This document shows positions 1 to 61,138 of a stretch of DNA of 61,138 bases, one piece after another. How positions within the stretch are numbered: position 1 is the stretch's first letter; every line of letters begins with the position of its first letter. The notes under the pieces were generated by a model. That model worked only from the letters and a program-made list of their open reading frames with translations. It had not been told where the DNA came from and did no database searches. The DNA comes from a bacterium (GTDB taxonomy: Bacteria; NPL-UPA2; JAUVJM01), in NCBI GenBank assembly GCA_030606215.1, contig JAUWGW010000008.1, positions 1 to 61,138 on the forward strand, written 5' to 3'. The position numbers and the translations under genes were made by a program.

Positions 1-30
1 CTTGCCCTTCTTAATTCTTCCTGTCTCATT

Positions 31-129
31 ATGATAATGTCCTTTCTGTCCATAATGCTCTCCTTTCTGAAGAGCATTATAAACTTCCCAATAGGACATT
101 TCTATTTTGCTACAATAGGACATTATCAT
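31..129. repeat. Cluster of short inverted and direct repeats at left edge
   Basis: A 12-bp inverted repeat (31-42 and 118-129, ATGATAATGTCC and its complement) encloses a 12-bp direct repeat CAATAGGACATT at 89-100 and 113-124. The shared core AGGACATT thus occurs three times in about 95 bp, once in reverse. It lies directly upstream of the promoter-like motif at 165-180, so it could be an operator or a replication/transfer-related repeat of the neighbouring element. Function is inferred only from position. Confidence 0.5.
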
Positions 130-164
130 TTTGGTATGACAGGACTTGATAATGAACTGTAAAA

Positions 165-180
165 CCGAAACATTTAAATA
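165..180 (+). promoter_or_regulatory. Archaeal-style BRE/TATA promoter motif
   Basis: CCGAAACATTTAAATA closely matches the archaeal pattern of a purine/A-rich BRE followed by TTTAAATA. A start about 25 nt downstream would fall near 202, just before the ribosome-binding site AGGAGA (204-209) and the GTG at 223. No good TTGACA/TATAAT pair is evident here, unlike elsewhere in the window. An A/T-rich coincidence is possible. Confidence 0.35.
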
Positions 181-222
181 CTGGCTATGCTTTACTACTT
201 CGCAGGAGAAACAAATCAATAG

Positions 223-849
223 GTGAAATCCAAAATGCCATTCGACTTATCAGATGAACACCGGTACAAGACTTACTACATGGGCATAAACTACAGCCCC
301 AAGCAAGGTATAGTCAGTGACAACTATTTCTGGAACCTAGACAAAGCTTATTTGTTACCGCCAGAAACATTAAATAAGTCCTACATAGATGGTTCTCATT
401 TAGACCAGCGACTTGGAGAATTCTCACCTTCAGAGAATGCGTATCTGAATAAGGATCTTGGTCTTGTGGATAGAATGGCAGCTGAAAAAGTTGCCCTGGC
501 AAAGCTTAGTATCAGCCAATTAGTAAACCAACTACATGAGAGAGAGAAGATAAAGGAATACAATCTTAAGGCTATTGATTATGAATCATGCAGAACCTAT
601 TCAACAATAATACAGATTGATCCATGGTTCCCCCTGGGGTCTCCTTATGATAAGCGTATTGCGAATTTGGAACGTGTTCTTGCTGACCTGGATAAACAAA
701 AGCGGGACGAAACAGGAAAATTCTGGAAAGATACCTCTGATTTGAAAAAAGATGTTGTTGAGGCATTGAAAGAATACAGGTCTGCTGCCAGAACAGGGGA
801 AATCCTGGCTGGTCAATTACCAAGTTACGGTGGTCAGAATGGAAGTTGA
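223..849 (+). CDS. Hypothetical protein, partner of HerA-type ATPase
   Basis: A 208-residue protein of no family I recognise. GTG at 223 is preferred because AGGAGA lies 13 nt upstream; ATG at 234 is 24 nt away. There is no signal peptide or membrane segment. The N-terminal part is aromatic-rich (several Tyr, Trp, Phe), while the C-terminal third (about 130-195) is charged and probably helical or coiled-coil. The gene overlaps the downstream ATPase by 20 nt, so the two are translationally coupled and probably act together. By analogy with HerA operons the small partner could be a substrate adaptor or structural component, but no nuclease motif is visible. Confidence 0.7.
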   Translation: MKSKMPFDLSDEHRYKTYYMGINYSPKQGIVSDNYFWNLDKAYLLPPETLNKSYIDGSHLDQRLGEFSPSENAYLNKDLGLVDRMAAEKVALAKLSISQLVNQLHEREKIKEYNLKAIDYESCRTYSTIIQIDPWFPLGSPYDKRIANLERVLADLDKQKRDETGKFWKDTSDLKKDVVEALKEYRSAARTGEILAGQLPSYGGQNGS

Positions 850-2845
850 GGAACTTTGCAAGAAACTGAAGCCAGTTATAGGCAGAAAAGCAAACGGTCT
901 GTGGCTTGCTTATCTGTCAGCACAGAAATTCAATGAAAAGCAGGAAATAGAAATAGCCCTCAGACTTCTTGCGGCAAAACACCTGAATGAGAATTTCGAC
1001 AACAAGAGAATCCTGTTAACGCCACCACCAAAAGATATGGCTTCCGGAGAATATCCGCTGGGTACAGTGATTTACAACGACAAAGAATTGTACCCGTTTG
1101 GACTGCGAGAATCTGAATGGGTGCAGCATCTTGGTGTTATGGGAAGAAGTGGCGCTGGAAAAACTAATGTTTGCTTTAACATCATCAAGATTCTGCTTGA
1201 ACATAAGAAACCTTTCCTGATATTTGATTGGAAACGTAACTATAGAGATATGCTAACCCTATTCCCTGATCATGATTTCTTGATTTACACAGTCGGAAGA
1301 AATATCTCACCGATACGGTTCAACCCGCTAATCCCGCCGGAAGGAACAGCGCCAGATACCTGGCTGAAGAAACTGATAGAAATCATAGCTACTACGTACT
1401 ATGTCGGTGAAGGTGTTATCAGTCTTCTGACCAGAGCAATTGATGCAGTTTACAAGAAATTCGGTATCTATGACGGGAATCTTGAATGTTATCCCACTAT
1501 GAGAGATGTCCTGAAATGGCTTGAGGATTACCCGGCTAAGGGGAGAGAAGCTCAATGGATGGTATCTACACTGAGAAGTGTTCATGCCCTGTGCTACGGC
1601 GAAATGGGCAGAGTAATCAATGTAGACCAGCAGTTTGGAATAGAGAAATTACTCAAGAAGAATGTCGTGTTGGAACTGGATGCATTAACAAACACGGATA
1701 AGAGCTTTTTAATAGAATCCTTGTTGCTCTGGATCCATCACTACAGATTAGCTGAAGGAAAAAGAGAAGAATTTAAGCATGCCATCATAATAGAAGAAGC
1801 ACATCATATCCTGAGAAGACAGGAACACAGCAAAAACGAGCACATCACAGAGACTATCTTGAGAGAAATCAGAGAGTTAGGAGAGTCAATTGTTATACTT
1901 GATCAGATGCCTTCCTTAATCACTCCACTCGCTCAGGCTAATACCCAGTGTACAATTACTATGAATCTCAAGAATAAATCCTGTGTTGCAACAGCTGCAA
2001 GTTACACTTTATTGGATAGAGATGAAAAAGAATATTTCGGGCAGCTGCCCGTAGGCTATGCTATTGTAAAACTCCAGGATAGATGGTCCAGTCCTTTTCT
2101 CATTAGGCTTCCCCTGATCCCCGTCAGAAAGGGTTCTGTGACAGATGAGATGGTAAAAGAAGCAATGGCAGGGTATTCCCCTAATTCCGGGTCAAAAACG
2201 CCACTGCAAAGCAATCAGCCGTCAGTTCCACCTGTTTCACAGCGTAATGAACTAACTGAAATAGAGAAGGAATTCTTGATACAAGTCTGGAAACATCCAC
2301 TAAACGGAACTGTTCAAAAGTATAAGCGGACAGGGCTAAGTAGAAGAAAAGGAAACTTGCTCAAGCAGAGTTTAATACAAAAAGGATTTATCATATCAAA
2401 ACCTATTTCAACAAGAACTGGAACTTTAATGTTGATGGAGATTACTGGCAAAGGTAGAGAGTTATTAAGAAACTTAGGCTATAAGATAATCTATAATCCC
2501 AACGAAGGTGGGGCTGAACATAGATACTGGGTAAATAAGGTAGCTTCGTGGTATAAGTCAAGGGGATATAGTGTGCAAATTGAGAAAAGGTTAAATAACA
2601 ATGAAGCTTGTGATATTGAGGTCATAGACAGAAAAGGAATGAGATTTGTTGTTGAGGTGCAGACAACAGAACGTAATTTACTGGAGAATATTGATAAGAA
2701 TATTAGGGCTGGCTATAAGAAGATAATAGTATTTGCTACAAATTACAGGGCAATGCAAAGGATAAAAGATATTTTGTTAAAGGAAGGAAACATACCAAAA
2801 GGAATTGAGGTTGAATTGGTGGATTGGAGTGGGGTTGAAATATAG
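830..2845 (+). CDS. HerA/DUF87-type ATPase fused to C-terminal nuclease-like domain
   Basis: 671 residues from GTG at 830 (an ATG at 839 is the alternative start). Residues about 100-430 form a HerA/FtsK-like motor with Walker A GRSGAGKTN (105-113) and Walker B IIIEEAHHIL (about 319-328). A linker follows, then a winged-helix-like stretch (about 480-550). The last 110 residues resemble a PD-(D/E)XK-type domain: GAEHRYW, then CDIEV and FVVEVQT as candidate Asp and Glu-x-Gln active-site strands. Fusions of this kind are, to my knowledge, typical of archaeal and candidate-phylum mobile elements, where the motor pumps or processes DNA. With the half tRNA at 3492-3531 this suggests a conjugative, viral or defence function. 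The catalytic Lys of the nuclease is not obvious. Confidence 0.8.
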   Translation: MVRMEVEELCKKLKPVIGRKANGLWLAYLSAQKFNEKQEIEIALRLLAAKHLNENFDNKRILLTPPPKDMASGEYPLGTVIYNDKELYPFGLRESEWVQHLGVMGRSGAGKTNVCFNIIKILLEHKKPFLIFDWKRNYRDMLTLFPDHDFLIYTVGRNISPIRFNPLIPPEGTAPDTWLKKLIEIIATTYYVGEGVISLLTRAIDAVYKKFGIYDGNLECYPTMRDVLKWLEDYPAKGREAQWMVSTLRSVHALCYGEMGRVINVDQQFGIEKLLKKNVVLELDALTNTDKSFLIESLLLWIHHYRLAEGKREEFKHAIIIEEAHHILRRQEHSKNEHITETILREIRELGESIVILDQMPSLITPLAQANTQCTITMNLKNKSCVATAASYTLLDRDEKEYFGQLPVGYAIVKLQDRWSSPFLIRLPLIPVRKGSVTDEMVKEAMAGYSPNSGSKTPLQSNQPSVPPVSQRNELTEIEKEFLIQVWKHPLNGTVQKYKRTGLSRRKGNLLKQSLIQKGFIISKPISTRTGTLMLMEITGKGRELLRNLGYKIIYNPNEGGAEHRYWVNKVASWYKSRGYSVQIEKRLNNNEACDIEVIDRKGMRFVVEVQTTERNLLENIDKNIRAGYKKIIVFATNYRAMQRIKDILLKEGNIPKGIEVELVDWSGVEI

Positions 2846-2952
2846 TAGGTCGAGTGTGGGAAACTGAACAAAAAAACAGAACACGTCTCACAACTTATCC
2901 AGCACAAAGCTTTTGATACAAGCGTACAACAAGGAATAGCAGCAACCAGCAA

Positions 2953-3129
2953 TTACTCTGAAACAAGAATCTTTTCGGTTGATTGTGTCTTCTCTAAAAA
3001 CTTCAACTTGTTTTTGTAGCCGTTGATGATGCTTTCTGCATACAACTCATAGCTTCTTTCTCTCTGCCTTTCTGAAGTGAAAGGCACAAACTCAACCCTG
3101 ACTTTCCATTCTCGCTTGCCATCTTTCAT
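2953..3129 (-). CDS. Small charged protein, 58 residues, mobile-element associated
   Basis: A short reverse-strand frame begins with ATG at 3129, preceded at 9 nt by GGAGG, one of the best ribosome-binding sites in this region. The product begins MKDGKREWKVRVEF, is rich in Lys, Arg and Glu, and carries the segment SERQRERSYELYAESI, probably helical. It has no membrane segment and no family I know. It sits between the HerA-type gene and the half tRNA, where elements often encode excisionases or small DNA-binding proteins; that role is only a guess. Confidence 0.5.
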   Translation of the reverse strand: MKDGKREWKVRVEFVPFTSERQRERSYELYAESIINGYKNKLKFLEKTQSTEKILVSE

Positions 3130-3291
3130 AGCTTAAAACCTCCCTCTGTGATATATGGACATCAAAACTAGGATGCTTTTTGCAATGCAATCCTGACCCG
3201 ACTTCCAGTTTGGATTGCGTCGTATGATGGGAAAAACTTGCGATTGGAAAACACACTAAAAAAAACACTAGCCAAATCATCTCAAAATTTT

Positions 3292-3335
3292 ATGCATTTC
3301 CGTTCGGCTTTTAATGCATTTCGGTTCGGTTTTCA
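3292..3335. repeat. Two tandem 22-bp repeats
   Basis: Units 3292-3313 and 3314-3335 share ATGCATTTC, GTTCGG and TTTT and differ at only a few positions. They lie about 160 bp inside the half-tRNA boundary, a plausible place for arm-type integrase or excisionase binding sites of the integrated element. No open frame with a recognisable product covers them. Confidence 0.5.
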
Positions 3336-3491
3336 TAAAAACGGGGTTTTCCAAGTTGGAAAGAGATGTAGTAGAGCGTGGAAAGTTTATTTCACGTTTT
3401 GTCGACGGTAAAATAATCTTATACTTGGTGGATAGTTGTTATACTCAGGTGTATTTTTTTATACTCTTGAAATTAGAAAGAGAGAACAGGG

Positions 3492-3531
3492 TTAGGAAAC
3501 CACTGCTCTATCCTGACTGAGCTACGGGCGC
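3492..3531 (-). pseudogene. 5' half of tRNA-Arg(CCT), interrupted in the anticodon loop
   Basis: Read on the reverse strand from 3531: acceptor strand GCGCCCG, TA, D-stem GCTC and GAGC around loop AGTCAGGATA, A26, anticodon-stem strand GTGGT and loop TTCCTAA with anticodon CCT (3496-3494). An intact tRNA would continue ACCAC, but the sequence reads CCCTG and no variable arm, T arm or acceptor 3' strand is found in the rest of the window to its left. The break exactly at the anticodon loop is the signature of integration by a tyrosine recombinase (or of an intron), with the foreign DNA on the low-coordinate side. Confidence 0.8.
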
Positions 3532-3637
3532 TTTTCATCATTTAACCATATTCTTGATACAGATACAAGAAAATTTGACAGAAGAACAAGTTTGCATTGA
3601 GCCGGGAAAAAGCTTAAAATGAAGTGAGGCGATAAAA

Positions 3638-4103
3638 ATGCTTAAGATTGGTACATCCGGTTTCTCTTTCCCTGATTGGAAAAGCACCGTATATCCTACT
3701 AATCTCTCTTCCAGACAAATGCTTCCATATTATGCTTCGGAGCTTGGTTTTGATACTGTAGAGATTAATTCCACCTATTACCGCATACCACAGCCAGAAA
3801 ACATGCTGGCTATGGCAGGGAAGACTCCGGAGAACTTTGAGTTTGTAGTCAAGGGATTTAGAGGGATGACTCATGATCCATTTGATAACCGTCTGGAGAC
3901 TAGACCAACGCACGAAGAGGTTGAGGATTATTTTCACAAATTCAATGAGGCAGTGGAACCACTTAAGAAAGAGGGGAAATTCAGAGAAGAGCTACGCCTT
4001 CTTCAATAATTGCCATGCGGGGAAAGCCGTCCGTAATGCTCAGACTTTGAAGGATAAGTTGGGTCTCAGCATAGTAAGGCCAAAAGGAGACCTCTTCGAA
4101 TGA
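3638..4103 (+). pseudogene. DUF72 family protein with internal deletion and frameshift
   Basis: The first 115 or so residues are a good DUF72 N-terminus (MLKIGTSGFSFPDWKSTVYP, then DTVEINSTYYRIP). After KKEGK near 3980 the frame is lost. The conserved C-terminal motif SYAFFNNCHAGKAVRNAQ resumes in another frame from about 3988 and ends at 4103. DUF72 proteins are usually about 230-250 residues, so roughly 90 central residues are missing. A GAGG ribosome-binding site precedes the ATG. It is adjacent to the half tRNA, and a second DUF72 remnant lies at 25950-26015 on the opposite strand. Confidence 0.8.
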
Positions 4104-4215
4104 AAAAGTCCCCACCACAGAAAATGTTTGACTGGCATAGGACTTTCCACGATAATAATCAGAGAAAGAAATAGGCAGGGTTTTCTATTCAACGGTTATC
4201 ATAGGAGACGATAGA

Positions 4216-5361
4216 ATGAATAAAGTTCTGATTGCAGTATTGGTGGTTCTTCTATTTACAATTCCATCAAGAGCTTTTGAGTTATTCTGTCAGGAAGATA
4301 TTTTAGTTGGTGCTGAGGAGACCATAGGCGAGGACCTTATTGTAATTGGGGATAAAGTTAAAATAAAGGGGAAAATTAAGGGAGATTTTATAGGAATTGG
4401 TAGAAATATACGCTGTGAAGGCGTAATAGAAGATGATGTAACGGTTATCGGGCGTGATATTGACATTAAAGGGGATATCGGCGATGGCATCAGAGCCGCA
4501 GGAGAGAAAATAAAGACAGATGCTCGTATAAAAGGCGATGTCATTATCTTTGGCAAATCAGTAGAATTATTTGAGAACTCCCTCGTTAAAGGAGATGCTG
4601 TTATAGGCGGTGAGGAGATTGAAATAGACGGGAAAATTTTGCAGAATCTGAAAGTCTACGGGAAGAAGGTCAAGATTAGAGGTGAGATAGCTAAAGATGC
4701 TAAACTGAGAGCTGAGAAGATTATACTATTTCCGGGCGCCAGAATAGGCGGAAACCTCAGCTACACCTGCGCAAACAAAATTGAGATAAGAGACGGCGCA
4801 GAGGTAACAGGTGAAACAATCTGGCAAAAACCTGTGACAAAAGCGAAAGGGATTATTGCTCCGAAAAGTTACAGTAAGAAACTTCTCAAAAAGTCCCTGC
4901 TGACACTTCCGGTTTTACTCATCGGGCTTATTCTAATTGGAATTACACCCAAACAAGTCCATATGACAACAGATGTCATTGACAAATTTCCCTGGAAAAG
5001 TTTTGGAGCTGGTTTTGTGTTTCTCGTCTGCATCCCGGTAGCTGCAGCAATACTCTTCGCAACAATCATCGGGATTCCACTTGCTCTGATTACTCTTCTC
5101 ATCTATTTCAGTGCGCTTTATGTAAGTAAACTGTTTGCGGGGATGTCTATCGCAATGAAAATCTTTCACCTGCAAGATAAACCGGGAAGAGGCTCTTTAG
5201 CACTGGCTTTAATAATAGGCTGTGTAATAGTAGTTATTCTCTCCACCATACCTAAAATTGGAGGCTTCATAGGGTTATTACTTATCATGTTTGGATTGGG
5301 CGGCTTTGTGATAAGCAGATGGAAGACTTTTATCCTGGCAAGGGAAAAAGGGTTGATTTAA
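4216..5361 (+). CDS. Bactofilin-like repeat protein with C-terminal membrane domain
   Basis: 381 residues from ATG 4216, with AGGAGA upstream. A signal peptide (1-20, cleavage after SRA) leads into about 190 residues of short beta-helix turns such as GKIKGDFIGIG, GVIEDDVTVIG and ARIKGDVIIFG, the polymer-forming/bactofilin type. Residues about 225-375 contain four hydrophobic segments. It therefore probably displays a beta-helical domain outside the inner membrane and could act as an envelope scaffold; the exact function of this architecture is not known to me. It has no obvious operon partner, and the HigBA promoter follows directly. Confidence 0.75.
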   Translation: MNKVLIAVLVVLLFTIPSRAFELFCQEDILVGAEETIGEDLIVIGDKVKIKGKIKGDFIGIGRNIRCEGVIEDDVTVIGRDIDIKGDIGDGIRAAGEKIKTDARIKGDVIIFGKSVELFENSLVKGDAVIGGEEIEIDGKILQNLKVYGKKVKIRGEIAKDAKLRAEKIILFPGARIGGNLSYTCANKIEIRDGAEVTGETIWQKPVTKAKGIIAPKSYSKKLLKKSLLTLPVLLIGLILIGITPKQVHMTTDVIDKFPWKSFGAGFVFLVCIPVAAAILFATIIGIPLALITLLIYFSALYVSKLFAGMSIAMKIFHLQDKPGRGSLALALIIGCVIVVILSTIPKIGGFIGLLLIMFGLGGFVISRWKTFILAREKGLI

Positions 5362-5367
5362 TAACGC

Positions 5368-5396
5368 TTGACGATAATAGCGTGACGTGTTATCAT
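5368..5396 (+). promoter_or_regulatory. higBA promoter with overlapping operator-like repeat
   Basis: TTGACG (5368-5373), a 17-bp spacer and TATCAT (5391-5396) form a sigma70-type promoter. Transcription would begin near 5403, next to the GTG of higB at 5404, so the toxin mRNA would be essentially leaderless. GATAA and TTATC form an inverted repeat across the spacer and -10 (about 5373-5395), a likely HigA operator for autoregulation. Confidence 0.6.
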
Positions 5397-5403
5397 ATGA
5401 AAT

Positions 5404-5685
5404 GTGATTAAGTCATTCAAATGTAGTGAGACAGAAAAATTATTTCGGAGAGAGTTTTCGAGCAAGCTTCCGCTTAGCATCCAGCATACGGCAACACGCA
5501 AATTGTGGTTATTAGATGCAGCAACGGATATTGGAGATCTGCGGGTTCCTCCGAGTAATCGTTTGAAAGCATTGAAAGGCAATAGGAAAGGACAACACGG
5601 TATACGCATCAACGAGCAATGGAGGATATGTTTTAAGTGGCATTCTGGACATGCCTATAATGTTGAGATTGTAGATTATCACTGA
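5404..5685 (+). CDS. higB: HigB-type mRNA interferase toxin
   Basis: 93 residues of the RelE/ParE superfamily, HigB (plasmid maintenance killer) branch. Typical motifs are LDAATDIGDLRVPPSNRLKAL, then GQHGIRINEQWRICFKW and a final VEIVDYH. Such proteins cleave mRNA on the ribosome and are neutralised by the HigA antitoxin encoded 14 nt downstream. The start is GTG at 5404; the upstream ATG at 5402 is immediately followed by a stop. Toxin-before-antitoxin order is normal for higBA. The frame is intact and the length is normal. Confidence 0.9.
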   Translation: MIKSFKCSETEKLFRREFSSKLPLSIQHTATRKLWLLDAATDIGDLRVPPSNRLKALKGNRKGQHGIRINEQWRICFKWHSGHAYNVEIVDYH

Positions 5686-5699
5686 GGAGGTGGACATTT

Positions 5700-5999
5700 A
5701 TGAAAAGGAAAATGGAGCCCGTACATCCAGGTGAGATTCTTATAGAGGATTTTCTAAGACCGTTAAGTATTAGTCAGTATCGTCTTGCGAGGGATATCGG
5801 CGTGCCCCCCCGTCGCATAAACGAGATTGTTCATGGCACACGGGCGCTGACTGCTAATACTGCGTTGAGGTTGGCTCGCTATTTTGGAACAACTGCTCAA
5901 TTTTGGCTAAATCTTCAGTCTCACTATGACCTAGAATTAGAGAGAGACCGAGTGGGGCGTCAGCTCGATAGAGAAATCCATACGCTTGCTATAGCTTAA
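5700..5999 (+). CDS. higA: HigA-type antitoxin (XRE family HTH)
   Basis: 99 residues with the canonical HigA opening (PVHPGEILIEDFL) and helix-turn-helix (SQYRLARDIGVPPRRINEIVHGTR), followed by RYFGTTAQFWLNLQSHYDLE. It binds HigB and represses its own promoter, probably at the inverted repeat in 5373-5395. A strong GAGGAGG ribosome-binding site around 5685-5691 supports ATG 5700, giving antitoxin better translation than the leaderless toxin. Start, length and motifs are all normal. Confidence 0.93.
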   Translation: MKRKMEPVHPGEILIEDFLRPLSISQYRLARDIGVPPRRINEIVHGTRALTANTALRLARYFGTTAQFWLNLQSHYDLELERDRVGRQLDREIHTLAIA

Positions 6000-6097
6000 C
6001 GGGTGGCTAATAATTCAAATGAATGACTCATTGAAGTTGATACTCCGAAAGAATAAAAAGACCATCTAACCAACAATTGCAGAGCGAATCTTAGGAA

Positions 6098-6122
6098 CAG
6101 AAAAGCGGGTTAAGAGAACCCG
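6098..6122 (-). terminator. Terminator overlapping the hisC stop codon
   Basis: On the reverse strand CGGGTT (6122-6117), loop CTCTT and AACCCG (6111-6106) form a 6-bp stem followed by CTTTTCTGTT. The hisC stop TAA (6112-6110) is inside the hairpin. It would end the long reverse-strand operon and protect convergent higBA. Confidence 0.6.
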
Positions 6123-7198
6123 TCCAGCTCTTCAATGAATTTTTTGTTTTGTTCCCCAGTCCCAATTGTTACTCGAATGAAATTTGGAAGGTTGTAACAA
6201 GACATATCGCGAACTATTATACCCTTCTTGAGAAGTGCGGAAGCTGCACGTGCTCCATCTTCAACCTCAATTAGTATGAAATTTGCCTCCGATGGAATAT
6301 ATGATATTTTTCGCTTCTCCAACTCCCGATACAGGAAATCCTTACCCGCGCGGTTTACTTCCCTGCTCTTCTTAAGGTGCTCATCATCGTCAAGAGCTGA
6401 CATTGCGGCAACCTGAGCAAGAAAATTTGTATTAAAAGGCTGGCGCACTCTATTCATCTCAGTAACTATTTCAGGCTGGCTTATACCATAGCCAATCCTC
6501 AATCCCGCAAGACCATAAATTTTTGAAAATGTGCGAAGACATATGATGCCTGCGCCTTCCTTAATATATTTAATAGTCTCCGGAAAATCATCCCTTTCTA
6601 TATACTCAAAATACGCCTCATCAAAAACAGTTATTACTCCTTCCGGAACTTTTGCGAGGAAAGATTCCATTTCGCTCTTTGTTACCATGGTGCCAGTAGG
6701 ATTGTTGGGGTTTGCAACAAAAATTAGCTTTGTTCTTTCCCCTATTGCCCTCGCCATAGATTCCATGTCGTGCTGATAATTGTTCAAAGATACTAATTGG
6801 CATTTTCCATTCGCAATCTTAACTGCCATCTGGTAAATGATAAAGGACGGCTCGGCTATTACCACCTCTTCACCCTCATTGAGAAAAGTCTCCACTACCA
6901 TACGGATAATTTCATCTGAACCATTCCCGAGGATAATTTGCTCCTCACCTACACCAAGAGAACAAGCCAACCTTTTTTTCAAATAGTATCCGCCACCATC
7001 CGGATACAGATTAATGCGATTAAGATTTTCCTTTATTGCCTCAACTGCCAGAGGAGATGGGCCAAGAGGATTCTCATTGGAAGCCATTTTTACTATTGCC
7101 TTTAACCCGAACTCCCTCTGCACTTCCTCAATGGGCTTCCCCGGCTCATATGGCTTTAAATCCCGGATATTTGGTCTTACAAGATTCCTAATGTTCAT
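6110..7198 (-). CDS. hisC: Histidinol-phosphate aminotransferase
   Basis: 362 residues, full length. A PLP-dependent fold-type I transaminase that converts imidazole acetol phosphate to histidinol phosphate using glutamate. Visible motifs are SNENPLGPSP (40-49), NPNNPTG (163-169), FDEAYFEY (192-199) and the PLP lysine in TFSKIYGLAG (Lys226). As pheA lies directly upstream, it may also, or mainly, transaminate aromatic keto acids such as phenylpyruvate, as some HisC-family enzymes do. It is the last gene of the reverse-strand operon. Confidence 0.93.
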   Translation of the reverse strand: MNIRNLVRPNIRDLKPYEPGKPIEEVQREFGLKAIVKMASNENPLGPSPLAVEAIKENLNRINLYPDGGGYYLKKRLACSLGVGEEQIILGNGSDEIIRMVVETFLNEGEEVVIAEPSFIIYQMAVKIANGKCQLVSLNNYQHDMESMARAIGERTKLIFVANPNNPTGTMVTKSEMESFLAKVPEGVITVFDEAYFEYIERDDFPETIKYIKEGAGIICLRTFSKIYGLAGLRIGYGISQPEIVTEMNRVRQPFNTNFLAQVAAMSALDDDEHLKKSREVNRAGKDFLYRELEKRKISYIPSEANFILIEVEDGARAASALLKKGIIVRDMSCYNLPNFIRVTIGTGEQNKKFIEELDGFS

Positions 7199-7261
7199 CT
7201 TCCCCTCTTGTCGGACTCAGGGACGAGCCCGACTACTCCCCATTATCACTCCCACCTTCAT

Positions 7262-7282
7262 CCTCCCCTATCAAAGGGGAGG
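7262..7282. repeat. Intergenic hairpin between pheA and hisC
   Basis: CCTCCCC (7262-7268), loop TATCAAA, GGGGAGG (7276-7282). On the forward strand it is followed by AATAAAATTTTT; on the coding (reverse) strand it lacks a U tract. A second stem, GTCGG/CCGAC, lies near 7210-7232. These look like small repeat hairpins or mRNA-stabilising stems inside the operon rather than a terminator. Confidence 0.4.
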
Positions 7283-7313
7283 AATAAAATTTTTCTCTCA
7301 ATTCTTAATCCCG

Positions 7314-7359
7314 TTATGCAATAAGATAGGAATCGATTATGCAACAGGATAGGAACCGA
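7314..7359. repeat. Tandem duplication of the pheA 3' end
   Basis: Two 23-bp units, 7314-7336 and 7337-7359, differ at three positions. The second unit is the coding end of pheA (LGSYPVA and stop); the first follows directly after the stop and would encode a near copy of the same residues. Confidence 0.7.
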
Positions 7360-8395
7360 GAATTTTCAGGTAAACACATTCCTTCTCAAGTTCCCTGAGG
7401 GCATGCGACACGTTTGCATCTTTCTGATGCCCTTCCATATCAACGAAAAAGAAGTAATCCCATGCCTTCCTGCGCGATGGACGGGATTCTATCTTTGTCA
7501 GATTTATATTGTATTTCCTGAAAGGCTGTAACATATCATACAGCGCCCCCACGCGGTCTTTTATGGAAAACATTATTGAAGTCTTATCACACCCTGTCCT
7601 TTCCGGAGAAGTCTTGCTGACTATAAGGAAACGAGTGAAATTAGGACCACTATCTTCAACATCCTTCGCAATTATCTTAAGGCTATAAAGTTCTGAAGCA
7701 ACATCGCTTGCTATAGCGGCTGAATTTTTGCCAGATGCCGCTAACCTGGCAGCCTCAGCAGTGCTGCTCACTTCTTCTAAAGCAACGCCAGGCAGATTGC
7801 TCTCTATCCACAACCGGCACTGGGCAAAAGCCTGCGGATGAGAATAAACCACCTCAATCTTATCGAGAGAAGCGTTTGATAACAGGTTATGGCTTATCGG
7901 CAGGGATACTTCAGCCCATATCTTAAGTTCAGAATCAATGAACATATCCAGCGTATGAGTGATAACACCTTCCATAGAGTTCTCAATCGGGACAACCCCG
8001 TAATCAGCGCGCCCTTTTCCAACCTCCATGAAGATATCAGCGATGCTCCTACCGGGAAGATAGTCAACAGAAGACCCGAACCTTTTAAGAGCAGCTAAAT
8101 GGGTAAAGGTAGCTTCCGGACCAAGATAGGCAATACATAATGGATGCTGTAACGCAATGGAGGCTGACATTATCTCCCTATAAATTGCCCTGATAGATTT
8201 CTCAGGAAGAGGACCTTTATTCTCTTGCTCTAATCTCTTAAGAATTTCTCTCTCTCTATCAGGAACAAGATAAGCTTTTGCTTCCTTACTTTTAACTTTG
8301 CCAATCTCCATGCCAATTTTTGCCCTTGAATTTATAAGCTCCAGTATTTTCTTATCAATCTCATCTATCTTCTCTCGCCATCCCCGTAGATTCAT
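7337..8395 (-). CDS. pheA: Bifunctional chorismate mutase / prephenate dehydratase
   Basis: 352 residues. An AroQ-type chorismate mutase (1-88) is followed by a prephenate dehydratase domain (about 95-275; motifs AYLGPEATFTHLAA and NFTRFLIVSK) and a C-terminal ACT domain with the Phe-binding ESRPSRRKAWDYFFFVD. It converts chorismate to phenylpyruvate and is expected to be feedback-inhibited by phenylalanine through the ACT domain. The start overlaps the end of scpB by 35 nt, showing operon coupling. hisC downstream could supply the final transamination. Confidence 0.94.
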   Translation of the reverse strand: MNLRGWREKIDEIDKKILELINSRAKIGMEIGKVKSKEAKAYLVPDREREILKRLEQENKGPLPEKSIRAIYREIMSASIALQHPLCIAYLGPEATFTHLAALKRFGSSVDYLPGRSIADIFMEVGKGRADYGVVPIENSMEGVITHTLDMFIDSELKIWAEVSLPISHNLLSNASLDKIEVVYSHPQAFAQCRLWIESNLPGVALEEVSSTAEAARLAASGKNSAAIASDVASELYSLKIIAKDVEDSGPNFTRFLIVSKTSPERTGCDKTSIMFSIKDRVGALYDMLQPFRKYNINLTKIESRPSRRKAWDYFFFVDMEGHQKDANVSHALRELEKECVYLKILGSYPVA

Positions 8396-8930
8396 GCTTC
8401 ACCTCCAGCTCTTTCACTTCAGGTAACTTATCCAGACCTGCCAATCCGAAGTAATGCAAAAATTCCTCAGTCGTCCCGTATATAAGAGGGCTCCCGGGAG
8501 TTTTCTTTCTACCCATAACCCGTATCAAGCTCTTCTCAAGCAGCGTCCTCAAAACGCCGCCAACATCTACTCCACGAATTGCCTCAACCTCAGAACGGAC
8601 AACCGGCTGTCTGTATGCAATAATAGCAAGCGTCTCCAGCGCCGGTCTTGAGAGCTTCTCGCTATTTTCTATCTGATGAAACTTTCTTAAAATTGGCGAT
8701 AACTCAGCTCTCGTGCACATCTGGAACCCACCCGCAACTTCAACAATACAAATTCCCCGCCCGTCACTGTCATATTCCTTTTGAAGGCTAAGAATAGTCT
8801 CCCTGATAACCTCAGGAGCAAATTGCTCAACGACTTTTTGTATCTCATCTACAGAAACAGGGTCCTGAGCCGTAAAGAGAAGTGCTTCAATAACGTTTCT
8901 CAATTCTTTAACATCCATTGTTTCAGCCAT
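8361..8930 (-). CDS. scpB: Segregation and condensation protein B
   Basis: 189 residues with two winged-helix domains and the typical motif RPALETLAIIAYRQPVVRSEVEAIRGVDVGGVLRTLLEKSLI, of which only the order matters here (about 95-138). It is part of the SMC-ScpAB condensin complex, binding ScpA and the chromosome. The C-terminus is slightly longer than usual and overlaps pheA. Thirty nt separate it from scpA, the usual neighbour. Confidence 0.93.
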   Translation of the reverse strand: MAETMDVKELRNVIEALLFTAQDPVSVDEIQKVVEQFAPEVIRETILSLQKEYDSDGRGICIVEVAGGFQMCTRAELSPILRKFHQIENSEKLSRPALETLAIIAYRQPVVRSEVEAIRGVDVGGVLRTLLEKSLIRVMGRKKTPGSPLIYGTTEEFLHYFGLAGLDKLPEVKELEVKHESTGMAREDR

Positions 8931-8960
8931 CAGCTGTCAGCTATCAGCCCCTCCTGCTCT

Positions 8961-9671
8961 TCACCTTGTCCGCACTTTGTCTACCTTATAGAGATAGATT
9001 TCTCCGAACCGTGCTTTCTGTTTGACTCCGACTTCTTGAAGCTTCATCAGTTCCAGCAGCGCCAGAAATGTCACTGTTGCCTCGCCTCTCGATTTAGAAC
9101 CGGCAAAAATCCTTATGAAATTCACACGTTTCTCCTTCACCAGAATATCTACTATGAACTTGATTTTCTCCCTGACGGTTGTTTCATCACGGACAATCTC
9201 TGTTACCGGTTCTTCTTTCAAACGTTCCAGAACATGTGAAAGAGCACCGAGTAAATCAAAAAGATTTACATCAAGCAAAACCTCACCTTCCTCTTCTCCT
9301 CCCGGGCGTGTGAAAACATTCTGCTGCTGCAATTCTCTTTGCTCCAGAATACTTGCGGCTTCTTTATACTTCCTGTATTCAAGTAACTTTTGCATAAGAG
9401 CTTCTTTTGAATCTTCTTCCTCTTCCTCTTCCGCAAGCTCCTCCTCAGGTAACAACATTCTTGATTTTATATGCATAAGGGTAGCTGCCATTACGAGAAA
9501 CTCTCCAGCAATATCTAGGTCAAGAATACGCATCAACCTTATGTATTCAAAATACTGCTCGGTAATCCGTGAAATAGGCACATCATAGATATCAAGTTCT
9601 TCCTTCCTGATAAGATAGAGAAGAAGGTCAAAAGGTCCTTCAAAAACTTCCAACTTTATACGATAACTCAC
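8961..9671 (-). CDS. scpA: Segregation and condensation protein A
   Basis: 236-residue kleisin that bridges SMC heads and recruits ScpB. Diagnostic opening FEGPFDLLLYLIRKEELDIYDVPI and FLVMAATLMHIKSRMLLPEE; an acidic linker (EEEEEEDSKE) separates it from the C-terminal winged helix (about 185-236). The start overlaps the stop of trpS by 4 nt, so trpS-scpA-scpB-pheA-hisC form a tightly packed transcription unit. Confidence 0.94.
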   Translation of the reverse strand: MSYRIKLEVFEGPFDLLLYLIRKEELDIYDVPISRITEQYFEYIRLMRILDLDIAGEFLVMAATLMHIKSRMLLPEEELAEEEEEEDSKEALMQKLLEYRKYKEAASILEQRELQQQNVFTRPGGEEEGEVLLDVNLFDLLGALSHVLERLKEEPVTEIVRDETTVREKIKFIVDILVKEKRVNFIRIFAGSKSRGEATVTFLALLELMKLQEVGVKQKARFGEIYLYKVDKVRTR

Positions 9672-10690
9672 TTTACCCCGCCCCTTTTTGCCCCACTCCT
9701 GCTCGCAGGGGCAGAGTTTATATTCATAGCTTCTCTTGTTTCTATGATAGTTTGCTCAGCCACGCCCCTTGCTTTTTCAACACCAGACGATACCATTTGC
9801 CAGATTCTGTCGGTATCTTTCTCAAATTCCTTTCTCCTATCCTGAATGGGTTCAAGATACGATGAAATGGAAGCGGCAAGTTTGCTCTTACATTCTGTGC
9901 ATCCAATCTCCGCCCTCCTGCAGGCTTTTTCCACCTCATCCACAGTATCGCCTGCAAATATCTTCCTGTAGGTGAACACATTGCAGACATCAGGATGCCC
10001 TTTATCTTTTAGATAAATGCGCGCAGGGTCAGTAATCATTGTCCGCACTTTTTCACGAACTGTTTCAGCATCATCAGAAAGAAGTATGGAGTTGTTAAAA
10101 CTCTTGCTCATCTTTCTGCCATCAAGTCCAAGTAACCTTGGGGAAGATGCCAATATTGGTTGTGGTTCAGCAAAAACTTTCTTATACAATGAGTTAAAAC
10201 GCCTCACAATTTCTCTCGCAAGTTCAAGATGAGCTAACTGGTCTTCCCCAACAGGAACAAAATCTGCCTTATACATGATTATATCTGCTGTCTGCAAAAC
10301 AGGATACCCTAAAAGTCCAAGACTTGGATTTTCAGAAGGTGAGAGAGCCCTTAATTTATCCTTGAAAGTAGGACACCTTTCAAGCCATGAAATAGGCGTA
10401 ACCATTGAGAGAAGCAGATGTAACTCCGCGTGTTGTTGAATCTCCGACTGGATGAATATTGTACTTTTCTTCGGCTCTATCCCAACACTCAACCAATCAA
10501 TCAGCATCTGCAGAATATTCTCCTGCCTTTTGCTTGTATCCAGATTGTCGGTTAAAGCGTGCCAGTCAGCGACGAAAAAGAAGCATTCATATTCGTCCTG
10601 CAACTTTACCCAGTTCTTGAGAACGCCCTCAAGATGCCCTAAATGAAGCCTTCCCGAAGGTCTCATCCCACTTAAAATGCGTTTTTTCAT
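9668..10690 (-). CDS. trpS: Tryptophanyl-tRNA synthetase
   Basis: Class I synthetase charging tRNA-Trp. I take ATG at 10690 (340 residues, MKKRILSGMRPSG) because it gives the family's usual N-terminus; an in-frame TTG at 10726 would add 12 odd residues encoded partly by the 23-bp repeat. The HIGH-like signature is RLHLGHLEG and the KMSKS loop GRKMSKSFNN; DWHAL and the C-terminal helices are also normal. It heads the trpS-scpA-scpB-pheA-hisC group. Confidence 0.94.
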   Translation of the reverse strand: MKKRILSGMRPSGRLHLGHLEGVLKNWVKLQDEYECFFFVADWHALTDNLDTSKRQENILQMLIDWLSVGIEPKKSTIFIQSEIQQHAELHLLLSMVTPISWLERCPTFKDKLRALSPSENPSLGLLGYPVLQTADIIMYKADFVPVGEDQLAHLELAREIVRRFNSLYKKVFAEPQPILASSPRLLGLDGRKMSKSFNNSILLSDDAETVREKVRTMITDPARIYLKDKGHPDVCNVFTYRKIFAGDTVDEVEKACRRAEIGCTECKSKLAASISSYLEPIQDRRKEFEKDTDRIWQMVSSGVEKARGVAEQTIIETREAMNINSAPASRSGAKRGGVK

Positions 10691-10709
10691 AAATGATATA
10701 CTACTATTG

Positions 10710-10732
10710 TTTGACAAAACTGTCAATTACAT
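10710..10732. repeat. 23-bp direct repeat, left copy (flanks PEP-CTERM gene)
   Basis: TTTGACAAAACTGTCAATTA plus CAT is identical to 12025-12047. In this copy the reverse strand reads VIDSFVKQ and stop, mirroring the VIDSFVKGHQKK tail of the CCA-adding enzyme. A partly similar stretch (LIDCFI) follows at about 10766-10780. It marks one edge of a 1.3-kb segment that looks inserted between cca and trpS. Confidence 0.75.
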
Positions 10733-10805
10733 GTTCTATCTTTTCAATATATCCCACAGGGATAAAACAGTCAATTAAATACTGACTAAACTCCCCGTAC
10801 ATGTA

Positions 10806-10927
10806 AAAAGCCCACCTTCAGGGGCCTCATTTCCCAAGTCAAAAAATAGCCTTCTGATTCGGAGATCTAGAAAATGAGAGCGTAAGGGTGGGAAATTTCT
10901 GCACTTTCAGGAAGGAGTTTGGCTACC
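10806..10927. repeat. Dispersed two-module intergenic repeat, copy 1
   Basis: Module A (10806-10840, reverse orientation, ACTTGGGAAATGAGG and CCTGAAGGTGGG) and module B (10901-10927, GCACTTTCAG and GGAGTTTGGCTACC) both recur at 58854-58919, where they are adjacent and in the same orientation. Module B matches at 24 of 27 positions. There is no coding potential, so it is probably a family of genomic repeats. Confidence 0.6.
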
Positions 10928-10974
10928 TGTCACCTGAAGCGAGTCGCCTCAGGTAACGGGCAGGCGCAGAGGCG

Positions 10975-11841
10975 TTAGTTTCTCCTTTTCCTCCTGGTGC
11001 ACCAAAATAAGGGGAGAACACCAAGGGAAAAGAGTAAAAGGGCAGAGGGTTCGGGGATGGAGGAAGCAACACGAAACCCGACGTCGTGGTTCTCGTAGTC
11101 CGGACCGGCGATGCCCCGATACAAAGATACTAAGGTGAGCGTGTAACTGTGCCAGCCGCCACCACGGCCAACGCGGCTAGTTTCACCTGCATCATGCCAG
11201 TCGTTATTCCACTCCCAGACATTACCGCTCATATCGTAGAGACCATACTGGTTCTCCGTATCACGGGTTTCGAATGTTCCGCCATGGTCTGTGTCATCGT
11301 AGTAACCAACAGGTGTAGCGCCACTGGTGTAACCATTATCGTAGGGGTCTCCGCTAAGCACGTAATTGGCATCCTTACCATCGATGTCATTCCTTCCAAA
11401 ACCATAGGTAGTGTAAGTATCACCACTTACCCAGGCAGCCGCCTTATAGTACTCTTTCTCTGTTGGGAGACGATAGCCGACGCCCCCTAACTCAGCATAG
11501 CCATCGTCCGCATCATAATAAGGAGAAAGGCCTTTCTCGCTACTCAACCAGTTGCAATAGTCTGCGGCATCATACCAGCTGACCGTCTCCACCGGATAAT
11601 TATCATTCCCGGTGTGATAATTATTATGAGCGGCGTTATACTCTAAATACTGGCCCAGGGTAACCTCGTACTTTCCGATGCAGAAATCGGGCACACTTTC
11701 TGGGTCATCTCCATCAATTAACACCATCTCAGGGTATGTGACAGCGTAAGCATTGGAAAATCCCCCTGCCATTAAAGCGGCCATGATGACTATCAGGCCG
11801 GCCCATCTACATCCCGTATGGGGAATCAAGGACAATCTCAT
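10975..11841 (-). CDS. Secreted sulfatase-modifying-factor-like protein with PEP-CTERM anchor
   Basis: 288 residues. A signal peptide (about 1-33, ending SNAYA) precedes a formylglycine-generating-enzyme/C-type-lectin-like domain (35-255) with VSWYDAADYCNWL, YRLPTEKEYYKAA and GLYDMSGNVWEW. The C-terminus is a PEP-CTERM signal: IPEPSA, a hydrophobic helix, then RRKRRN. It is thus exported and sorted by an exosortase (none in this window). Catalytic cysteines of true formylglycine generators are not evident, so it may bind ligand rather than oxidise. It has its own strong promoter and lies between 23-bp direct repeats. Confidence 0.85.
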   Translation of the reverse strand: MRLSLIPHTGCRWAGLIVIMAALMAGGFSNAYAVTYPEMVLIDGDDPESVPDFCIGKYEVTLGQYLEYNAAHNNYHTGNDNYPVETVSWYDAADYCNWLSSEKGLSPYYDADDGYAELGGVGYRLPTEKEYYKAAAWVSGDTYTTYGFGRNDIDGKDANYVLSGDPYDNGYTSGATPVGYYDDTDHGGTFETRDTENQYGLYDMSGNVWEWNNDWHDAGETSRVGRGGGWHSYTLTLVSLYRGIAGPDYENHDVGFRVASSIPEPSALLLFSLGVLPLFWCTRRKRRN

Positions 11842-11875
11842 ATCAGGACTACCTTATATTTATCCTACGCCTCTG

Positions 11876-11904
11876 ATATTACATTAAAGCCCTCACCATG
11901 TCAA
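11876..11904 (-). promoter_or_regulatory. Sigma70-type promoter of the PEP-CTERM gene
   Basis: On the reverse strand TTGACA (11904-11899), a 17-bp spacer and TAATAT (11881-11876), about 35 bp upstream of the ATG at 11841. It is preceded by an A tract (T-rich on the forward strand, 11906-11931), which could act as an UP element. It indicates independent transcription of this gene. Confidence 0.75.
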
Positions 11905-12006
11905 GTTTTTTTTGGATTTTTTTTCTTTCTGGCGGGTCCTAACTACCCTTAAATAGGTGGTTTAGAATGAATAGATTTTAATTCTTTATCTGCTCTAAAG
12001 TGGCCA

Positions 12007-13284
12007 TCATTTTTTCTGATGCCCTTTGACAAAACTGTCAATTACATAGGCTATCTCATCTCGCTTTGTCCTGAGGTCGCCGTTTAGCTTAGCGTATAGA
12101 ACCTCATCAAGAATCCTGCGGAAATGAGGACCCGGTCTAAGCCCTAACTTCAGAAGGTCATCACCACTTATCTTTATCCTCACATTACGCCAATCTGAAA
12201 AGTATTTGGAAACGAGCCTCTTCGTTTTTCCTGTATTCGCTACTGCAATAATCAGGATAAGGAGTTCCTCAGGGAAACCTTTGAGTGTGCGGTATATATA
12301 AGCGGGGGTATAACCTTTAATAGAATTCAGCTTCCTGCATATAGGATTAACTTCTCCCATTAAAATAACTTTTCCCCTCTCTTTCCTGCTGAGCATAAGC
12401 CTTTCAGAAACTTCATTCAATTCTCTTCTCTTAAGCCCGTAAATAAGACCCAGAAAATACACAAACCAACCATTAGTTTCCTTGAATGAAGGAAGTATTT
12501 TCTCAATACGGCGCAGCAATCTACTTTTTCCTGCGTCAAATTCAAGTTTTCTATGAATACATTCTAGCACACCGAAACGCGCCATACGCCTTATTACTCC
12601 GGGAGGGTTCCCTTTACTTAAAAGGAGGTATATTTCATTCCTGAGTCTCCTGCCACTCAACCTATCACACATCCTTTTATCAACTGCTTCTTTCATCAAA
12701 CGCCTTGTCAGGGGTTCAATCCTGAATCTGTATCTATGGCTGAATCTCACCGCGCGGAGTATGCGTGTCGGGTCATCCTCAAAACTCAAATTGTGTAAAG
12801 CTCGAATCACTCCTCTCCTGAGGTCATCTTCCCCATTGAACAAATCTACCAGCTCTCCAAACTGCGCAGGATTTAACCTCATAGCAAGAGCATTTATTGT
12901 GAAATCGCGTCTGAGGAGGTCTCTCCGTATCGGACCCTCCCCAACTTCCGGAAGAGCTGCGGGATGAGGATAGGATTCTTTTCTTGAAGTTACCACGTCA
13001 ATATGGGAGCCATCTTTGAAATAAACTGTTGCTGTTCCAAAGCGCGTATGTTTAACAGCCTTCCCGGACTTTTTCTTAGCAAAGTAGGTCGCGTAGCTAA
13101 TCCCATCACCTTCAACAGTCAAATCAATGTCAAGGTTCTCAACCCCGAGCAAAAGGTCTCTGACAAAACCACCAACAGCATAAACCTTAAACCCGAGTTC
13201 ATCCCCGAATTTACCTGCCAATTTTAGAAGCTTAACAGTGCCTTTGGGCAAAGACGACTCTATTTTAGATGCAAGATTTTTCAT
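12007..13284 (-). CDS. cca: CCA-adding enzyme / poly(A) polymerase family nucleotidyltransferase
   Basis: 425 residues from ATG 13284, chosen because GGAGAAGAAGA precedes it and the protein then begins just before the nucleotidyltransferase core; the longer in-frame reading to 13578 would run far into xerD. Motifs: VGGFVRDLLLG, DIDLTVEGDG with the metal-binding Asp pair, RRDFTINALAMRL and the flexible-loop region RILRAVRFSHRYRF. It is a class II enzyme maturing tRNA 3' ends. The extreme C-terminus (VIDSFVKGHQKK) is encoded by the right copy of the 23-bp repeat. Confidence 0.9.
   Translation of the reverse strand: MKNLASKIESSLPKGTVKLLKLAGKFGDELGFKVYAVGGFVRDLLLGVENLDIDLTVEGDGISYATYFAKKKSGKAVKHTRFGTATVYFKDGSHIDVVTSRKESYPHPAALPEVGEGPIRRDLLRRDFTINALAMRLNPAQFGELVDLFNGEDDLRRGVIRALHNLSFEDDPTRILRAVRFSHRYRFRIEPLTRRLMKEAVDKRMCDRLSGRRLRNEIYLLLSKGNPPGVIRRMARFGVLECIHRKLEFDAGKSRLLRRIEKILPSFKETNGWFVYFLGLIYGLKRRELNEVSERLMLSRKERGKVILMGEVNPICRKLNSIKGYTPAYIYRTLKGFPEELLILIIAVANTGKTKRLVSKYFSDWRNVRIKISGDDLLKLGLRPGPHFRRILDEVLYAKLNGDLRTKRDEIAYVIDSFVKGHQKK
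12025..12047. repeat. 23-bp direct repeat, right copy (inside cca 3' end)
   Basis: Identical to 10710-10732. Here it encodes IDSFVKG of the cca product on the reverse strand. The 1,315-bp offset between copies brackets the PEP-CTERM gene, its promoter and the dispersed repeat. Confidence 0.75.
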
Positions 13285-13372
13285 TCTTCTTCTCCACGAA
13301 AATACTTCTTGCCTCGGGCAAGCAAAAAGGGGGCTCCCCGGAGCAAGGGGAATTGCCCCCTGCCCATATCTT

Positions 13373-14278
13373 TTATCCCCGAGGATGGTATTTTGCATGA
13401 ATTCTTTTGAGCCGCGCTCTATCCACGTGAGTATAAATCTGTGTTGTGGAAATACTTGCATGACCCAGCATCTCCTGCACTGAACGCAAATCTGCACCTC
13501 CCTCAAGCAGATGAGTTGCAAATGAATGGCGAAGAGTATGCGGGCTAATTTCTCTCCTGATTCTGGCTTTAAGAGCATACTTCTTGACTATTTTCCACAA
13601 TCCCTGCCGGCTCAACCCTCTCCCGAACCTGCTTATAAAAAGGTGTTTATCTTCACCTTTTGCATAATGGGGCCTTGCTTTCTCAAGATAAAGCTTTATG
13701 CTTTTTATCGCTTCCCTTCCAACAGGGACTATTCTCTCCTTAGACCCTTTACCAATACAGCGGAGATATCCAACCTCCAGATTTAAGTTATTCGACTCCA
13801 TCCCAGCAAGTTCGGATATCCGCATACCTGTGGCGTAGAGGAGTTCCAGCATTGCTTTATCCCTGATACCCGCTTTCTTTGTCACATCAGGCTGAGCCAA
13901 AATCCTCATCACCTCGCGAACAGATAGACACGATGGGAGTTCATGCCACACTTTTGGTGTTTTCATACCGGCAGTCGGGTCAGATTTTATTTTGCCTTCA
14001 TTTAGAAGGAAATGGTAAAACCCTTTGATAGCTGAGAGATGTCTTGCAACTGTTGTGGAGGAAAGCCCATGATGTTTGAGGTCAATAAGATGATTACCTA
14101 TATCTTCCCTCCCGGGTTTAGGAATTTTCCTCCCGAGAAACTTCCGGTATGTATCCAGGTCCTGCTGATAGGATGAAACTGTATTCGGAGAAAACCCTCT
14201 TTCTATAGATAAAAAGTTCAGATACTCTTCTATAAGTTTCGCTAAACCAGCCATGTCATTACATGCCTCATTTAGCAT
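13373..14278 (-). CDS. xerD: XerC/XerD-type tyrosine recombinase
   Basis: 301 residues. N-terminal SAM-like core-binding domain (about 10-95) and catalytic domain with Arg153 (ATGMRISELAG), Lys177 (GKGSKERIVPV), His247 and Arg250 (HTLRHSFATHLL), His273 (LGHASISTTQIY) and nucleophile Tyr282: all six present. It probably resolves chromosome dimers at dif; chromosomal Xer cannot be told from an element-borne one by sequence alone, but the housekeeping operon favours Xer. ATG 14278 overlaps the upstream stop; ATG 14254 (MAGLAK) is an alternative. Confidence 0.9.
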   Translation of the reverse strand: MLNEACNDMAGLAKLIEEYLNFLSIERGFSPNTVSSYQQDLDTYRKFLGRKIPKPGREDIGNHLIDLKHHGLSSTTVARHLSAIKGFYHFLLNEGKIKSDPTAGMKTPKVWHELPSCLSVREVMRILAQPDVTKKAGIRDKAMLELLYATGMRISELAGMESNNLNLEVGYLRCIGKGSKERIVPVGREAIKSIKLYLEKARPHYAKGEDKHLFISRFGRGLSRQGLWKIVKKYALKARIRREISPHTLRHSFATHLLEGGADLRSVQEMLGHASISTTQIYTHVDRARLKRIHAKYHPRG

Positions 14279-14523
14279 TTACCTCTCAAGCGCTTCTGCA
14301 AATCCTGAACTTTCTTCCTTCTTTCCTCCTCTGTTTTTCTATCAACTTTGATATCAAACCTTAAAACGCTTCCTTCTCTCACCCCGGCAGGAAGGCTACC
14401 AACCGGTAGATACATTTCCCCTCCACCTTTAACGAGAATAACGGCTTTATCCCCTTCAATCCGGTCAATCACTCCTTCCACAAGATACCCCCTCTCTATG
14501 CAGAGATTACCCTCTGCAGACAA
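14272..14523 (-). CDS. DUF3006 domain protein
   Basis: 83 residues matching DUF3006: GVIDRIEGDKAVILV, then LPVGSLPAGVREGSVLRFDI, with a basic C-terminal helix (RRKKVQDLQKRLRGK). These small beta-barrel proteins are of unknown function and often sit beside secreted or nucleic-acid-handling genes. It overlaps DUF47 upstream by 28 nt and xerD downstream by 7 nt. The N-terminal 15 residues may not be translated, as several alternative starts exist. Confidence 0.8.
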   Translation of the reverse strand: MSAEGNLCIERGYLVEGVIDRIEGDKAVILVKGGGEMYLPVGSLPAGVREGSVLRFDIKVDRKTEEERRKKVQDLQKRLRGKC

Positions 14524-15167
14524 TTTGCAACATTCTCCATGTGGTCAGCAATTTCAACAGTAAGCTTGCTCAAATTCATGAGAAAAAAGATGTCAACCGG
14601 AGATAATTTATCTCCCATTTTAAAAACCTGGCGCACAAAGGAAAGTTGTATCTGGTCCGTCTCCCATTCCTTCTTCTCCACAGTTGAAAGCAAATTGACA
14701 ATTTCCTCCATTCTCTCAGCAAGCAATTCCTCTTCTTCATATTTCGTTGCCTGCTGGATAGCCTGATTCAATGTAACCCCCGCTTCCCATACTTTATCAG
14801 CTAGAGAAAGAAATGTTTTGGAAAGTTCTTCGGGCATTCTCACATGGTGAAGAGAAATAAACTTCACAACATCTTCACACGCATCGCTGATATCGTCTTC
14901 CTTATGAATCAGGTCAAGAATATCACCGCGAGTGGATGAAGCAAAAATACTTTTTGAGATACTTCTCCTTATGCCTTCCTTTATTACATCAGCTCCATGC
15001 TCAAGTTCCGATATCTTCTTTGAGAACTTTTCCATTGAGCTAAAATTTCCTTCTACATACTCATTTACTGCTTTCCGAAAAACCTCAAGACAATCCTCAA
15101 CCTTTGCCATATGCTCCCTCAACGGCCCAAGTATAGACCTCCCGAACAATCCACCAATCTTTTTCAT
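14496..15167 (-). CDS. DUF47 (PhoU-like) phosphate transport regulator
   Basis: 223 residues, all-helical, PhoU-like. It begins MKKIGGLFGRSILGPLREHM and contains KISELEHGADVIKEGIRRS and DILDLIHKEDDISDACEDVVKF, the metal-binding E-x-x-x-D type motifs. DUF47 proteins accompany PiT or Na/Pi transporters and are thought to modulate phosphate uptake. A Na/Pi symporter with its own PhoU tail lies two genes upstream. It overlaps the stop of the PEPCK gene by 1 nt (TAATG). Confidence 0.88.
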   Translation of the reverse strand: MKKIGGLFGRSILGPLREHMAKVEDCLEVFRKAVNEYVEGNFSSMEKFSKKISELEHGADVIKEGIRRSISKSIFASSTRGDILDLIHKEDDISDACEDVVKFISLHHVRMPEELSKTFLSLADKVWEAGVTLNQAIQQATKYEEEELLAERMEEIVNLLSTVEKKEWETDQIQLSFVRQVFKMGDKLSPVDIFFLMNLSKLTVEIADHMENVANCLQRVISA

Positions 15168-16984
15168 TAGCTATCCCCCTCCAGCCTTTCTCTCTGAGCT
15201 TCCAGAACTTCAAAAAGAGTTTCAGGAATACCTTCTATATCCTTGTAAATATTTTTTATCCTCTCAATCTTCACCAGGTTCTCTCGTTTCCTTAAACCGA
15301 AACATCTGAGGTAATCTTCTTCCTGGTAATCCTTTGAAAGAACTTCCTTAAATAGCTTCCTGAGATCCTCATATTCCGGCAAGAATCCAATGGGAGTTCT
15401 GACCGCTCCGACTTCTCCATTAACCCTTAACTCCATCCACTTAAGCCACACACGTTTATCCTGTATGCTTGTGAGATAGCTCCCATCTTCACCTTTCAGA
15501 AAATAATTCACGCCAAAAATAGCGGGAGATGATACATCCTTAGCAAAATCAAAGTGGTTTTTGATATATTTCCATATGGGAATTGAGAGAAAATCCAGAT
15601 TTGCCATAAGGTTAAATTTCCTGACTCCCACTTTCCCGAGAGTAGCGGCTGTTGTTTCTGATTCAAGAGAAGCCGCTATTGTCACAACACCATGAACCCA
15701 GTCAAAACTTTCAAATACAGGAGGCCAGGTGTCAGAATCTCTCCCCCCGTAAATTATGCCTTTAACTTCAACTCCCTGAGAATTTTTCAGTTCAGGGTCG
15801 CAATTCTTCAAACTATTAAGCCTTATAGTATATCTTGCATTTGGATGCGAAAAGGGAATTTCTTCCCAATTATCATCGGTTTTACCTCTAACCCATTTCC
15901 CCGAAAAATTTATACCTTCAGAAACTTCTGCCCTGCTATCTCCCTGCCACCTGGGCTCGCCTCCCTCAATCAGAACATTGGAGAAAATAGTTTCGCCTTC
16001 AGTGTTCAATGCCTCCCATATCAAAGGGTCGCCGATTTCATTTACGTCTTTGATTATTCCAAATATCCCTCTTTCTACATTCACGGCATAAATCCTGCCT
16101 TCTCTCTTCCTTAAATAGGCAATGTCATCTCCAAGGACTGTCTCTCCCTTCACCATACATGTTGAAGTCTTGCCGCAGAAACTTGGAAACGCACCAAGGA
16201 AACAACTTTTTCTCCCACCAGGTCCATGAACTCCCATAACAAACATATGTTCGGCAAGCCATCCTTCCTTATCTGCTTTCCTGATTGCCAGTCTTAAAGC
16301 CAGTTTTTTCAATCCCATAGTATTACCTGCATACTGGGTATTGACACTGTAAACTGTATTTTTCACAACATCTATATAGACTCTTCTCTTGCGGACATTC
16401 TTGCTTACCCCTCCTTCTAATTCCCCTGCGGAATGCACATATCCAAAAAACTCTATATTTTCCTTCTGTCTTTTGAAAATCTCATATGCCGGCCTAAAAA
16501 GGATATCTTCAGAATGGGCAACATAACTTGAATCAGTTAACTGGACTGCATAAATTGAAAACTCTGAGTCTATCGGCCCAAGGCACAGGAACAAAATAAA
16601 CATTTCTTTCCCTGCCATAATATCTTTGAGCAGGCTGCGAATTTCTCCCAGCCCATCTTCTCTCGGCAAAGAATTAATTCCATGCCCAAGCACCATGTCC
16701 GGTGTTACTAAAAATTTTGTATTTTCCTTATCTCTCGCCTGGTCATTAATCCCGTCAAAATGGACGCTGTTTCCTTTAATTTCTAACTTTAGCTCCTCTC
16801 CTGACTGAATCGCCTTCCTTCTTATATACCCGGCATCCTCTTCTGAATCTGTCCTCACAAAAACAGATTCAGGATTACAGAGCTCCACATACTCTGCAAT
16901 AAAAGCTAAAAGTTTCTCATTCTGCAAACAAGCCAATCTCTCAAAATGCTTGCACTTTTCTTTAAGAATATCAAAATCTCCCAT
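15167..16984 (-). CDS. pckG: Phosphoenolpyruvate carboxykinase (GTP)
   Basis: 605 residues, normal for the GTP-dependent family. It interconverts oxaloacetate and phosphoenolpyruvate. Key motifs: GYVHSAGELEGGVSKNVRKR, GNTMGLKKLALRLAIRKA and the kinase-1 P-loop FPSFCGKTSTCM (about 266-277), containing the hyper-reactive cysteine. In this locus it could serve gluconeogenesis or anaplerosis together with the malic enzyme at 32.1 kb. It is separated from the upstream Na/Pi gene by the 211-bp inverted-repeat element. Confidence 0.93.
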   Translation of the reverse strand: MGDFDILKEKCKHFERLACLQNEKLLAFIAEYVELCNPESVFVRTDSEEDAGYIRRKAIQSGEELKLEIKGNSVHFDGINDQARDKENTKFLVTPDMVLGHGINSLPREDGLGEIRSLLKDIMAGKEMFILFLCLGPIDSEFSIYAVQLTDSSYVAHSEDILFRPAYEIFKRQKENIEFFGYVHSAGELEGGVSKNVRKRRVYIDVVKNTVYSVNTQYAGNTMGLKKLALRLAIRKADKEGWLAEHMFVMGVHGPGGRKSCFLGAFPSFCGKTSTCMVKGETVLGDDIAYLRKREGRIYAVNVERGIFGIIKDVNEIGDPLIWEALNTEGETIFSNVLIEGGEPRWQGDSRAEVSEGINFSGKWVRGKTDDNWEEIPFSHPNARYTIRLNSLKNCDPELKNSQGVEVKGIIYGGRDSDTWPPVFESFDWVHGVVTIAASLESETTAATLGKVGVRKFNLMANLDFLSIPIWKYIKNHFDFAKDVSSPAIFGVNYFLKGEDGSYLTSIQDKRVWLKWMELRVNGEVGAVRTPIGFLPEYEDLRKLFKEVLSKDYQEEDYLRCFGLRKRENLVKIERIKNIYKDIEGIPETLFEVLEAQRERLEGDS

Positions 16985-17010
16985 AAGCTATCTCCCCATT
17001 ATAAACTCAC

Positions 17011-17221
17011 AAAGTGGTCTCTCGCATTTTTGAGCGACTTTCGTTATTTTAGGCAAAATCAAGCGTAGTCGGGATAAAGCAGAAATTATGTCTGACGACC
17101 CGCCGCATTTTGGCGGGGAGGAGTTTAATTTCTGCCACGACGAAGTGCAGATTTTACCGTCCCACCATGTCATCTGGTGGGAAAAATAACGCGGAAGCGA
17201 AAAAATGCGAGAGACCACTTT
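17011..17221. mobile_element. 211-bp MITE-like element with perfect 21-bp terminal inverted repeats
   Basis: 17011-17031 (AAAGTGGTCTCTCGCATTTTT) is repeated exactly, inverted, at 17201-17221. Inside are nested stems: GCAGAAATTA/TAATTTCTGC enclosing CCCGCC/GGCGGG, then CCCACCA/TGGTGGG near 17160-17181. No supported gene lies within (a 76-codon frame is composed of the repeats). The right terminus supplies the stop codon of the Na/Pi gene. It may be a non-autonomous transposon or a structured RNA element acting as processing or termination site. Confidence 0.75.
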
Positions 17222-18857
17222 AATCCCTATCTCCTATCAAGTAAACGATATTAATAAGCTGGGAATTTATATTCTCCAAGCTCAGCAGCATGTGGAAATG
17301 GACTGCCCCTGTGCTGAATGATTCTGAAATCCCCTTATGCATCCTATCTATGTGAGAAATATAGCTTTTCTGCCAGAGATTTTTGAATTCTTCCCTGCTC
17401 CCAACTACTTTTTCAAGAAGGGACGTATCACCAGACTTAAAGGTATTTTCAACAAGCTCAATATTATCACATACCACCCTGTGCAACCTCTCTATCTCAT
17501 TAAATCCTTCAAATGAGAAAGAAAGATCATCATCTATCACCTTCTGTGCCATAAATAGAAACTCACGATTGACAGTATCTGCTATCCCTTCCAGCCGATG
17601 ACTCAACCCGAGAAGCTTTATCTCCTCTCCGGATTCTTCACGAGAAAGCCTTCCCTGCGCGAGTTTTGTCAGGAAAATAGTCGCATTTTTGTGGAGATTG
17701 TCAACTATATTATCCATATTTTTTAAATCCTCGAGGAGACGCCTATCACTATTTCGCAGAACAGAAATTGATTTCGAAACCATCTCGGAAACTGTTGAGA
17801 ACATCTCTTCAATCCTTCTCCTTGCCTCAGCAAGAGCAAGTGACGGAGTTTCAAGCAGAGCAGTGTAAGGTTTTTCTGCTTTTTCTGCACCACCAGGCAT
17901 CATGAATGAAACAAGTCGTGACAGAGCACCAACAAAAGGTAAAAGAATCAGCATATTTAAAACATTAAAGATGGTATGGGCATTTGCGAGCATTCGCGCT
18001 TCTCCGGTCCCTGCGAAAATGTCCGTAATTGAAACAATAAAATGTGAAAACCATTTATACACCGGGAAGAAAATCGCAACTCCAATTACCTTGATGAGCA
18101 GATGCGCCACTGCAACGCGGCGGGCATTTGAGCCAACCTGGATACTTGCAAGAAACGCAGTAGCGCAGGTGCCGATATTCGCACCGAATATTATCGGCAG
18201 GGACACCTGGACAACCTCAAGTGGAGCACTCCCAAATAGACCCTGGGATGCCAGAGTGAGTGCAAGAGCAATCGTCGCCGCACTACTCTGTATAATAGCT
18301 GTGAAAACTGTTGCAATGAGAAAAGTCAAAAGCGGATTCTCTTTAAAAGCGATAAGAGCTTGAATAAATTTCTCTGAGCTGCGCAGCGGTTCAACCCCTC
18401 CTTTCATTAAAAGCATCCCGAGAAAAATAAAGCCAAATCCAAAAAGTGCCTGCCCAATAAATTTTTCTCTCTCATAACGGGCAAGAGTTTTCACAAGGAA
18501 ACCTGCGGCTACTATAAATAGAGAGTAATCTGTAATTTTAAACGCGATTAACTGCACCGTAAGAGTTGTTCCTATATCAGCTCCAAGGATTACCCCTATA
18601 GTCTGCGCAAACTTCATAAGATTCGCCTGCACAAAGTTTACAAGGAGAACAGTAGTAGCAGAACTTGACTGAGTGCAGACAGTGATAAATGCTCCTGTGA
18701 AAACACCTGAAAATGGGTTGCCTGTTACAAAACCCAAAATCCCCCGCAGAAATCTCCCCGCTACTTTCTGCAAAGCCTCAGCAGTAAGCTGGAGCCCGAA
18801 CAGAAATATTGCAAGTCCTCCAACAAGTCCAGCAATAATTAACATCCCAGCACCCAA
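17220..18857 (-). CDS. Na+/phosphate cotransporter (NptA/PNaS family) with PhoU domain
   Basis: 545 residues. Two inverted halves of membrane helices carry the family hallmarks TQSSSATT (62-69) and IQSSAAT (about 189-195). A PhoU-like helical region (about 345-545; LLGLSHRLEGIADTVNREF) follows in the cytoplasm. It imports phosphate with sodium. Its 5' end overlaps tsaD by 19 nt; the stop codon TAA lies in the terminal repeat of the element at 17011-17221, suggesting the original 3' end might have been altered by insertion. The DUF47 gene downstream fits a phosphate theme. Confidence 0.9.
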   Translation of the reverse strand: MGAGMLIIAGLVGGLAIFLFGLQLTAEALQKVAGRFLRGILGFVTGNPFSGVFTGAFITVCTQSSSATTVLLVNFVQANLMKFAQTIGVILGADIGTTLTVQLIAFKITDYSLFIVAAGFLVKTLARYEREKFIGQALFGFGFIFLGMLLMKGGVEPLRSSEKFIQALIAFKENPLLTFLIATVFTAIIQSSAATIALALTLASQGLFGSAPLEVVQVSLPIIFGANIGTCATAFLASIQVGSNARRVAVAHLLIKVIGVAIFFPVYKWFSHFIVSITDIFAGTGEARMLANAHTIFNVLNMLILLPFVGALSRLVSFMMPGGAEKAEKPYTALLETPSLALAEARRRIEEMFSTVSEMVSKSISVLRNSDRRLLEDLKNMDNIVDNLHKNATIFLTKLAQGRLSREESGEEIKLLGLSHRLEGIADTVNREFLFMAQKVIDDDLSFSFEGFNEIERLHRVVCDNIELVENTFKSGDTSLLEKVVGSREEFKNLWQKSYISHIDRMHKGISESFSTGAVHFHMLLSLENINSQLINIVYLIGDRD

Positions 18858-19828
18858 TCAGAAGAAGCTTCAAGCGAAAGAGAACTTCTCTCACCTTCCC
18901 TGAGTTTCACAAACCCAATCCCTGCAACCATAACTGCATTATCTGTGCAGAGTTCAGGGGACGGACGAAAAAGACTCAGTCCTTTATTTGCTGCCTCCTG
19001 TTCCATACGCAGACGCAGAGCAGTATTCCTGGCAACTCCGCCAGCAAGGAGGATTGTTTTAACTCCCATCGCTTCAGCCGCCATTAATGTCTTCTTCACA
19101 AGAACATCAACCGTAGCCGCCTGGAAACCTGCCGCTATATCTTCCACATCCTCGCACCCGTATTTTCTGATATGGTAGAGAACAGCAGTCTTTAAACCGC
19201 TAAAACTGAAATCAAGAGAACCTAAGAGATAGGGTCTGGGGAAAGATATCTTCTCAGGATTCCCTTCCCGCGCAATCTTCTCAATTACAGGTCCACCAGG
19301 ATAACCCAACCCGAGCATCTTGGCAACTTTATCAAAAGCCTCTCCCGCCGCATCGTCACGAGTCCTGCCGAGAACTTCATACTTACCAATCGTCTCCACA
19401 TAAATCAAATCACTGTGCCCTCCGGAGACAACAAGTCCAACAGCGGGCAGAACCGGTTCCTCCTCAATAAAATTAGCATATAAATGAGCCTCAATATGAT
19501 TTATGGCTGCAAGAGGCCTATCAAGAGAAAAACTCAGAGCTTTTGCCGTTGATATTCCTATAAGAAGAGCTCCTATAAGCCCGGGACCTGCTGTAACAGC
19601 TATTCCATCTATATTGGACAGGGTAAGTCCTGCTTCACTCAAACCCTCCTCAATAATCGGGCAGAGCAATTCAAGATGTGCCCTGCATGCAAGTTCCGGG
19701 ACAACCCCGCCAAATTTCCTGTGTATATCCACCTGAGATGCAATGATACTTGCGCGGACTTTCCTCCCATCCTCAACCACTGCTACAGCAGTCTCATCAC
19801 ATGAAGTCTCAATCCCGAGAATTATCAA
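18839..19828 (-). CDS. tsaD: tRNA N6-threonylcarbamoyladenosine transferase TsaD
   Basis: 329 residues of the Kae1/TsaD (ASKHA) family. Motifs: GIETSCDETAVAVVED at the N-terminus, metal-binding INHIEAHLYA (HxxxH) and VSGGHSDLIYV, then SFSGLKTAV and AGGVARNTALR. It transfers the threonylcarbamoyl group to A37 of ANN-decoding tRNAs with TsaB/TsaE, not present here. First gene of the reverse-strand block; divergent from the DUF1846 gene at 19960. Confidence 0.95.
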   Translation of the reverse strand: MIILGIETSCDETAVAVVEDGRKVRASIIASQVDIHRKFGGVVPELACRAHLELLCPIIEEGLSEAGLTLSNIDGIAVTAGPGLIGALLIGISTAKALSFSLDRPLAAINHIEAHLYANFIEEEPVLPAVGLVVSGGHSDLIYVETIGKYEVLGRTRDDAAGEAFDKVAKMLGLGYPGGPVIEKIAREGNPEKISFPRPYLLGSLDFSFSGLKTAVLYHIRKYGCEDVEDIAAGFQAATVDVLVKKTLMAAEAMGVKTILLAGGVARNTALRLRMEQEAANKGLSLFRPSPELCTDNAVMVAGIGFVKLREGERSSLSLEASSDWVLGC

Positions 19829-19959
19829 AGCGCCTCCTTCTTTTTATAGGCAATAATACCAGAAAACACAGGTAAATGCAAAATTTTTATATAGATTTTT
19901 ATCTAATGCAATGATACAATTTTGCCAGCGGGAAGAAGTCGGGGGTAGAATGAAGTAGA

Positions 19960-21477
19960 ATGACAAAGAAACTCGGATTTGATAACAAGAAATATCTTGA
20001 CGAACAAAGTAAAGCCATCTTAGAAAGAATAAACAGGTTTAAAGGCAAACTCTACCTCGAGTTTGGCGGTAAACTCCTATATGACTATCACGCCGCAAGA
20101 GTTCTTCCAGGATATGACCCTAACATAAAGATTAAGCTGCTTAATCAACTCAAAGATAAGATTGATATAATTCTATGTATCTATGCGGGAGATATTGAAA
20201 GAGGAAGAATCAGAGGAGATTTCGGCATTACTTATGATGTGGATGCCTTAAAACTCATTGACAACTTAAGGGAGAACGATTTAGATATTTTGGCGGTAGT
20301 AATAACGCGTTTTGATAATCAGATTCAAGCGGTCAGCTTTAAAAATAAATTAGAAAACCGAAATATCAAAGTTTATCTTCATTCTGCTACAAAAGGATAT
20401 CCAACGGATGTAGATGTAATTGTAAGCAAAGATGGGTATGGCAAAAATTCCTATATTGAAACCAAAAATCCTATCGTGATAGTCACCGGACCCGGGCCAG
20501 GAAGCGGGAAATTGGCAACCTGTCTTTCCCAGCTCTATCACGATTATGAAAGAGGAATAAAATCTGGTTATGCAAAGTTTGAGACATTCCCCATCTGGAA
20601 TTTCCCTCTAAAACACCCGGTAAACCTGGCTTATGAAGCGGCTACTGCGGATTTAGGAGATGTTAATCTCATCGATTCCTTTCATCTAAATGCTTATAAC
20701 GAAAGTGCAGTCAATTATAATCGTGATGTAGAGATATTCCCGGTATTGCAAAGGATATTAAAAAAGATAATGGGTGATGGATTGCCGTATCAATCTCCGA
20801 CAGATGTGGGTGTGAATCGGGCAGGATTCGCTGTTGTCAATGACAAGGTAGTAAAAGAAGCGGCAAAACAGGAACTTATAAGAAGATATTTCAGATATAA
20901 CTACGAGAATATTTTAGGTATATCAAAAAAAGAAACAGTAGAAAAGATAGTATTGCTTATGGAAGAAGTAAATGTAGAACCTGAAGATAGAAGCGTAGTT
21001 AAGCCTGCCAGACGTGCTGCGTCCGAAAAAAGAGAAAAGGGGGAAGGTGTCCCGGAGATTTGCTGTGGAGCATCCATAGAGTTACACAACGGTTGTATCA
21101 TTACCGGGAAGAATTCTTACCTGATGAGCGCGGCATCAAGCCTGATTCTTAATTCCATAAAGCAACTGTCCGAAATTCCAGACAAGATTCATCTCTTATC
21201 CCCTCATATACTGAAACATATTGGGAACCTCAAGAAGGATATTCTTGGATTAAAATTAGAGGGCATGGACCTACAGGATACGTTGACTGCCTTGAGTATC
21301 TCCGCAGCAACAAATCCAACAGCAGAACTGGCTATGGAAAAATTAAAGGAACTTTGCGATTGCGAAGTTCATCTCACTCATATCCCTGCTCCCGGTGATG
21401 AGATTGGATTAAGGAGATTGAAGGTCAATCTTACCGCTGACGGAAATTTCCCTTCCGCAGACCTGTGTATGGTATAG
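19960..21477 (+). CDS. DUF1846 family protein
   Basis: 505 residues, full length for DUF1846/UPF0371. Characteristic stretches: LYLEFGGKLLYDYHAARVLPGY, VVITRFDNQIQA, VTGPGPGSGKLATCLSQLYHD (P-loop-like) and FPIWNFPLKHPVNLAYEAATADLGDVN. The family is widespread in Firmicutes, Spirochaetes and anaerobes; a biochemical role is not established that I know. It is a solitary forward gene between divergent tsaD and convergent ctp. Confidence 0.9.
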   Translation: MTKKLGFDNKKYLDEQSKAILERINRFKGKLYLEFGGKLLYDYHAARVLPGYDPNIKIKLLNQLKDKIDIILCIYAGDIERGRIRGDFGITYDVDALKLIDNLRENDLDILAVVITRFDNQIQAVSFKNKLENRNIKVYLHSATKGYPTDVDVIVSKDGYGKNSYIETKNPIVIVTGPGPGSGKLATCLSQLYHDYERGIKSGYAKFETFPIWNFPLKHPVNLAYEAATADLGDVNLIDSFHLNAYNESAVNYNRDVEIFPVLQRILKKIMGDGLPYQSPTDVGVNRAGFAVVNDKVVKEAAKQELIRRYFRYNYENILGISKKETVEKIVLLMEEVNVEPEDRSVVKPARRAASEKREKGEGVPEICCGASIELHNGCIITGKNSYLMSAASSLILNSIKQLSEIPDKIHLLSPHILKHIGNLKKDILGLKLEGMDLQDTLTALSISAATNPTAELAMEKLKELCDCEVHLTHIPAPGDEIGLRRLKVNLTADGNFPSADLCMV

Positions 21478-21516
21478 AATTAACACTAAGGGGTTGCCAC
21501 AAAATGGGATGAATCC

Positions 21517-22776
21517 CTATTTTAGTATTTCAAAACTCTTGAGTATATTTATAGCCTGAGCGAGCTGGGGATCTTTCTTCTCCTCTTTTTCACCTTTCTC
21601 AACAGCAGGTTCCACAACAATATCAGGTGTGATACCAACTTTGTCAATGACCTTTCCCTCAGGGCTATAATACCGGGCAGTAGTAAGCCTGAGTGCCGAA
21701 CCATCCCGTAGAGGGATGAGATTCTGCACAGAACCTTTCCCGTAAGTTTTCTTCCCTACAATTATTGCACAATTCCAATCCTGAAGTGCACCTGCAAGAA
21801 TCTCCGAGCCGCTGGCGCTGTATTCATTCACCAGAACAGTTAGTGGCAGGGTAGAACGCGGGAAACCGTCCTCTGCAATCTTCTCAATACTCTGATTTTG
21901 TCCCCTGCCCCGTGTTGATACAATAATCTTGCCGTCAGGGATAAACCTGTCAGCTATTTCAACTGCTGAATTGAGCAAACCACCAGGATTATTCCGTATG
22001 TCAAGAATGAGACTCCGCATACCTTCCTCTCTGAGCTTGTCAATTGCTTTATCCAGCTCATCAACAGTTCCTTCACGAAAATCAGTCAGCTTGATGTATC
22101 CAATACCATCTTCAACAATTTCCACATCAGTTACACTCTCAAGGTCAATTCTTTCCCTCTTTATTGTCAGCTCTCTCGGCTCCTCCCCTTCCCTGCCGAA
22201 AGTTACCGTCACAGGCTCTCCAACAGGACCACGAAGTGTGCTTACTGCCTCAGGAAGAGTTATCCCGAGAAGCTCGCGCAATCCTGCAGGGTCAACCCCC
22301 ATACGCAATCTTTCAATTGCCTCCTCAGGAGCAATTCCCTGAGTGGATTTGCCTGAAATCTCAAGGATCCTGTCATCCGGTTTTACACCTGCCCGTTCAG
22401 CAGGTTTACCTTTAAGGGTGGAAAATACCGTTAGATAATTATCTTTCATACCTATAACAATCCCGAGCCCTCCAAAATGCCCCTGAGTATTCTGCCGAAA
22501 CTGTTTATAAGAATCCGGTTCAATAAAACTGCTATGCAAGTCATTCAGCGAGGAGACTGTTCCATGAAGCGCGCCATAAAGCAGCTTCTCGCTGTCAACT
22601 TCTTCCACATAATTTTCCTCAATCTTATGTATAACCTGCTCTATGAAAGCAGAATATTCCCCACTTTCCAGCTCGCTTCCCATGCAGAGATTCTTAACAA
22701 CTTTTCCCCTGACAAGGAGATTCGCACCACTTACTAAAACCAGAATTACCACAAGCCAGCTAAATCTTTTATTCAT
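21517..22776 (-). CDS. ctpA: S41 family C-terminal processing protease
   Basis: 419 residues from ATG 22776 (GGGAG ribosome-binding site; the longer reading would overlap the DUF167 gene). A signal anchor (about 1-25) is followed by a helical N-domain, PDZ domain (about 85-180, GLGIVIGMKDNYLTV) and S41 catalytic domain with LILDIRNNPGGLLNSAVEIAD and the Ser-Lys dyad in SASGSEILAGAL and GKKTYGKGSVQ. A periplasmic protease that trims protein C-termini. The acidic/basic tail EKGEKEEKKDP is a common feature. Only 4 nt separate it from DUF167. Confidence 0.92.
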   Translation of the reverse strand: MNKRFSWLVVILVLVSGANLLVRGKVVKNLCMGSELESGEYSAFIEQVIHKIEENYVEEVDSEKLLYGALHGTVSSLNDLHSSFIEPDSYKQFRQNTQGHFGGLGIVIGMKDNYLTVFSTLKGKPAERAGVKPDDRILEISGKSTQGIAPEEAIERLRMGVDPAGLRELLGITLPEAVSTLRGPVGEPVTVTFGREGEEPRELTIKRERIDLESVTDVEIVEDGIGYIKLTDFREGTVDELDKAIDKLREEGMRSLILDIRNNPGGLLNSAVEIADRFIPDGKIIVSTRGRGQNQSIEKIAEDGFPRSTLPLTVLVNEYSASGSEILAGALQDWNCAIIVGKKTYGKGSVQNLIPLRDGSALRLTTARYYSPEGKVIDKVGITPDIVVEPAVEKGEKEEKKDPQLAQAINILKSFEILK

Positions 22777-22780
22777 ATAC

Positions 22781-23005
22781 TCACTCCCTTTGATTGATTT
22801 CAATAACCTTCTCTCTTGATTTTTCACCTTTGACAATTTTGATTCTACTTCTCTTCACACTAAAAAATTTTGCTAAGGTCTCAATTACAGCGCTATTCGC
22901 TTTCCCGTCAACTGCCGGAGCTTCCACACGCACCTTAAGCCTGTCTTCTTCTCTGGTAACATTTCTTTTCTTCGCATTTGGAATTACCCTTACATTTAAC
23001 TTCAT
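22781..23005 (-). CDS. DUF167 (YggU) family protein
   Basis: 74 residues: KLNVRVIPNAKKR, then LKVRVEAPAVDGKANSAVIETLAKFF and IKIVKGEKSREKVIEI, a textbook DUF167 small alpha/beta protein. Function unknown; often next to YggT or cell-division genes. Coupled to ctp. Confidence 0.9.
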   Translation of the reverse strand: MKLNVRVIPNAKKRNVTREEDRLKVRVEAPAVDGKANSAVIETLAKFFSVKRSRIKIVKGEKSREKVIEINQRE

Positions 23006-23056
23006 CGTTAAACACTCAACAGTTATACTTTAAGAGAAAAACTCTCTCTTGTAAAG

Positions 23057-23116
23057 GGCAAAAAGGGGGCTGGATGGGAATGGGAAGTAGCTGCCGCCGG
23101 CGGACACAACATCCTG
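23057..23116 (+). pseudogene. Fragment of comM (Walker A region)
   Basis: GCAAAAAGGGGGCTGGA and, after an 11-bp extra stretch, AGTAGCTGCCGCCGGCGG followed by ACACAACATCCT correspond to comM 28034-28082 (GCAAAAAGGGGTCTGGA, GGTAGCAGCCGCCGGCGG, ACACAACATCCT). It lies just beyond attC site 1 and has no open frame. Same orientation as intact comM. Confidence 0.7.
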
Positions 23117-23166
23117 GCGTTGTGAACGCAATGCAACATTTCGGTTTGAATTGATAGTGAGGTTAC

Positions 23167-23239
23167 CGTAACGCCCGAGCTCAGCAGTTTTTGGAGCAGC
23201 GAAGCTACGGAAAAAATCCGCTGAAGCGAATTGTTATGT
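23167..23239 (-). other. attC-like integron recombination site 1
   Basis: Reverse strand reads CATAACAATTCGCTTCAGCG, a central T/A-rich arm pair around CGTAGCTTCGCTGC, then CTGCTGAGCTCGGGCGTTACG. Outer TAACAA and GCGTTA boxes and the imperfectly paired CGCTTCAGCG / CTGCTGAGC arms reproduce the R, L, L, R box order of cassette-end (59-base-element) sites. It lies 37 nt beyond the stop of the 333-residue gene, in the usual 3' position and orientation for a gene cassette. Confidence 0.8.
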
Positions 23240-23276
23240 GCCTTGTATTTTGTCGAGGTGAAAAAACGATAACTTA

Positions 23277-24278
23277 TTAAGATTTAATTTTCTTAATGCT
23301 TTCTATTATGTATCTTCTCCACTCTGCCTTTTGTTTATCCATCTCTTCCAGTATCCTTGTCGGTAAGTCATCAATTTTGGATAACTTCCTAAAAAGATGT
23401 TCTTCACGGCTTAAAATATATTCATATTCAACTATTGCCCAAATTACATCTTCAAGCGTTTTATCAGGATTTTGTAAGATCAACTCGTAGTGCTCATATT
23501 CTTCTTGAGAAGTAGTGGGACTTAAAGGGGCTTTTATCCGAGACATTATAAGAGAGTTCAATAAATCATTTTCAGATGCTGTAGGGAATTTTTTCTTCAA
23601 ACGTTTATAAACCGCAATTTGTGCGTCCACAACGCCCCTGGGGCCTAACGAAGGAAATATTTTTAACAACAATCCACCGATGAGTGATTTTATAATGAAT
23701 AATATCGTCATTAAAAAATTCTTGTTTTTTCCCCATATCGAAGACCTTCTATCCCTTATCAAAATTGGATTCCCTTTAATAAATTCTTCGATATCAATAT
23801 CTGCATTTACTTCCTGAAGAATTTCTCTTTGTGTTTTTTCTCGTTTTGATGGTGCTATTTTTGCAGGGCCTGGAAAAGGGAAGAATACTGGACCAATGTC
23901 TTGTTCGAGTTTTCCTAAAAGATGAGCACCAATCCACTCCATATTATCTTCCATTAAATCATATATTAACACTCTTAATGTCCAGTATGTTCTTGCAAAC
24001 TTTAAAAATACTTCATTTGCTTCAGGATAATTGTCTTCAATAGAATTACCAAATTTTTCAGTAACCCTTCTTACTGGATATAAAACTACCCCTTTGGCTA
24101 CACAATGAAAAAATCCACAAAAAATTGCTTCATAAATTTCTCCTATGCGTTTCTGATATTGCTTTACTTCATCTGGCTTTTTCTTCAATATTATCATATC
24201 CTCTTCAGATAAACACATAGAGTTACTCTCAGTGAGTTTCTCTAATGTGGATAAAGCTTGTTCACAGCAACTATTCAT
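23277..24278 (-). CDS. Unknown 333-residue protein in an integron-type cassette
   Basis: No family recognised. Mostly helical, with an opening of Cys/Glu-rich residues (MNSCCEQALSTLEKL), and a hydrophobic stretch at about 205-230 (FLMTILFIIKSLIGGLLLKIF) that is either a membrane hairpin or a buried helix. The C-terminus is charged (KQKAEWRRYIIESIKKIKS). The ATG is 23 nt from attC site 2 and the stop 37 nt from attC site 1, so the gene exactly fills a cassette of about 1.13 kb. It is more A+T-rich than neighbours such as ctp, which fits acquired DNA. Defence or membrane-associated roles are only conjecture. Confidence 0.7.
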   Translation of the reverse strand: MNSCCEQALSTLEKLTESNSMCLSEEDMIILKKKPDEVKQYQKRIGEIYEAIFCGFFHCVAKGVVLYPVRRVTEKFGNSIEDNYPEANEVFLKFARTYWTLRVLIYDLMEDNMEWIGAHLLGKLEQDIGPVFFPFPGPAKIAPSKREKTQREILQEVNADIDIEEFIKGNPILIRDRRSSIWGKNKNFLMTILFIIKSLIGGLLLKIFPSLGPRGVVDAQIAVYKRLKKKFPTASENDLLNSLIMSRIKAPLSPTTSQEEYEHYELILQNPDKTLEDVIWAIVEYEYILSREEHLFRKLSKIDDLPTRILEEMDKQKAEWRRYIIESIKKIKS

Positions 24279-24300
24279 TTTTTGTTTCCTATAATTTTCA

Positions 24301-24370
24301 CATAACGCCTGAACTCACTGGTTTTTACGCAGCGTAGCGGAGTAAAAATCCAGTGCAGTGATTTGTTAGC
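24301..24370 (-). other. attC-like integron recombination site 2
   Basis: Reverse strand: GCTAACAAATCACTGCACTGG, a hairpin arm TTTTTAC/GTAAAAA around CTCCGCTACGCTGC, then CCAGTGAGTTCAGGCGTTATG. The R boxes (GCTAAC, GCGTTATG) and the arms CACTGCACTGG / CCAGTGAGTTC pair with one or two bulged bases as in known attC sites. It has the same layout and central loop motif as site 1, and lies 34 nt beyond the nuclease gene's stop. Confidence 0.83.
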
Positions 24371-24403
24371 TTTTAATTTAATATTTTCTGCATATTCAAT
24401 TTT

Positions 24404-25612
24404 TTAAAATCTATGCCTGAAAGCTCTTCTAAAACCAGCATCTTCTGCTTCTTTGACCGTAAAGGCATAGAATTCTCCGGCACGATTTCCAATGATTGTT
24501 CTATCGTATTGTTGATCCATGGGTAAATGATAAATTTTTGTTTGTCCAAACTCATCATTATTTATGTTGCATTTAATTCTTGGGAATTCACCGAGGGGCT
24601 CGTTTTCTATAATTTCTACACTTAATGCGTTTGCCATTTCTCTGGCTTTGTCAGATAAGCTCGTTGAGGTGAAAAATATTGGTCTAAGCTTATTTTCGTT
24701 CAAAAACTTAGCAAACTCTTCAAAACTTTTTGGTTTTTTGTGATTCCTAAAGCTTTTAACCCAATATTCCATTGTCGTACCAAATAGCTGGAATATGTGT
24801 TTTTCATGTATTTCCTTATATTGTGCCCAACGTTTGCATTGGATAATACAAACTTCGTCACTTTTTTTCGCAATAATATCTCGACCTAAATCTTCAAAGC
24901 CATCAATGATTCCTTTGTACTCAATAGAATATCCTTTTTGTTCATATAAATAACCAACATACATTTCATAATCTCTTCCGATTGCCCATTTCGATTTATA
25001 TCGGTTTCTCAAATATCTATCTAAAGCCATTTGATTTCTTTCGACAGAAGGAAGGCTTTTATATTCTTCTTGAGTAAGATAATTTTTGACTCTGTCTTCG
25101 TTATCATCATCTTTAATTTCATCTTCAATCCGAACAGGTATCTCCTCATCTTCATCCTCGGCAATTAATTCTGAAAGCCAAGGGAATAATTTTTCAAAAT
25201 AGTTTATTTTGTAGCTGATTATTTTGTTTTCCTTAACTAATTCCCTTTTCTCATTTTTAATAATTTTTACATTTTCAGCAGCTGTGTAAGCAGGATGCTT
25301 TTTATGTATGAGGTAGTTTTCTATTTCTCTGTCTTTTAGCTCAAAATAATCTGCATATGCTTCTGCGAGCCACGGGAATCCCATTGATTTTTGTTTGGCA
25401 ATTTTGTGAATTTCATGTTTATCTTTTTTGACTTTTTCATTCCACTCCTCTACTTTTGACCCATGCTCTTTTATGGAATTCTCCAAATTATCTAATTTTG
25501 GCTTTAGTGCTAAATATTTTTTGGAGTTCGAAATAGTATCAATAATCCAAGCAATTATTGCCCAGATTACAGCTATTCCTATGATGATGAGTATCCATGA
25601 ATAATCTTCCAT
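24404..25612 (-). CDS. Membrane-anchored Mrr-like restriction endonuclease in an integron-type cassette
   Basis: 402 residues. One N-terminal transmembrane helix (about 5-26), a coiled-coil/helical region (30-135) and an acidic linker (about 150-175, EDEDEE, DDDNEDR) lead to an Mrr-type PD-(D/E)XK domain from about 205: GRDYEMYVGYLYEQKGYSIEY, then the catalytic D of DLGRDIIA and Q-x-K of CIIQCKRW. Mrr-like nucleases cut modified or foreign DNA; membrane anchoring suggests action on incoming DNA. The A+T-rich gene is followed by attC site 2, and its ATG is about 30 nt after GTTAGC (25644-25639), a candidate cassette junction. Confidence 0.85.
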   Translation of the reverse strand: MEDYSWILIIIGIAVIWAIIAWIIDTISNSKKYLALKPKLDNLENSIKEHGSKVEEWNEKVKKDKHEIHKIAKQKSMGFPWLAEAYADYFELKDREIENYLIHKKHPAYTAAENVKIIKNEKRELVKENKIISYKINYFEKLFPWLSELIAEDEDEEIPVRIEDEIKDDDNEDRVKNYLTQEEYKSLPSVERNQMALDRYLRNRYKSKWAIGRDYEMYVGYLYEQKGYSIEYKGIIDGFEDLGRDIIAKKSDEVCIIQCKRWAQYKEIHEKHIFQLFGTTMEYWVKSFRNHKKPKSFEEFAKFLNENKLRPIFFTSTSLSDKAREMANALSVEIIENEPLGEFPRIKCNINNDEFGQTKIYHLPMDQQYDRTIIGNRAGEFYAFTVKEAEDAGFRRAFRHRF

Positions 25613-25683
25613 AATAACTTTACCTATATTTTTCTATAGCTAACTTATTTATTGAATAGATACCTGCTTTTTGTTGTCGCATT

Positions 25684-25713
25684 TATTATTATACAGGCGT
25701 CCGTATAATAATA
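25684..25713. repeat. 11-bp perfect palindrome near the cassette array end
   Basis: TATTATTATAC (25684-25694), 8-nt loop AGGCGTCC and GTATAATAATA (25703-25713). It sits about 40 bp upstream of the possible cassette junction GTTAGC. Could be an operator, terminator-like stem or part of an attI/Pc remnant; no integrase gene is visible here. Confidence 0.5.
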
Positions 25714-25856
25714 GCTCTTCGTTAATAAGCTCTGAAAAACCATCAAGATTAGTATCCAACTTCCCCGTGATTCTGTAGGGCTTACAAACTGGCATGCTTT
25801 GAGAAGCTTACTCTGTCCCCTGTCATTATCTGTTCTCTCTTGCCAGCATCACTCCA

Positions 25857-25933
25857 TCTTGCTCAAACAATTCACCATCAATTTGTTTAAGCAACTGTCT
25901 TTGCGCTTTCTTGCTTATGGCATCAAAAGAAGT
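25857..25933. repeat. 77-bp direct repeat, copy A
   Basis: Matches 26458-26534 at 75 of 77 positions, 601 bp apart. On the reverse strand both copies encode SFDAISKKAQRQLLKQIDG; in copy A the frame continues to ELFEQDGVMLARENR and a stop, so it is the 3' end of a small gene whose 5' part is missing. It abuts a DUF72 remnant. The stretch 25613-26081 holds no intact gene. Confidence 0.7.
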
Positions 25934-25949
25934 AAGGACTGATTGTTGA

Positions 25950-26015
25950 ATGTTTCAAAGTCTGAGCATTCCGAGCAGCCTTCCCCTCATGGCAATTATT
26001 GAAAAAGAGGTGGGC
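25950..26015 (-). pseudogene. DUF72 C-terminal remnant, second copy
   Basis: Reverse strand encodes HLFFNNCHEGKAARNAQTLK, nearly the same as the AFFNNCHAGKAVRNAQTLK of the broken DUF72 gene at 3988-4060, then runs out of similarity and stops. It is fused directly to repeat copy A, showing that the two scrap loci share rearranged pieces. Confidence 0.7.
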
Positions 26016-26081
26016 CTTTTCTGAATTTCCAGCAAACTCTTATGGCTGAGAGAAATTCCCGACAGCAGATTAGGCAAGGAA

Positions 26082-26273
26082 TTAGCGAAGTCGCTTATTT
26101 AGGGCTACGTACTGTTTGCCCGATAGGTCAATCTTAGTAACTACCTGCGAACCATGAGAGGCTTGTTTCTCTCTAAGTTTTGCACAAAATCGGTCAAGAT
26201 CATAGTCGCACTCTTTCCATAGTTTCTCTCGCACTGTGCGTACTTCCTCTACTATCGGATCAATCCATTTCAC
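26082..26273 (-). CDS. Small antitoxin-like protein (PIVEEVR type)
   Basis: 63 residues from GTG 26273: the opening IDPIVEEVRTVREKLWKECDYDLDRFCAKLREKQ matches a common small protein found next to toxin genes, often annotated as a probable antitoxin. The tail after VVTKIDLS looks like fusion to unrelated sequence. No toxin is intact directly beside it; 26260-26395 on the same strand encodes what looks like a PIN-type C-terminal scrap (KTSRSVPVILTPEELM). Confidence 0.55.
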   Translation of the reverse strand: MKWIDPIVEEVRTVREKLWKECDYDLDRFCAKLREKQASHGSQVVTKIDLSGKQYVALNKRLR

Positions 26274-26404
26274 TCTCTTCCCCTCCCGACATTAGCTCCT
26301 CCGGTGTAAGAATCACTGGCACTGATCGTGATGTTTTTGATTCAAACTGTTTCAACCTGCTTATGATCAATCCATTTGCCAAATGCGAGCAGTTCCAGGT
26401 CAAA

Positions 26405-26450
26405 GCCCTTCGTGGCATAGAGGCACAAATCGTAGAAATAGAGGTTGATT
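26405..26450 (+). pseudogene. Fragment of comM (5' region)
   Basis: Encodes [16 protein letters not shown]; about 45 bp match comM 27369-27414 with two mismatches, in the same orientation. Before and after it there is no similarity, and the surrounding frame is chimaeric. It sits immediately before repeat copy B. Confidence 0.8.
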
Positions 26451-26457
26451 TGTACCG

Positions 26458-26534
26458 TCTTGCTCAAACAATTCACCATCAATCTGTTTCAGCAACTGTC
26501 TTTGCGCTTTCTTGCTTATGGCATCAAAAGAAGT
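26458..26534. repeat. 77-bp direct repeat, copy B
   Basis: Second copy of 25857-25933, beginning directly at the stop codon of the PIN toxin gene (26535) and ending at the comM fragment. Its encoded piece (reverse strand, SFDAISKKAQRQLLKQIDG) lacks a start. Confidence 0.7.
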
Positions 26535-26948
26535 TTAGCTTTTCCTCTTCAGATACTTGTCAACGAAACCACGCGGGGAAATTACAACAATCCCCTGATA
26601 TCCTGACACCTTCAACAATGCCTTGTCGCCACTGACTATGATCTTGGTTCCGCTTGCCAACGCGCACGCCAGAAATACATCGTCATCACCGTCTGTGCAG
26701 ACCTGCTCAGGCAAATGCGGAGACTTAACCAACGACCCCTTAATCATCAACAGTTCAATAAAAGGTTCAGGGTCAACTTCAGGAAAATCATCCATCAATT
26801 GAGTTGCAACACGGCAGTACTCATTAAGTATATCAGGCGATACGACAAGATGAACACGATTGTGACGCCACGCATCCAGAATATCATACGGTAGACCACG
26901 GAAAAATATACCCGACATGAACACATCTGTGTCCAGAATGATCTTCAT
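26535..26948 (-). CDS. PIN-domain toxin (VapC-like ribonuclease)
   Basis: 137 residues, COG1569-type PIN family. Acidic residues: D7 and D9 region of [13 protein letters not shown]44 (LNEYCRV), D86-D90 (DGDDDVFLACALA) and D105 (IIVSGDKALL). Such proteins are Mg-dependent RNases. The start overlaps the stop of the AbrB-like antitoxin by 4 nt (ATGA), a classic type II module. The frame is intact. Confidence 0.88.
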   Translation of the reverse strand: MKIILDTDVFMSGIFFRGLPYDILDAWRHNRVHLVVSPDILNEYCRVATQLMDDFPEVDPEPFIELLMIKGSLVKSPHLPEQVCTDGDDDVFLACALASGTKIIVSGDKALLKVSGYQGIVVISPRGFVDKYLKRKS

Positions 26949-27208
26949 TTGCGACCCCGAACCTTTGCAATAGCTGTAGAGATGTCAAATCTCTTCATTC
27001 CCGCAGCCTTTGCCTGCCTGCGCATGCGGAGAATAAGACTGTCAAATTCCATCATGGACGGTTTCGCTATAGATTTCAGAATCACAACGTCATTCTCCCC
27101 AACTACAACAAACTGAGCACCGGGTTCGAGATGCAGTTGCTCCCTTATGGTTTCTGGGATAACAACCTGCCCTTTTGATGACATCTTTGTCGTTGCTATA
27201 GTCTGCAT
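26945..27208 (-). CDS. AbrB/SpoVT-type antitoxin
   Basis: 87 residues from ATG 27208, with AGGAGG 6 nt upstream (a longer frame to 27256 has no such site). Swapped-hairpin AbrB fold: [31 protein letters not shown]. It is expected to bind the PIN toxin and the promoter at 27237-27264. The C-terminal half ([21 protein letters not shown]) would be the toxin-wrapping tail. Confidence 0.88.
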
Positions 27209-27236
27209 CATCCACCTCCTTTGTCTTACCAGTAAG

Positions 27237-27264
27237 ATTATAGCAAAACTATCCAAGTTTGCAA
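27237..27264 (-). promoter_or_regulatory. Promoter of the AbrB/PIN module
   Basis: Reverse strand TTGCAA (27264-27259), 16-bp spacer, TATAAT (27242-27237), 29 nt upstream of the antitoxin ATG. A short inverted repeat CTTACTGGTAAG (27236-27225) follows directly and is a plausible AbrB operator. Confidence 0.65.
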
Positions 27265-27313
27265 GTACTTTTTCGGACTACTCATTTTATTTTCCATTCC
27301 ACATTCCCTGTGG

Positions 27314-27319
27314 TATAAT
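27314..27319 (+). promoter_or_regulatory. Extended -10 of comM
   Basis: TGGTATAAT (TATAAT at 27314-27319) has the TGn extension; no good -35 is visible. It is 26 bp upstream of ATG 27345 with AGGAGAG in between. Confidence 0.5.
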
Positions 27320-27344
27320 CCCCACAAGTTCAGGAGAGCAACTC

Positions 27345-28955
27345 ATGCTGGCAAAAGTCAAGAGCAGCGCCCTTCGCGGCATAGAAGCACAAATCGTAGA
27401 AATAGAGGTTGATATTGCAAGCGGCCTTCCCGCAACCACAATCGTGGGTTTGCCTGATACAGCAGTTAAAGAAAGCAGAGACAGAGTGAAAACCGCAATC
27501 AGGAATTCCGGGTTTGATTATCCTGTCCGTAAAGTCGTTGTCAACCTTGCTCCAGCAAATGTCAGAAAAGAAGGTGCCTCTTTTGACCTTCCGTTTGCCC
27601 TCGGGATTCTCTCAGCAACAGGTCAGATAGAAAAGAATAGCCCAAGCAATTTCACATTTCCCGACAAACTATCTGTTGACGAAAAGGGCCATTTGTTAGT
27701 GCCAGGTGAGGTGCGAAGGAAAAACCTTGACGATTTCATATTTCTTGGAGAACTTTCACTTGATGGAACATTGAAAAAGGTAAATGGCATTCTGCCAGTC
27801 GCTCTTGAAGCGAGGAAAAGAGGAATCAGCGGAATAGTTATCCCGCAGAGCAACGCAAACGAAGCCGCTATTGTGGAAGGACTGGAGATTGTGCCGGTAA
27901 AGAGTTTGCATGAAGTAGCTCAATTTCTCAAGGATGAATTTGTTCCAGACATTCCATCCTGCAATCGTGATGAAATCTTCGCAAGAAATCGCCTGTATGA
28001 TATTGACTTTTCCGAAGTAATAGGGCAGGAACATGCAAAAAGGGGTCTGGAGGTAGCAGCCGCCGGCGGACACAACATCCTTCTGATTGGACCTCCAGGT
28101 TCAGGGAAAACTATGCTGGCGAAGAGATTTCCCACAATCATCCCTGATATGACCTTTGAGGAAGCTATTGAAACAACAAAAATTCACAGTGCCGCAGGTT
28201 TCCTGCACCCGGAACAGGCACTTGTCTGCGCAAGACCTTTCCGCTCACCTCATCATATGATATCTGATGCAGGCTTGATTGGTGGTGGGAATTTTCCAAA
28301 ACCAGGTGAAATCAGCTTAGCACATAATGGAGTTTTGTTCCTGGATGAATTTCCGGAATTCAGACGCAGTGCACTTGAAGCACTCCGCCAGCCGCTTGAA
28401 GATGGTTGTGTGACAATATCAAGAGCAAGTGGTTCCATAACCCTGCCTGCAAGGTTTATGCTTGTTGCCGCTATGAACCCATGTCCCTGCGTATATTACA
28501 CCGATCCCAAAAAGGAATGCAAATGTACCCCTAACCAGATACAGAAATATATCTCAAGAATTTCAGGTCCTCTGCTTGACAGGATAGATATCCACATTGA
28601 AGTGCCTCCTGTTAAAGACATCATCTCTAAGGAGGCAAATGCTGAACCATCAGCGAATGTAAGAGATAGGGCAAATAAAAGCAGGAAAATTCAGCAGGAA
28701 AGGTTTGAAAAAGAAAACTTCTTCTGCAATGCTGATATGCAGACTAAACACATTAAAAAATATTGCCAGATTGGAGACCAAGCGCTGGAATTGTTGAAGC
28801 TTGCAATGAGTGAATTTGGAATGAGCGCCAGGGCATACCACAGAATACTGAAAGTTGCCCGCACAATAGCCGACCTCGCGCAATCAGAAAATATAGAAGC
28901 CGAACATATCTCAGAAGCCATCCAGTACAGAGCTCTTGACAGAACCGCACAGTAA
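27345..28955 (+). CDS. comM: ComM-type Mg-chelatase-like AAA+ helicase
   Basis: 536 residues from ATG 27345 (AGGAGAG at 27332; the in-frame extension to 27147 is not needed). N-terminal Lon-protease-like domain ([19 protein letters not shown]), then AAA+ with Walker [15 protein letters not shown] and Walker B FLDEFPEF, zinc-like [15 protein letters not shown] and the C-terminal lid ([18 protein letters not shown]). ComM drives branch migration during natural transformation and heteroduplex formation. Length is normal. Three degenerate fragments of it occur at 23.06, 26.41 and 33.75 kb. Confidence 0.94.
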
Positions 28956-28996
28956 GCAGCAGGTAAAAAATCAACCACCCAAAGCCAGAAATCAGG

Positions 28997-29409
28997 TTAA
29001 CTGAATTGCACCTTCTCAATAAGCATTCTTGCCTTCGCATATATCCCCGGTGCCTCACTTTCTTGTGAACTATTGCGACCATATCCTGATTTCCCTGCGA
29101 TAGGTCTAAAACAAGACAAGGCTTCTTGTGCTTATGAGCTAATTTAATTGTGAAAGCTGTCCCGCCTGTTGGTTTCCCCCATGTAAGAATAAGAGTTCCG
29201 TCTGCCTCTTTGACATTAAGTTCTGTCCTGACTCTGTAATCGGAACTTTGTGTTTCCTTAAGAGGATAGCGAGCTGGTAACGAACCATCCTCCGCTCTAC
29301 GACCTTTTGGACACCAACCACCGCAGGGAAAACCATGTCCTAAGGCTACATCTAATGCAGCTCTATCTGCTCCTGTTTGACCACCTGAGATGATACGTTC
29401 TATTCTCAA
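28997..29409 (-). pseudogene. Putative molybdenum-carrier/nucleotide-binding family protein, frameshifted
   Basis: N-terminal part is a good match to the 'putative molybdenum carrier' Rossmann family: IISGGQTGADRAALDVALGHG, GGWCPKGRRAEDG and DGTLILTWGKPTGGTAFT. After GNQDMVAI near 29080 the frame is lost; the conserved tail ESEAPGIYAKARMLIEKV and a stop at 28997 is in another frame, with a probable loss of about 15 residues between. The unshifted frame would run on to 28753 with no similarity, overlapping comM. It is probably non-functional unless an assembly error explains the shift. Confidence 0.75.
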
Positions 29410-29413
29410 CCTC

Positions 29414-30898
29414 TTACTGTGTTATAACTGCATATAGCATTCTACCCGCAGCTTCCTTAGAATAGGTCTTCAGCACTATCCTTCTATTGAGTTCTATGAG
29501 CTTCTTTCTCTTGCTTTCATGCTGAATGAGCCGCAAGGTAGCCAGAATAGGGACTTCATTCTTTCTAATGACTTTCTCCGCAAAGCGCGCCCTCTTCAGT
29601 TTTAGTATCTTGCTAAGACGCGTAGACAGAGCTTTGTTTGAGCTTTGCCCTTTCCCAATATCTTTAAAATCTTGATTGTCCACCAAAAGAGCAGTATACA
29701 TATGCCCCAATTTCATTCCTGAAGCTTGAAAATCAGGGGTGACTATCGGTATATTCCTGCCAACTACCACCTTGTTCAGCATCCAGGGCTCAATATATAC
29801 AAGACCAAATCCTTCCAAGATACTGGTGGTCACTACCAAATCAACTGATTGATAGAGGTCTCCTATAGCATATTTTTCTATCCTTCCCCTCTCATCGTAT
29901 ACTCTTTCTAAGCTGACCAAGTCCTCTACCCCTATGGTTACAGGCAAACAGTGTTTTGCTACAAACTTTCTAAGCTGCTGAGCATAATCATAGTCATCAC
30001 CTGTCTCGGGGCATATACTTATCAGAAGATGAAAATTGCCTCTGAGCTTGCATCCTTCTACGGACATTTTCTTCTCTGCCAGAATATTGAATAGCTGGAT
30101 TAGAAAGATAGCCTCCTCCACATTCTTTCTCCTAACACACCTTACGGGATAAAAAATAAGATGGGAATTAGGAGAAATATTGTATTTTCTTATAATTTTC
30201 CCCCTGAGAGTTTTGCTCTTGTCATCCGGCGGTATGATGTCCTCATCAACACAATTGGATACGTAGAAAATGTTCTTTTCGTCAACCCCATGCTCAACTA
30301 ATCGTGAGCAATTATTGCGGTTTATAGCAATGTACTTTACATTTGGCGTATTGGGGTACAGTATGTCGTGCCAGTTGGGCACGATTTCAAAAGGATTCTG
30401 AGAAAATTTCTTGAAATTCTTGAAGTTCTCTGTTCGCTCTTGCACAAAATCATGTACCCGATAGATGAACTTTTTTCCTAAGTCTTTCATATAACAGTAA
30501 TTGGAATAGAGATAGAATGCATACGTTACTGCAGGATGAATTCCTATGCCCAAATTCTCAGCAATTATTACATCCATTCTATTTAGTTTGCTCAGTAAAA
30601 TTTCAGCAATATTAGTTCCCTGCCAGATGTAATCCTGTATCTTTTGCTCGGAAATAAACCTGCCTCCAAATATCTTTGCGGCTTGAAGTGGATCAAACTC
30701 CTCAATATTCAGGTATTCCAATTTACCTGGCACGGGTTTCAAAAAATTCTTGTAGTCCGGACTTAGCTTACCGAATAGATTGAACTTGATGTCGGGATAC
30801 ATACTCATCATAGCTTTTACGTTACGAGAAATAATTGTGTTTACGCCGTCCTTAAACCCTATGCCGTAGTGCCCGATACCGAGCGTTAGTCTCTTCAT
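29414..30898 (-). CDS. Glycosyltransferase, GT4-like
   Basis: 494 residues. N-terminal Rossmann-like part with GIGHYGIGFKDGVNTIISRN; C-terminal domain with a nucleotide-sugar site and the EX7E motif in ILEGFGLVYIEPWML (about 388-402). Longer than most GT4 enzymes, with an extra C-terminal helical extension rich in Arg/Lys. It overlaps the next glycosyltransferase by 4 nt, so both probably build the same glycoside or polysaccharide. Substrate unknown; retaining transferase expected. Confidence 0.8.
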   Translation of the reverse strand: MKRLTLGIGHYGIGFKDGVNTIISRNVKAMMSMYPDIKFNLFGKLSPDYKNFLKPVPGKLEYLNIEEFDPLQAAKIFGGRFISEQKIQDYIWQGTNIAEILLSKLNRMDVIIAENLGIGIHPAVTYAFYLYSNYCYMKDLGKKFIYRVHDFVQERTENFKNFKKFSQNPFEIVPNWHDILYPNTPNVKYIAINRNNCSRLVEHGVDEKNIFYVSNCVDEDIIPPDDKSKTLRGKIIRKYNISPNSHLIFYPVRCVRRKNVEEAIFLIQLFNILAEKKMSVEGCKLRGNFHLLISICPETGDDYDYAQQLRKFVAKHCLPVTIGVEDLVSLERVYDERGRIEKYAIGDLYQSVDLVVTTSILEGFGLVYIEPWMLNKVVVGRNIPIVTPDFQASGMKLGHMYTALLVDNQDFKDIGKGQSSNKALSTRLSKILKLKRARFAEKVIRKNEVPILATLRLIQHESKRKKLIELNRRIVLKTYSKEAAGRMLYAVITQ

Positions 30899-32052
30899 TG
30901 CTTTTCTTCCCTATCTTTTATGAGTTTCCTATACAATTCAATATGCCTTTGAGCAACACATTCCCAGCTAATTTTGCTCTTCACATACCGGAAGGCCCGC
31001 TTGCTAAATCTGCTTGTCAATTCACTGTCCTTTATCAGCATTATGATACTCCCAATCAATCCGTCATTGTCTCTCGGAGAGACAATAATCCCCGCCCCGC
31101 TTTTTTCTACTTCCTCTTTAAGACCTTCAATTCCGGTAGCTATCGCCGGCACACCGCATGCAAAAGAATGAGCTAAATTTCCGCTCTGAGAACCACGCTT
31201 ATACGGGAGCACCATTACATCAAAAGATTTCAGTATGTCTTCATACTCCTCGGGTGAGAATTTGCCAAGTATTACTTTAATTCTATCCCTGTAACGGCGT
31301 GAGTTTACAATATTAATGAGTTTCTCCTTATATCTTTTCTGTCTTCTGGAGCCATCTCTTTCATCGCCCGCCAGAACCAATCGAGTAGAGGGGCCCGCTC
31401 TTTCAGCTATATAATCCCAACTATCGAGAACCTTTTCAAAACCTTTATTAGGATCGAACCATCCAAGAAGACCAAGAACCTTATGGTCCGCCTTAAAACC
31501 TATTCTCTCTTTGAATCGCGCATTGGGGTAGGGTCTGATATACTTTGCACCATGGGGAATCACATACACATTCCGTGCAGCTCTTCCCAGGTTGGTAGGG
31601 AAGTGAACACACTGGTATAGCTCATGGACAATTCCTGCATCCACTAATTTTTGTACAACGTCCATATAGAGCGCTACCTTTTGTCGTAATTTACCATATA
31701 CTGAATGATAAGTGATGACAATGGGAAAAGCTCCTTTTATTCTCCATTGAAAGATGGGACTGAATAATCCAGTTGCAAAATCATTTCCCCGTCTATATAA
31801 ACCGAATTCATGTTGGATATGAACTATATCGGGCCTAAGGGAAGATATGGTACGATAAAGTTTGTCAGCCCAGAGAGGAGAGTTAATATCTATTATAGGG
31901 TGAACGTCTTCCTCACCCGGAGTTCCTCCATCGGTATGGCAGACCACTTCCACTCTATGGCCCGCATTGCGTATGGCAGTGACCAGGTCACAAGAATAGG
32001 TGGCTATTCCACAATGACGTGGTGGCCAACTACTGACCCAGGCGATTTTCAT
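30895..32052 (-). CDS. Glycosyltransferase family 4 protein
   Basis: 385 residues from ATG 32052 (GGGAG 8 nt upstream; a GTG at 32088 would overlap the malic enzyme stop). Acceptor-side glycine-rich start WVSSWPPRHCGIATYSCDL, then HIQHEFGLYRRGNDF, GWFDPNKGFEKVLDSW and LPYKRGSQSGNLAHSFACG before GVPAIATGIEGLKEEV. A cytoplasmic retaining GT-B enzyme. It forms a unit with the second glycosyltransferase downstream; the malic enzyme upstream is coupled but need not be related in function. Confidence 0.85.
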   Translation of the reverse strand: MKIAWVSSWPPRHCGIATYSCDLVTAIRNAGHRVEVVCHTDGGTPGEEDVHPIIDINSPLWADKLYRTISSLRPDIVHIQHEFGLYRRGNDFATGLFSPIFQWRIKGAFPIVITYHSVYGKLRQKVALYMDVVQKLVDAGIVHELYQCVHFPTNLGRAARNVYVIPHGAKYIRPYPNARFKERIGFKADHKVLGLLGWFDPNKGFEKVLDSWDYIAERAGPSTRLVLAGDERDGSRRQKRYKEKLINIVNSRRYRDRIKVILGKFSPEEYEDILKSFDVMVLPYKRGSQSGNLAHSFACGVPAIATGIEGLKEEVEKSGAGIIVSPRDNDGLIGSIIMLIKDSELTSRFSKRAFRYVKSKISWECVAQRHIELYRKLIKDREEKQ

Positions 32053-32084
32053 GCTCCGATCTCCCAACAAACTGCCCTCACCCT

Positions 32085-33452
32085 TCACTGAATCAAATGC
32101 CGCGCTGCTTTTATTACCGCTTGTGCCACCTTCTTATGAACATCCAAGTCCAATAAATGGGGTATTATTTCCCCTTTCCTGGCACTTTCGGCCAATGCTC
32201 TGGCAGCAGCTATCTTCATACTATCAGTTATCCGTTTAGCTCTTACATCCAAAGCACCCCTGAATATTCCGGGAAATGCCAAAGCATTATTTATAGACCT
32301 TCCATCAAAAGCCAGAACGGCTCCTGCCCTCAAAGCCTCATCAGGCCATATCTCAGGTATTGGATTGGCAAGAGCAAATACAACCGCTTTTGAGGACATT
32401 GCCTTCACCATCTTTGAGGTTAACAACTTAGGAGCAGACACCCCAATAAAGACATCCTTTCCTCTAATAACACTAGATAATGAGCCTTTTTCTTTATGTT
32501 TGTTAGTAAGTATTGATACTTCTTCTTTATACTCATTCATATCCTCTTTTCTACCTTTGTAGATTGCGCCTTTCCTGTCACAGAGGATGATATTTTTCAG
32601 TTTCCACGTCAATAGAATCCTGGCAATAGCAATACCAGCAGCCCCAGCACCGCTTATGACTACTTTTATATTATCTTTCTTCTTTCTGATAATCTTCAGG
32701 GCATTCATGAGTGCAGAAAGAACAACTACCGCTGTGCCATGCTGGTCGTCGTGAAAAACCGGAATGTCCACTGAATTTTGCAATTTCCTTTCAATCTCAA
32801 AACAACTCGGTGCGGAAATATCCTCCAATGCCACCGCACCGAATGTATTCGCTATCCTGGCTATCGTCCGAACAATATCTTCAGTCTCTACTGCATCTAT
32901 CAATATCGGAACAGCGCTTATACCAACGAGCTTATCAAACAAAACTGCTTTTCCTTCTATAACTGGCATGCCTGCTACAGGACCAATATTGCCTAACCCT
33001 AATATAGCAGTACCGTTGGTTACAATGGCAACAGTGTTGGAAATAGAAGTATATCTATATCTTTCCTCTGGATTTTTTAAGATTGCATGGCAGACACTTG
33101 CTACACCTGGGGTATAGATCTTCCGAAGGTCAGATATGGTATCGAGGGGCACCTTGCTTTTTGTGGCGATTTTGCCGCCTTTGTGAAGCTTCAATACTTC
33201 ATCGGTGATTTCGACTAATTCTATGCCATCTGTTCTCTTAATGTGGGACAAGATTTTATCAAGATGCTTATCACTCTCAACATATACGGTCACATCTCTT
33301 ATCACATAATGGCTGTCTAACCTGACTTTGATTATGTCTCCAAGCAATCCACCCTCTTTACCTATGGCAGTTGCAAGTTCGCCGAATTTTCCAGGCACGT
33401 CTTTAATTTTAACTCTCAACGTCTTAACAATCTTATCTGCATATTTCATCAT
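32085..33452 (-). CDS. NAD(P)-dependent malic enzyme with N-terminal ACT domain
   Basis: 455 residues. An ACT domain (about 8-82, KIKDVPGKFGELATAIGKEGG) precedes the malic enzyme catalytic part: YTPGVASVCHAI, LGLGNIGPVAGMPVIEGKAVLF, EDISAPSCFEIERKL, FHDDQHGTAVVVLSAL and the Rossmann VVISGAGAAGIAIARILL. It decarboxylates malate to pyruvate. The ACT domain suggests allosteric control, perhaps by an amino acid. With PEPCK and pyruvate dehydrogenase in this window it links C4 and C3 metabolism. Confidence 0.93.
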   Translation of the reverse strand: MMKYADKIVKTLRVKIKDVPGKFGELATAIGKEGGLLGDIIKVRLDSHYVIRDVTVYVESDKHLDKILSHIKRTDGIELVEITDEVLKLHKGGKIATKSKVPLDTISDLRKIYTPGVASVCHAILKNPEERYRYTSISNTVAIVTNGTAILGLGNIGPVAGMPVIEGKAVLFDKLVGISAVPILIDAVETEDIVRTIARIANTFGAVALEDISAPSCFEIERKLQNSVDIPVFHDDQHGTAVVVLSALMNALKIIRKKKDNIKVVISGAGAAGIAIARILLTWKLKNIILCDRKGAIYKGRKEDMNEYKEEVSILTNKHKEKGSLSSVIRGKDVFIGVSAPKLLTSKMVKAMSSKAVVFALANPIPEIWPDEALRAGAVLAFDGRSINNALAFPGIFRGALDVRAKRITDSMKIAAARALAESARKGEIIPHLLDLDVHKKVAQAVIKAARHLIQ

Positions 33453-33529
33453 TTATCCTCACTACAACTAAATGCCAGATTATCCAATGGTCTTAAAATT
33501 CTGGCAGCTCAGCTCTTGGTTTTATAACA

Positions 33530-33752
33530 TCACTTACAGGAAAAGTAAAGACAAACCCCTGAAGCTACAAAAAGAAATGCCCCAAGTGACTCGGAGAAGA
33601 TAATGGTTATAATCCCTTTCCCCATCTTTCGCAGAATGCTCAACCGCATTTCACTCCCAATAATAAAAGCTACTACCCCCAAGGCTAAATCATTAAATAC
33701 CCCAATATCATCTAGTAATTCCAGAGTAAATAGTTTAAGAGCGGAATAATAT
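33530..33752 (-). pseudogene. Cation/proton antiporter internal fragment
   Basis: Reverse strand encodes a single antiporter-like piece: LDDIGVFNDLALGVVAFIIG and GKGIITIIFSESLGAFLFVAS, i.e. two transmembrane segments of a Kef/NhaA-like transporter, ending with a stop. Upstream (coordinate above 33752) the frame is made of the comM fragment read backwards, so there is no start or N-terminus. It is a broken piece joined to unrelated DNA. Confidence 0.7.
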
Positions 33753-33866
33753 CCTCTTAAAGACATCATCTCTAAGGAGGCAAATGCTGAACCATCAGGA
33801 AATATCAGAAACCGTGCTAACACAAGCAGAAAAATTCAGCAGGAAAGATTTAAGAATGAAAACTTT
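33753..33866 (+). pseudogene. Fragment of comM (central-3' region), divergent copy
   Basis: Corresponds to comM 28610-28725. The first 45 bp (TTAAAGACATCATCTCTAAG and beyond) are identical; later positions encode a variant reading ([13 protein letters not shown] versus [13 protein letters not shown]). It thus appears to derive from a slightly different comM, joined to the antiporter fragment at 33752 and ending at the flavin reductase gene's 3' end. Confidence 0.85.
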
Positions 33867-33868
33867 CT

Positions 33869-34420
33869 CTATCGCCTTCCTTCAATATATTTCTCAGGAG
33901 AAATGTACACAGGCTCAGGATACCTCACAATATGCAAAACCCCTGCCTTTACTACGTCAAAACAGCCTCTCTCGTCAAGAAGCCCCTCATCGCAAGAACC
34001 TGCAAGCATTTCACCAGCAACCAGCATGTGGGAGCCAACCTCTTTTTCCCATTTGAACCTGCACTCAATATGTGCCTTGTATTCTGCTATTCTTGGAGGC
34101 TCGACTATAGTAGATTTTAACTCAGTGAGTCCCGCCTCTTGTATTTCATTAACACCCTTTGGATAGCTTTTTCCGAACACCATTATTGAATCTATCTGGT
34201 CCCTCCCCGGAAGGTTAACAACAAACTCCCCTGTCTCCTTGATATTGCCATATGTATCGTGTCCGGGGAAGACAGCCACCATTATCGAGGGAGCGACTCT
34301 GACATAAGAGCCAAAAGCGGCACCGTTTACATTTCCCTCTTTGTCAACAGTGGTAATGACAATGACAGGTTCTGAAGTAAGTAGTTTTCCACACCTATCT
34401 TTAGAAACTTCAATCTTCAT
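33869..34420 (-). CDS. Flavin reductase-like FMN-binding protein
   Basis: 183 residues, split-barrel flavin reductase/flavoredoxin family: KLLTSEPVIVITTVDKEGNVNGAAFGSYVRVAPSIMV and FVVNLPGRDQIDSI. Binds FMN and probably shuttles electrons or reduces flavin, fitting with the flavodoxin-like gene at 34.8 kb. The stop lies 3 nt from the comM fragment, so the 3' end is near a rearrangement junction but the C-terminal part (VYISPEKYIEGRR) looks natural. Confidence 0.87.
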   Translation of the reverse strand: MKIEVSKDRCGKLLTSEPVIVITTVDKEGNVNGAAFGSYVRVAPSIMVAVFPGHDTYGNIKETGEFVVNLPGRDQIDSIMVFGKSYPKGVNEIQEAGLTELKSTIVEPPRIAEYKAHIECRFKWEKEVGSHMLVAGEMLAGSCDEGLLDERGCFDVVKAGVLHIVRYPEPVYISPEKYIEGRR

Positions 34421-34440
34421 GAGATTCTCCTCCTTTCTTT

Positions 34441-34812
34441 TTACAGGCTCAAATCTTCTTCACTCTTCCCAAAATGGTGTCCGAGCTCATGCATAAATAC
34501 TTCTCTAACTTTCTCCTTTATTTCATTTTCATTCCCACATAGTATTTCAATGGGTTCTTGATAAATGGTTATTCTGTCAGGCAGGACATTTGCATAACTC
34601 AGCCCTCTTTTCTCTAAAGGAACTCCCTGATATAATCCAAGAAGTGTGCCAGGCGGTTTTATTCCCTGCTGTTTGAGAATTTCATGAGAAGGCTTGGTTT
34701 CCACTACTATATCAACATTTTCAATCTTTTCCTGAAACTGTTCCGGCAATTCATCAATAGCTTCTGCTACCAGTTTTTCAAATGCTTCTCTTTCAAATTT
34801 CAGAAATCTCAT
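34441..34812 (-). CDS. Zincin-like metallopeptidase (PF06262 type)
   Basis: 123 residues: FEKLVAEAIDELPEQFQEKIENVDIVVE, DRITIYQEPIEILC and the zinc motif FMHELGHHFGKSEEDL with the third ligand region at its end. Small minigluzincin-type proteins with HExxH; substrates unknown. Co-directional with flavin reductase and the flavoprotein gene. Confidence 0.88.
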   Translation of the reverse strand: MRFLKFEREAFEKLVAEAIDELPEQFQEKIENVDIVVETKPSHEILKQQGIKPPGTLLGLYQGVPLEKRGLSYANVLPDRITIYQEPIEILCGNENEIKEKVREVFMHELGHHFGKSEEDLSL

Positions 34813-34831
34813 ATTTCACCTGCTTGGGTAG

Positions 34832-35398
34832 TTAATCGGAAGCGAGTCTCTCCCCTAATTCAAAAGCATCCTTTAAAACGTCCTGATGCATCAGTATACT
34901 TCCCTTCTTGTCAACACCCGGACAGAAAAGTTCTTCCCTGTACTCCGCTTCAATAGTAACAAACAGGTTCTTAACAATTGATTTTGCATTATCAAAGAAA
35001 TCTCTCCTTTCGGAAGCCTCCACGGAAATAAAACAGCCTTTCTTCTTTTTCCCGGACATGCTCTTTTTTAATATATATTTGGCTCTCCAAAGACATTGAA
35101 AACGGTCTATCATCATCTTCGTCTGTGCGCTGAGACTTCCAAAAAATATAGGGGAGGCCAGAATTATGGCATCCGCCTCCTCAACCTTTCTGTATAGAAC
35201 CTGCATATCATCTTCTATAATGCAGGTCCCGTCATCCCTCATATTTTCGCATTCCTGGCAAGGAGAAAATTTGAGGGTATTTAAGATAACCTTTTCTGTC
35301 TTAGCTCCTTTTGCCAGAGCTCCCTCCAGAACTTTGTCAAGCAGAATGTCTGTATTTCCACCTATTCTCGGGCTGCCACTAATCCCCAACACATACAT
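34832..35398 (-). CDS. NADPH-dependent FMN reductase / iron-sulfur flavoprotein-like
   Basis: 188 residues, flavodoxin fold: LGISGSPRIGGNTDILLDKVLEGA binds the FMN phosphate, followed by the Cys motif FSPCQECENMRDDGTC (compact cysteines as in iron-sulfur flavoproteins) and ILASPIFFGSLSAQTKMMIDRF. Probably a redox protein using NAD(P)H or ferredoxin. First gene of a reverse-strand trio; divergent from accA. Confidence 0.87.
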   Translation of the reverse strand: MYVLGISGSPRIGGNTDILLDKVLEGALAKGAKTEKVILNTLKFSPCQECENMRDDGTCIIEDDMQVLYRKVEEADAIILASPIFFGSLSAQTKMMIDRFQCLWRAKYILKKSMSGKKKKGCFISVEASERRDFFDNAKSIVKNLFVTIEAEYREELFCPGVDKKGSILMHQDVLKDAFELGERLASD

Positions 35399-35474
35399 TT
35401 CTACCCCCCCTGACTGCTATTATCTCCATTCCCACCAGAAAAAACAAGGGAATTATGACAGCTCACAAAAAAGG

Positions 35475-35503
35475 TTTACATTTACTTTTTTTCAGATTAT
35501 AAT
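35475..35503 (+). promoter_or_regulatory. Sigma70-type promoter of accA operon
   Basis: TTTACA (35475-35480), 17-bp spacer, TATAAT (35498-35503), 25 bp upstream of the accA ATG at 35528 with GGAG in between. Confidence 0.75.
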
Positions 35504-35527
35504 TCTTAAAGATGGAGTGAGTTAGCA

Positions 35528-36496
35528 ATGAATAACAGACTTGATTTTGAAAAACCTATAATCGAACTTGAACAGAAGATTCAGGAGTTGAGGAATCTTG
35601 CTTCCGATGAATCAATGGACTTATCAGAAGAGATAAAAAGACTTGAAGAAAGATTAGTACTGGTAAAGAAAGAAACATTTGAAAAACTTTCCCCCTGGCA
35701 GAGGATTCAGCTTGCAAGACACCCCAACCGTCCTTATACTCTTGATTATATTAACTCTATCATGGAAGGATTTATAGAATTGGCAGGGGACAGGCTCTTC
35801 GGAGATGACAAGTCTATCGTAGGAGGTATAGCTAAGTTCAATGGGAATTCAGTTGCTGTGCTCGGGCATCAGAAAGGTAGAGACACGAAAGAGAATCTGA
35901 AACGCAATTTTGGAATGTCCCACCCTGAGGGGTATCGGAAGGCATTGAGACTGATGAAACTCGCTGAAAAATTCAAACTGCCCGTTATTGTCTTCATTGA
36001 TACGCCCGGAGCATACCCCGGCATAGGGGCTGAAGAGCGGGGGCAGGCTGAAGCTATTGCTCACAATCTGAGGGATACAGCAAGACTCAGGACTCCAATT
36101 ATTGTAATTGTCATTGGAGAAGGTGGAAGCGGGGGAGCACTTGGGCTTGGTCTCGGGAACCGTATACTTATGCTGGAGAATGCCGTATATTTCGTCTGCA
36201 CGCCGGAAGCATGTGGAGCAATCTTGTGGAAAGATAGGAACAAAGCGCCACAGGCAGCCAAAGCACTTGGCATAACAGCTAAGGACCTCTATAATACGGG
36301 GATTCTGGATGAGATAATTTCTGAGCCTATTGAAGGAGCACACAGAAATTATGAATTGACTGCCTCCGGTGTGAAGAAAGCCCTGGAGAGAAATCTTGCG
36401 GAACTTGAGAAACTTCCTGTAGAAGAGATTCTGAAAACGAGATATGAAAAATACAGAAAAATAGGCAAATACCTCGAGGGGGATGGAATCACTTGA
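35528..36496 (+). CDS. accA: Acetyl-CoA carboxylase carboxyltransferase alpha subunit
   Basis: 322 residues. Opening [18 protein letters not shown], then [72 protein letters not shown] and [17 protein letters not shown]. Makes malonyl-CoA together with AccD, AccB and AccC, which are not in this window. Its last codons overlap the TTG start of a kinase gene, an unusual partnership that suggests shared expression. Confidence 0.95.
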
Positions 36497-37356
36497 GTAT
36501 CATAGAGCAGCTTTTAAGCTGGCGTCCTGGAACTATTGGTGGTTATAAGATATTGCAAGAAATAGCTGAGGGCGGCATGTCAACCATATATAAGGCAATC
36601 TCTCCCAGAACACAGGAGGTCGTAGCTATAAAAATACTTTTCCCCCATTATGCCAGGCATAAAAGGTGGCTGCAGAATCTTTTCAGAGAAAAACAGATGG
36701 AAGGGGAAATAGCAAGCAGTATGAACTATCCCAATGTTATACGGACTCACTCCTATGGAAAAACGGGAAATAGGTACTATTTTGTTATGGAATATATCAA
36801 CGGGTCGAATCTGAAGGATATGATTTACTTTAGAGGGAAAAACTTAAGAGGTCACAAACTTGATATCATCAAACAGGTCGCTAAGGGGTTGAGCTACATA
36901 CACTCCTGTGGAATAATTCACAGGGACATCTGCCCGAAAAATATCCTTGTTTCGGAAAAAGCCAACGTAAAAATTATTGATTTTGGTCTGGCTATTTTAA
37001 AATCAGGAGGACACAGAACTTCTTGGGTAAGGTCTGGAACTCCAAGTTATATGTCTCCGGAACAGATAAGAGCTCTTGAGCCGGATGAAAGAACTGATAT
37101 TTACAGTTTTGGGGTGACAATGTACGAGCTGCTTGCAGAGAAGCCCCCTTTTAGAGGTGAGGACGATTTTGCAAGAATGCAGCAACATCTCGTTTTTGAA
37201 CCTGTCCCTCTCAGCAAGAAAATTCTTGACATTCCGCCTGTTCTTGAGAAAATTGTCTCCAGAGCAATGCAGAAGGAACCAGTTGACAGATATAGGTCAA
37301 TGGATGACCTATTAGATGACCTTGAGAAAGTAGATTTCAGGGAGAGTTCACTGTGA
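36493..37356 (+). CDS. Serine/threonine protein kinase (Hanks type)
   Basis: 287 residues; a soluble, single-domain kinase. Gly-rich loop [12 protein letters not shown], catalytic Lys in [15 protein letters not shown] (about 141-148), DFGLAIL and the APE-equivalent SPEQ (in [11 protein letters not shown]). All catalytic residues are present, unlike the truncated kinase at 53.9 kb. Start TTG 36493 overlaps the accA stop (TTGA), and the stop overlaps the GTG of the PilZ gene. Targets unknown; proximity to PilZ suggests c-di-GMP-linked or envelope regulation. Confidence 0.9.
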
Positions 37357-38117
37357 ATGATTTCGTTAGCCCACAAAGGGGAAGGAAAAGCATCCGTTTT
37401 GACACTAAGGTACCTATAAGGTATACCGTTAGGTCACTGCACATAAAGACGCCAGAGGTGAAAAAAGGCACCATAACCAATATGAGCTCGACAGGCATCC
37501 GATTTGAAACAGAAGAACAGTTGGGAGCAGGAGTAATAATCACGGTTGAGATTCTCCTGCCAAAAAATATAGTGGTAGAAGCAACCGGAAAAGCTGTCAA
37601 AGTTACACAACTCCAGAAAGAAGAAGGTAGATATTATGAAGTCGCTCTCGCCTTCACAGAAATAAGTGAAACAGCCAGGGAAGAAATCAACATGTGGTAT
37701 TATTCACAGAAACTTTCTCGCAGACCCGAAACAGCCCATATTGAAGAGATGGAAAGAAGAAAGAGTGAACGTTTTAAAGTAGGCAGAGCTTTCGTAGAAT
37801 ATAGAGAAAAACGGCTATTTTCAAAGGAACAGTGGAAACAAGCTGAGATAAAGCAGGTAAGTAAACATGGTATTTCCCTCACTGTACGCGCGTTTGTGAA
37901 AGAGAACGAGGTATGGGAAATAATGCTGCATCTGCCAGCTTACAGCCAACCAGTAAAGGCAGTAGTCAGAGTGCTCAGGGTTAGAAGAGAAGATAGAGGC
38001 TTATCATCAGATGTAGGTCTTGAGTTCGTGAGAATAAAGGAGAGTGATAGAAAAAGACTTTCCGAATCGGCTTATATCAAAGGGCTGATTGATAAATCCG
38101 ACAGCGAAATCCGTTGA
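37353..38117 (+). CDS. Tandem PilZ-domain protein
   Basis: 254 residues with two PilZ-like halves. First: RKSIRFDTKVPIRY and ITNMSSTGIRFET (N-S-S-x-G, classical D/NxSxxG). Second: RRKSERFKVGRAFVEY and IKQVSKHGISLTV (S-x-x-G but the first polar residue is Gln-Val). The first half is thus the likelier c-di-GMP binder; the second may be degenerate. It ends in charged helices. Translationally coupled to the kinase by GTG overlap, forming accA-kinase-PilZ. Confidence 0.8.
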   Translation: MNDFVSPQRGRKSIRFDTKVPIRYTVRSLHIKTPEVKKGTITNMSSTGIRFETEEQLGAGVIITVEILLPKNIVVEATGKAVKVTQLQKEEGRYYEVALAFTEISETAREEINMWYYSQKLSRRPETAHIEEMERRKSERFKVGRAFVEYREKRLFSKEQWKQAEIKQVSKHGISLTVRAFVKENEVWEIMLHLPAYSQPVKAVVRVLRVRREDRGLSSDVGLEFVRIKESDRKRLSESAYIKGLIDKSDSEIR

Positions 38118-38154
38118 GTCGAATTTTTCCCAAAAATTTTTGCGAAATTTTTTC

Positions 38155-38183
38155 TTGACATTTTCTATTTAAATAAATATAAT
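38155..38183 (+). promoter_or_regulatory. Strong sigma70 promoter of groEL-groES
   Basis: TTGACA (38155-38160), 17-bp spacer, TATAAT (38178-38183): a perfect consensus pair. A ribosome-binding site GGAGG precedes ATG 38239. No CIRCE inverted repeat (TTAGCACTC/GAGTGCTAA) is present, so HrcA control is not indicated. Confidence 0.85.
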
Positions 38184-38235
38184 CTTTAATTCAGTGATTG
38201 ATAATTTAACTAAAAAATAAAAAAAGGAGGATTGA

Positions 38236-39888
<1,653 letters not shown>

Positions 39889-39949
39889 ACCAGCTCCCAG
39901 ACCAACAGACCACAGACTAAATGTCTGAACCAAAAAGGAGGAAGGAAGC

Positions 39950-40240
39950 ATGAAACTTCAACCATTAGGGGACAGAATCCTCGTCAAAAGAATAGAAGCA
40001 GAGGAAAAAACAGCAGGCGGAATAGTTGTTCCCGATACGGCAAAAGAGAAACCAAAGGAAGGCGAGGTGATTTCACTCGGAACCGGGAAAGTGAATGAAA
40101 AAGGAGAAAAGCAGGCTTTCGTAGTGAAAGAAGGCGATAGGATTTTATTTGAGTCTTATGCCGGAAATGAAGTGAAGATTGACAGTGAAGAATACCTGGT
40201 GATGAAAGAAGATGATGTTCTTGGCATCATCAAATCGTAG
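39950..40240 (+). CDS. groES: 10-kDa co-chaperonin GroES
   Basis: 96 residues: [33 protein letters not shown] and mobile loop, ending [15 protein letters not shown]. Lies 61 nt after groEL1 with GGAGG upstream. The order groEL-groES-groEL is unusual; most operons put groES first. Confidence 0.97.
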
Positions 40241-40279
40241 TGTCAAGTCAACCACACTACTATGAAAAATAAGTGATGT

Positions 40280-40307
40280 GAGGTGACCACTCCTGAGTGG
40301 TCACCTC
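40280..40307 (+). terminator. Perfect 12-bp hairpin between groES and groEL2
   Basis: GAGGTGACCACT (40280-40291), tetraloop CCTG, AGTGGTCACCTC (40296-40307). A U tract is absent (CTGATGTCAATTTTG follows), so it may act as an attenuator or RNase-processing stem that sets the level of groEL2 relative to groELS1. Confidence 0.7.
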
Positions 40308-40323
40308 CTGATGTCAATTTTGA

Positions 40324-41955
<1,632 letters not shown>

Positions 41956-41963
41956 CTGCGATT

Positions 41964-41999
41964 GCAGACACTGGCAGCTGAGATACAGCTACTGTCTGC
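41964..41999 (+). repeat. Hairpin after groEL2
   Basis: GCAGACA (41964-41970) pairs with TGTCTGC (41993-41999), with an inner AGCTG/CAGCT stem. First of several stem structures filling the 469-bp gap between groEL2 and the E1alpha gene. Confidence 0.55.
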
Positions 42000-42019
42000 G
42001 CCACTGCAGCCAAAATTCT

Positions 42020-42152
42020 GATTCAGACAGCGAGTAAGCTAAATGTGAAGATATGGAAGCTATTCCTCGTCGGGACGTTCAGCTAAGTTTCTAAATGCAT
42101 CGGGTGGCTTCACTCCACGGAACAGCTTCCACATCTTGTTACTGTCTGAATC
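42020..42152. repeat. 133-bp palindromic structured element
   Basis: GATTCAGACAG (42020-42030) and its exact complement (42142-42152) enclose a 12-bp stem with one mismatch (42050-42061 and 42124-42135). The interior has no gene. The long-range symmetry suggests a MITE-like element or an ncRNA domain; the outer arm CAGACAG echoes the preceding hairpin. Confidence 0.6.
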
Positions 42153-42204
42153 GCGGTAGCCGAAAGCTTTAAAATGATGAGGGAGACATCTCCCGATGTG
42201 GAAA

Positions 42205-42234
42205 GGCTCCCGTTCCAGGGAGCCTAAATTTTTA
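42205..42234 (+). terminator. Intrinsic terminator of the groEL cluster
   Basis: GGCTCCC (42205-42211), loop GTTCCA, GGGAGCC (42218-42224), then TAAATTTTTATTT. A good rho-independent terminator. Confidence 0.8.
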
Positions 42235-42323
42235 TTTGCCTCATCTCAAAAATTTGTCATATTATCTGTTGACGGTTTTTATAATCACATATATAATAAA
42301 TACGTAAATACTCGGTGAAAGCC

Positions 42324-42406
42324 GTCATTCCTGCGGAAGCAGGAATCTAAAATCCAAACCCGTCCTCACGAAAGTGGGGATGGATTCCCGCTTGTGCGGG
42401 AATGAC
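42324..42406. repeat. REP-like inverted repeat (GTCATTCC type)
   Basis: GTCATTCCTGCGGAAGCAGG begins at 42324, and GGATTCCCGCTTGTGCGGG plus AATGAC ends at 42406; the outer GTCATTCC/GGAATGAC arms are inverted and each half is itself a small hairpin. This is the widely scattered repeat type found in many environmental genomes. It borders the E1alpha gene. Confidence 0.75.
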
Positions 42407-42424
42407 AGGAAAAGGATTAAAAAA

Positions 42425-43378
42425 ATGAAGAATAGGGAATGGATAGGGTATCTTGAAACCATGTTAAAGATTCGGTGTTTTGAGGAGAAAATCTTTGAAC
42501 TGCTTGGCCGCGACCTTATAAAGGGAGCATCGCATGTATATGCTGGGGAGGAAGCTGTCGCTGTCGGAGCATGTGCTGCTATAAAAGAAGATGACTATAT
42601 AGCCAGCACACATCGAGGACATGGGCACTGCCTTGCTAAAGGTGGTAAACTTCCCGAAATGATGGCTGAACTGTGCGGCAGGGCAACAGGTTATTGTAAA
42701 GGTAGAGGCGGCTCCATGCACATAGCGGATGTCAAATCCGGAAACCTTGGAGCAACAGGCATTGTAGGCTCAAATATACCTGTTGCTACGGGAGCAGGGT
42801 TATCCGTAAAGCTGCGTGGAACCGAGCAGGTTGTGCTGTGTTTCTTCGGTGACGGAGCATCGAACACCGGAGTATTCCACGAATCACTTAATATGGCAGG
42901 AAGTTGGACTCTGCCTGTAATATATATATGTGAGAATAATCTATATGGAATGAGTAGCGCTGTAAAAAGAGTTTGCTCTGTAGAAGATATTGCTGTGAGG
43001 GGGAAAGCCTACAACATGCCGTCGGAGGTTGTGGATGGGATGGATATCCTGAAGGTAAAAGAAGCTGTCGGGAGAGCTGTTCTGAGAGCACGTGAAGGTA
43101 AAGGACCGACGCTTATTGAATGTAAGACATATCGTTATTACGGACATTCGCGAAGTGACCCCAAGGTTTACAGGACAAAGGAAGAAGAGGCAGAATGGAA
43201 GAAGAAAGACCCAATAGAGACATTCAAGAAGAAGATATTTGAAGAAGGGGCAATGACTGAGGAAGAAATCAAAAATCTTGAAGAAGAGGTGAAAAGACAG
43301 GTGGATTCTGCAGCAGAATATGCTTTAAATAGCCCCTTCCCTTCCCCTGATACATTGACTGATGATGTATATGCTTAG
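42425..43378 (+). CDS. pdhA: Pyruvate dehydrogenase E1 component, alpha subunit
   Basis: 317 residues from ATG 42425 (MKNREWIGYLETMLKIR); the longer frame runs into the REP-like repeat. Thiamine-diphosphate signature GDGASNTGVFHESLNMAG to NNLYGMSS, and phosphorylation-loop-like YYGHSRSDPKVYR. Works with E1beta and E2 to make acetyl-CoA from pyruvate. Paralogues act on acetoin or branched 2-oxo acids, so substrate assignment is inferred. E3 is not present in the window. First gene of an alpha-beta-E2-lptD unit. Confidence 0.88.
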   Translation: MKNREWIGYLETMLKIRCFEEKIFELLGRDLIKGASHVYAGEEAVAVGACAAIKEDDYIASTHRGHGHCLAKGGKLPEMMAELCGRATGYCKGRGGSMHIADVKSGNLGATGIVGSNIPVATGAGLSVKLRGTEQVVLCFFGDGASNTGVFHESLNMAGSWTLPVIYICENNLYGMSSAVKRVCSVEDIAVRGKAYNMPSEVVDGMDILKVKEAVGRAVLRAREGKGPTLIECKTYRYYGHSRSDPKVYRTKEEEAEWKKKDPIETFKKKIFEEGAMTEEEIKNLEEEVKRQVDSAAEYALNSPFPSPDTLTDDVYA

Positions 43379-43387
43379 GAGAAAGAA

Positions 43388-44365
43388 ATGCGCGAAATAT
43401 ATTACCGGCAGGCGCTCAGTGAAGCACTGAGCGAGGAAATGGAAAGAGATGAAAGAGTATTCCTCATGGGAGAGGATATAGGAGTATATGGTGGGGCGTA
43501 TGGTGTAACAAGGGGACTTTATGAGAAATTTGGTGAAGAACGTGTAAGGGATACAGCCATATCAGAAGCGGCAATTGCTGGAGCGGCGGCTGGAGCGGCA
43601 ATGACCGGGATGAGACCTGTTGCCGAGATAATGTATATTGACTTCAGCACAATTGCCACAGACCAGATAATTAATATAGCAGCTAAAAACCGATATATGT
43701 TCGGAGGGAAAACTACTGTGCCGCTTGTTATCAGAACTGAAGGAGGCACAGGGCGCGGAATAGCCGCACATCACTCGCAGAGTCTTGAAGCCTGGTATGT
43801 TCATATACCAGGTCTCTATGTAGTGATGCCATCAACGCCATATGATGCCAAAGGACTACTTAAAAGCTCTATCCGGAACGACAATCCGGTGATATTCATT
43901 GAACATAAAATGCTTTACGGAACGAAAGGTCTTGTTCCCGAAGAAGAATACACTGTTCCACTCGGTGTTGCTGACGTAAAAAGGGAGGGAGGAGATATTA
44001 CCATTATTGCCTACTCTAAGATGGTGCAGGTTGCTCTTTCTGCCGCTGATGAGTTAACCCGGGAAGGAATTGAATGTGAAGTAATTGATTTGCGAACTTT
44101 AAAACCACTTGATATAGAAACAATCCTTGAATCAGTGAAGAAGACCGGGAAAGCTATCATCGTTTCTGAAGCCTGTAAGACAGGTGGGGTAACAGGTGAG
44201 GTCGCATCTCAAATAATGGAGATGGGATTTGACTACCTGGATGCTCCAGTGATTCGGGTAGCAGGGGCTGACGTCCCGATACCGATGAGTCCTGCGCTCG
44301 AAGAAGTGGCAATTCCACAGGTTTCGGATATTGTTGAAGCCGTTAAAGAGGTAATAGCCAGATGA
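43388..44365 (+). CDS. pdhB: Pyruvate dehydrogenase E1 component, beta subunit
   Basis: 325 residues: [79 protein letters not shown] and [25 protein letters not shown]. Nine nt after pdhA; forms the alpha2-beta2 E1. Confidence 0.92.
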
Positions 44366-44398
44366 GTGGTTTGGTGATTATTTGCGAGGGGGAAACCA

Positions 44399-45541
44399 AT
44401 GGTAACTGAGGTGATAATGCCAAAACTCGGGCAGACAATGGAAGAGGGAAAAATTGAAAGATGGTTGAAGAAAGAAGGAGATAGAGTGGAAAAAGGTGAA
44501 ATTCTGCTTGAGATTACGACTGATAAAGCAACCTTAGAAGTGGAAGCCTACGGTTCAGGCATGTTAAGGAAAATAATTGTTCCGGAAGGGCAGACAGTGC
44601 CTGTGACGACAGTTATCGGCTATATTGCAGAAGAAGGTGAAGAGCTGCCTGCAGCCACCAAAGAAATCCCCGCGCAGAGAGAAACAGAATCACCTGCACA
44701 AGCAACTGTGAGAACTGAAACCCGAGCTCAATATACGGCAAAACCAGAGAAGGAAACTAAAATCAAAGCATCCCCGCTCGCAAAAAAAATTGCTGCGGAA
44801 AAAGGAATTGATTTGAGTAAGGTTAAGGGAACAGGTCCCGGGGGAAGAATTACAAAAGAAGATGTTCTTTCCTCTACTCCGTCTACAGAGAAGTCAGCAG
44901 AACTCAGCCCGATGAGGAAAGCAATTGCGGAAAGAATGTCAAAAAGCAAAAGGGAAATCCCTCATTACTACCTGATAACTGAAGTTGACATGACCGAGGT
45001 CTCAAAGAAACGGGAGAATTTATCAGGAATTTCCTACACGCACATTATAATAAAGGCTGTTGCAGAGGCACTTATTGAGTTCCCGCAGCTGAATGCAAGC
45101 TGGCAGGAAAACGGAATTAAAGCTTTTCACAATATTGACATCGGAATTGCTGTTGCTCTTGAAGATGGAATAATTACCCCCGTTCTTCGGAACGTGGATA
45201 AAAAGACACTTCAGGAAATATCTTCCGAGGTTAATCGCCTTGCGGAAAAGACAAAGGAAAAGAAACTTACTATAGAAGAATATTCCGGGGCGACTTTTAC
45301 CATTTCAAATCTCGGTATGTTTGGAATTGAAAGTTTCCTCCCGATAATAAACCCACCTCAGGCCTGCATACTCGGTATTGGGGCAATAAAGGAAAAGTGT
45401 GTGGCAATTAGTGGAAAAGTGGAAATAAGACCCGTGATGAAAATAGCTCTTTCAGCAGACCACAGAGTTGTTGATGGAATTACCACAGCCCAGTTCATGA
45501 AGAAATTAACCGATATCCTTGAAAACCCGGACTTTATATAA
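44399..45541 (+). CDS. pdhC: Dihydrolipoamide acyltransferase (E2)
   Basis: 380 residues. Lipoyl domain (1-78) with Lys in EITTDKATLEVE, Ala/Pro/Glu/Thr linker (about 80-125), E3-binding domain (KASPLAKKIAAEKGIDLSKVKGTGPGGRITKEDV), and the acyltransferase with ALSADHRVVDG (catalytic His near 358). Compact one-lipoyl E2. The end overlaps the lptD start by 23 nt. Confidence 0.92.
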   Translation: MVTEVIMPKLGQTMEEGKIERWLKKEGDRVEKGEILLEITTDKATLEVEAYGSGMLRKIIVPEGQTVPVTTVIGYIAEEGEELPAATKEIPAQRETESPAQATVRTETRAQYTAKPEKETKIKASPLAKKIAAEKGIDLSKVKGTGPGGRITKEDVLSSTPSTEKSAELSPMRKAIAERMSKSKREIPHYYLITEVDMTEVSKKRENLSGISYTHIIIKAVAEALIEFPQLNASWQENGIKAFHNIDIGIAVALEDGIITPVLRNVDKKTLQEISSEVNRLAEKTKEKKLTIEEYSGATFTISNLGMFGIESFLPIINPPQACILGIGAIKEKCVAISGKVEIRPVMKIALSADHRVVDGITTAQFMKKLTDILENPDFI

Positions 45542-47579
45542 TTCTATACTTTCCCTCCTGATATTTTTGTCGCTTCTGTCCTCCTCAGAAGCTTCCGAAA
45601 AAATCCCTTTAAATTTCGAAGCTGATAAACTGGACTATTACGATGAGAAAGAAATAATTGAAGGGCGGGGGAATGTTGAGCTGAGTTATAAAGGAATAAA
45701 TCTTAAAGCTGATTATGTATGGTTTGACCTCAAAACACATGACCTTCTTGCTAAAGGGAATGTTGTGTTAAGTGAAAAATCACAAGAATTCCACGCAGAA
45801 GAGCTCAAGTATAACCTGAAAGACGAACTTATGGAAGCCCGGAAGATTACTTCTTTTCAGAAGCCATGGTATATGAAAGGGAAAAAACTCAAAAAAGTTT
45901 CTCCTGATGAATACTTACTTGAGGGAGGAGAATTTACAACCTGTAACCTGTCACCGCCACATTACAGGTTCACAGCAAAACGAATCAAAGTCTATCCTGA
46001 GATTCGCCTGTGGGCATACAATACTTTTTTTTATGCAGGGGAAATCCCTCTGATGTATCTTCCAGTTTATAGAAGGTCATTGAAAGATGTTCCGTCGGGA
46101 TTTGTCATGCAGCCGGGCTATAGCTCAGAGAGAGGAGCTTTTATCCTCTCACACTACAACTGGTATCTTTCAGAAAAATTCAACGGCAGATGGTATCTCG
46201 ACTTCTTCAACAAAGCAGGATGGGGCAAAGGTTTTGATGTCCACTTTGCCTCAGGGACGGGTTCAGGTTATCTGTATGGTTACCACATTGATGAGAGAGA
46301 AAGCCCTACGGAGGAACCACCGAGAGAAAGATGGAAACTGCATTTCCGTCATCACCAGAAAATAACAGAAGACATAAGAGAAATAACAAGACTTGATAAG
46401 TTAAGCGATGAGAATTTCAGAAGAGACTATTTGAATGATGAAGTTCTTAAATTCCTGAGCCGTTCCGAGCTTGAAAAACATCGTCCAGAAGGTTCTCTCT
46501 CCATAACAATGAATAAGCCAGGTTATACCTCAAGCATCTATGTCAGGAAACGCGTAAATAGTTTCTTAGAAGTTACAGAAAACCTGCCGCGCATCTCTTT
46601 TGATTTAGTGGAGAGAGGTATCCCTGCAACTTCCCTTTATTACGACTTTGATACCGACTTTACATATCTCCACGTTTCACCAGCAGGTGAAGAAGTAATG
46701 CAGATGAAAGTTTGCCCACAACTGTCACATAAAACTTCCCTCGGCTGGCTGAGAGCAAAACCGACCATCGGAGCTGATGGATTCTGGTATGGTGAAAATG
46801 AGTTAGGTGAGAAAAATATCTTCCAGGGAACCTATGAAGCTAACTGTGCGCTGACTTTAGCAAACGGTATCTGGAAAATATTTGATACTCCCGGATGGAA
46901 AAAAATAAAAAAAGTGCGTCATCTCACTTTGCCCATAGTTACATACTGCTACACGCCAGAGCCAACTATAGAGAAAGAACATATATACAATTTCTGCGAC
47001 TGTATAGGCAATGAGGAGGAGCTCATAAAGGTAGAATTGCGCAACAGTATAGAAGGTAAAACAGAATCAGGGGAAAAATTTCGGATGGTTGACCTGAATC
47101 TACGCAGCTTCTATGACAGGTTGGACGAAGGAGAAGAGTGGCAGAATGTTTACGCTGATTTAAGAATTAACTCCATGCGCAATATTTCCTGGTGGACCCT
47201 CGCAAATTATAATCCACACACAGAAAAATTTGAATCGCTTGACAGCGATTTTAAAATTGTGAAAGAGAAATGGAGAACATCAATCGGAACCAGATTCTAC
47301 GAACCCGGCGGGGAGAAAAACACATTTGATTTAACGGGAAAAATTGCGGGGAATTTAGGAACCAAATGGAAAATTGATTTGCAGGGTCGCTACGATTTAA
47401 ATGGAGAAAATTTTAAAGTTCGCCGCGTGACTCTGCACCGCGACCTGCACTGCTGGACTGCACAACTTTTCTGGCAGAGTGAAAGAAAGGATGAGGAGGA
47501 AGAAACAAGAATATTCCTCGCTTTCAAGATAAAGGGAGTTGGAGCAGAAATAAAGACTCCTTTCATTGACACATTTTAA
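45519..47579 (+). CDS. lptD: LPS-assembly protein LptD/OstA-like outer-membrane protein
   Basis: 686 residues from TTG 45519, the only start that leaves a signal peptide (SILSLLIFLSLLSSSEAS). OstA-like N-terminal beta-jellyroll (about 27-140; NFEADKLDYYDEKEIIEGRGNVEL) and a C-terminal beta-barrel region. It would receive lipopolysaccharide or a related glycolipid at the outer membrane, the main evidence for a Gram-negative envelope here. Slightly short for the family. The start overlapping pdhC is unusual; a longer upstream start is not possible in this frame. Confidence 0.82.
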   Translation: MKTRTLYNSILSLLIFLSLLSSSEASEKIPLNFEADKLDYYDEKEIIEGRGNVELSYKGINLKADYVWFDLKTHDLLAKGNVVLSEKSQEFHAEELKYNLKDELMEARKITSFQKPWYMKGKKLKKVSPDEYLLEGGEFTTCNLSPPHYRFTAKRIKVYPEIRLWAYNTFFYAGEIPLMYLPVYRRSLKDVPSGFVMQPGYSSERGAFILSHYNWYLSEKFNGRWYLDFFNKAGWGKGFDVHFASGTGSGYLYGYHIDERESPTEEPPRERWKLHFRHHQKITEDIREITRLDKLSDENFRRDYLNDEVLKFLSRSELEKHRPEGSLSITMNKPGYTSSIYVRKRVNSFLEVTENLPRISFDLVERGIPATSLYYDFDTDFTYLHVSPAGEEVMQMKVCPQLSHKTSLGWLRAKPTIGADGFWYGENELGEKNIFQGTYEANCALTLANGIWKIFDTPGWKKIKKVRHLTLPIVTYCYTPEPTIEKEHIYNFCDCIGNEEELIKVELRNSIEGKTESGEKFRMVDLNLRSFYDRLDEGEEWQNVYADLRINSMRNISWWTLANYNPHTEKFESLDSDFKIVKEKWRTSIGTRFYEPGGEKNTFDLTGKIAGNLGTKWKIDLQGRYDLNGENFKVRRVTLHRDLHCWTAQLFWQSERKDEEEETRIFLAFKIKGVGAEIKTPFIDTF

Positions 47580-47591
47580 CCTGCAGAGGAG

Positions 47592-47864
47592 TTGAAATTA
47601 GGGGTTGGATGTGCTATCATTCTACTGGTGATTTCTATGGAAAATCAGGGTTCTCCAATTCAGCGCTTTTTTTGCTATATTTTAGATAAGATTTTTCACT
47701 GGATAATGGTTCTTCTCTATGGAGCTCGCCCTTCAGAGACAAGAGCGCAGAAGTTAAGCCGGTGGGTAGTTGTGCTGGTCGTCATTATTGGTATTGTGCT
47801 TCTTTACTCAGTGGTGAAGACAATTTTCAGACCATCAGTTCCTTTAAGAGTAAGGACAGGTTAA
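47592..47864 (+). CDS. Small membrane protein
   Basis: 90 residues from TTG 47592, or about 75 from ATG 47637 (MENQGSPIQRFFCYIL). It has an amphipathic N-terminal segment with RFFCYILDKIFHWIMVLLYG and a transmembrane helix VVVLVVIIGIVLLYSVV (about 60-77). No family recognised. It lies in the 12-nt wake of lptD and 30 nt before the TPR gene, so it may take part in envelope assembly. Confidence 0.6.
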   Translation: MKLGVGCAIILLVISMENQGSPIQRFFCYILDKIFHWIMVLLYGARPSETRAQKLSRWVVVLVVIIGIVLLYSVVKTIFRPSVPLRVRTG

Positions 47865-47894
47865 GTTAGAATGACTCCGTTAAGATGAGGGGTA

Positions 47895-49814
47895 ATGAGA
47901 ATGCCTGAGAAGGAAGATGAAAAGAAAAAAAGAAGAGTTGAAAAATTATACAACAAAGCTCTATTCTCCATAGAATCAGGGCAGTATGATTATGCAATTA
48001 CGCTTCTGAAAAGCGCACTTTCAATCGACCCGAATTTTATAAAAGCTCAGGAAGGAATCAAACTTGCAAAGACAAGAGAATTACAGAAGTCATCTTTATC
48101 TGCCCAGAAGATAAAAAGTATATTTTTTATGATTCAGGCTCTCTCCTGCGAACATTTCAAAAAATATGAGAGAGCACTGGATAAATATGAAAGCCTCTTT
48201 GCTCTTATGCGTCCGCCCTTACAAATGCTGCCACATCTCGGTGATATGTATGCGGCTAATGGAATGATAGAGAATGCCGCTACAGCTTACAGGGCAGTGT
48301 TACAGGCTGATGGCAACAATATCTACGCGCTAAGAAAACTCGGCAAAATATACCTTGACCAGGGAAAAATGGCTGAAGCCAGACCGATTTATGACCATCT
48401 TTCCTCACTTGCGCCCAGCGATGGGGCAGTAATCAAGGAAGTAAAAGATGCCTATGCACTGATGACCATTGACAAAGGACAATGGCAAGAAGAAGTATCA
48501 TTCAGAAAAAAGGTAATGGAGGAAACTCCTGCTGAAGAAACTGCAAGAAGAGAAACGGAACTTGTCTCTGCAGAATCCCTGAGTGAGCAGGTAAGATTGC
48601 TTAGAAAAACCCTTGAAAAGGAGCCAAATAATACAGGTGCGCGTAAGGAGCTTGCAAAATTGCTGCTTGAGGGAAGGAATGTGGATGAAGCCATCTCTGA
48701 ATACAGAAAAATAGCAGACCTCGACCCGCAGGATATTGATACTCACAAGACACTTGCTGCTTTATACCGGGAGAAGGGAGATGTTAGGAAAGCAGTCAAA
48801 GAGTATGAGAAATTGCTCTCATCTTTCCCTGAAAAACTGGATGTTCTTAATACACTTGCCACTCTTTACTATGAGCAGGACGCACCTGATAAGGCAATTG
48901 AAACCTACAAAAAAATAACTCAACTTACCCCTGATGACCCGGATGCCCATGAATCACTGGGCAAGCTTTATGAACACACCAGGTATTTTGATAAAGCAAT
49001 ACAGGAATATGAAAAGGTAGTTAATCTTGCTCCGGAGAGAATAAAAGTTGAAGAGAGCATCGGCAACCTCTATCTCAGAGGCGGAAAAACTACAAAAGCA
49101 ATTGAGAAATTTGAGAAAGTAACAGGGTTTGACAAAACAAACACAAGTTTGCGAAAACTCTTAGGAGACCTCTATCTCAGGGAAAATCAGCTTGATAAAG
49201 CAAGGGAAATCTTTCAGGAAATCCTAAGAATTACCGCTGATGATGAGTCTGCAAAAGTCAAGTTACGGGAAATTGAGGCCGTGAAACTTGACAGGAAAAT
49301 AGAAGAAATAGATGCGCAAATCATAGAGTATGAGAAACTGGTCAGCAAAGAACCGGATAATGCGGAGGCAAAGGGGAAACTTGAGAAGGCAAAACTTGAA
49401 AGGCTTGAGCTATGTATCCTGGCTCTTGAAGATAGAGCTAAGTCAGAGCCTGCTAATCTGACACTACACTATCAGCTCGGGCTCGCTTACAGGGAAAAGG
49501 GTCACACTGATAAGGCTCTAAAAGAATTGCAACTGGCTGTAAATGATGAGGAGAGAGGTATGGAGAGCCTTCATCTGATAGGGTTATGTTTTGAAGAGAA
49601 GAATATGCTGGATATCGCGGCAAAACAGCTTGAGAAAGCGGCAGGCAAACTTCCAAATATGAACGATACGAGGAAAGCAATTCTATATGACCTTGGCAGA
49701 GTATATGAAAAAATGGATGAGCACCAGAAAGCCCTGAGTAAATACAAAGAGATTTACGAAGTGGATATCAGCTACAGAGATGTTTCCAGAAAAATAGAAG
49801 AAGCTTACAAATAA
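47895..49814 (+). CDS. Tetratricopeptide-repeat protein
   Basis: 639 residues, about ten or more TPR units, e.g. PNFIKAQEGIKLA, ARPIYDHLSSLAPSDGAV, AISEYRKIADLDPQDIDTHK, AIETYKKITQLTPDDPDAHE and KALKELQLAVNDEE. No signal peptide. A cytoplasmic scaffold; TPR proteins downstream of envelope genes often serve in assembly or motility, but the partner is unknown. It converges on priA with no gap. Confidence 0.85.
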   Translation: MRMPEKEDEKKKRRVEKLYNKALFSIESGQYDYAITLLKSALSIDPNFIKAQEGIKLAKTRELQKSSLSAQKIKSIFFMIQALSCEHFKKYERALDKYESLFALMRPPLQMLPHLGDMYAANGMIENAATAYRAVLQADGNNIYALRKLGKIYLDQGKMAEARPIYDHLSSLAPSDGAVIKEVKDAYALMTIDKGQWQEEVSFRKKVMEETPAEETARRETELVSAESLSEQVRLLRKTLEKEPNNTGARKELAKLLLEGRNVDEAISEYRKIADLDPQDIDTHKTLAALYREKGDVRKAVKEYEKLLSSFPEKLDVLNTLATLYYEQDAPDKAIETYKKITQLTPDDPDAHESLGKLYEHTRYFDKAIQEYEKVVNLAPERIKVEESIGNLYLRGGKTTKAIEKFEKVTGFDKTNTSLRKLLGDLYLRENQLDKAREIFQEILRITADDESAKVKLREIEAVKLDRKIEEIDAQIIEYEKLVSKEPDNAEAKGKLEKAKLERLELCILALEDRAKSEPANLTLHYQLGLAYREKGHTDKALKELQLAVNDEERGMESLHLIGLCFEEKNMLDIAAKQLEKAAGKLPNMNDTRKAILYDLGRVYEKMDEHQKALSKYKEIYEVDISYRDVSRKIEEAYK

Positions 49815-51842
49815 CTACAGCATTCCTACCGGGTCAACATCAATAATTATATTCACCCCCTTCAACTTTTGATTCCCTTCTATTTCCTCCCGCAGTGAAG
49901 TTAAAATTTTATGTATGTGGCCTACCCTGCCCGCTTTTAAGGTCAGCTGCCAGCGATACTTCCTCTTTACTCTTGAAAGCGGTGCAGGAGCAGGTCCGAG
50001 AATATCAACTTGTCTGCCGATAGGTACGGCTTTCCCCTTCGCCACCAGCCTAGTAATAATATCCTTCAAAACCAATGCTGAAGATTCAACCCTTTCCTGT
50101 TTCAACCCGCTTACAGTCAGAGTAGCAAAATGAGTAAATGGTGGGTAGAGAAGTTCCCGTCGGAATTCCAGCTCCTGTTTGTAGAAACCTTCATAATCAT
50201 GGCTCTTCGAGGCAATTATTGCATAGTGTTCAGGGTTATATGTTTGAATAATAACTCTCCCCGGCATAGAACCTCTGCCTGCTCTCCCGGCAACCTGGGT
50301 GAGAAGCTGGAATGTGCGTTCTGATGAACGAAAATCCGGGAAATTGAGAGAAGTATCAGCCGAGATTACCCCGACAAGAGTAACTTCCGGGAAATCCAAA
50401 CCCTTCGCAATCATCTGAGTTCCAAGCAATATGTCAATTTCCTTTTTTCTGAATGCAGTAAACATTCTCATATGGGAATCTCTCTTTGTAGTTGTATCAG
50501 AATCCATCCGCTGAATGCGCGCAGAAGGAAAAAGTCTCTCAATTTTTCTTTCCACCTGCTGAGTTCCAATACCAAGACGGCGAATGTAACCGCTATGACA
50601 TCGGGGACAGATTTTGGGTGGTATCTCTTCCCGGTTACAATAATGGCAGATGAGCTTCTCAGAACTTGCGTGATAAGTAAGCGATACGCTGCAATTCTTG
50701 CACCTTAAAACATGCCCGCAGCGTCTGCATAGAGAAAAATTAGAGAATCCGCGCCTGTTCAAGAAGAGGATAACCTGTTCCCTTCTCTCAAGTGTTTTCT
50801 CAAGTTCCTGCCTGAGGTAGTGTGAAAGAATATTAGACTTTTCCTCTCTCATATCCACAATCTCAACCTCAGGAAGTGGTCTATTATCTATCCTCTTGCG
50901 GAGTTTCACCAACCTGTAACAACCTCCCTCAGCATTGTAGTAAGATTCCAGCGATGGAGTAGCACCTGCAAGCAGGATAGGTGCCTTATAGAGTTTCGCT
51001 CGCATAATAGCCACTTCACGGGTGTGATACCTGGGAGATTCCATCTGCTTATACGAATTCTCATGCTCTTCATCTACTATGACCAACCCTAAATTCCTGA
51101 CAGGAGCAAAAATAGCAGAACGAGGTCCAATCACAATGCTTGCTTCCCCGCTCCTCACCCTTTCCCATGTCTGATAACGCTGGCTACCGGTGAGCTGACT
51201 GTGGAGAATAGCTACTTTTTCTCCAAACCTTGCAGAAAACCTCTCTTTTGTCTGTGGAGTAAGTGAAATTTCAGGAACCAGCACAATAGCCTGCTTCCCT
51301 CTCTCCAAAACATATGCAATTGCCTGAAGATAAATTTCGGTCTTGCCGCTCCCGGTTATCCCATGGAGCAAAAAAACCGAACTCTTGTTTTCCTCTATAG
51401 ACTCATTCAATAATTTCAAAACTTTCTTCTGCTCCAAATTCAGTTTAAGAGGGAAAGTTGCTTCAAACTTTTCCTCACTTTCCAGAATTGGTCTTGGTGG
51501 TCTTACCCTAACTCTTCGGACAGCAGAAGGCAGCGCCACCTTCAAAACTTCTCCCCATGGGCAGAAATAGTATTCAGAAAGCCATTTTGTCAGCCTCAAC
51601 ATCTTCGCATCAAAACTCGGGGAAACATCAAGAACAGATTCAATCGGTTTTACCTGAGACACACCTGCTTCTTCACTGAATCCAACAATATATCCTAAAG
51701 TTTTCTTCTGTCTGAAAGGAACAAGAACCCTTTTCCCCAACGCAACCTTATGCTGGATATCCTCCGGAATTGAATAGTGGAAAAGTTTGTCTATCGCAAA
51801 CCCAACTGCCACAACAGCATATTTTTTACTTTTGCTCTGCAT
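49815..51842 (-). CDS. priA: Primosomal protein N' (replication restart helicase PriA)
   Basis: 675 residues from ATG 51842 (MQSKSKKYAVVAVGFAIDKLF); TTG 51872 is an alternative that overlaps the kinase gene. N-terminal DNA-binding domain, helicase with Walker A LHGITGSGKTEIYL and DEEH box VIVDEEHENSYK, zinc ribbons CRRCGHVLRCKNCSVSLTYH and CHYCNREEIPPKICPRC, and the restart motif GTQMIAKGLDFP. It reloads replisomes at stalled forks. It is the last gene of the FHA/kinase/priA string. Confidence 0.94.
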   Translation of the reverse strand: MQSKSKKYAVVAVGFAIDKLFHYSIPEDIQHKVALGKRVLVPFRQKKTLGYIVGFSEEAGVSQVKPIESVLDVSPSFDAKMLRLTKWLSEYYFCPWGEVLKVALPSAVRRVRVRPPRPILESEEKFEATFPLKLNLEQKKVLKLLNESIEENKSSVFLLHGITGSGKTEIYLQAIAYVLERGKQAIVLVPEISLTPQTKERFSARFGEKVAILHSQLTGSQRYQTWERVRSGEASIVIGPRSAIFAPVRNLGLVIVDEEHENSYKQMESPRYHTREVAIMRAKLYKAPILLAGATPSLESYYNAEGGCYRLVKLRKRIDNRPLPEVEIVDMREEKSNILSHYLRQELEKTLERREQVILFLNRRGFSNFSLCRRCGHVLRCKNCSVSLTYHASSEKLICHYCNREEIPPKICPRCHSGYIRRLGIGTQQVERKIERLFPSARIQRMDSDTTTKRDSHMRMFTAFRKKEIDILLGTQMIAKGLDFPEVTLVGVISADTSLNFPDFRSSERTFQLLTQVAGRAGRGSMPGRVIIQTYNPEHYAIIASKSHDYEGFYKQELEFRRELLYPPFTHFATLTVSGLKQERVESSALVLKDIITRLVAKGKAVPIGRQVDILGPAPAPLSRVKRKYRWQLTLKAGRVGHIHKILTSLREEIEGNQKLKGVNIIIDVDPVGML

Positions 51843-51850
51843 TGCTCGCA

Positions 51851-53881
51851 CTAGTCCCTTACCCGCCAGCAACAGCGGAAACCGACATTCCTCCTCTTTT
51901 CTTCCGCCCCCAGACTTGCCCGAAGCGGCACATATCTTTGAACCGGGACCTCATTCCAGCTTGCTCCACGGATAATTCGCCAGAGGGATGACCCATCAGA
52001 AGAACTTCCAACCCACTCCCAGACATTACCAACCATATCATAAAGTCCATACGGGCTTATTCCTGACGGGTAATTACCAACAGGCGCAGAACTTAAATTC
52101 AACCCGACATTACAGTGCTGATTATCAAACTCATTGCCCCATGGATATTTCCTGCCATCAACCCCGAAAGCTGCTTTTTCCCATTCCTCCTCTGTTGGAA
52201 GTTCCAACCCTGCCCACTCAGCGTATGAACAAGCATCAAACCAGCTCGCTTCAGTCACAGGATGATTCTCATATCCTGATGGGAATCTATGCACAGGCTT
52301 AAACTTTTTATAAGATGCATTTGTAACCTCATACCTCTCAATGTAATAGGCAGGAAGATAGACTTTTTTCTCCTTGCCGGTTTCATCTCTCCTGACAAAT
52401 TCGCCGGCAGGTATAAAAACAAATCCCATCTCACGGATTTTTTCATCCACCTGCCGCCTCTCATCTGATAAGAGAGAGAAATGTCTTAGTGCCTTCCCAA
52501 TTCTCCCCTGCTCTGCTGAGATGAGCGCCATTCTGTAATGCTTGGTTTCTTCCTGCCTTATTTTTTTGAAGCCGCTCCTCGCACGGTCTGTAAACTCTGT
52601 ATCCAGCAAAAGGACGTATTTCTCTTTCGCTTCCTTATATTTTCCCTGGTTGAGAAGACTATCAGCTTCCTGGAGGATTGTGTTTAACTTCCGAATATGC
52701 CTTGAGAAAGCTTCTTCTCCCATCTTCAAGTCAAGTTTGATTAACTCATTTTTTGCTTTTCTTCCCCACTCAGTGTCAGCATATTTTTCTGAGACGAACC
52801 CAAACTTAGCTTTAGCCTTATTGTATTTCCCGTCCTGCAAGAGTGTCTCCCCCTCCTGAAAATACAGCTGTGCCGGAACTTTCACTGCCTCCATGTGACT
52901 ATCAAATCCTGCGACTATCTCCAATTTTTCATCTGCTGTATTCCCTGACTGCTCCTGCCCGCCCGGCAGGCGGGGGTAGGTATAGTGGGATAAATGTGAC
53001 ACACCCTGCGAACTTTCCAGGGATATGCTCAATGTCATGAATAGAGCCATGACCGGAAGTCCTGCTTTTCTCAAAAACTCTTTTTGAGTTCTATTAGCCT
53101 CAGTTAGAGCTCTGACGAAAGCCCGCGCTGAAGTATGTCTATGGGAAGACATTTTACTCATTGCTTTCAAAAGCACAGATTCAAGGGCTTTAGGAGAATC
53201 CCTCATCGGTATAGGTAATTCATACGCCTGCTTATAGACTACCCCAATAGAAGTCTCAGATTCAAAAGGAAGCCTGCCTTCCAACATCTCATAGGTGATT
53301 ATTCCAAGAGAGTATATATCAGAAGACACTTTTACCTCTTTTCCTAAGACCTGTTCAGGTGACATGTAACCCGGTGTCCCAAAAATTTGCCCACGCGCAG
53401 TTAGACGCAATCCTTCAAGAGCAAGAGCTAATCCAAAATCAGCCACTTTTACCCGATTTGTTCTCGAGCAGATAAGGATGTTCTTAGGTTTGACATCCCG
53501 GTGAATAATCCCGCATTCATGGGCATAGTCAAGAGCAGAGGCAATCTGGCTGACTATCTCCAGAACCTTTTCAAACTGAAACTTCCCCACTTCTCTCATA
53601 ACCTGCTTTAGTGTCTTCCCATCCACATATTCCATTACAAGGTAATAGGTATTGCCTTCCTCCCCTATATCATAGATGCGGACTATGTTCGGATGGCTCA
53701 ATTTAGCGGCGGATTCAGCTTCCCTGCGAAAACGCCTGATAAACTGTGGAAGTGCGCTAAGTTCCGCCGCCAGAACCTTGATCGCAACAGGACGCTCAAG
53801 CGCAGGGTCTATACCTTTATAGACGGTCCCCATCCCACCCCGCCCGATTTCTTCAAGGATTTTGTACTTACCTATCTTCAT
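51851..53881 (-). CDS. Ser/Thr kinase fused to sulfatase-modifying-factor domain
   Basis: 676 residues. Kinase (1-265): Gly-loop IGRGGMGTVYKG, VAIKVLA, HRDVKPKN, ADFGLALAL and SPEQVLG; then a membrane helix (about 270-290, AGLPVMALFMTLSISLESS), a helical tetratricopeptide-like region (335-480) and a C-terminal formylglycine-generating-enzyme-like domain (485-676; FIPAGEFVRRDET, VTEASWFDACSYAEWAG, GLYDMVGNVWEWVGSS, IIRGASWNE). It thus senses or binds something outside while phosphorylating inside. It overlaps the PEGA gene by 4 nt (ATGA). Confidence 0.88.
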   Translation of the reverse strand: MKIGKYKILEEIGRGGMGTVYKGIDPALERPVAIKVLAAELSALPQFIRRFRREAESAAKLSHPNIVRIYDIGEEGNTYYLVMEYVDGKTLKQVMREVGKFQFEKVLEIVSQIASALDYAHECGIIHRDVKPKNILICSRTNRVKVADFGLALALEGLRLTARGQIFGTPGYMSPEQVLGKEVKVSSDIYSLGIITYEMLEGRLPFESETSIGVVYKQAYELPIPMRDSPKALESVLLKAMSKMSSHRHTSARAFVRALTEANRTQKEFLRKAGLPVMALFMTLSISLESSQGVSHLSHYTYPRLPGGQEQSGNTADEKLEIVAGFDSHMEAVKVPAQLYFQEGETLLQDGKYNKAKAKFGFVSEKYADTEWGRKAKNELIKLDLKMGEEAFSRHIRKLNTILQEADSLLNQGKYKEAKEKYVLLLDTEFTDRARSGFKKIRQEETKHYRMALISAEQGRIGKALRHFSLLSDERRQVDEKIREMGFVFIPAGEFVRRDETGKEKKVYLPAYYIERYEVTNASYKKFKPVHRFPSGYENHPVTEASWFDACSYAEWAGLELPTEEEWEKAAFGVDGRKYPWGNEFDNQHCNVGLNLSSAPVGNYPSGISPYGLYDMVGNVWEWVGSSSDGSSLWRIIRGASWNEVPVQRYVPLRASLGAEEKRRNVGFRCCWRVRD

Positions 53882-55545
53882 AGATTTTCTATGGATTCCA
53901 CCTCGGAAACCTTGAGAGTTATGAGACCTCCTTCAACTCTAATGACCATTTCCTCGCCCTTCCTGCTTATTATCTCACCCTCAATCTCGCCGCCGGTTCG
54001 CAGATGTAAACGCACAGTCGGCTTCCATTTCTTCACAGTCTCTCTTAGATTTATGTCCACTATGGTTGTTTTTCCCGCAGTTATCTTAAATCTTTCCTCA
54101 GCCACCTTATACCCGGATTTTACAACCTGAAGTTGATGTTCCCCTTCAATCAGGTTCCCAACAGACAACGAATCCTTCACCTCACCTTTCTCCTCCCCAT
54201 CCACATAAACTCTGGCTCCACCAGGAGAGCAGACCATTAGAAGGAAGCCTGTTATTTTCCTCATCTTGACAGATACAAGTGTTCTCACCTGATTTACATC
54301 CAGAACCACTGTCTTCTCTACAATACCGCAGCCTTCCTTTTCAACCCTGAGCCTGTGCTCACCTGAATAAAGCCCTCCCAAATTCAGGGGAGTCTTCCCC
54401 TTGAAGTCACCATCAAGGAAAACACTTGCGCCCTGTGGTTCTGATTGGACCATCAAAGACAGGAGCTTTTCTTCAAGCTCCACCTTAAGAGAAAAACGCT
54501 GTTTCTTCCTCAGGAATAGGTTCTTCTTTAAATCATAGTATCCATCTTTCCTCAACAACAGTTCATAGCGGCCTGGTTTCAGTTGATACAAAGTTTTTGG
54601 AGTAAGCCCTTTATAAATACCGTTAACATAAATTTCTGCCGCTTCAGGCACCGACTTAACTGAGATAGAACCGTGCAAACTCATAAGTTCCACTCTTAGG
54701 GTCACAGGGACTCCTCCTTCAACCTTAAGAACTCTCTCCTCAGTTGAATAGTCATCCAGCATCAGCTTCACACTGTATTCGCCGAGCGGAAGATTTTTGA
54801 GCAGGAGAGGTGTTCTGCCCTTTAGCTCCTCTCCTATATAAACCAGCGCACCCTCTGGAAGTGTAAGAACCCTCGCAAGACTAACCTCCCTGACAAGATT
54901 GAGCTGGAGAGACAATCCTCCCGCCCCGAGCATAAGTTCCTGGCGAAAATCTTTAAAACCCCTCTTTCTTCCCACAACCAGATGTTTCCCCCTGCGCAAG
55001 TTCCTGACAGCAGCAGGAGCCTCACCACAATATTTCCCATCAATATAAATGGAAACCCCGGATGGTTCAGACTTTATGTTCAGAGAAGAGCCCCGGGAAA
55101 GAATCGTAATAACCAAAATCACAAGAAAAATGGAAATTATAGGAATCGCTACCCACTTTTTGCCTACCCTGCGGATACTCTGTTTCCTCTGTATAATAGT
55201 ATCCCGCCTTCGGGAAATTCTGGTAACCTGACCTGTTTCACCGAGTTTCTCCCACTTGAGGAGCGAGTCAAGACTTTCACCCTCACAATATTCAGTCGCA
55301 ACGTAATGAATACCATTTTCCTCTCCAACATCGTATATCTGGACAATGTTTGGGTAGTTCAGTTTTGCGATCGTCTTGGCTTCTTTCCTGAACCGTTCAA
55401 CGAATTCGCGGTTTGAAGAGAACTCAGTCTTTAACACCCTCAACGCAACAACTCTTCCAAGCGAGACCTGGATAGCTTTGTAAATAGTCGTTGTCGCACC
55501 ATCACCAATTTTTTCAACAACTTTGTATTTGCCTATTACCTTCAT
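53878..55545 (-). CDS. N-lobe-only kinase remnant with membrane helix and five PEGA domains
   Basis: 555 residues. Residues 1-110 are a Hanks kinase N-lobe: IGDGATTTIYKA, VALRVLK (catalytic Lys replaced by Arg) and PNIVQIYDVGEENGIHY; then the frame goes straight to a membrane helix (about 131-151) with no HRD, DFG or APE. Five PEGA repeats follow, each around a core such as PSGVSIYIDGKYCGEAP, PEGALVYIGEELKGRTP, PEAAEIYVNGIYKGLTP, PQGASVFLDGDFKGKTP and GGARVYVDGEEKG. It is an inactive kinase-like cytoplasmic anchor with an external PEGA stalk. It overlaps the FHA gene by 4 nt. Confidence 0.85.
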   Translation of the reverse strand: MKVIGKYKVVEKIGDGATTTIYKAIQVSLGRVVALRVLKTEFSSNREFVERFRKEAKTIAKLNYPNIVQIYDVGEENGIHYVATEYCEGESLDSLLKWEKLGETGQVTRISRRRDTIIQRKQSIRRVGKKWVAIPIISIFLVILVITILSRGSSLNIKSEPSGVSIYIDGKYCGEAPAAVRNLRRGKHLVVGRKRGFKDFRQELMLGAGGLSLQLNLVREVSLARVLTLPEGALVYIGEELKGRTPLLLKNLPLGEYSVKLMLDDYSTEERVLKVEGGVPVTLRVELMSLHGSISVKSVPEAAEIYVNGIYKGLTPKTLYQLKPGRYELLLRKDGYYDLKKNLFLRKKQRFSLKVELEEKLLSLMVQSEPQGASVFLDGDFKGKTPLNLGGLYSGEHRLRVEKEGCGIVEKTVVLDVNQVRTLVSVKMRKITGFLLMVCSPGGARVYVDGEEKGEVKDSLSVGNLIEGEHQLQVVKSGYKVAEERFKITAGKTTIVDINLRETVKKWKPTVRLHLRTGGEIEGEIISRKGEEMVIRVEGGLITLKVSEVESIENL

Positions 55546-56735
55546 CTCTTTCTAACCTTTTCAAGACGCCTCATAGCATATTTATGCCTCTCATCAGTTT
55601 TATCTGGAACTCTTGCAAGTATCCCCTCAAGATTTGCTCTCGCATCATCCCATTCCAAAAGTCTCATTGCCCTCTCAGCTTGAAAACGCAGCTTGTTAAA
55701 TTTATCAGTCAAATCCTCCTGAGACCTGTATAGATACTCTTCCACAGTTGGAAGGAAAGATGGTTTCGGTTCTACTGTCTCAAGATACCAGAACGTTTTT
55801 CTAAATGCACATATTGAATTGAAAAGATTATCACATCTCCTTTCCCTCTCGCTATAAAACAATTTACCCCGTTCAAATGCTTTTTCAGCTTTTCCTACAA
55901 GTTCTTCCCTGGATAATGCGAGAGACGGAAAATTGAATTTTTTTGCTGCCAGAAATTCCAATTCTTCTTTAAAAGATGCTATTCCTTCAGGCAAATCTTT
56001 GGAAAAAGAGACTTTTCTCTCGAGAGAATCCAGTTTCGCACTGATTGTCAGCAAATTCGCTCCTTCAGAACTGCTGTGATTGACAACCGAAATCTTAAAC
56101 AAACTGCTATTCATAATCTTCTTCCGCAGCTCATCTATCTCCTCACCGCTCAATTTAGCTTCCCTGTAAAGATGTCTTCCTCTCCCTAAATCATCAAAAT
56201 AGAAATGGAGTGAGCCGGCGGATATACTGATTTGCGAACGGCTTAGTTTCCCGAAACCGCCGCTCTCCTCAACCATATCTACTTCAAAAGTTGTTGTATC
56301 CAGCCAAACTTTTCCCGGCTGCCTAACATGTCTTGAAAATACAAAAACTGCACCAAGCACCAAGATAACAATGCAAATCGTATTGAAATTTCTGGACTTC
56401 AAGCTAAGTCTCGGGTGAACCTTTTGAGCGAACCCCGTTTGAAATCCCAACGGGGCAAGGATTAAAGTGGTATCTCCAACACTGACCTTAGCCCCTGGCA
56501 GGAGTTCTGCTCTACTAACCTGCCTGCCATTGAGCCATGTTCCATTGGAACTTTCCTTATCAATTATGAAGAATTTTCCCTCTTTATACCGGATTTCACA
56601 GTGGCGAGCGGAAGCTGCAGGGTCTTGCAGGACAACATCGTTATCCGGAGAACGCCCTATGGAAAGAGTTTGTTTGCAAACTTCAAACCTTTTTCTCCTC
56701 CCTCCATAAAGAATAGTGAGTTCAGCCTTCCACAT
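55542..56735 (-). CDS. FHA-domain membrane protein
   Basis: 397 residues. N-terminal FHA (1-97): TLSIGRSPDNDVVL, ASARHCEI and SSNGTWLNGRQVSR carry the phosphothreonine-binding Arg, Ser/His and Asn. A membrane helix (about 123-139, ICIVILVLGAVFVFSRH) follows, then an external helical/beta region of unknown fold ending in Lys/Arg-rich RLEKVRKR. The FHA is the natural reader of phosphorylation by the kinase at 51.85 kb. Its gene lies 3 nt after the HNH gene and overlaps the PEGA gene. Confidence 0.85.
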   Translation of the reverse strand: MWKAELTILYGGRRKRFEVCKQTLSIGRSPDNDVVLQDPAASARHCEIRYKEGKFFIIDKESSNGTWLNGRQVSRAELLPGAKVSVGDTTLILAPLGFQTGFAQKVHPRLSLKSRNFNTICIVILVLGAVFVFSRHVRQPGKVWLDTTTFEVDMVEESGGFGKLSRSQISISAGSLHFYFDDLGRGRHLYREAKLSGEEIDELRKKIMNSSLFKISVVNHSSSEGANLLTISAKLDSLERKVSFSKDLPEGIASFKEELEFLAAKKFNFPSLALSREELVGKAEKAFERGKLFYSERERRCDNLFNSICAFRKTFWYLETVEPKPSFLPTVEEYLYRSQEDLTDKFNKLRFQAERAMRLLEWDDARANLEGILARVPDKTDERHKYAMRRLEKVRKR

Positions 56736-56738
56736 TCA

Positions 56739-57347
56739 TTATCTCATTTCCTCACCAAGCTCTACATTCCAGTATGCAAGATCAAGGAAATGCTTCCAGC
56801 TCTCATGCATGTGGGAACTGAATCTGACGAGGATAAACCTTTGCCACCTCGGTTTACGAGGACGTCGGATGAACTTCATACCTACTTCACTCAGCAACCT
56901 GCCACCCTTCCGAGTATTACAGGAAAGACATGAGCAGACAACATTATCCCATGTGGTTTTCCCTCCACGCGCCAGTGGCACAACATGATCCAGGTTCAAA
57001 TCCTTTGTATCAAACTTCTTCCCGCAGTATTGGCATCTGTTTCCATCTCTTTCGTAGATATTCTTGCGCGTGAACTTAACTTCTCGTGCAGGCAGCCGGT
57101 CGTAGAGGAGAAGAAGAATGACATGCGGCACTCTTACTTTAAAGGAAATTGTTCTTACGAACTCTTCATCAGGTGCATTCTGGGAGAAATCTTTCCAATC
57201 ATCAAAAGTGAAAGTGGTAAAACTTCCCCCATTCTCTGTTACTACCTGAGCATGCCCCTGGTAAAGAAGACAGAAAGCTCTCTTTGTAGAACAGATATTG
57301 ACTGCCTGCCATAACCTGTTCAGAACTAAAACACTTGTATTCAGCAT
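56739..57347 (-). CDS. HNH endonuclease family protein
   Basis: 202 residues. C-terminal HNH: RCQYCGKKF, LDHVVPLARGGKTTWDNVV and CLSCNTRKGGR, with metal-binding His and zinc cysteines. The N-terminal part (VLVLNRLWQAVNICSTKRAFCLLYQG) is the conserved companion of this family, common in anaerobic and planctomycete-like bacteria. Role unknown; frequently chromosomal and stable, not clearly mobile. Confidence 0.9.
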   Translation of the reverse strand: MLNTSVLVLNRLWQAVNICSTKRAFCLLYQGHAQVVTENGGSFTTFTFDDWKDFSQNAPDEEFVRTISFKVRVPHVILLLLYDRLPAREVKFTRKNIYERDGNRCQYCGKKFDTKDLNLDHVVPLARGGKTTWDNVVCSCLSCNTRKGGRLLSEVGMKFIRRPRKPRWQRFILVRFSSHMHESWKHFLDLAYWNVELGEEMR

Positions 57348-57391
57348 ATCCTTATATATATACCAGAATTCTCCTTAAAAGCAAGGAGAAA

Positions 57392-57928
57392 TTACAATAC
57401 AACATAGGTCTGGGAGTGTGGATTCGCAAGTAATCCTTTACCCATACTCTTCGCAACGGTAATCTCTTCTGCTATCTTCTTAGCGCTAATCCTATCTTCT
57501 GCACTTATGATAAGTTTCCATAGCAGACCTCTCTTCACACCTTTGACCTTATCCCCATATCCAAGAGTATTTCTAAGTGTATCCAGCGTAACGCGTGCCT
57601 TTTCATCCTCCCTGTAACCTACCAACACTCTGATTACATATGGCACTTTTTTCTCTGGGACATCCGCTTCTTCCCCCACTACTCTCAGCGTATATGTGTG
57701 TTTATTTGGATTCACTATTGTCTTCGTAACAGTTACAAACTCTACGCCAAGTTTTTGCGCCTCTTCAGCATTTTCAACCTCCACTTCTATCAACCAGTAC
57801 TCTTCCCTCCGGGCATCAAGCAATGTCCTTCCATACCCCATATCCTTCTGAAGGGTATTCTTTGCAGTCAGGGCTATCGTATCAACTGTCTTCAGACGAA
57901 CGAAAAGTTCTATGCTATACACACTCAA
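57392..57928 (-). CDS. purS: Tandem PurS-type protein (FGAM synthase small subunit)
   Basis: About 178 residues from TTG 57928 (GTG 57922 possible); the longer frame to 57979 would overlap purQ by 35 nt. Two PurS domains in one chain: SIELFVRLKTVDTIALTAKNTL to NPNKHTYTLRVV, and YVIRVLVGYREDEKARVTLDTLRNTLG to NPHSQTYVVL. PurS normally is about 80 residues and dimerises to bridge PurL and PurQ; a fused dimer would fill the same role. Directly after purQ. PurL is not in the window. Confidence 0.85.
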   Translation of the reverse strand: MSVYSIELFVRLKTVDTIALTAKNTLQKDMGYGRTLLDARREEYWLIEVEVENAEEAQKLGVEFVTVTKTIVNPNKHTYTLRVVGEEADVPEKKVPYVIRVLVGYREDEKARVTLDTLRNTLGYGDKVKGVKRGLLWKLIISAEDRISAKKIAEEITVAKSMGKGLLANPHSQTYVVL

Positions 57929-57944
57929 TTCGAATAACCCCCAC

Positions 57945-58757
57945 TCATAAACCCTCCAGATATGCTCGCATTGATTCAAAGATCTTCCTTCCAGGACCCG
58001 GATTCAACATCTTTTGAGAATTTCCATATGCGGCTTGCTTTGCACCCGCATATTCGTCCCCGAGATTATCAGGAATCTGCCTGAGCCATGCTGCTCTCTC
58101 AGGATGCGGCATAAGGGCAAAGACATTTCCAGCAGGATTACAGATTCCAGCAATATTGTCAAAAGAGCCATTTGGATTAACAGGAAAACTTTCTTCAATC
58201 TTTCCATCGGGAGTGCAGTACCTCAACACTATCTGGCCATTAGCTTCCAATTTCTCAATTAAACCTTTCTTTTCTGTTACAAATCTCCCTTCGGCGTGGG
58301 CAACCGGAATCGGCAGTACCTCCCCCTCCTCAAAAAGACAACTAAATGCGCACTTCCCCTTCCCTGTTGTATGAATTACATGAACCCAATTGCAGTAATA
58401 ACCTGACCTGCCTGTATTCGGAGCAAGAGCCATCTCAAGTTCTCCAGGTCTAACCCCTGGAATTATTCCACTTTCAATGAGAACCTGAGCACCATTACAT
58501 ATACCCATAACAGGTTTCCCAACCTCTGCTCCTTTAAATATGGTTTTCATAATACCCTTCCTGGCAGCTATTGCTCCTGCGCGAACTCTGTCCTGATAGG
58601 AAAATCCTCCGGGGATAATATAGCCGTCATATTCAGGCAGTGATGATGGGTCTTTATTCCAGCGGAAAATTTCCGCAGACATACCCGATGCCCTGACAGC
58701 CCGCGCTGTCTCATATTCGCAGTTGCTTCCGGGATATTGAATAATCGCAATTTTCAC
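57945..58757 (-). CDS. purQ: Phosphoribosylformylglycinamidine synthase glutaminase subunit
   Basis: 270 residues from GTG 58757 (GGAAGAG 6 nt upstream; start as in the family, VKIAIIQYPGSNCEYETARA). Class I glutamine amidotransferase: GGFSYQDRVRAGAIAA, nucleophile Cys in VMGICNGAQVLIE, and His-Glu in ALMPHPERA. It supplies ammonia to PurL in step 4 of purine synthesis. Slightly longer than usual (about 230 residues), with an additional C-terminal stretch. Confidence 0.92.
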   Translation of the reverse strand: MKIAIIQYPGSNCEYETARAVRASGMSAEIFRWNKDPSSLPEYDGYIIPGGFSYQDRVRAGAIAARKGIMKTIFKGAEVGKPVMGICNGAQVLIESGIIPGVRPGELEMALAPNTGRSGYYCNWVHVIHTTGKGKCAFSCLFEEGEVLPIPVAHAEGRFVTEKKGLIEKLEANGQIVLRYCTPDGKIEESFPVNPNGSFDNIAGICNPAGNVFALMPHPERAAWLRQIPDNLGDEYAGAKQAAYGNSQKMLNPGPGRKIFESMRAYLEGL

Positions 58758-58784
58758 AATAAACTCTTCCAGTCCCTCCACCAC

Positions 58785-59161
58785 TTCTATACTGGAATTT
58801 TAACAGGCAAGAAGACGAAAATCAAGAAAAATGAAATTATGGAGGACTATTTTGAGCCTTGGGAAATAAGGCTCTGAAGGTGGGGTTTTTCGGCACTTTC
58901 AGAAGGGAGTTTAGCTACCCCTCGGCAGATGTAAATTTCTGGGCGTTCTGGTCACATAGTGGACATTTCTGGATTTCACTAACCATATCACCTTGAAAGA
59001 GTAATTAACCTGCTTTTTACATTACCGTCGGTATTTTAGTTCTCAACTTGTTTATTGACGGTATTTTGCCCTAAAAGTTTGTGACAAGAGTAGACATAAG
59101 TATGCAGGAGTCTTTCAAAAGTGGATACATTTTGGATACACATTTCGTTGAGATAGAACTA
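58785..59161. other. Gene-free intergenic stretch with dispersed repeat
   Basis: 377 bp without a credible gene. Contains the second copy of the dispersed repeat (58854-58919) and two near-copies of CGGTATTTT (about 59030 and 59062). No promoter could be assigned with confidence. Confidence 0.5.
58854..58919. repeat. Dispersed two-module intergenic repeat, copy 2
   Basis: GAGCCTT (58854-58860), loop GGGAAAT and AAGGCTC (58868-58874) form a 7-bp stem, followed by TGAAGGTGGGGTTTTT and module B (58893-58919). The same modules occur, rearranged, at 10806-10927. Confidence 0.6.
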
Positions 59162-59446
59162 CTAAATAACACGTTTTTCTTTAAGTATTGCAATGTAATC
59201 ATTTTTTGAGAGGGCTTTTTGGGAGGCAAGCAAGAACTGCTCGAAACTGAGAAATATCTGCCTCAACATGCTTCGGAGAATCGGCCCACTTATGTCATGT
59301 TTTGGACCGTGAGAGATTTTTGTCCACACGACCACTTGGTCTTTATGGTAAAAATAATAATGTATGTCAGGATGGCTGGGGTCCGACACAAACCCCAAAT
59401 GTACCAATGTTCTTGCCGCCTTGTTTGATTGGATTACAAAGGCCAT
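59162..59446 (-). CDS. HicA-like small toxin candidate
   Basis: 94 residues. Motif HYYFYHKDQVVVWTKISHG followed by ILRSMLRQIFLS and a C-terminal KNDYIAILKEK, resembling the archaeal/bacterial HicA-like family (double-stranded RNA-binding fold; a catalytic His is in ISHG). The start overlaps the stop of the next gene by 1 nt (TGATG), a toxin-antitoxin-like arrangement. Toxin role is inferred. Confidence 0.6.
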   Translation of the reverse strand: MAFVIQSNKAARTLVHLGFVSDPSHPDIHYYFYHKDQVVVWTKISHGPKHDISGPILRSMLRQIFLSFEQFLLASQKALSKNDYIAILKEKRVI

Positions 59447-59793
59447 CAGCCAAGGAGCTGTTCGTAGATCTTTAGGTGGGCATTCAATCGCTGACTTAAT
59501 TCATCTTTGTGCCTTTTCAGGAACTTGTAGTCTGACCTTAGGGCTTGCTGAAACTTGCGCTTGGCCTCATCCAAATCCGCTCCAGTAGCAAAAGTTTCCA
59601 GCGGAGGTCGAGCAATAAACACAATCTCATCGTGAATTTCATATTCAACCTCTATTTGCCCATTTGGCACAGGGATTATCATATTCCCGAATGTTATCCC
59701 TTTGGGAGACTTTTCAACTTTTTGCTCCAAATCCAGATAGTTCGTTAAGTCACTTTTATTATCAAGAGACCTGTCAAGCTGCAAAACTCCCAT
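59446..59793 (-). CDS. Putative antitoxin partner of the HicA-like protein
   Basis: 115 residues. No clear HTH. The middle part (GQIEVEYEIHDEIVFIARPPLETFATGADLDEAKRKF) could be a small beta-alpha domain with a C-terminal helix, similar in style to HicB partners, but I cannot assign the family. Coupled to the toxin candidate by overlap and 6 nt from the DUF3467 gene. Confidence 0.5.
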   Translation of the reverse strand: MGVLQLDRSLDNKSDLTNYLDLEQKVEKSPKGITFGNMIIPVPNGQIEVEYEIHDEIVFIARPPLETFATGADLDEAKRKFQQALRSDYKFLKRHKDELSQRLNAHLKIYEQLLG

Positions 59794-59799
59794 TTTAGA

Positions 59800-60126
59800 T
59801 TACCCCCTTTTCCCCTTTTCAAAAAACCAGTCTAAGTCTGTGTCCCCTGGCGCTCCTGGCGGCCAAGGAATCTTCCCTATCTTGTTCTCGTATTTCTTAA
59901 TATTCTCGTAAAGAGCTTTTAGCAATGCCTTTGCGTGTTCCGGACTCATTTTCACACCTGCCAACATCTGAATACGATTTGGATCTTCAAAATGGCGCTC
60001 ACCGAAATCAATCACGAATTGCTCACCCGTGTGACGAATAAGAGCAAAATTTACGTAGGCACGTGATGAAACTACCTTTGGTTTGCCCTTGCCTTTGTCG
60101 TTCTTCTGCTCCCGCTCTTCAGCCAT
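59800..60126 (-). CDS. DUF3467 domain protein
   Basis: 108 residues; core matches DUF3467: RAYVNFALIRHTGEQFVIDFGE, VKMSPEHAKALLKALYENIKKYENKIGKI. Often found near small regulatory or toxin-antitoxin genes; function unknown. The N-terminus is charged (EEREQKNDKGKGK). First gene of the cluster 60126-59162. Confidence 0.82.
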   Translation of the reverse strand: MAEEREQKNDKGKGKPKVVSSRAYVNFALIRHTGEQFVIDFGERHFEDPNRIQMLAGVKMSPEHAKALLKALYENIKKYENKIGKIPWPPGAPGDTDLDWFFEKGKRG

Positions 60127-60346
60127 GTTCCCCTCCTTAATAATAGTATCATATTTTTACATCACTATGCAAGTTTGTCAAGGGCAATCTTACTGGACAA
60201 TCTTACTGCGAAGTTCCTTCTCCACCCTACAACCGCCCAAAAGAACTTTTCAATTTTCGGAATTACGGGAGCTTGGTTCAAAAGCCTTCTATGATCAAAG
60301 GTCGAGGTATTTCACCACTTCCCGTTCAGAAAAATAAGAGCTATTT

Positions 60347-60631
60347 TTATTTAACACTCCTGAGAAATTTCTTAACATCATCATGACTTCCTACAAGCAT
60401 GAAAGCTACCTCACTTTTCCTATAGTGAAATAAAATCCGCTCCTTGATAGTGCTTCTAATCTCCCAATAATTCCCACGCAATCGGGTTAATCCCATCCCT
60501 TTGGGAAAACGCTGCCCTTTTGAAAGCAGCCATATCAGGTGTTTTGCCAAAGATTTTATTTGCTGCTGCTTCTGGATGGGAAAACTCTTTATTGTCCTTT
60601 CAAAAGAGGGCTTAAAATCATAAGTGATCAT
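60347..60631 (-). CDS. RelE/ParE-type toxin (YafQ-like)
   Basis: 94 residues: FKPSFERTIKSFPIQKQQQIKSLAKHLIWLL, GLTRLRGNYWEIRSTIKERILFHYRKSEVAFMLVGSHDDVKKFL. RelE fold with basic residues and a late His/Lys as in YafQ/RelE interferases. Its start overlaps the antitoxin gene by 4 nt (ATGA). Confidence 0.8.
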   Translation of the reverse strand: MITYDFKPSFERTIKSFPIQKQQQIKSLAKHLIWLLSKGQRFPKGMGLTRLRGNYWEIRSTIKERILFHYRKSEVAFMLVGSHDDVKKFLRSVK

Positions 60632-60948
60632 AAATTGTCTATATGCTCTACTGCCTCATCCGCGCTGGTGAATCCGATCCCTTTTTCCTTGCGCAGTTTT
60701 TCTATTCTCTCCCACTCCTTAGGATCATAAGGATCTTCTGCAATTACCTTTAATGGTTTCAAAAGAACTCCTTCCCTCTGCGGTTCAAAGGCAACAATTG
60801 TCCCTTCACTGATTTTACATAGTTCTCTTACAGCATGAGGAACTGTCAATTGTCCACGGGAAGAGATTATAGCCAAACTCTTTGCAGCAGCCTTCAGCAA
60901 CTGTTCTATCCCCTCATCTTTTTTGGCATGTCTTACTTTCATGGGCAC
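60628..60948 (-). CDS. AbrB/SpoVT-type antitoxin
   Basis: 106 residues. AbrB hairpin KSLAIISSRGQLTVPHAVRELCKISEGTIVAFEP; the tail (YDPKEWERIEKLRKEKGIGFTSADEAVEHI) wraps the toxin. AbrB-type antitoxins with RelE-type toxins are a mixed pairing worth noting. Ribosome-binding GGAGG upstream of ATG 60948. Confidence 0.85.
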   Translation of the reverse strand: MPMKVRHAKKDEGIEQLLKAAAKSLAIISSRGQLTVPHAVRELCKISEGTIVAFEPQREGVLLKPLKVIAEDPYDPKEWERIEKLRKEKGIGFTSADEAVEHIDNL

Positions 60949-60970
60949 CTCCGCTTATTTTCTGTAAATA

Positions 60971-61000
60971 AGAATAGCATATTTACCATAGGTTTGTCAA
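60971..61000 (-). promoter_or_regulatory. Promoter of the AbrB/RelE module
   Basis: Reverse strand TTGACA (61000-60995), 18-bp spacer, TATTCT (60976-60971), 23 nt upstream of the antitoxin ATG. Confidence 0.65.
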
Positions 61001-61098
61001 GCCTTTTTCGCCACTTTTTTTACAATCTTTCTAGCCATCCCGTCGCACAGCCTTATTTTTTTATATTATATATAGTGCTAACATTCTTTGTTTTTTAC

Positions 61099-61127
61099 TT
61101 GACAAGATATTCGGTATGTGTTATATT
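61099..61127 (+). promoter_or_regulatory. Strong promoter reading out of the window
   Basis: TTGACA (61099-61104), 17-bp spacer, TATATT (61122-61127). No gene downstream is visible before the window ends; a forward gene presumably begins just beyond 61138. Confidence 0.65.
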
Positions 61128-61138
61128 TTCTGTAGTGC

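Follow-up and report, generated by a model that had tools for sequence, protein, structure and literature searches.

Half a tRNA-Arg(CCT) gene beside a HerA motor-nuclease gene pair points to a probable island integrated in the anticodon loop

The left end of a bacterial contig of 61,138 nt (the window is all of it) probably belongs to an island that integrated into the anticodon loop of a tRNA-Arg(CCT) gene and carries a two-gene HerA-nuclease unit as anti-invader cargo. We read the region as an integrated island because its half tRNA closely matches an intact gene of a relative, complete half-insert-tRNA layouts occur elsewhere, integrases adjoin the tRNA in several loci, and relatives have the gene uninterrupted. 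The features of positions 1-3531 are collected in Table 1.

Table 1. Features at the left end of the window, with strand and basis of assignment
Feature	Positions	Strand	Basis
5' end of multicopy insertion sequence; its transposase begins at 53 and continues past the contig start (MDRKDIII...)	1-142	-	copies elsewhere in the assembly
Partner protein, 208 aa	223-849	+	homologues upstream of HerA in 22/25 loci
Motor-nuclease protein, 671 aa: HerA/DndH-like ATPase, winged helix, PD-(D/E)XK-like domain	830-2845	+	DUF87 E 1.4e-8
ATPase domain, residues 72-432	1043-2125	+	VIA alignment range to 7es4
Winged helix-turn-helix region, residues 477-548 (predicted)	2258-2473	+	predicted secondary structure only, H-H-H-E-E-H
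PD-(D/E)XK-like nuclease domain, residues 560-663	2507-2818	+	conserved residues and weak profile matches
58-aa ORF	2953-3129	-	ORF only
Two adjoining copies of a 22-nt direct repeat, 86% alike	3288-3331	.	repeat search
5' half of tRNA-Arg(CCT), probable displaced host half, attL-type junction	3492-3531	-	match and complete layouts elsewhere
Anticodon loop TTCCTAA, inferred crossover region	3492-3498	-	5' and 3' halves elsewhere both meet there

Read from 3531 to 3492, the half comprises the acceptor strand, the D-arm, the anticodon stem and the loop, after which the sequence diverges. It matched a relative's tRNA-Arg(CCT) at 39 of 40 bases, against a maximum of 25/40 among 200 mononucleotide shuffles scanned on the + strand of each, and blastn aligned it with the gene of genome G005 at 95% over 43 nt (E 2e-14). 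An earlier note on this DNA, made from the letters alone, had recognized a half gene ending at the anticodon loop with no 3' half to its left; both observations hold, and the 3' half was found neither in the 3.49 kb left of the 5' half nor elsewhere in the assembly. ARAGORN detected no intact tRNA in the window. A second, intact tRNA-Arg(CCT), whose existence the note had left to be checked, is absent from the assembly, whose 38 tRNAs include no tRNA-Arg(CCT) or (TCT). The GC content of 1-3491 (0.397) is only slightly lower than that of the rest (0.428), a point against the island.

The same junction recurs in other genomes. Three of them (G013, G095 and G372) show the complete layout of a half, an insert and an intact tRNA in the same direction, with inserts of 1364, 4042 and 7186 bp, and identity stops at or just past TTCCTAA in all three. 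Counting our own genome, we found 11 5' halves of tRNA-Arg(CCT) in 9 genomes; one of the searches behind this count, the 5'-half survey, overlooks any junction whose final position is T, as in the window. In a further search, 3' halves made up 5 of 59 matches across 155 genomes, half and intact genes being told apart by eye from printed matches. Within the phylum, five relatives have uninterrupted tRNA-Arg(CCT) genes, and the sole relative with a half (G004) breaks at the same place, so that the case of a half tRNA lacking adjacent foreign DNA, named earlier as refuting, did not occur. Where a whole integrase gene is present, its end lies within about 11 bp of the tRNA: 11 bp separate the stop codon from the tRNA that follows it in G050 and from a tRNA-Ser in locus L058, and in G304 integrase and half overlap by about 10 bp. 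The note's proposal of recombination in the anticodon loop is thus supported by the complete layouts, the integrases and the uninterrupted genes, with the refinement that no 3' half is to be expected on this side. Some 5' halves have defence-type genes as neighbours, namely genes for a SIR2_2 protein and for a radical-SAM/DUF5131 protein.

Group I introns are known in bacterial tRNA-Arg(CCU) anticodon loops, which counts for a tRNA gene interrupted by a spliced intron, of the group I or bulge-helix-bulge type. We regard this as extremely improbable and rejected it: Rfam scans of the window returned nothing at gathering score, no intron family reached E<=10 within 1-4300, the missing 3' half is equally a missing 3' exon, and the relatives' genes run uninterrupted. 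The intron-spliced gene that the note had held up as a refuting case was accordingly not encountered.

Islands bearing a 5' tDNA fragment are known but rare, numbering 159 of 3919 in the text of the Islander study (PMC4383910). As described there, such islands have a tRNA fragment together with a same-direction intact gene at the other end, as in our three complete layouts, and an anticodon-loop site is common to the window junction and to tDNA-targeted islands (PMC4383910, PMC8371274). For pTN3-like integrases, PMC8371274 reports that the integrase promoter allows transcription of the rebuilt tRNA; the integrase adjoins that tRNA, as it does at loci in other genomes. In contrast to the rarity of 5'-fragment islands in the Islander text (PMC4383910), 5' halves at tRNA-Arg(CCT) are about as many as 3' halves, and this gene looks like a hotspot where the rare type is common. 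A half tRNA may hence serve as a cheap sequence tag for spotting unknown islands in metagenome bins.

On the integrated-island reading, a tyrosine recombinase would have inserted the element into the anticodon loop and displaced the host's 5' half to one end (window 3531-3492), while a new 5' half from the island would complete the tRNA gene at the other end, just behind the integrase gene, leaving the rebuilt tRNA to be read from the integrase side. A multicopy insertion sequence would have landed in the island (window 1-142) and broken the contig. The 3' half should therefore lie in the intact tRNA rebuilt at the far end, beyond the contig start; the assembly lacks this end, since the contig begins within the insertion sequence. 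Other copies of the latter's end are identical (C19:1-141), 99% identical (C27:34950-35091) or 81% identical (C13:3628-3756), and the copy on contig C13 encodes an HTH transposase of 428 aa whose similarity to LZ_Tnp_IS481 is weak. Ends of the insertion sequence were found at eight contig ends and its other end at five. We tried to extend the contig leftward through the insertion sequence, as the note had suggested, and rejected the link: all five candidate contigs carry housekeeping DNA (trp, xerC-hslUV-like and other genes, identified by eye), and neither an island nor a tRNA half lies there. No integrase is encoded in 1-3531; the PF00589 matches in the own genome are C9:13418 (301 aa) and C4:8841 (315 aa), whose size and setting are Xer-like, plus a fragment of 66 aa at C13:64437.

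A contig that begins in an insertion sequence, housekeeping contigs at the other end of that sequence and a window with no integrase seen are also what could be expected if there were no island at all and the half came from decay or rearrangement of a tRNA gene, for instance one mediated by the insertion sequence, or from a chimeric joint in the contig. We consider this improbable, as the insertion sequence lies 3.3 kb from the half, the break falls exactly at the anticodon loop, where 10 more 5' halves and five 3' halves from other genomes also break, and none of the eight phylum relatives searched has the HerA relative.

The HerA/DUF87 motor, its fused nuclease-like domain and the coupled partner gene named in the note were all recovered, the partner ORF lying upstream and overlapping the motor ORF. 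The AF2 model of the motor-nuclease protein has a pLDDT of 85.9, and the Walker A region and other motor residues are invariant among 24 aligned sequences. In a VIA fold comparison covering residues 60-449, the best structural match was the DndH C-domain (7es4, Z 33.4 over 336 residues), and VirB4 (4ag5) scored Z 30.4. The winged-helix region had no Pfam match. The C-terminal domain matched Cas4, AF1548, Hjc, OkrAI and ST1444 profiles weakly (E 0.006-0.84, best 0.0064), and E26, D36 and E50 (A3 numbering) are invariant in 16/16 aligned sequences, which supports a PD-(D/E)XK-like nuclease; the window copy keeps E, D and E, with Q in place of the second E of the E-x-E found in most of the family. 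This substitution and the weakness of the profile matches count against our reading. PADLOC assigned no full system to the motor, reporting mad8 (54.7 bits), HerA models and a partial DndH. Placement by tree was rejected, as the window protein had no starred neighbour.

In the AF2 model of the partner (pLDDT 72.5), the N-terminus is predicted to be disordered, and two long helices (residues 81-132 and 141-195) run antiparallel as a predicted coiled-coil hairpin. Pfam, PADLOC, PHROGs and NCBIfam assign the protein to no family, and its fold gave no significant match. Among 22 measured pairs, window included, 20 overlap or lie <=8 bp apart, the remaining two being separated by 46 bp (L061) and 285 bp (L060). 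As anti-invader cargo, the partner and the winged helix would most likely guide the motor to foreign DNA that is entering or replicating; the motor, as a ring-type ATPase, would pull duplex DNA through, and the fused PD-(D/E)XK-like domain would cut what is pulled.

Motor relatives 41-56% identical were found at 25 loci in about a dozen phyla, including two archaea and thus spanning both prokaryotic domains, and 22 of these loci have the partner. A viral origin was rejected: no motor relative was confirmed in IMG/VR, and there was one weak phage match, 25% over half of the protein. Plasmid matches of the motor reached at most 27.5% over 58%. The two-gene unit is unnamed in the text of the literature searched (including PMC10853773, PMC4383910, PMC8371274, PMC10865867, PMC11868833 and PMC12839542), and has no name beyond HerA-type motor in the four libraries, making it a candidate new anti-invader system or transfer engine.

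Defence against invaders is the likeliest function of this cargo, its rival being maintenance or transfer of the element. Neighbours assessed for ten chosen proteins include defence-type ones: DNA methyltransferases (L043, L048), a HEC-01/AbiEii-like ATPase (L061) and a Schlafen AlbA_2 protein (L051). It is possible, though somewhat unlikely, that the pair is instead the element's own replication, partition or DNA-transfer machinery, in which an Orc1/Cdc6 protein would be the initiator, HerA a dsDNA pump and the integrase the inserter. Orc1/Cdc6 is indeed encoded next downstream of the motor in four relatives (L041, L060, L065 and G046/L111), followed in L060 and L065 by an integrase on the other strand; the canonical pair of L058 shares its locus with the integrase adjoining tRNA-Ser; the tRNA-Arg(CCT) island of G050 carries a longer HerA relative (1112 aa) with TrwB and TraG-D_C domains; and some genomes have several copies (L045/L054/L059; G046). 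Against this, neither Orc1/Cdc6 nor an integrase is present in the flanking DNA examined for most relatives, the secondary structure of neither AF2 model suggests, by eye, a membrane part, and restriction is the better match for the fused nuclease domain and for the defence-type neighbours. More speculatively, and in our view doubtfully, the pair with Orc1/Cdc6 and integrase in its fuller forms may be the engine of an unnamed integrative-element family that inserts in tRNA anticodon loops, has its new 5' half read from the integrase promoter, uses the nuclease-fused HerA ring as a DNA pump and moves between many bacterial phyla and archaea.

Among known motor systems, the module most resembles the HerA/FtsK capture anti-invader systems, which as described in the text of PMC10853773 combine a HerA/FtsK motor, an active REase-type domain and an Orc/CDC6 ATPase with an inserted inactive REase. 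The window protein has a HerA/FtsK motor, and the likeness extends to a predicted winged helix and a putative REase-type domain, combined in mobile neighbourhoods (PMC10853773). In contrast to that published description, we find HerA, wHTH and nuclease-like parts fused in a single protein that has a coiled-coil partner, and Orc/CDC6, part of the systems there, occurs beside some relatives but is usually absent; none lies in the 3.5 kb in view. The adjacent Orc1/Cdc6 proteins of the relatives (344-366 aa) appear too short to hold the inserted iREase described in PMC10853773. DndH of DndFGH is the closest solved motor fold, but PADLOC DndH models span 1567-1715 positions against 671 aa here, and no DndF or DndG was seen in the 3.5 kb in view, the partner lacking a PADLOC match at E<=1 and the motor giving only the partial DndH. 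HerA-SIR2 and HerA-DUF4297 (Nezha type) share a HerA-family ring motor with a partner gene; here, however, the partner is a predicted helical hairpin with no SIR2 or DUF4297 assignment in the four libraries, and the nuclease-like domain is fused to the motor C-terminus. The DNA-transfer ATPases CedD, CedB and VirB4 share the HerA-clade ATPase, but the NCBIfam CedD model scored 66 bits, far under its 600-bit cut-off, no Ced membrane proteins or T4SS parts are in view, and a nuclease-like domain is added. As for MADS (mad1-8), no mad match other than mad8 was obtained for the window's three ORFs in the 3.5 kb in view.

The 58-residue gene of the note is present as an ORF and had no Pfam, PADLOC or NCBIfam match and no tblastn match in the other loci compared. 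The "repeats" mentioned there are two things, the insertion-sequence end and the 22-nt direct repeat. The latter lies at least 161 bp from the half tRNA and could, as a guess, represent integrase arm sites; arm-type repeats conserved at all junctions were rejected, since ten regions yielded direct repeats in the window and, weakly, in L124 only. A promoter-like stretch is shared with contig C26, a lead that yielded nothing.

The earlier note had placed a 5' half of tRNA-Arg(CCT) near the start of the window, and our analysis bears this out. The minus strand reads GCGCCCG TA GCTC AGTCAGGATA GAGC A GTGGT TTCCTAA, which follows tRNA-Arg(CCT) through the last base of the anticodon loop and diverges directly after it. 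Compared with the same region of the gene of a phylum relative, 39 of 40 bases are identical, whereas the top match in 200 shuffles of the window was 25/40. An ARAGORN scan of the window, which is an entire contig, C9, of the source assembly (1.52 Mb, 34 contigs, 92.9% complete), revealed no complete tRNA. Among the assembly's 38 tRNA genes, Arg(GCG) and Arg(CCG) are present and Arg(CCT) was not found, and the sole mismatch-free match to a 3'-half pattern was the Arg(CCG) gene. Five of the eight phylum relatives carry an uninterrupted tRNA-Arg(CCT). Upstream of the half lies a 36-bp stretch with an 89% match on another contig of the assembly, perhaps a shared promoter. On the chromosomal side, a DUF72 gene is apparently broken (its 123 aa match profile positions 1-80 of 217).

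Coordinates of features in the window, its assembly (G000) and the compared loci
Sequence	Position	Strand	Feature
Window	1-142		Insertion-sequence stretch
Window	223-849	+	Coiled-coil partner gene, 208 aa
Window	830-2845	+	HerA-type motor gene with nuclease-like domain, 671 aa
Window	3492-3531	-	5' half of tRNA-Arg(CCT)
Window	3540-3575		36-bp stretch
G000:C26	364-399		Recurrence of 36-bp stretch
Window	3638-4103		Apparently broken DUF72 gene
Window	3873-4103		DUF72 C-terminus-like stretch (by eye), different frame
Window	5404-5999		HigB-like toxin and HTH antitoxin gene pair
L041	4091-5137		Orc1/Cdc6-type gene; contig labelled bacterial
L060	8352-9386		Orc1/Cdc6-type gene; contig labelled bacterial
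L065	3002-4045		Orc1/Cdc6-type gene; contig labelled bacterial
L113 (G046)	4851-5243		Small protein adjoining a half
L122 (G004)	5792-6271		Small protein adjoining a half
L121 (G095)	11042-11320		92-aa ORF with integrase remnant
L127 (G050)	15233-16274		Two adjoining RuvC-like small proteins (by eye)

Some 80 bp separate the partner gene from an insertion sequence on its upstream side. The stretch of it in the window recurs identically where C19 begins, at 99% close to the end of C27 and at 81% within C13; the C13 copy encodes a 428-aa helix-turn-helix transposase and is presumably ISNCY-like. Because copies lie at multiple contig ends, the assembly stopped at the window start. The other end of the insertion sequence was found at five contig ends, all running into housekeeping genes, and the rest of the island was not among these five contigs. 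This one family terminates eight contigs (C2, C3, C4, C9, C19, C27, C28 and C30), so the fragmentation of the assembly is largely due to it.

Searching 60 genomes by DNA similarity and 386 by pattern (114 with a match) recovered ten further tRNA-Arg(CCT) 5' halves, in genomes G004, G009, G013, G046 (two), G050, G095, G304 (two) and G372. An intact tRNA-Arg(CCT) follows the half on the same strand 1364 bp on in G013, 4042 bp in G095 and 7186 bp in G372. The half agrees with the intact gene base for base as far as TTCCTAA in G095 and G372 and for six bases further in G013, and the sequences upstream of the two differ in all three genomes; therefore, the insert supplied its own 5' half. The two halves of G046 lie 4.7 kb apart and are followed by sequences similar over ~100 bp, as in a tandem array. 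In the opposite-type control, 3' halves accounted for 5 of 59 matches across 155 genomes, every one starting around TTCCTAA. Since Islander counts a 5' fragment in only 159 of 3919 islands (PMC4383910), tRNA-Arg(CCT) looks unusually rich in this rarer island type, the genomes sampled here not being a census. By eye, the half lies downstream of an adenine phosphoribosyltransferase-like gene in L121 (G095), L122 (G004), L124 (G304) and L129 (G009), four genomes of different families. The half-adjoining small proteins of G046 and G004 are alike, with the motif EAYIDSGA/EAYIDTGA, and look retropepsin-like by eye; other proteins adjoining halves are SIR2_2 in G304 and radical-SAM/DUF5131 in G046.

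Integrase genes (PF00589) sit beside a tRNA or half in several loci. That of G304 (380 aa) runs ~10 bp into the start of a half; those of G050 (349 aa) and of L058 (353 aa), a locus with a canonical HerA pair, stop 11 bp before an intact tRNA-Arg(CCT) and tRNA-Ser(TGA), respectively. The intact tRNA-Arg(CCT) of G095 is preceded, at a distance of ~107 bp, by a 92-aa ORF in which a DUF262-like start (by eye) is joined to the C-terminal remnant of an integrase. The inserts of G013 and G372 yielded no recognisable integrase. The same arrangement is described for integrases of the pTN3-like type, whose own promoter drives expression of the rebuilt tRNA, a situation called 'seldomly encountered in bacteria' (PMC8371274). 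If this pattern holds here, the window shows the island end without the integrase, and the integrase and the rebuilt tRNA are to be expected past the contig start.

The partner gene overlaps the motor gene. Relatives of the 671-aa protein occur at 25 loci in GTDB contigs (identity 41-56%), labelled Chloroflexi, Hydrogenedentota, Planctomycetota, Calditrichaeota, Acidobacteriia, Zixiibacteriota, Pontiellaceae, Lentisphaerae, Actinomycetes, Kiloniellales, unnamed bacteria, Nanoarchaeia and Thermococci. None was found in the eight phylum relatives or IMG/VR, and plasmid and phage collections gave distant motors only. The partner adjoins the motor gene in 22 of the 25 loci; among 22 pairs including the window's, 17 overlap, three are 2-8 bp apart, and L061 and L060 have gaps of 46 and 285 bp. 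L045, L047, L049, L054 and L059 are near-identical in the tree despite different labels; contaminated bins are a possibility here, as they are for the WY bins.

Structures matching the motor model (pLDDT 85.9) fall within residues 60-449: the DndH C-domain (7es4; Z 33.4, 336 residues, 2.9 Å), VirB4 (Z 30.4) and HerA (4d2i; Z 28.5). Residues 477-548 have a winged-helix-like helix/strand order, as judged from predicted secondary structure only. For the last 110 residues Pfam gave no match; a C-terminal profile of 16 sequences gave weak best matches (E 0.006-0.84) to Cas4, AF1548, Hjc, OkrAI and ST1444, which we take to be PD-(D/E)XK enzymes, in a ten-entry list that also holds flavodoxins and designed or unrelated proteins. 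Three residues, E, D and E, are invariant in all 16 sequences, and most relatives have EIE or EVE at the position of EVQ in the window copy. The partner model (pLDDT 72.5) shows a disordered start and then two long helices, with no significant match in a fold search.

We somewhat favor reading the pair as island cargo with an anti-invader function, in which the partner and winged helix would recruit, the ring motor would pump duplex DNA and the fused nuclease-like domain would cut. By analogy, the pair may work like the 'HerA/FtsK capture' systems, mobile neighbourhoods combining HerA/FtsK, wHTH, REase and Orc/CDC6 (PMC10853773). However, the Orc/CDC6 with an inserted inactive REase of those systems was not seen with our pair, and the pair's coiled-coil partner is absent from the section of that paper on them. 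Orc1/Cdc6 genes (344-366 aa) do lie directly downstream of HerA in L060, L065 and G046, and in L041 one follows after a small ORF, its TIGR02928 score slightly below the cut-off. Weaker Orc-type ORFs occur elsewhere in L048, L051, L053, L055 and L057, and integrase-like ORFs in L057, L058, L060 and L065. The main alternative, less likely in our view than the anti-invader reading, is that the pair, joined in its more complete versions by Orc1/Cdc6 and an integrase, serves to maintain or transfer the element itself. A PADLOC and Pfam scan of ten hand-picked neighbour or cargo proteins placed five in defence-type families: two DNA methyltransferases, an AbiEii/HEC-01-like ATPase with its partner, and a Schlafen AlbA_2 protein. 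Three had no PADLOC match, two of them no Pfam match either and a 1797-aa protein weak Pfam matches only. Another two were themselves HerA-like, including a 1112-aa protein of the G050 tRNA-Arg(CCT) island, beside which the RuvC-like small proteins lie.

Follow-up and report, generated by a model that had tools for sequence, protein, structure and literature searches.

Integrase-less integron gene cassettes in a small bacterial phylum include a putative defence nuclease shared across phyla

A CALIN is a cluster of attC sites lacking an integron-integrase, for which IntegronFinder 2 requires at least two attC sites by default (PMC9024848). Such clusters are mobilisable by IntI supplied in trans (PMC9668308). 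The insertion of cassettes at secondary chromosomal (attG-type) sites is described as common (Loot 2024, as cited in PMC12901181), and integrons have also been described in phages (PMC9892861). We analysed a window of 61,138 bases, which is one entire contig (C9) of a 1.52-Mb draft genome. The genome is a bin of 34 contigs with 93% completeness and belongs to a small phylum, nine genomes of which were compared. Like the CALINs reported with IntegronFinder 2, the window holds two tandem attC sites on the same strand with one gene each and no integron-integrase nearby (Table 1). The pair is small, with two sites against a reported average of almost six (PMC9024848), and differs from those CALINs in that the genome has retained the 3' end of an intI gene on a different contig. 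The intI and attI adjoining the cassettes that make a complete integron are absent. We consider it very probable that these are two tandem gene cassettes of a CALIN, joined by IntI, that the nuclease cassette has moved between phyla, and that its product is most likely a defence nuclease.

The attC sites were located using a covariance model (R1) built from 13 sites on class 1 integron plasmids, a Kovacikia (cyanobacterial) plasmid and a Scalindua contig, with no site from the present genome. The model has 16 pairs with covariation and 35 two-sided changes, and none of 500 shuffles scored equally high. Searched on both strands of the window up to E = 10, R1 gave exactly two matches. These coincide with two attC-like sites that an earlier note had read from the letters of this DNA, and the possibility that a trained attC model would score them below threshold is contradicted at both. 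On 412 kb of other loci, matches at E ≤ 1 were confined to integron, cassette and training loci or to a phage-contig array. An Rfam search returned no matches, Rfam being uninformative on attC. A regex-and-fold attC finder was rejected in favour of the covariance model because its noise was far too high.

Table 1. Positions of the cassettes, their recombination sites and their genes in the window
Feature	Coordinates	Strand	Details
Gene cassette A (nuclease)	24306..25643	minus	presumed crossovers G^TTAGC (25644/25643) and G^TTATG (24306/24305)
Gene cassette B (333-aa protein)	23172..24305	minus	presumed crossovers G^TTATG and G^TTACG
Left junction of cassette pair, GTTAGC	25639..25644	minus	start of the cross-phylum alignment
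attC of nuclease cassette (A)	24301-24370	minus	R1 29.7 bits, E 8.8e-5
attC of 333-aa cassette (B)	23167-23239	minus	R1 match 23167-23238, 31.6 bits, E 3e-5
CDS, 402-aa Mrr-type nuclease	24404..25612	minus	PF04471 38 bits, cut-off 21
CDS, 333-aa protein	23277..24278	minus	hydrophobic stretch at residues 189-207, hydropathy 2.1

Both sites lie at the 3' end of their own gene on the same strand, starting 37 nt (333-aa gene) and 33 nt (nuclease gene) after the stop codon, where 34-37 nt had been given. Their outer boxes, unpaired central spacers, L stems, extrahelical base and CTTCGCTGC and CTACGCTGC loops agree with the earlier description. The bottom strand of the nuclease-cassette site folds into a clean standard hairpin with an extrahelical base (-12.5 kcal/mol, z -2.27, 6 of 200 shuffles as good). 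Taken from box to box, the bottom strand of the other site also forms an attC hairpin (-7.5 kcal/mol), with an A.C mismatch within the L stem. Placed in 81 nt of context, this second site has a competing alternative fold and an unremarkable energy (z -0.19). With its mismatch and competing fold, this site may recombine less efficiently. The ordinary energy, together with a terminator-like pattern overlapping the same site, is what would be expected if the attC-like sites were ordinary terminators or chance hairpins and the genes had been acquired by other means. We give this explanation almost no credence, as it is contradicted by the independent R1 matches (E ~1e-5 to 1e-4), by the complementarity between R'' boxes and cassette starts, by cassette ends that are common across phyla, and by a real integron of Scalindua that holds the same nuclease cassette.

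In the circular form of a cassette, the R' box that faces its R'' is completed by the first bases of the same cassette. Cassette B starts with GTTATGTG and has the R'' box CACATAAC (8 nt complementary), and cassette A starts with GTTAGCT and has the R'' box AGCTAAC (7 nt complementary), whereas the crossed pairings reach 4 nt only. This pattern is as expected if each cassette had passed through a circular form. In the present arrangement, the R' box of the nuclease-cassette attC is completed by the start of the next cassette, GTTATGTG, and that of the 333-aa-cassette attC by chromosomal DNA, GTTACGGTAAC. The G+C content of both cassettes is 0.33, compared with 0.43 for the window. GTTAGC at 25644-25639 had been suggested as the far junction of the pair, and the alignment across phyla does begin exactly at 25644.

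The same unit with the same ends was found in other organisms for the nuclease cassette, and no other copy was found for the 333-aa cassette. Neither cassette gene was found in the eight other genomes of the phylum, which contradicts the possibility that these genes are fixed in close relatives lacking adjoining attC-like ends. The DNA of the nuclease cassette matches the Planctomycetota genome MohnsGC08_bin181 (VRUG01000002.1, locus L031) with 94.6% identity over 25426-24363 and 91.7% over 25644-25488, and it matches Ca. Scalindua (JANLHC010000114.1, locus L026) over 25644-24396. In both cases, position 25644 is exactly where the shared DNA starts, and in MohnsGC08_bin181 it ends within the R'' box. 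The protein tree pairs the window nuclease with the MohnsGC08_bin181 copy (99/96) inside a mixed group of Planctomycetota and Patescibacteria. This copy resembles ours in its nucleotide identity of 92-95% from 25644 to the R'' box, and differs in that R1 recognises no attC on either side and the genome encodes a full IntI elsewhere (365 bits).

The order at the Scalindua locus is a partial intI (minus strand), an attI-like GTTAGCC, a 162-aa cassette, an attC, the nuclease cassette and further attC sites. It shares with our locus a nuclease that is 81% identical, a cassette whose first 26 nt, GTTAGCTATAGAAAAATATAGGTAAA, are the same, and an attC before as well as further attC sites downstream of the cassette. 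Unlike our locus, it has intI (cut by the contig end), and the site directly after its nuclease is degenerate and unmatched by R1. Among the nuclease-homologue loci from genomes, R1 gave a match at this locus only. Two of these Scalindua sites, and one more found by eye, belong to the R1 training set, and R1 matches there are therefore not independent.

Two further copies of the nuclease cassette were recovered. One (L034) keeps GTTAGCTATA at its start and has GCTAA...TGTTATGTG after the stop, which looks like the result of a deletion of the attC hairpin. The other (L132) is on the IMG/VR contig IMGVR_UViG_2909979649, where a nuclease homologue comes straight after two cassettes, the first with an R1 attC match and the other with an attC-like end. 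It departs from our cassette in its start, GTTAGCATT, and its 79% identity, and the contig ends at the nuclease stop. In this 36.7-kb contig, the region 1094-4182 comprises the nuclease and the two cassettes, which carry unknown, apparently membrane-protein genes; they follow an adjoining gene that, from its residues, we take to be phage late-control D-like. Most nuclease homologues, including Patescibacteria proteins that are 82-87% identical, have no attC at the gene, and it therefore appears that one branch of a wider nuclease family was captured as a cassette. Judged from the sequences compared, the nuclease cassette is a mobile unit and has passed from one phylum to another. Separately, a 0.7-Mb Paceibacterota genome (G389) has five attC matches within ~3.4 kb (C13:1010-4348, L129) and the nuclease elsewhere in the genome.

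The reading of the 402-aa protein as an Mrr nuclease with an N-terminal membrane helix is borne out by a PF04471 match over the cut-off and by a hydrophobic helix at residues 6-24 (hydropathy 2.91). A long helical part lies between this helix and the Mrr domain, and the C-terminus resembles a sunset domain (NF051437, 26.5 bits, just under the cut-off of 27). The protein shares with the Mrr-type restriction endonucleases (PF04471) the catalytic core D-L-G-R-D ... Q-C-K, above the curated cut-off. The N-terminal membrane helix, the long helical part and the sunset-like domain set it apart from those enzymes, as does the lack of any other recognised DNA-reading domain. The catalytic residues D245, Q258 and K260 are invariant in 32 homologues. 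The predicted structure has a pLDDT of 80, and its closest Foldseek matches are the nucleases AF1548 (Mrr-like), MspJI, Cdn1, EndoMS and Hjc, which is a match at the level of class only. The protein is thus assigned to the Mrr-type PD-(D/E)XK nucleases as a putative DNA-cutting enzyme. Most likely, the cell uses this nuclease, tethered to the membrane, against invading DNA; we infer both the membrane location and the defence role. An anti-phage function is plausible given the nuclease fold, the phage-borne copy and precedents among integron cassettes. No PADLOC model matches the nuclease up to E = 1, and it is conceivable, although we hold this only tentatively, that it represents a one-gene anti-phage system, anchored in the membrane and so far absent from catalogues, which is exchanged as a cassette between phyla by integrons and phages and has relatives in very small Patescibacteria genomes.

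The 333-aa protein had been described as unknown, and it has no detectable relative in Pfam, NCBIfam, PADLOC (up to E = 1), 386 genomes other than its own, plasmids, phages or viral contigs. The AlphaFold model made without relatives is unusable (pLDDT 41). Genes without relatives are common among cassette genes.

No intI had been noticed near the cassettes, and neither the 61-kb contig nor the whole draft bin contains a TIGR02249 match over the cut-off. The recombinase pieces in the window are all of XerC/D type and score 83.7 and 49.8 bits, under the cut-off of 265 bits. An intI 3' remnant is present inside a 125-kb contig of the genome (C13:64401-64592), as a 66-codon frame that covers the last 64 model positions (103 bits) ~1 kb from an attC at C13:63316-63383. 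Weak TIGR02249 pieces on C28 and C6 and at C13:62819 (13-15 bits) were left as chance. The genome has more attC sites on C32, where a cassette shows R''/start complementarity over 9 nt, and on C19, and its cassettes are scattered over at least four contigs. The CALIN-like status proposed for the pair stands, with two R1 matches and no intI on the contig, and is extended by the remnant and the cassettes elsewhere. In the same family, genome G001 encodes a complete IntI (410 aa, 405.6 bits, ~48% identical to IntI1). At E ≤ 0.1, attC matches occur in eight of the phylum's nine genomes, and arrays are present in G003 and G008. Because attC sites are this widespread, and given the full IntI in G001 and the remnant here, integrons seem to be native to the phylum and to be decaying in the present lineage.

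We also recorded the gene content around the remnant. The region C13:63095-64700 (L012 18095-19700) holds a HicB-like gene with an attC, a HEPN/nucleotidyltransferase-like pair and the 66-codon frame. The attC of the HicB-like cassette (L012 18318-18381) has a shortened copy on C19 (L105 735-830), beside a PIN-like toxin-antitoxin pair. In G001 (C41; L073 10571-12158) a cassette is placed 3' of intI and oriented towards it, which departs from the usual layout, and the remnant of the present genome has the same cassette arrangement.

The cassettes lie in the middle of their contig, flanked on both sides by housekeeping genes. On one side (21517-23006) are the carboxy-terminal protease gene ctpA and, upstream of it, a small frame that from its residues is presumably DUF167-like; on the other (26535-28955) are a PIN/MazE-type toxin-antitoxin pair and, beyond it, comM. 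This setting bears on whether the assembly has split a complete working integron whose intact intI and further cassettes are on missing DNA. Although the genome is an incomplete draft bin, and draft genomes inflate CALIN counts (PMC9024848), we regard such a split as quite improbable, given the position of the pair between the ctpA and comM sides of a 61-kb contig and the fact that the only intI found is truncated and internal to a 125-kb contig. A promoter scan found promoter-like sites to be no commoner than in shuffles. An 80-nt direct repeat (25854-25933 and 26455-26534, 96% identical) flanks ~520 bp upstream of the cassette pair and has a third copy, 84% identical, at C5:81457-81536. At its 5' end comM has 56 nt (27358-27413) that are duplicated with 88% identity at 26394-26449. 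The duplicate lies ~960 bp upstream of the gene, in the interval that separates the cassettes from the toxin-antitoxin pair.

IntI, once made by the lineage or supplied by another cell, would have joined the cassettes at folded bottom-strand attC sites. Two routes could lead to this: the pair may be what remains of an old array in a decaying integron, or it may have been inserted at a secondary (attG-type) site. The second route, in which IntI acting in trans inserted the cassettes directly into the chromosome and no integron ever existed at the locus, concerns the same kind of element and differs in the route only. We rate its probability as substantial but somewhat short of even. Profile and R1 searches recognised no attI, attC or intI trace upstream of 25644, which is consistent with this route, as are the scattering of cassettes over the genome and the nuclease cassette of MohnsGC08_bin181, which sits where R1 sees no attC. 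However, two tandem cassettes and an intI remnant elsewhere fit the decay or rearrangement of an old array equally well, and the comparison with G001 revealed no empty insertion site, ctpA being non-syntenic and adjoining an S1-like gene there. By either route, expression of the cassette genes would need a local promoter. Because the integrase gene persists only as a 3' remnant elsewhere in the genome, the cassette pair would be fixed unless IntI returns in trans.

An integrase-less cassette pair is an arrangement of a known kind, and what our analysis adds is the documented travel of the nuclease cassette across phyla. It provides a clean example of a single cassette, recognisable by its ends, crossing bacterial phyla, in a small phylum where integron parts occur in eight of nine genomes. 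Some integron cassettes whose function was unknown are reported to carry anti-phage systems (Darracq 2025, Kieffer 2025 and Getz 2025, as cited in PMC12409362 and PMC12444791), and the nuclease is a specific one-gene candidate for such a role.

Follow-up and report, generated by a model that had tools for sequence, protein, structure and literature searches.

Gene order and domains of the locus

The window analysed here, a stretch of 61,138 nucleotides, contains three open reading frames on the minus strand (hereafter the trio), encoding an FHA protein of 397 aa, a protein of 555 aa that has only the N-lobe of a kinase (the half-kinase) and a complete kinase of 676 aa with an FGE/SUMF1-like domain (kinase-FGE). 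The genes of this region are, in order of transcription:

58784-57945, minus strand: purQ-like gene, first in transcription order
57979-57392, minus strand: purS-like gene, after the purQ-like gene
56739..57347, minus strand: HNH endonuclease-family gene, a neighbour only, with 3 bases between it and the FHA gene
55542..56735, minus strand: FHA protein, 397 aa, with cytoplasmic FHA domain, membrane helix and external part (ORF and Pfam)
53878..55545, minus strand: half-kinase, 555 aa, with N-lobe, basic linker, membrane helix, five PEGA domains and a small C-terminal tail
51851..53881, minus strand: kinase-FGE protein, 676 aa (ORF and Pfam)
49815..51842, minus strand: priA, a neighbour only, with an ATG start backed by homologs

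The original prediction of three genes with two overlaps agrees with the minus-strand reading frames, and the FHA/half-kinase and half-kinase/kinase junctions are both ATGA overlaps of 4 bases, a tight gene order which suggests joint translation. Regarding the junction with priA, an overlap of 22 bases with the kinase-FGE gene requires a TTG start, while homologous PriA proteins start close to the ATG at 51842, in which case 8 bases separate the two genes. Scans of the region for promoters and terminators were no richer than those of shuffled sequences (15 vs. 13.5; 8 vs. 7.7).

The domains and hydrophobic segments of the three proteins, with Kyte-Doolittle values (KD), are the following:

56475..56663, minus strand: FHA domain (aa 25-87), with the GR, S..RH and NGT positions aligned with GarA kept
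56325..56381, minus strand: membrane helix of the FHA protein (aa 119-137), KD 2.23
55237..55527, minus strand: kinase N-lobe only, half-kinase (Pkinase profile 1-96 of 263; PknB match Z 16.5)
55096..55152, minus strand: membrane helix of the half-kinase (aa 132-150), KD 2.96
54919..55086, minus strand: PEGA domain 1
54682..54873, minus strand: PEGA domain 2
54469..54672, minus strand: PEGA domain 3
54283..54459, minus strand: PEGA domain 4
54037..54228, minus strand: PEGA domain 5
53111..53866, minus strand: complete Ser/Thr kinase domain of kinase-FGE with VAIK, HRD and DFG
53018..53074, minus strand: weak hydrophobic segment of kinase-FGE (aa 270-288), a possible membrane helix, KD 1.33
51869..52426, minus strand: FGE/SUMF1-like domain (aa 486-671), closest in the PDB to SUMF2

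The FHA protein was recognised by Pfam (FHA, 1.2e-19) and has the membrane helix originally ascribed to it (19-residue Kyte-Doolittle maximum 2.23), followed by approximately 260 external residues. The closest PDB relative of its FHA domain is GarA, a known partner of PknB. The GR, S..RH and NGT positions, which we take to be the conserved phospho-threonine-site positions of FHA domains, are kept, and by this sequence criterion the domain is a candidate phospho-threonine binder. The AF2 model of the FHA protein alone, built without relatives, had a mean pLDDT of 42, too low to inform on the fold of the external part.

The kinase-FGE protein has the features of a PknB-type Ser/Thr kinase, namely a bilobal domain with the VAIK Lys, HRD and DFG (PknB match 2e-58), and a weak TPR/BamD-like match was also detected. 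The expectation that all three proteins span the membrane holds for the FHA protein and the half-kinase (2.23 and 2.96, respectively), whereas the maximum of kinase-FGE (1.33, 19-residue Kyte-Doolittle) is no better than that of a soluble-looking kinase elsewhere in the window (1.30; 36493-37356). The full kinase and the FGE-like domain foreseen for this protein are present, the former intact and the latter with an FGE-sulfatase Pfam match, while with so weak a helix it is only probable that the FGE-like domain is external and the kinase membrane-spanning. In catalytic FGE the active-site cysteine pair lies within GGS..C....C. The C-terminal stretch of kinase-FGE, RGASWNEVPVQRYVPLRA, contains no Cys at the site of the catalytic pair and the best PDB match is SUMF2, which is non-catalytic, so that the FGE-like domain is probably not enzymatic. 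As a candidate variable domain targeted by a diversity-generating retroelement it was rejected, since no direct or inverted repeat of at least 40 bases was found in 44000-61138. A GC-rich palindrome, TGCCCGCCCGGCAGGCGGG, lies at 52956-52974 within the kinase-FGE coding sequence, right after the weak hydrophobic segment; it is single in the window, and among 173 loci its core was found only in 5, all covering the same place. The window also encodes a second FGE-like protein (10975-11841), which is stand-alone and has a signal-like N-terminus.

Fold, residues and origin of the half-kinase

Pfam detected only the N-lobe of Pkinase (profile positions 1-96 of 263) and five PEGA domains (3.3e-69) in the half-kinase, confirming its description as an N-lobe-only kinase with five PEGA repeats, and the absence of HRD and DFG and the replacement of the catalytic Lys of VAIK by Arg are likewise read directly in the sequence. 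Its basic juxtamembrane linker contains Thr amid many Arg and Lys. An AF2 model of the N-lobe, based on 15 relatives, had a pLDDT of about 95 and a continuous helix from residue 110 to 154 across the membrane segment; the best PDB match of the model is PknB (Z 16.5, rmsd 1.1, 92 residues), and the N-lobe is 48% identical to that of the neighbouring kinase. Judged as a PknB-type kinase, the half-kinase thus has the predicted N-lobe fold of PknB and no C-lobe with HRD and DFG; as the C-lobe is absent it also falls outside the bacterial pseudokinase families ActPs, GLW, CP1, DYD, and DLHK, which have the whole fold. We infer that it has no catalytic activity. A search with three C-lobes (tblastn) gave a best E of 0.048 in any frame of 53882-56800, compared with 2.7e-34 for the N-lobe control, and this lack of a convincing C-lobe match in any frame argues against a local frameshift of an otherwise complete kinase.

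Among the 77 N-lobe frames in the fetched loci, 66 are accompanied by HRD-like and DFG-like motifs, four are the half-kinase or pieces of it, six have a C-lobe with variant motifs and one ends at a contig edge. Before the alignment of 67 N-lobes was counted, 11 of the 77 frames, half-kinase copies among them, had been dropped because the two regex motifs were not both present; in this alignment the half-kinase alone has Arg for the catalytic Lys. It deviates from this alignment (n = 67) at six of the 16 positions conserved at 90% or more, namely Gly-loop positions 17, 18, and 21, Lys36 (Arg), His64 (Tyr) and the gatekeeper Met84 (Thr); the change at position 21 is conservative, while those at Gly-loop positions 17 and 18, the beta-3 Lys 36, the HPN His 64 and the gatekeeper 84 are non-conservative. 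It agrees with the consensus at 30 of the 41 positions conserved at 60% or more, a value which 13 of the 66 other N-lobes equal or fall below. Regarding the dimer positions, Leu33 and Asp76 of PknB are the residues altered in PDB entries that bear L33D and D76A in their titles, and their equivalents are present in the half-kinase, kinase-FGE and a paralog on another contig (C13), while the soluble kinase of the window has Thr and Ser. Since Leu and Asp are each found in 74% of the aligned N-lobes, their retention is weak, suggestive evidence.

The C13 paralog (G000:C13:61077) is an intact kinase-PEGA protein of the same genome, and it and the half-kinase are the only two proteins with PEGA in that genome. 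In the N-lobe tree (67 sequences, 109 columns, bootstrap unsettled) the half-kinase is sister to this paralog (96/81), and in the same 109-column tree the pair is sister to a kinase of G224, a genome of another phylum (96/88). The paralog resembles the half-kinase in its N-lobe, in a similar membrane segment (KKWVA) and in having PEGA, but differs in that its kinase domain is complete, it has one PEGA domain and it lies apart from FHA genes; the gene before it is presumably PorV-like. The juxtamembrane similarity of the two proteins scored 38, which was reached in 2 of 2,000 shuffles, and one of 56 kinase juxtamembrane stretches (C13 included) scored 41, above 38, and several scored 35-37. This similarity supports a common origin only weakly, the tree being the better support. 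Given the sister position to an intact kinase-PEGA paralog, the most likely history of the half-kinase is that a kinase-PEGA gene was duplicated and one copy lost its C-lobe, while its PEGA domains multiplied or were retained.

Searches with the whole half-kinase covered 60 relatives, nine chosen genomes and five of the phylum of G224, and searches with its first 234 residues covered 386 genomes, these sets overlapping; among the matches listed for the 60, the 386, the nine and the five genomes, none besides the query combined N-lobe, linker and PEGA. Similarly, 39 stretches of the contig collection fitted a search pattern and none encoded a relative of the half-kinase. Kinases beside FHA genes were found elsewhere. 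In G224 (contig C32, L166:6304-11666) a kinase of the clade of the half-kinase follows two FHA genes, and in G002, of the same phylum as the window (contig C15, L134:6587-9626), the gene after a kinase encodes an FHA-GAF-histidine kinase protein. Both clusters are like the trio in that a kinase adjoins FHA, and both differ from it in having no half-kinase and in having pilus-assembly-like neighbours, which we take to be CpaF/Tad-like genes in the former and PilM/N/O-like genes in the latter.

The trio and priA in related genomes

The phylum was sampled with nine genomes including that of the window, the other eight including a single member of its family and no member of its genus. The FHA protein had matches in four of these eight, covering the FHA domain and its edge only; kinase-FGE had a kinase match in four of eight, which never included the FGE part; and the half-kinase was not among the matches listed for any of the eight. 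In this thin sample, therefore, the neighbourhood survey called for by the original prediction does not recover the trio as a conserved unit, an outcome which that prediction had itself named as refuting it.

PriA is present in seven of the eight other phylum genomes and the trio lies upstream of priA in none of the seven (the contig of G006 shows one upstream gene only). In the nearest relative, G001 of the same family, the same slot has other contents, with the order HNH gene, ABC-transporter genes, TPR gene and priA. The HNH gene of G001 (L122:326-622) matches residues 102-200 only and is a frame of 104 residues at the contig start, either partial or broken. A convergent TPR gene adjoins priA in five of the seven relatives, as it does in the genome of the window. 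At 13 of 38 PriA loci of the contig collection, all Bacillota by title, a kinase occurs 3-6 kb downstream of priA, with an order and neighbours different from those of the window; a kinase near priA is thus not unheard of. The proposed coupling of the trio to priA is reduced to adjacency, as the trio is upstream in 0/7 genomes. The further suggestion that envelope signals reach DNA replication through priA is unsupported, since the genes upstream of priA differ among relatives, the trio is absent from the eight phylum genomes and in G001 ABC-transporter genes occupy the slot. The adjacency is read as convenience or chance.

Known systems and a candidate function

The MviN/PknB/FhaA system of Mycobacterium tuberculosis resembles the trio in that an active kinase of the PknB type is accompanied by a membrane pseudokinase and by an FHA protein; MviN, the pseudokinase, is phosphorylated by PknB and bound by the FHA domain of FhaA, and the pseudokinase domain of MviN forms back-to-back dimers through its N-lobe (PMC12599244). 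That domain has deletions but is a whole domain, whereas the half-kinase is an N-lobe alone, and MviN is a peptidoglycan-synthesis membrane protein in whose description PEGA is not mentioned (PMC12599244); the genes of that system do not form a cluster like the trio. Regarding kinase-FGE, the sulfatase-modifying-factor domain ranks third in abundance among the accessory domains of Planctomycetota STKs and is mostly periplasmic in single-span kinases (PMC11032199). These share an external SUMF1-like domain with kinase-FGE; a half-kinase partner is not mentioned in the passages on them (PMC11032199). Periplasmic SUMF1-like kinases are thus common in Planctomycetota, and relatives have FHA genes next to kinases. 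The unusual element of the trio is the lobe-less kinase, and the cluster is genuine, odd and of a single lineage. No description of the trio set or of an N-lobe-only bacterial kinase was found in titles and abstract openings of the open-licence literature, and the terms 'C-lobe' and 'truncat' are absent from the main text of a bacterial pseudokinase review. A defence system was considered and rejected, the PADLOC matches being to generic kinase and HNH domains, with none for the FHA protein.

By analogy, the trio may be a membrane phospho-signalling module in which the half-kinase pairs with the kinase, PEGA tunes the kinase and FHA reads the product, a tentative reading to which we give somewhat less than even confidence. 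The N-lobe of the half-kinase would bind that of the complete kinase back to back, a contact proposed to be allosteric in PknB, and binding of a putative ligand by the five external PEGA domains, or their clustering, would tune the complete kinase through the half-kinase, the FGE-like domain serving as a second, non-catalytic external binding domain. The complete kinase would phosphorylate itself and threonines in the basic linker of the half-kinase, and the FHA protein would bind phospho-threonines of the linker or the kinase and carry the output via its own external part. The interaction of half-kinase and kinase is suggested by gene neighbourhood alone. The docking or allosteric role originally assigned to the half-kinase is plausible and is consistent with its paralog origin, the changes in its ATP pocket and the kept N-lobe fold, while the dimer-face residues, common in the family, add little. 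A search of the genome for PP2C (PF13672) gave no match, so the module has no visible reset step. It is rather doubtful, but conceivable, that the half-kinase is an N-lobe-only receptor subunit, a PEGA sensor kinase stripped of its whole catalytic lobe whose N-lobe was kept as an allosteric plug-in face, through which one complete kinase would be driven in trans by the ectodomain of another protein, with an FHA reader encoded beside it.

Two other explanations leave the N-lobe without a regulatory task. The half-kinase could be a scaffold in the manner of MviN, whose linker is phosphorylated by the kinase and docked by FHA while PEGA anchors the complex at the envelope; the MviN/PknB/FhaA triad operates in this way (PMC12599244), the phospho-binding positions of the FHA domain are kept and the linker holds Thr among many Arg and Lys, but a predicted intact N-lobe fold with 30 of 41 consensus positions matched would be needless in a passive scaffold, and we consider this unlikely. 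A relic, in which a duplicated kinase-PEGA gene without its C-lobe persists in the operon and is of use at most through its PEGA ectodomain, is quite unlikely: the sister relationship to an intact paralog, the presence in one genome only among the matches listed and the lost ATP-pocket residues accord with it, but the frame of 555 codons is intact, with overlapping genes on both sides and five intact PEGA domains, and the N-lobe positions beyond the ATP pocket are mostly retained.

An assembly error or a frameshift of a complete kinase is very improbable, even though the genome is a draft of 34 contigs, as a C-lobe appears in no frame, the trio is internal to a contig of 61 kb with even GC and the position of priA beside a convergent TPR gene agrees with five of seven relatives. 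Control of PriA by the trio, coupling envelope to replication, is extremely improbable. It would suit the same-strand position of priA 8 bases away and the basic juxtamembrane segment of the half-kinase, a feature shared with YabT, a membrane kinase of Bacillus subtilis with a basic DNA-binding juxtamembrane segment, which phosphorylates RecA and SsbA (PMC6333020); the absence of the trio upstream of priA in all seven other phylum genomes argues against it, and the kinases 3-6 kb downstream of priA in Bacillota (13/38 loci) represent a different arrangement.

Returning to the signalling module, should the half-kinase prove to activate or restrain the adjacent kinase, a natural deletion would have split the allosteric face of a PknB-type kinase from catalysis. 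Such a protein would allow the back-to-back dimer model of bacterial kinase activation to be tested directly and would exemplify a pseudokinase that evolved by losing an entire lobe, not single motifs.

The third, soluble-looking kinase of the window (36493-37356) overlaps accA on its upstream side and a PilZ-domain gene on its downstream side, and the tree of 67 N-lobes places it with kinases of G001, G005, and G007.
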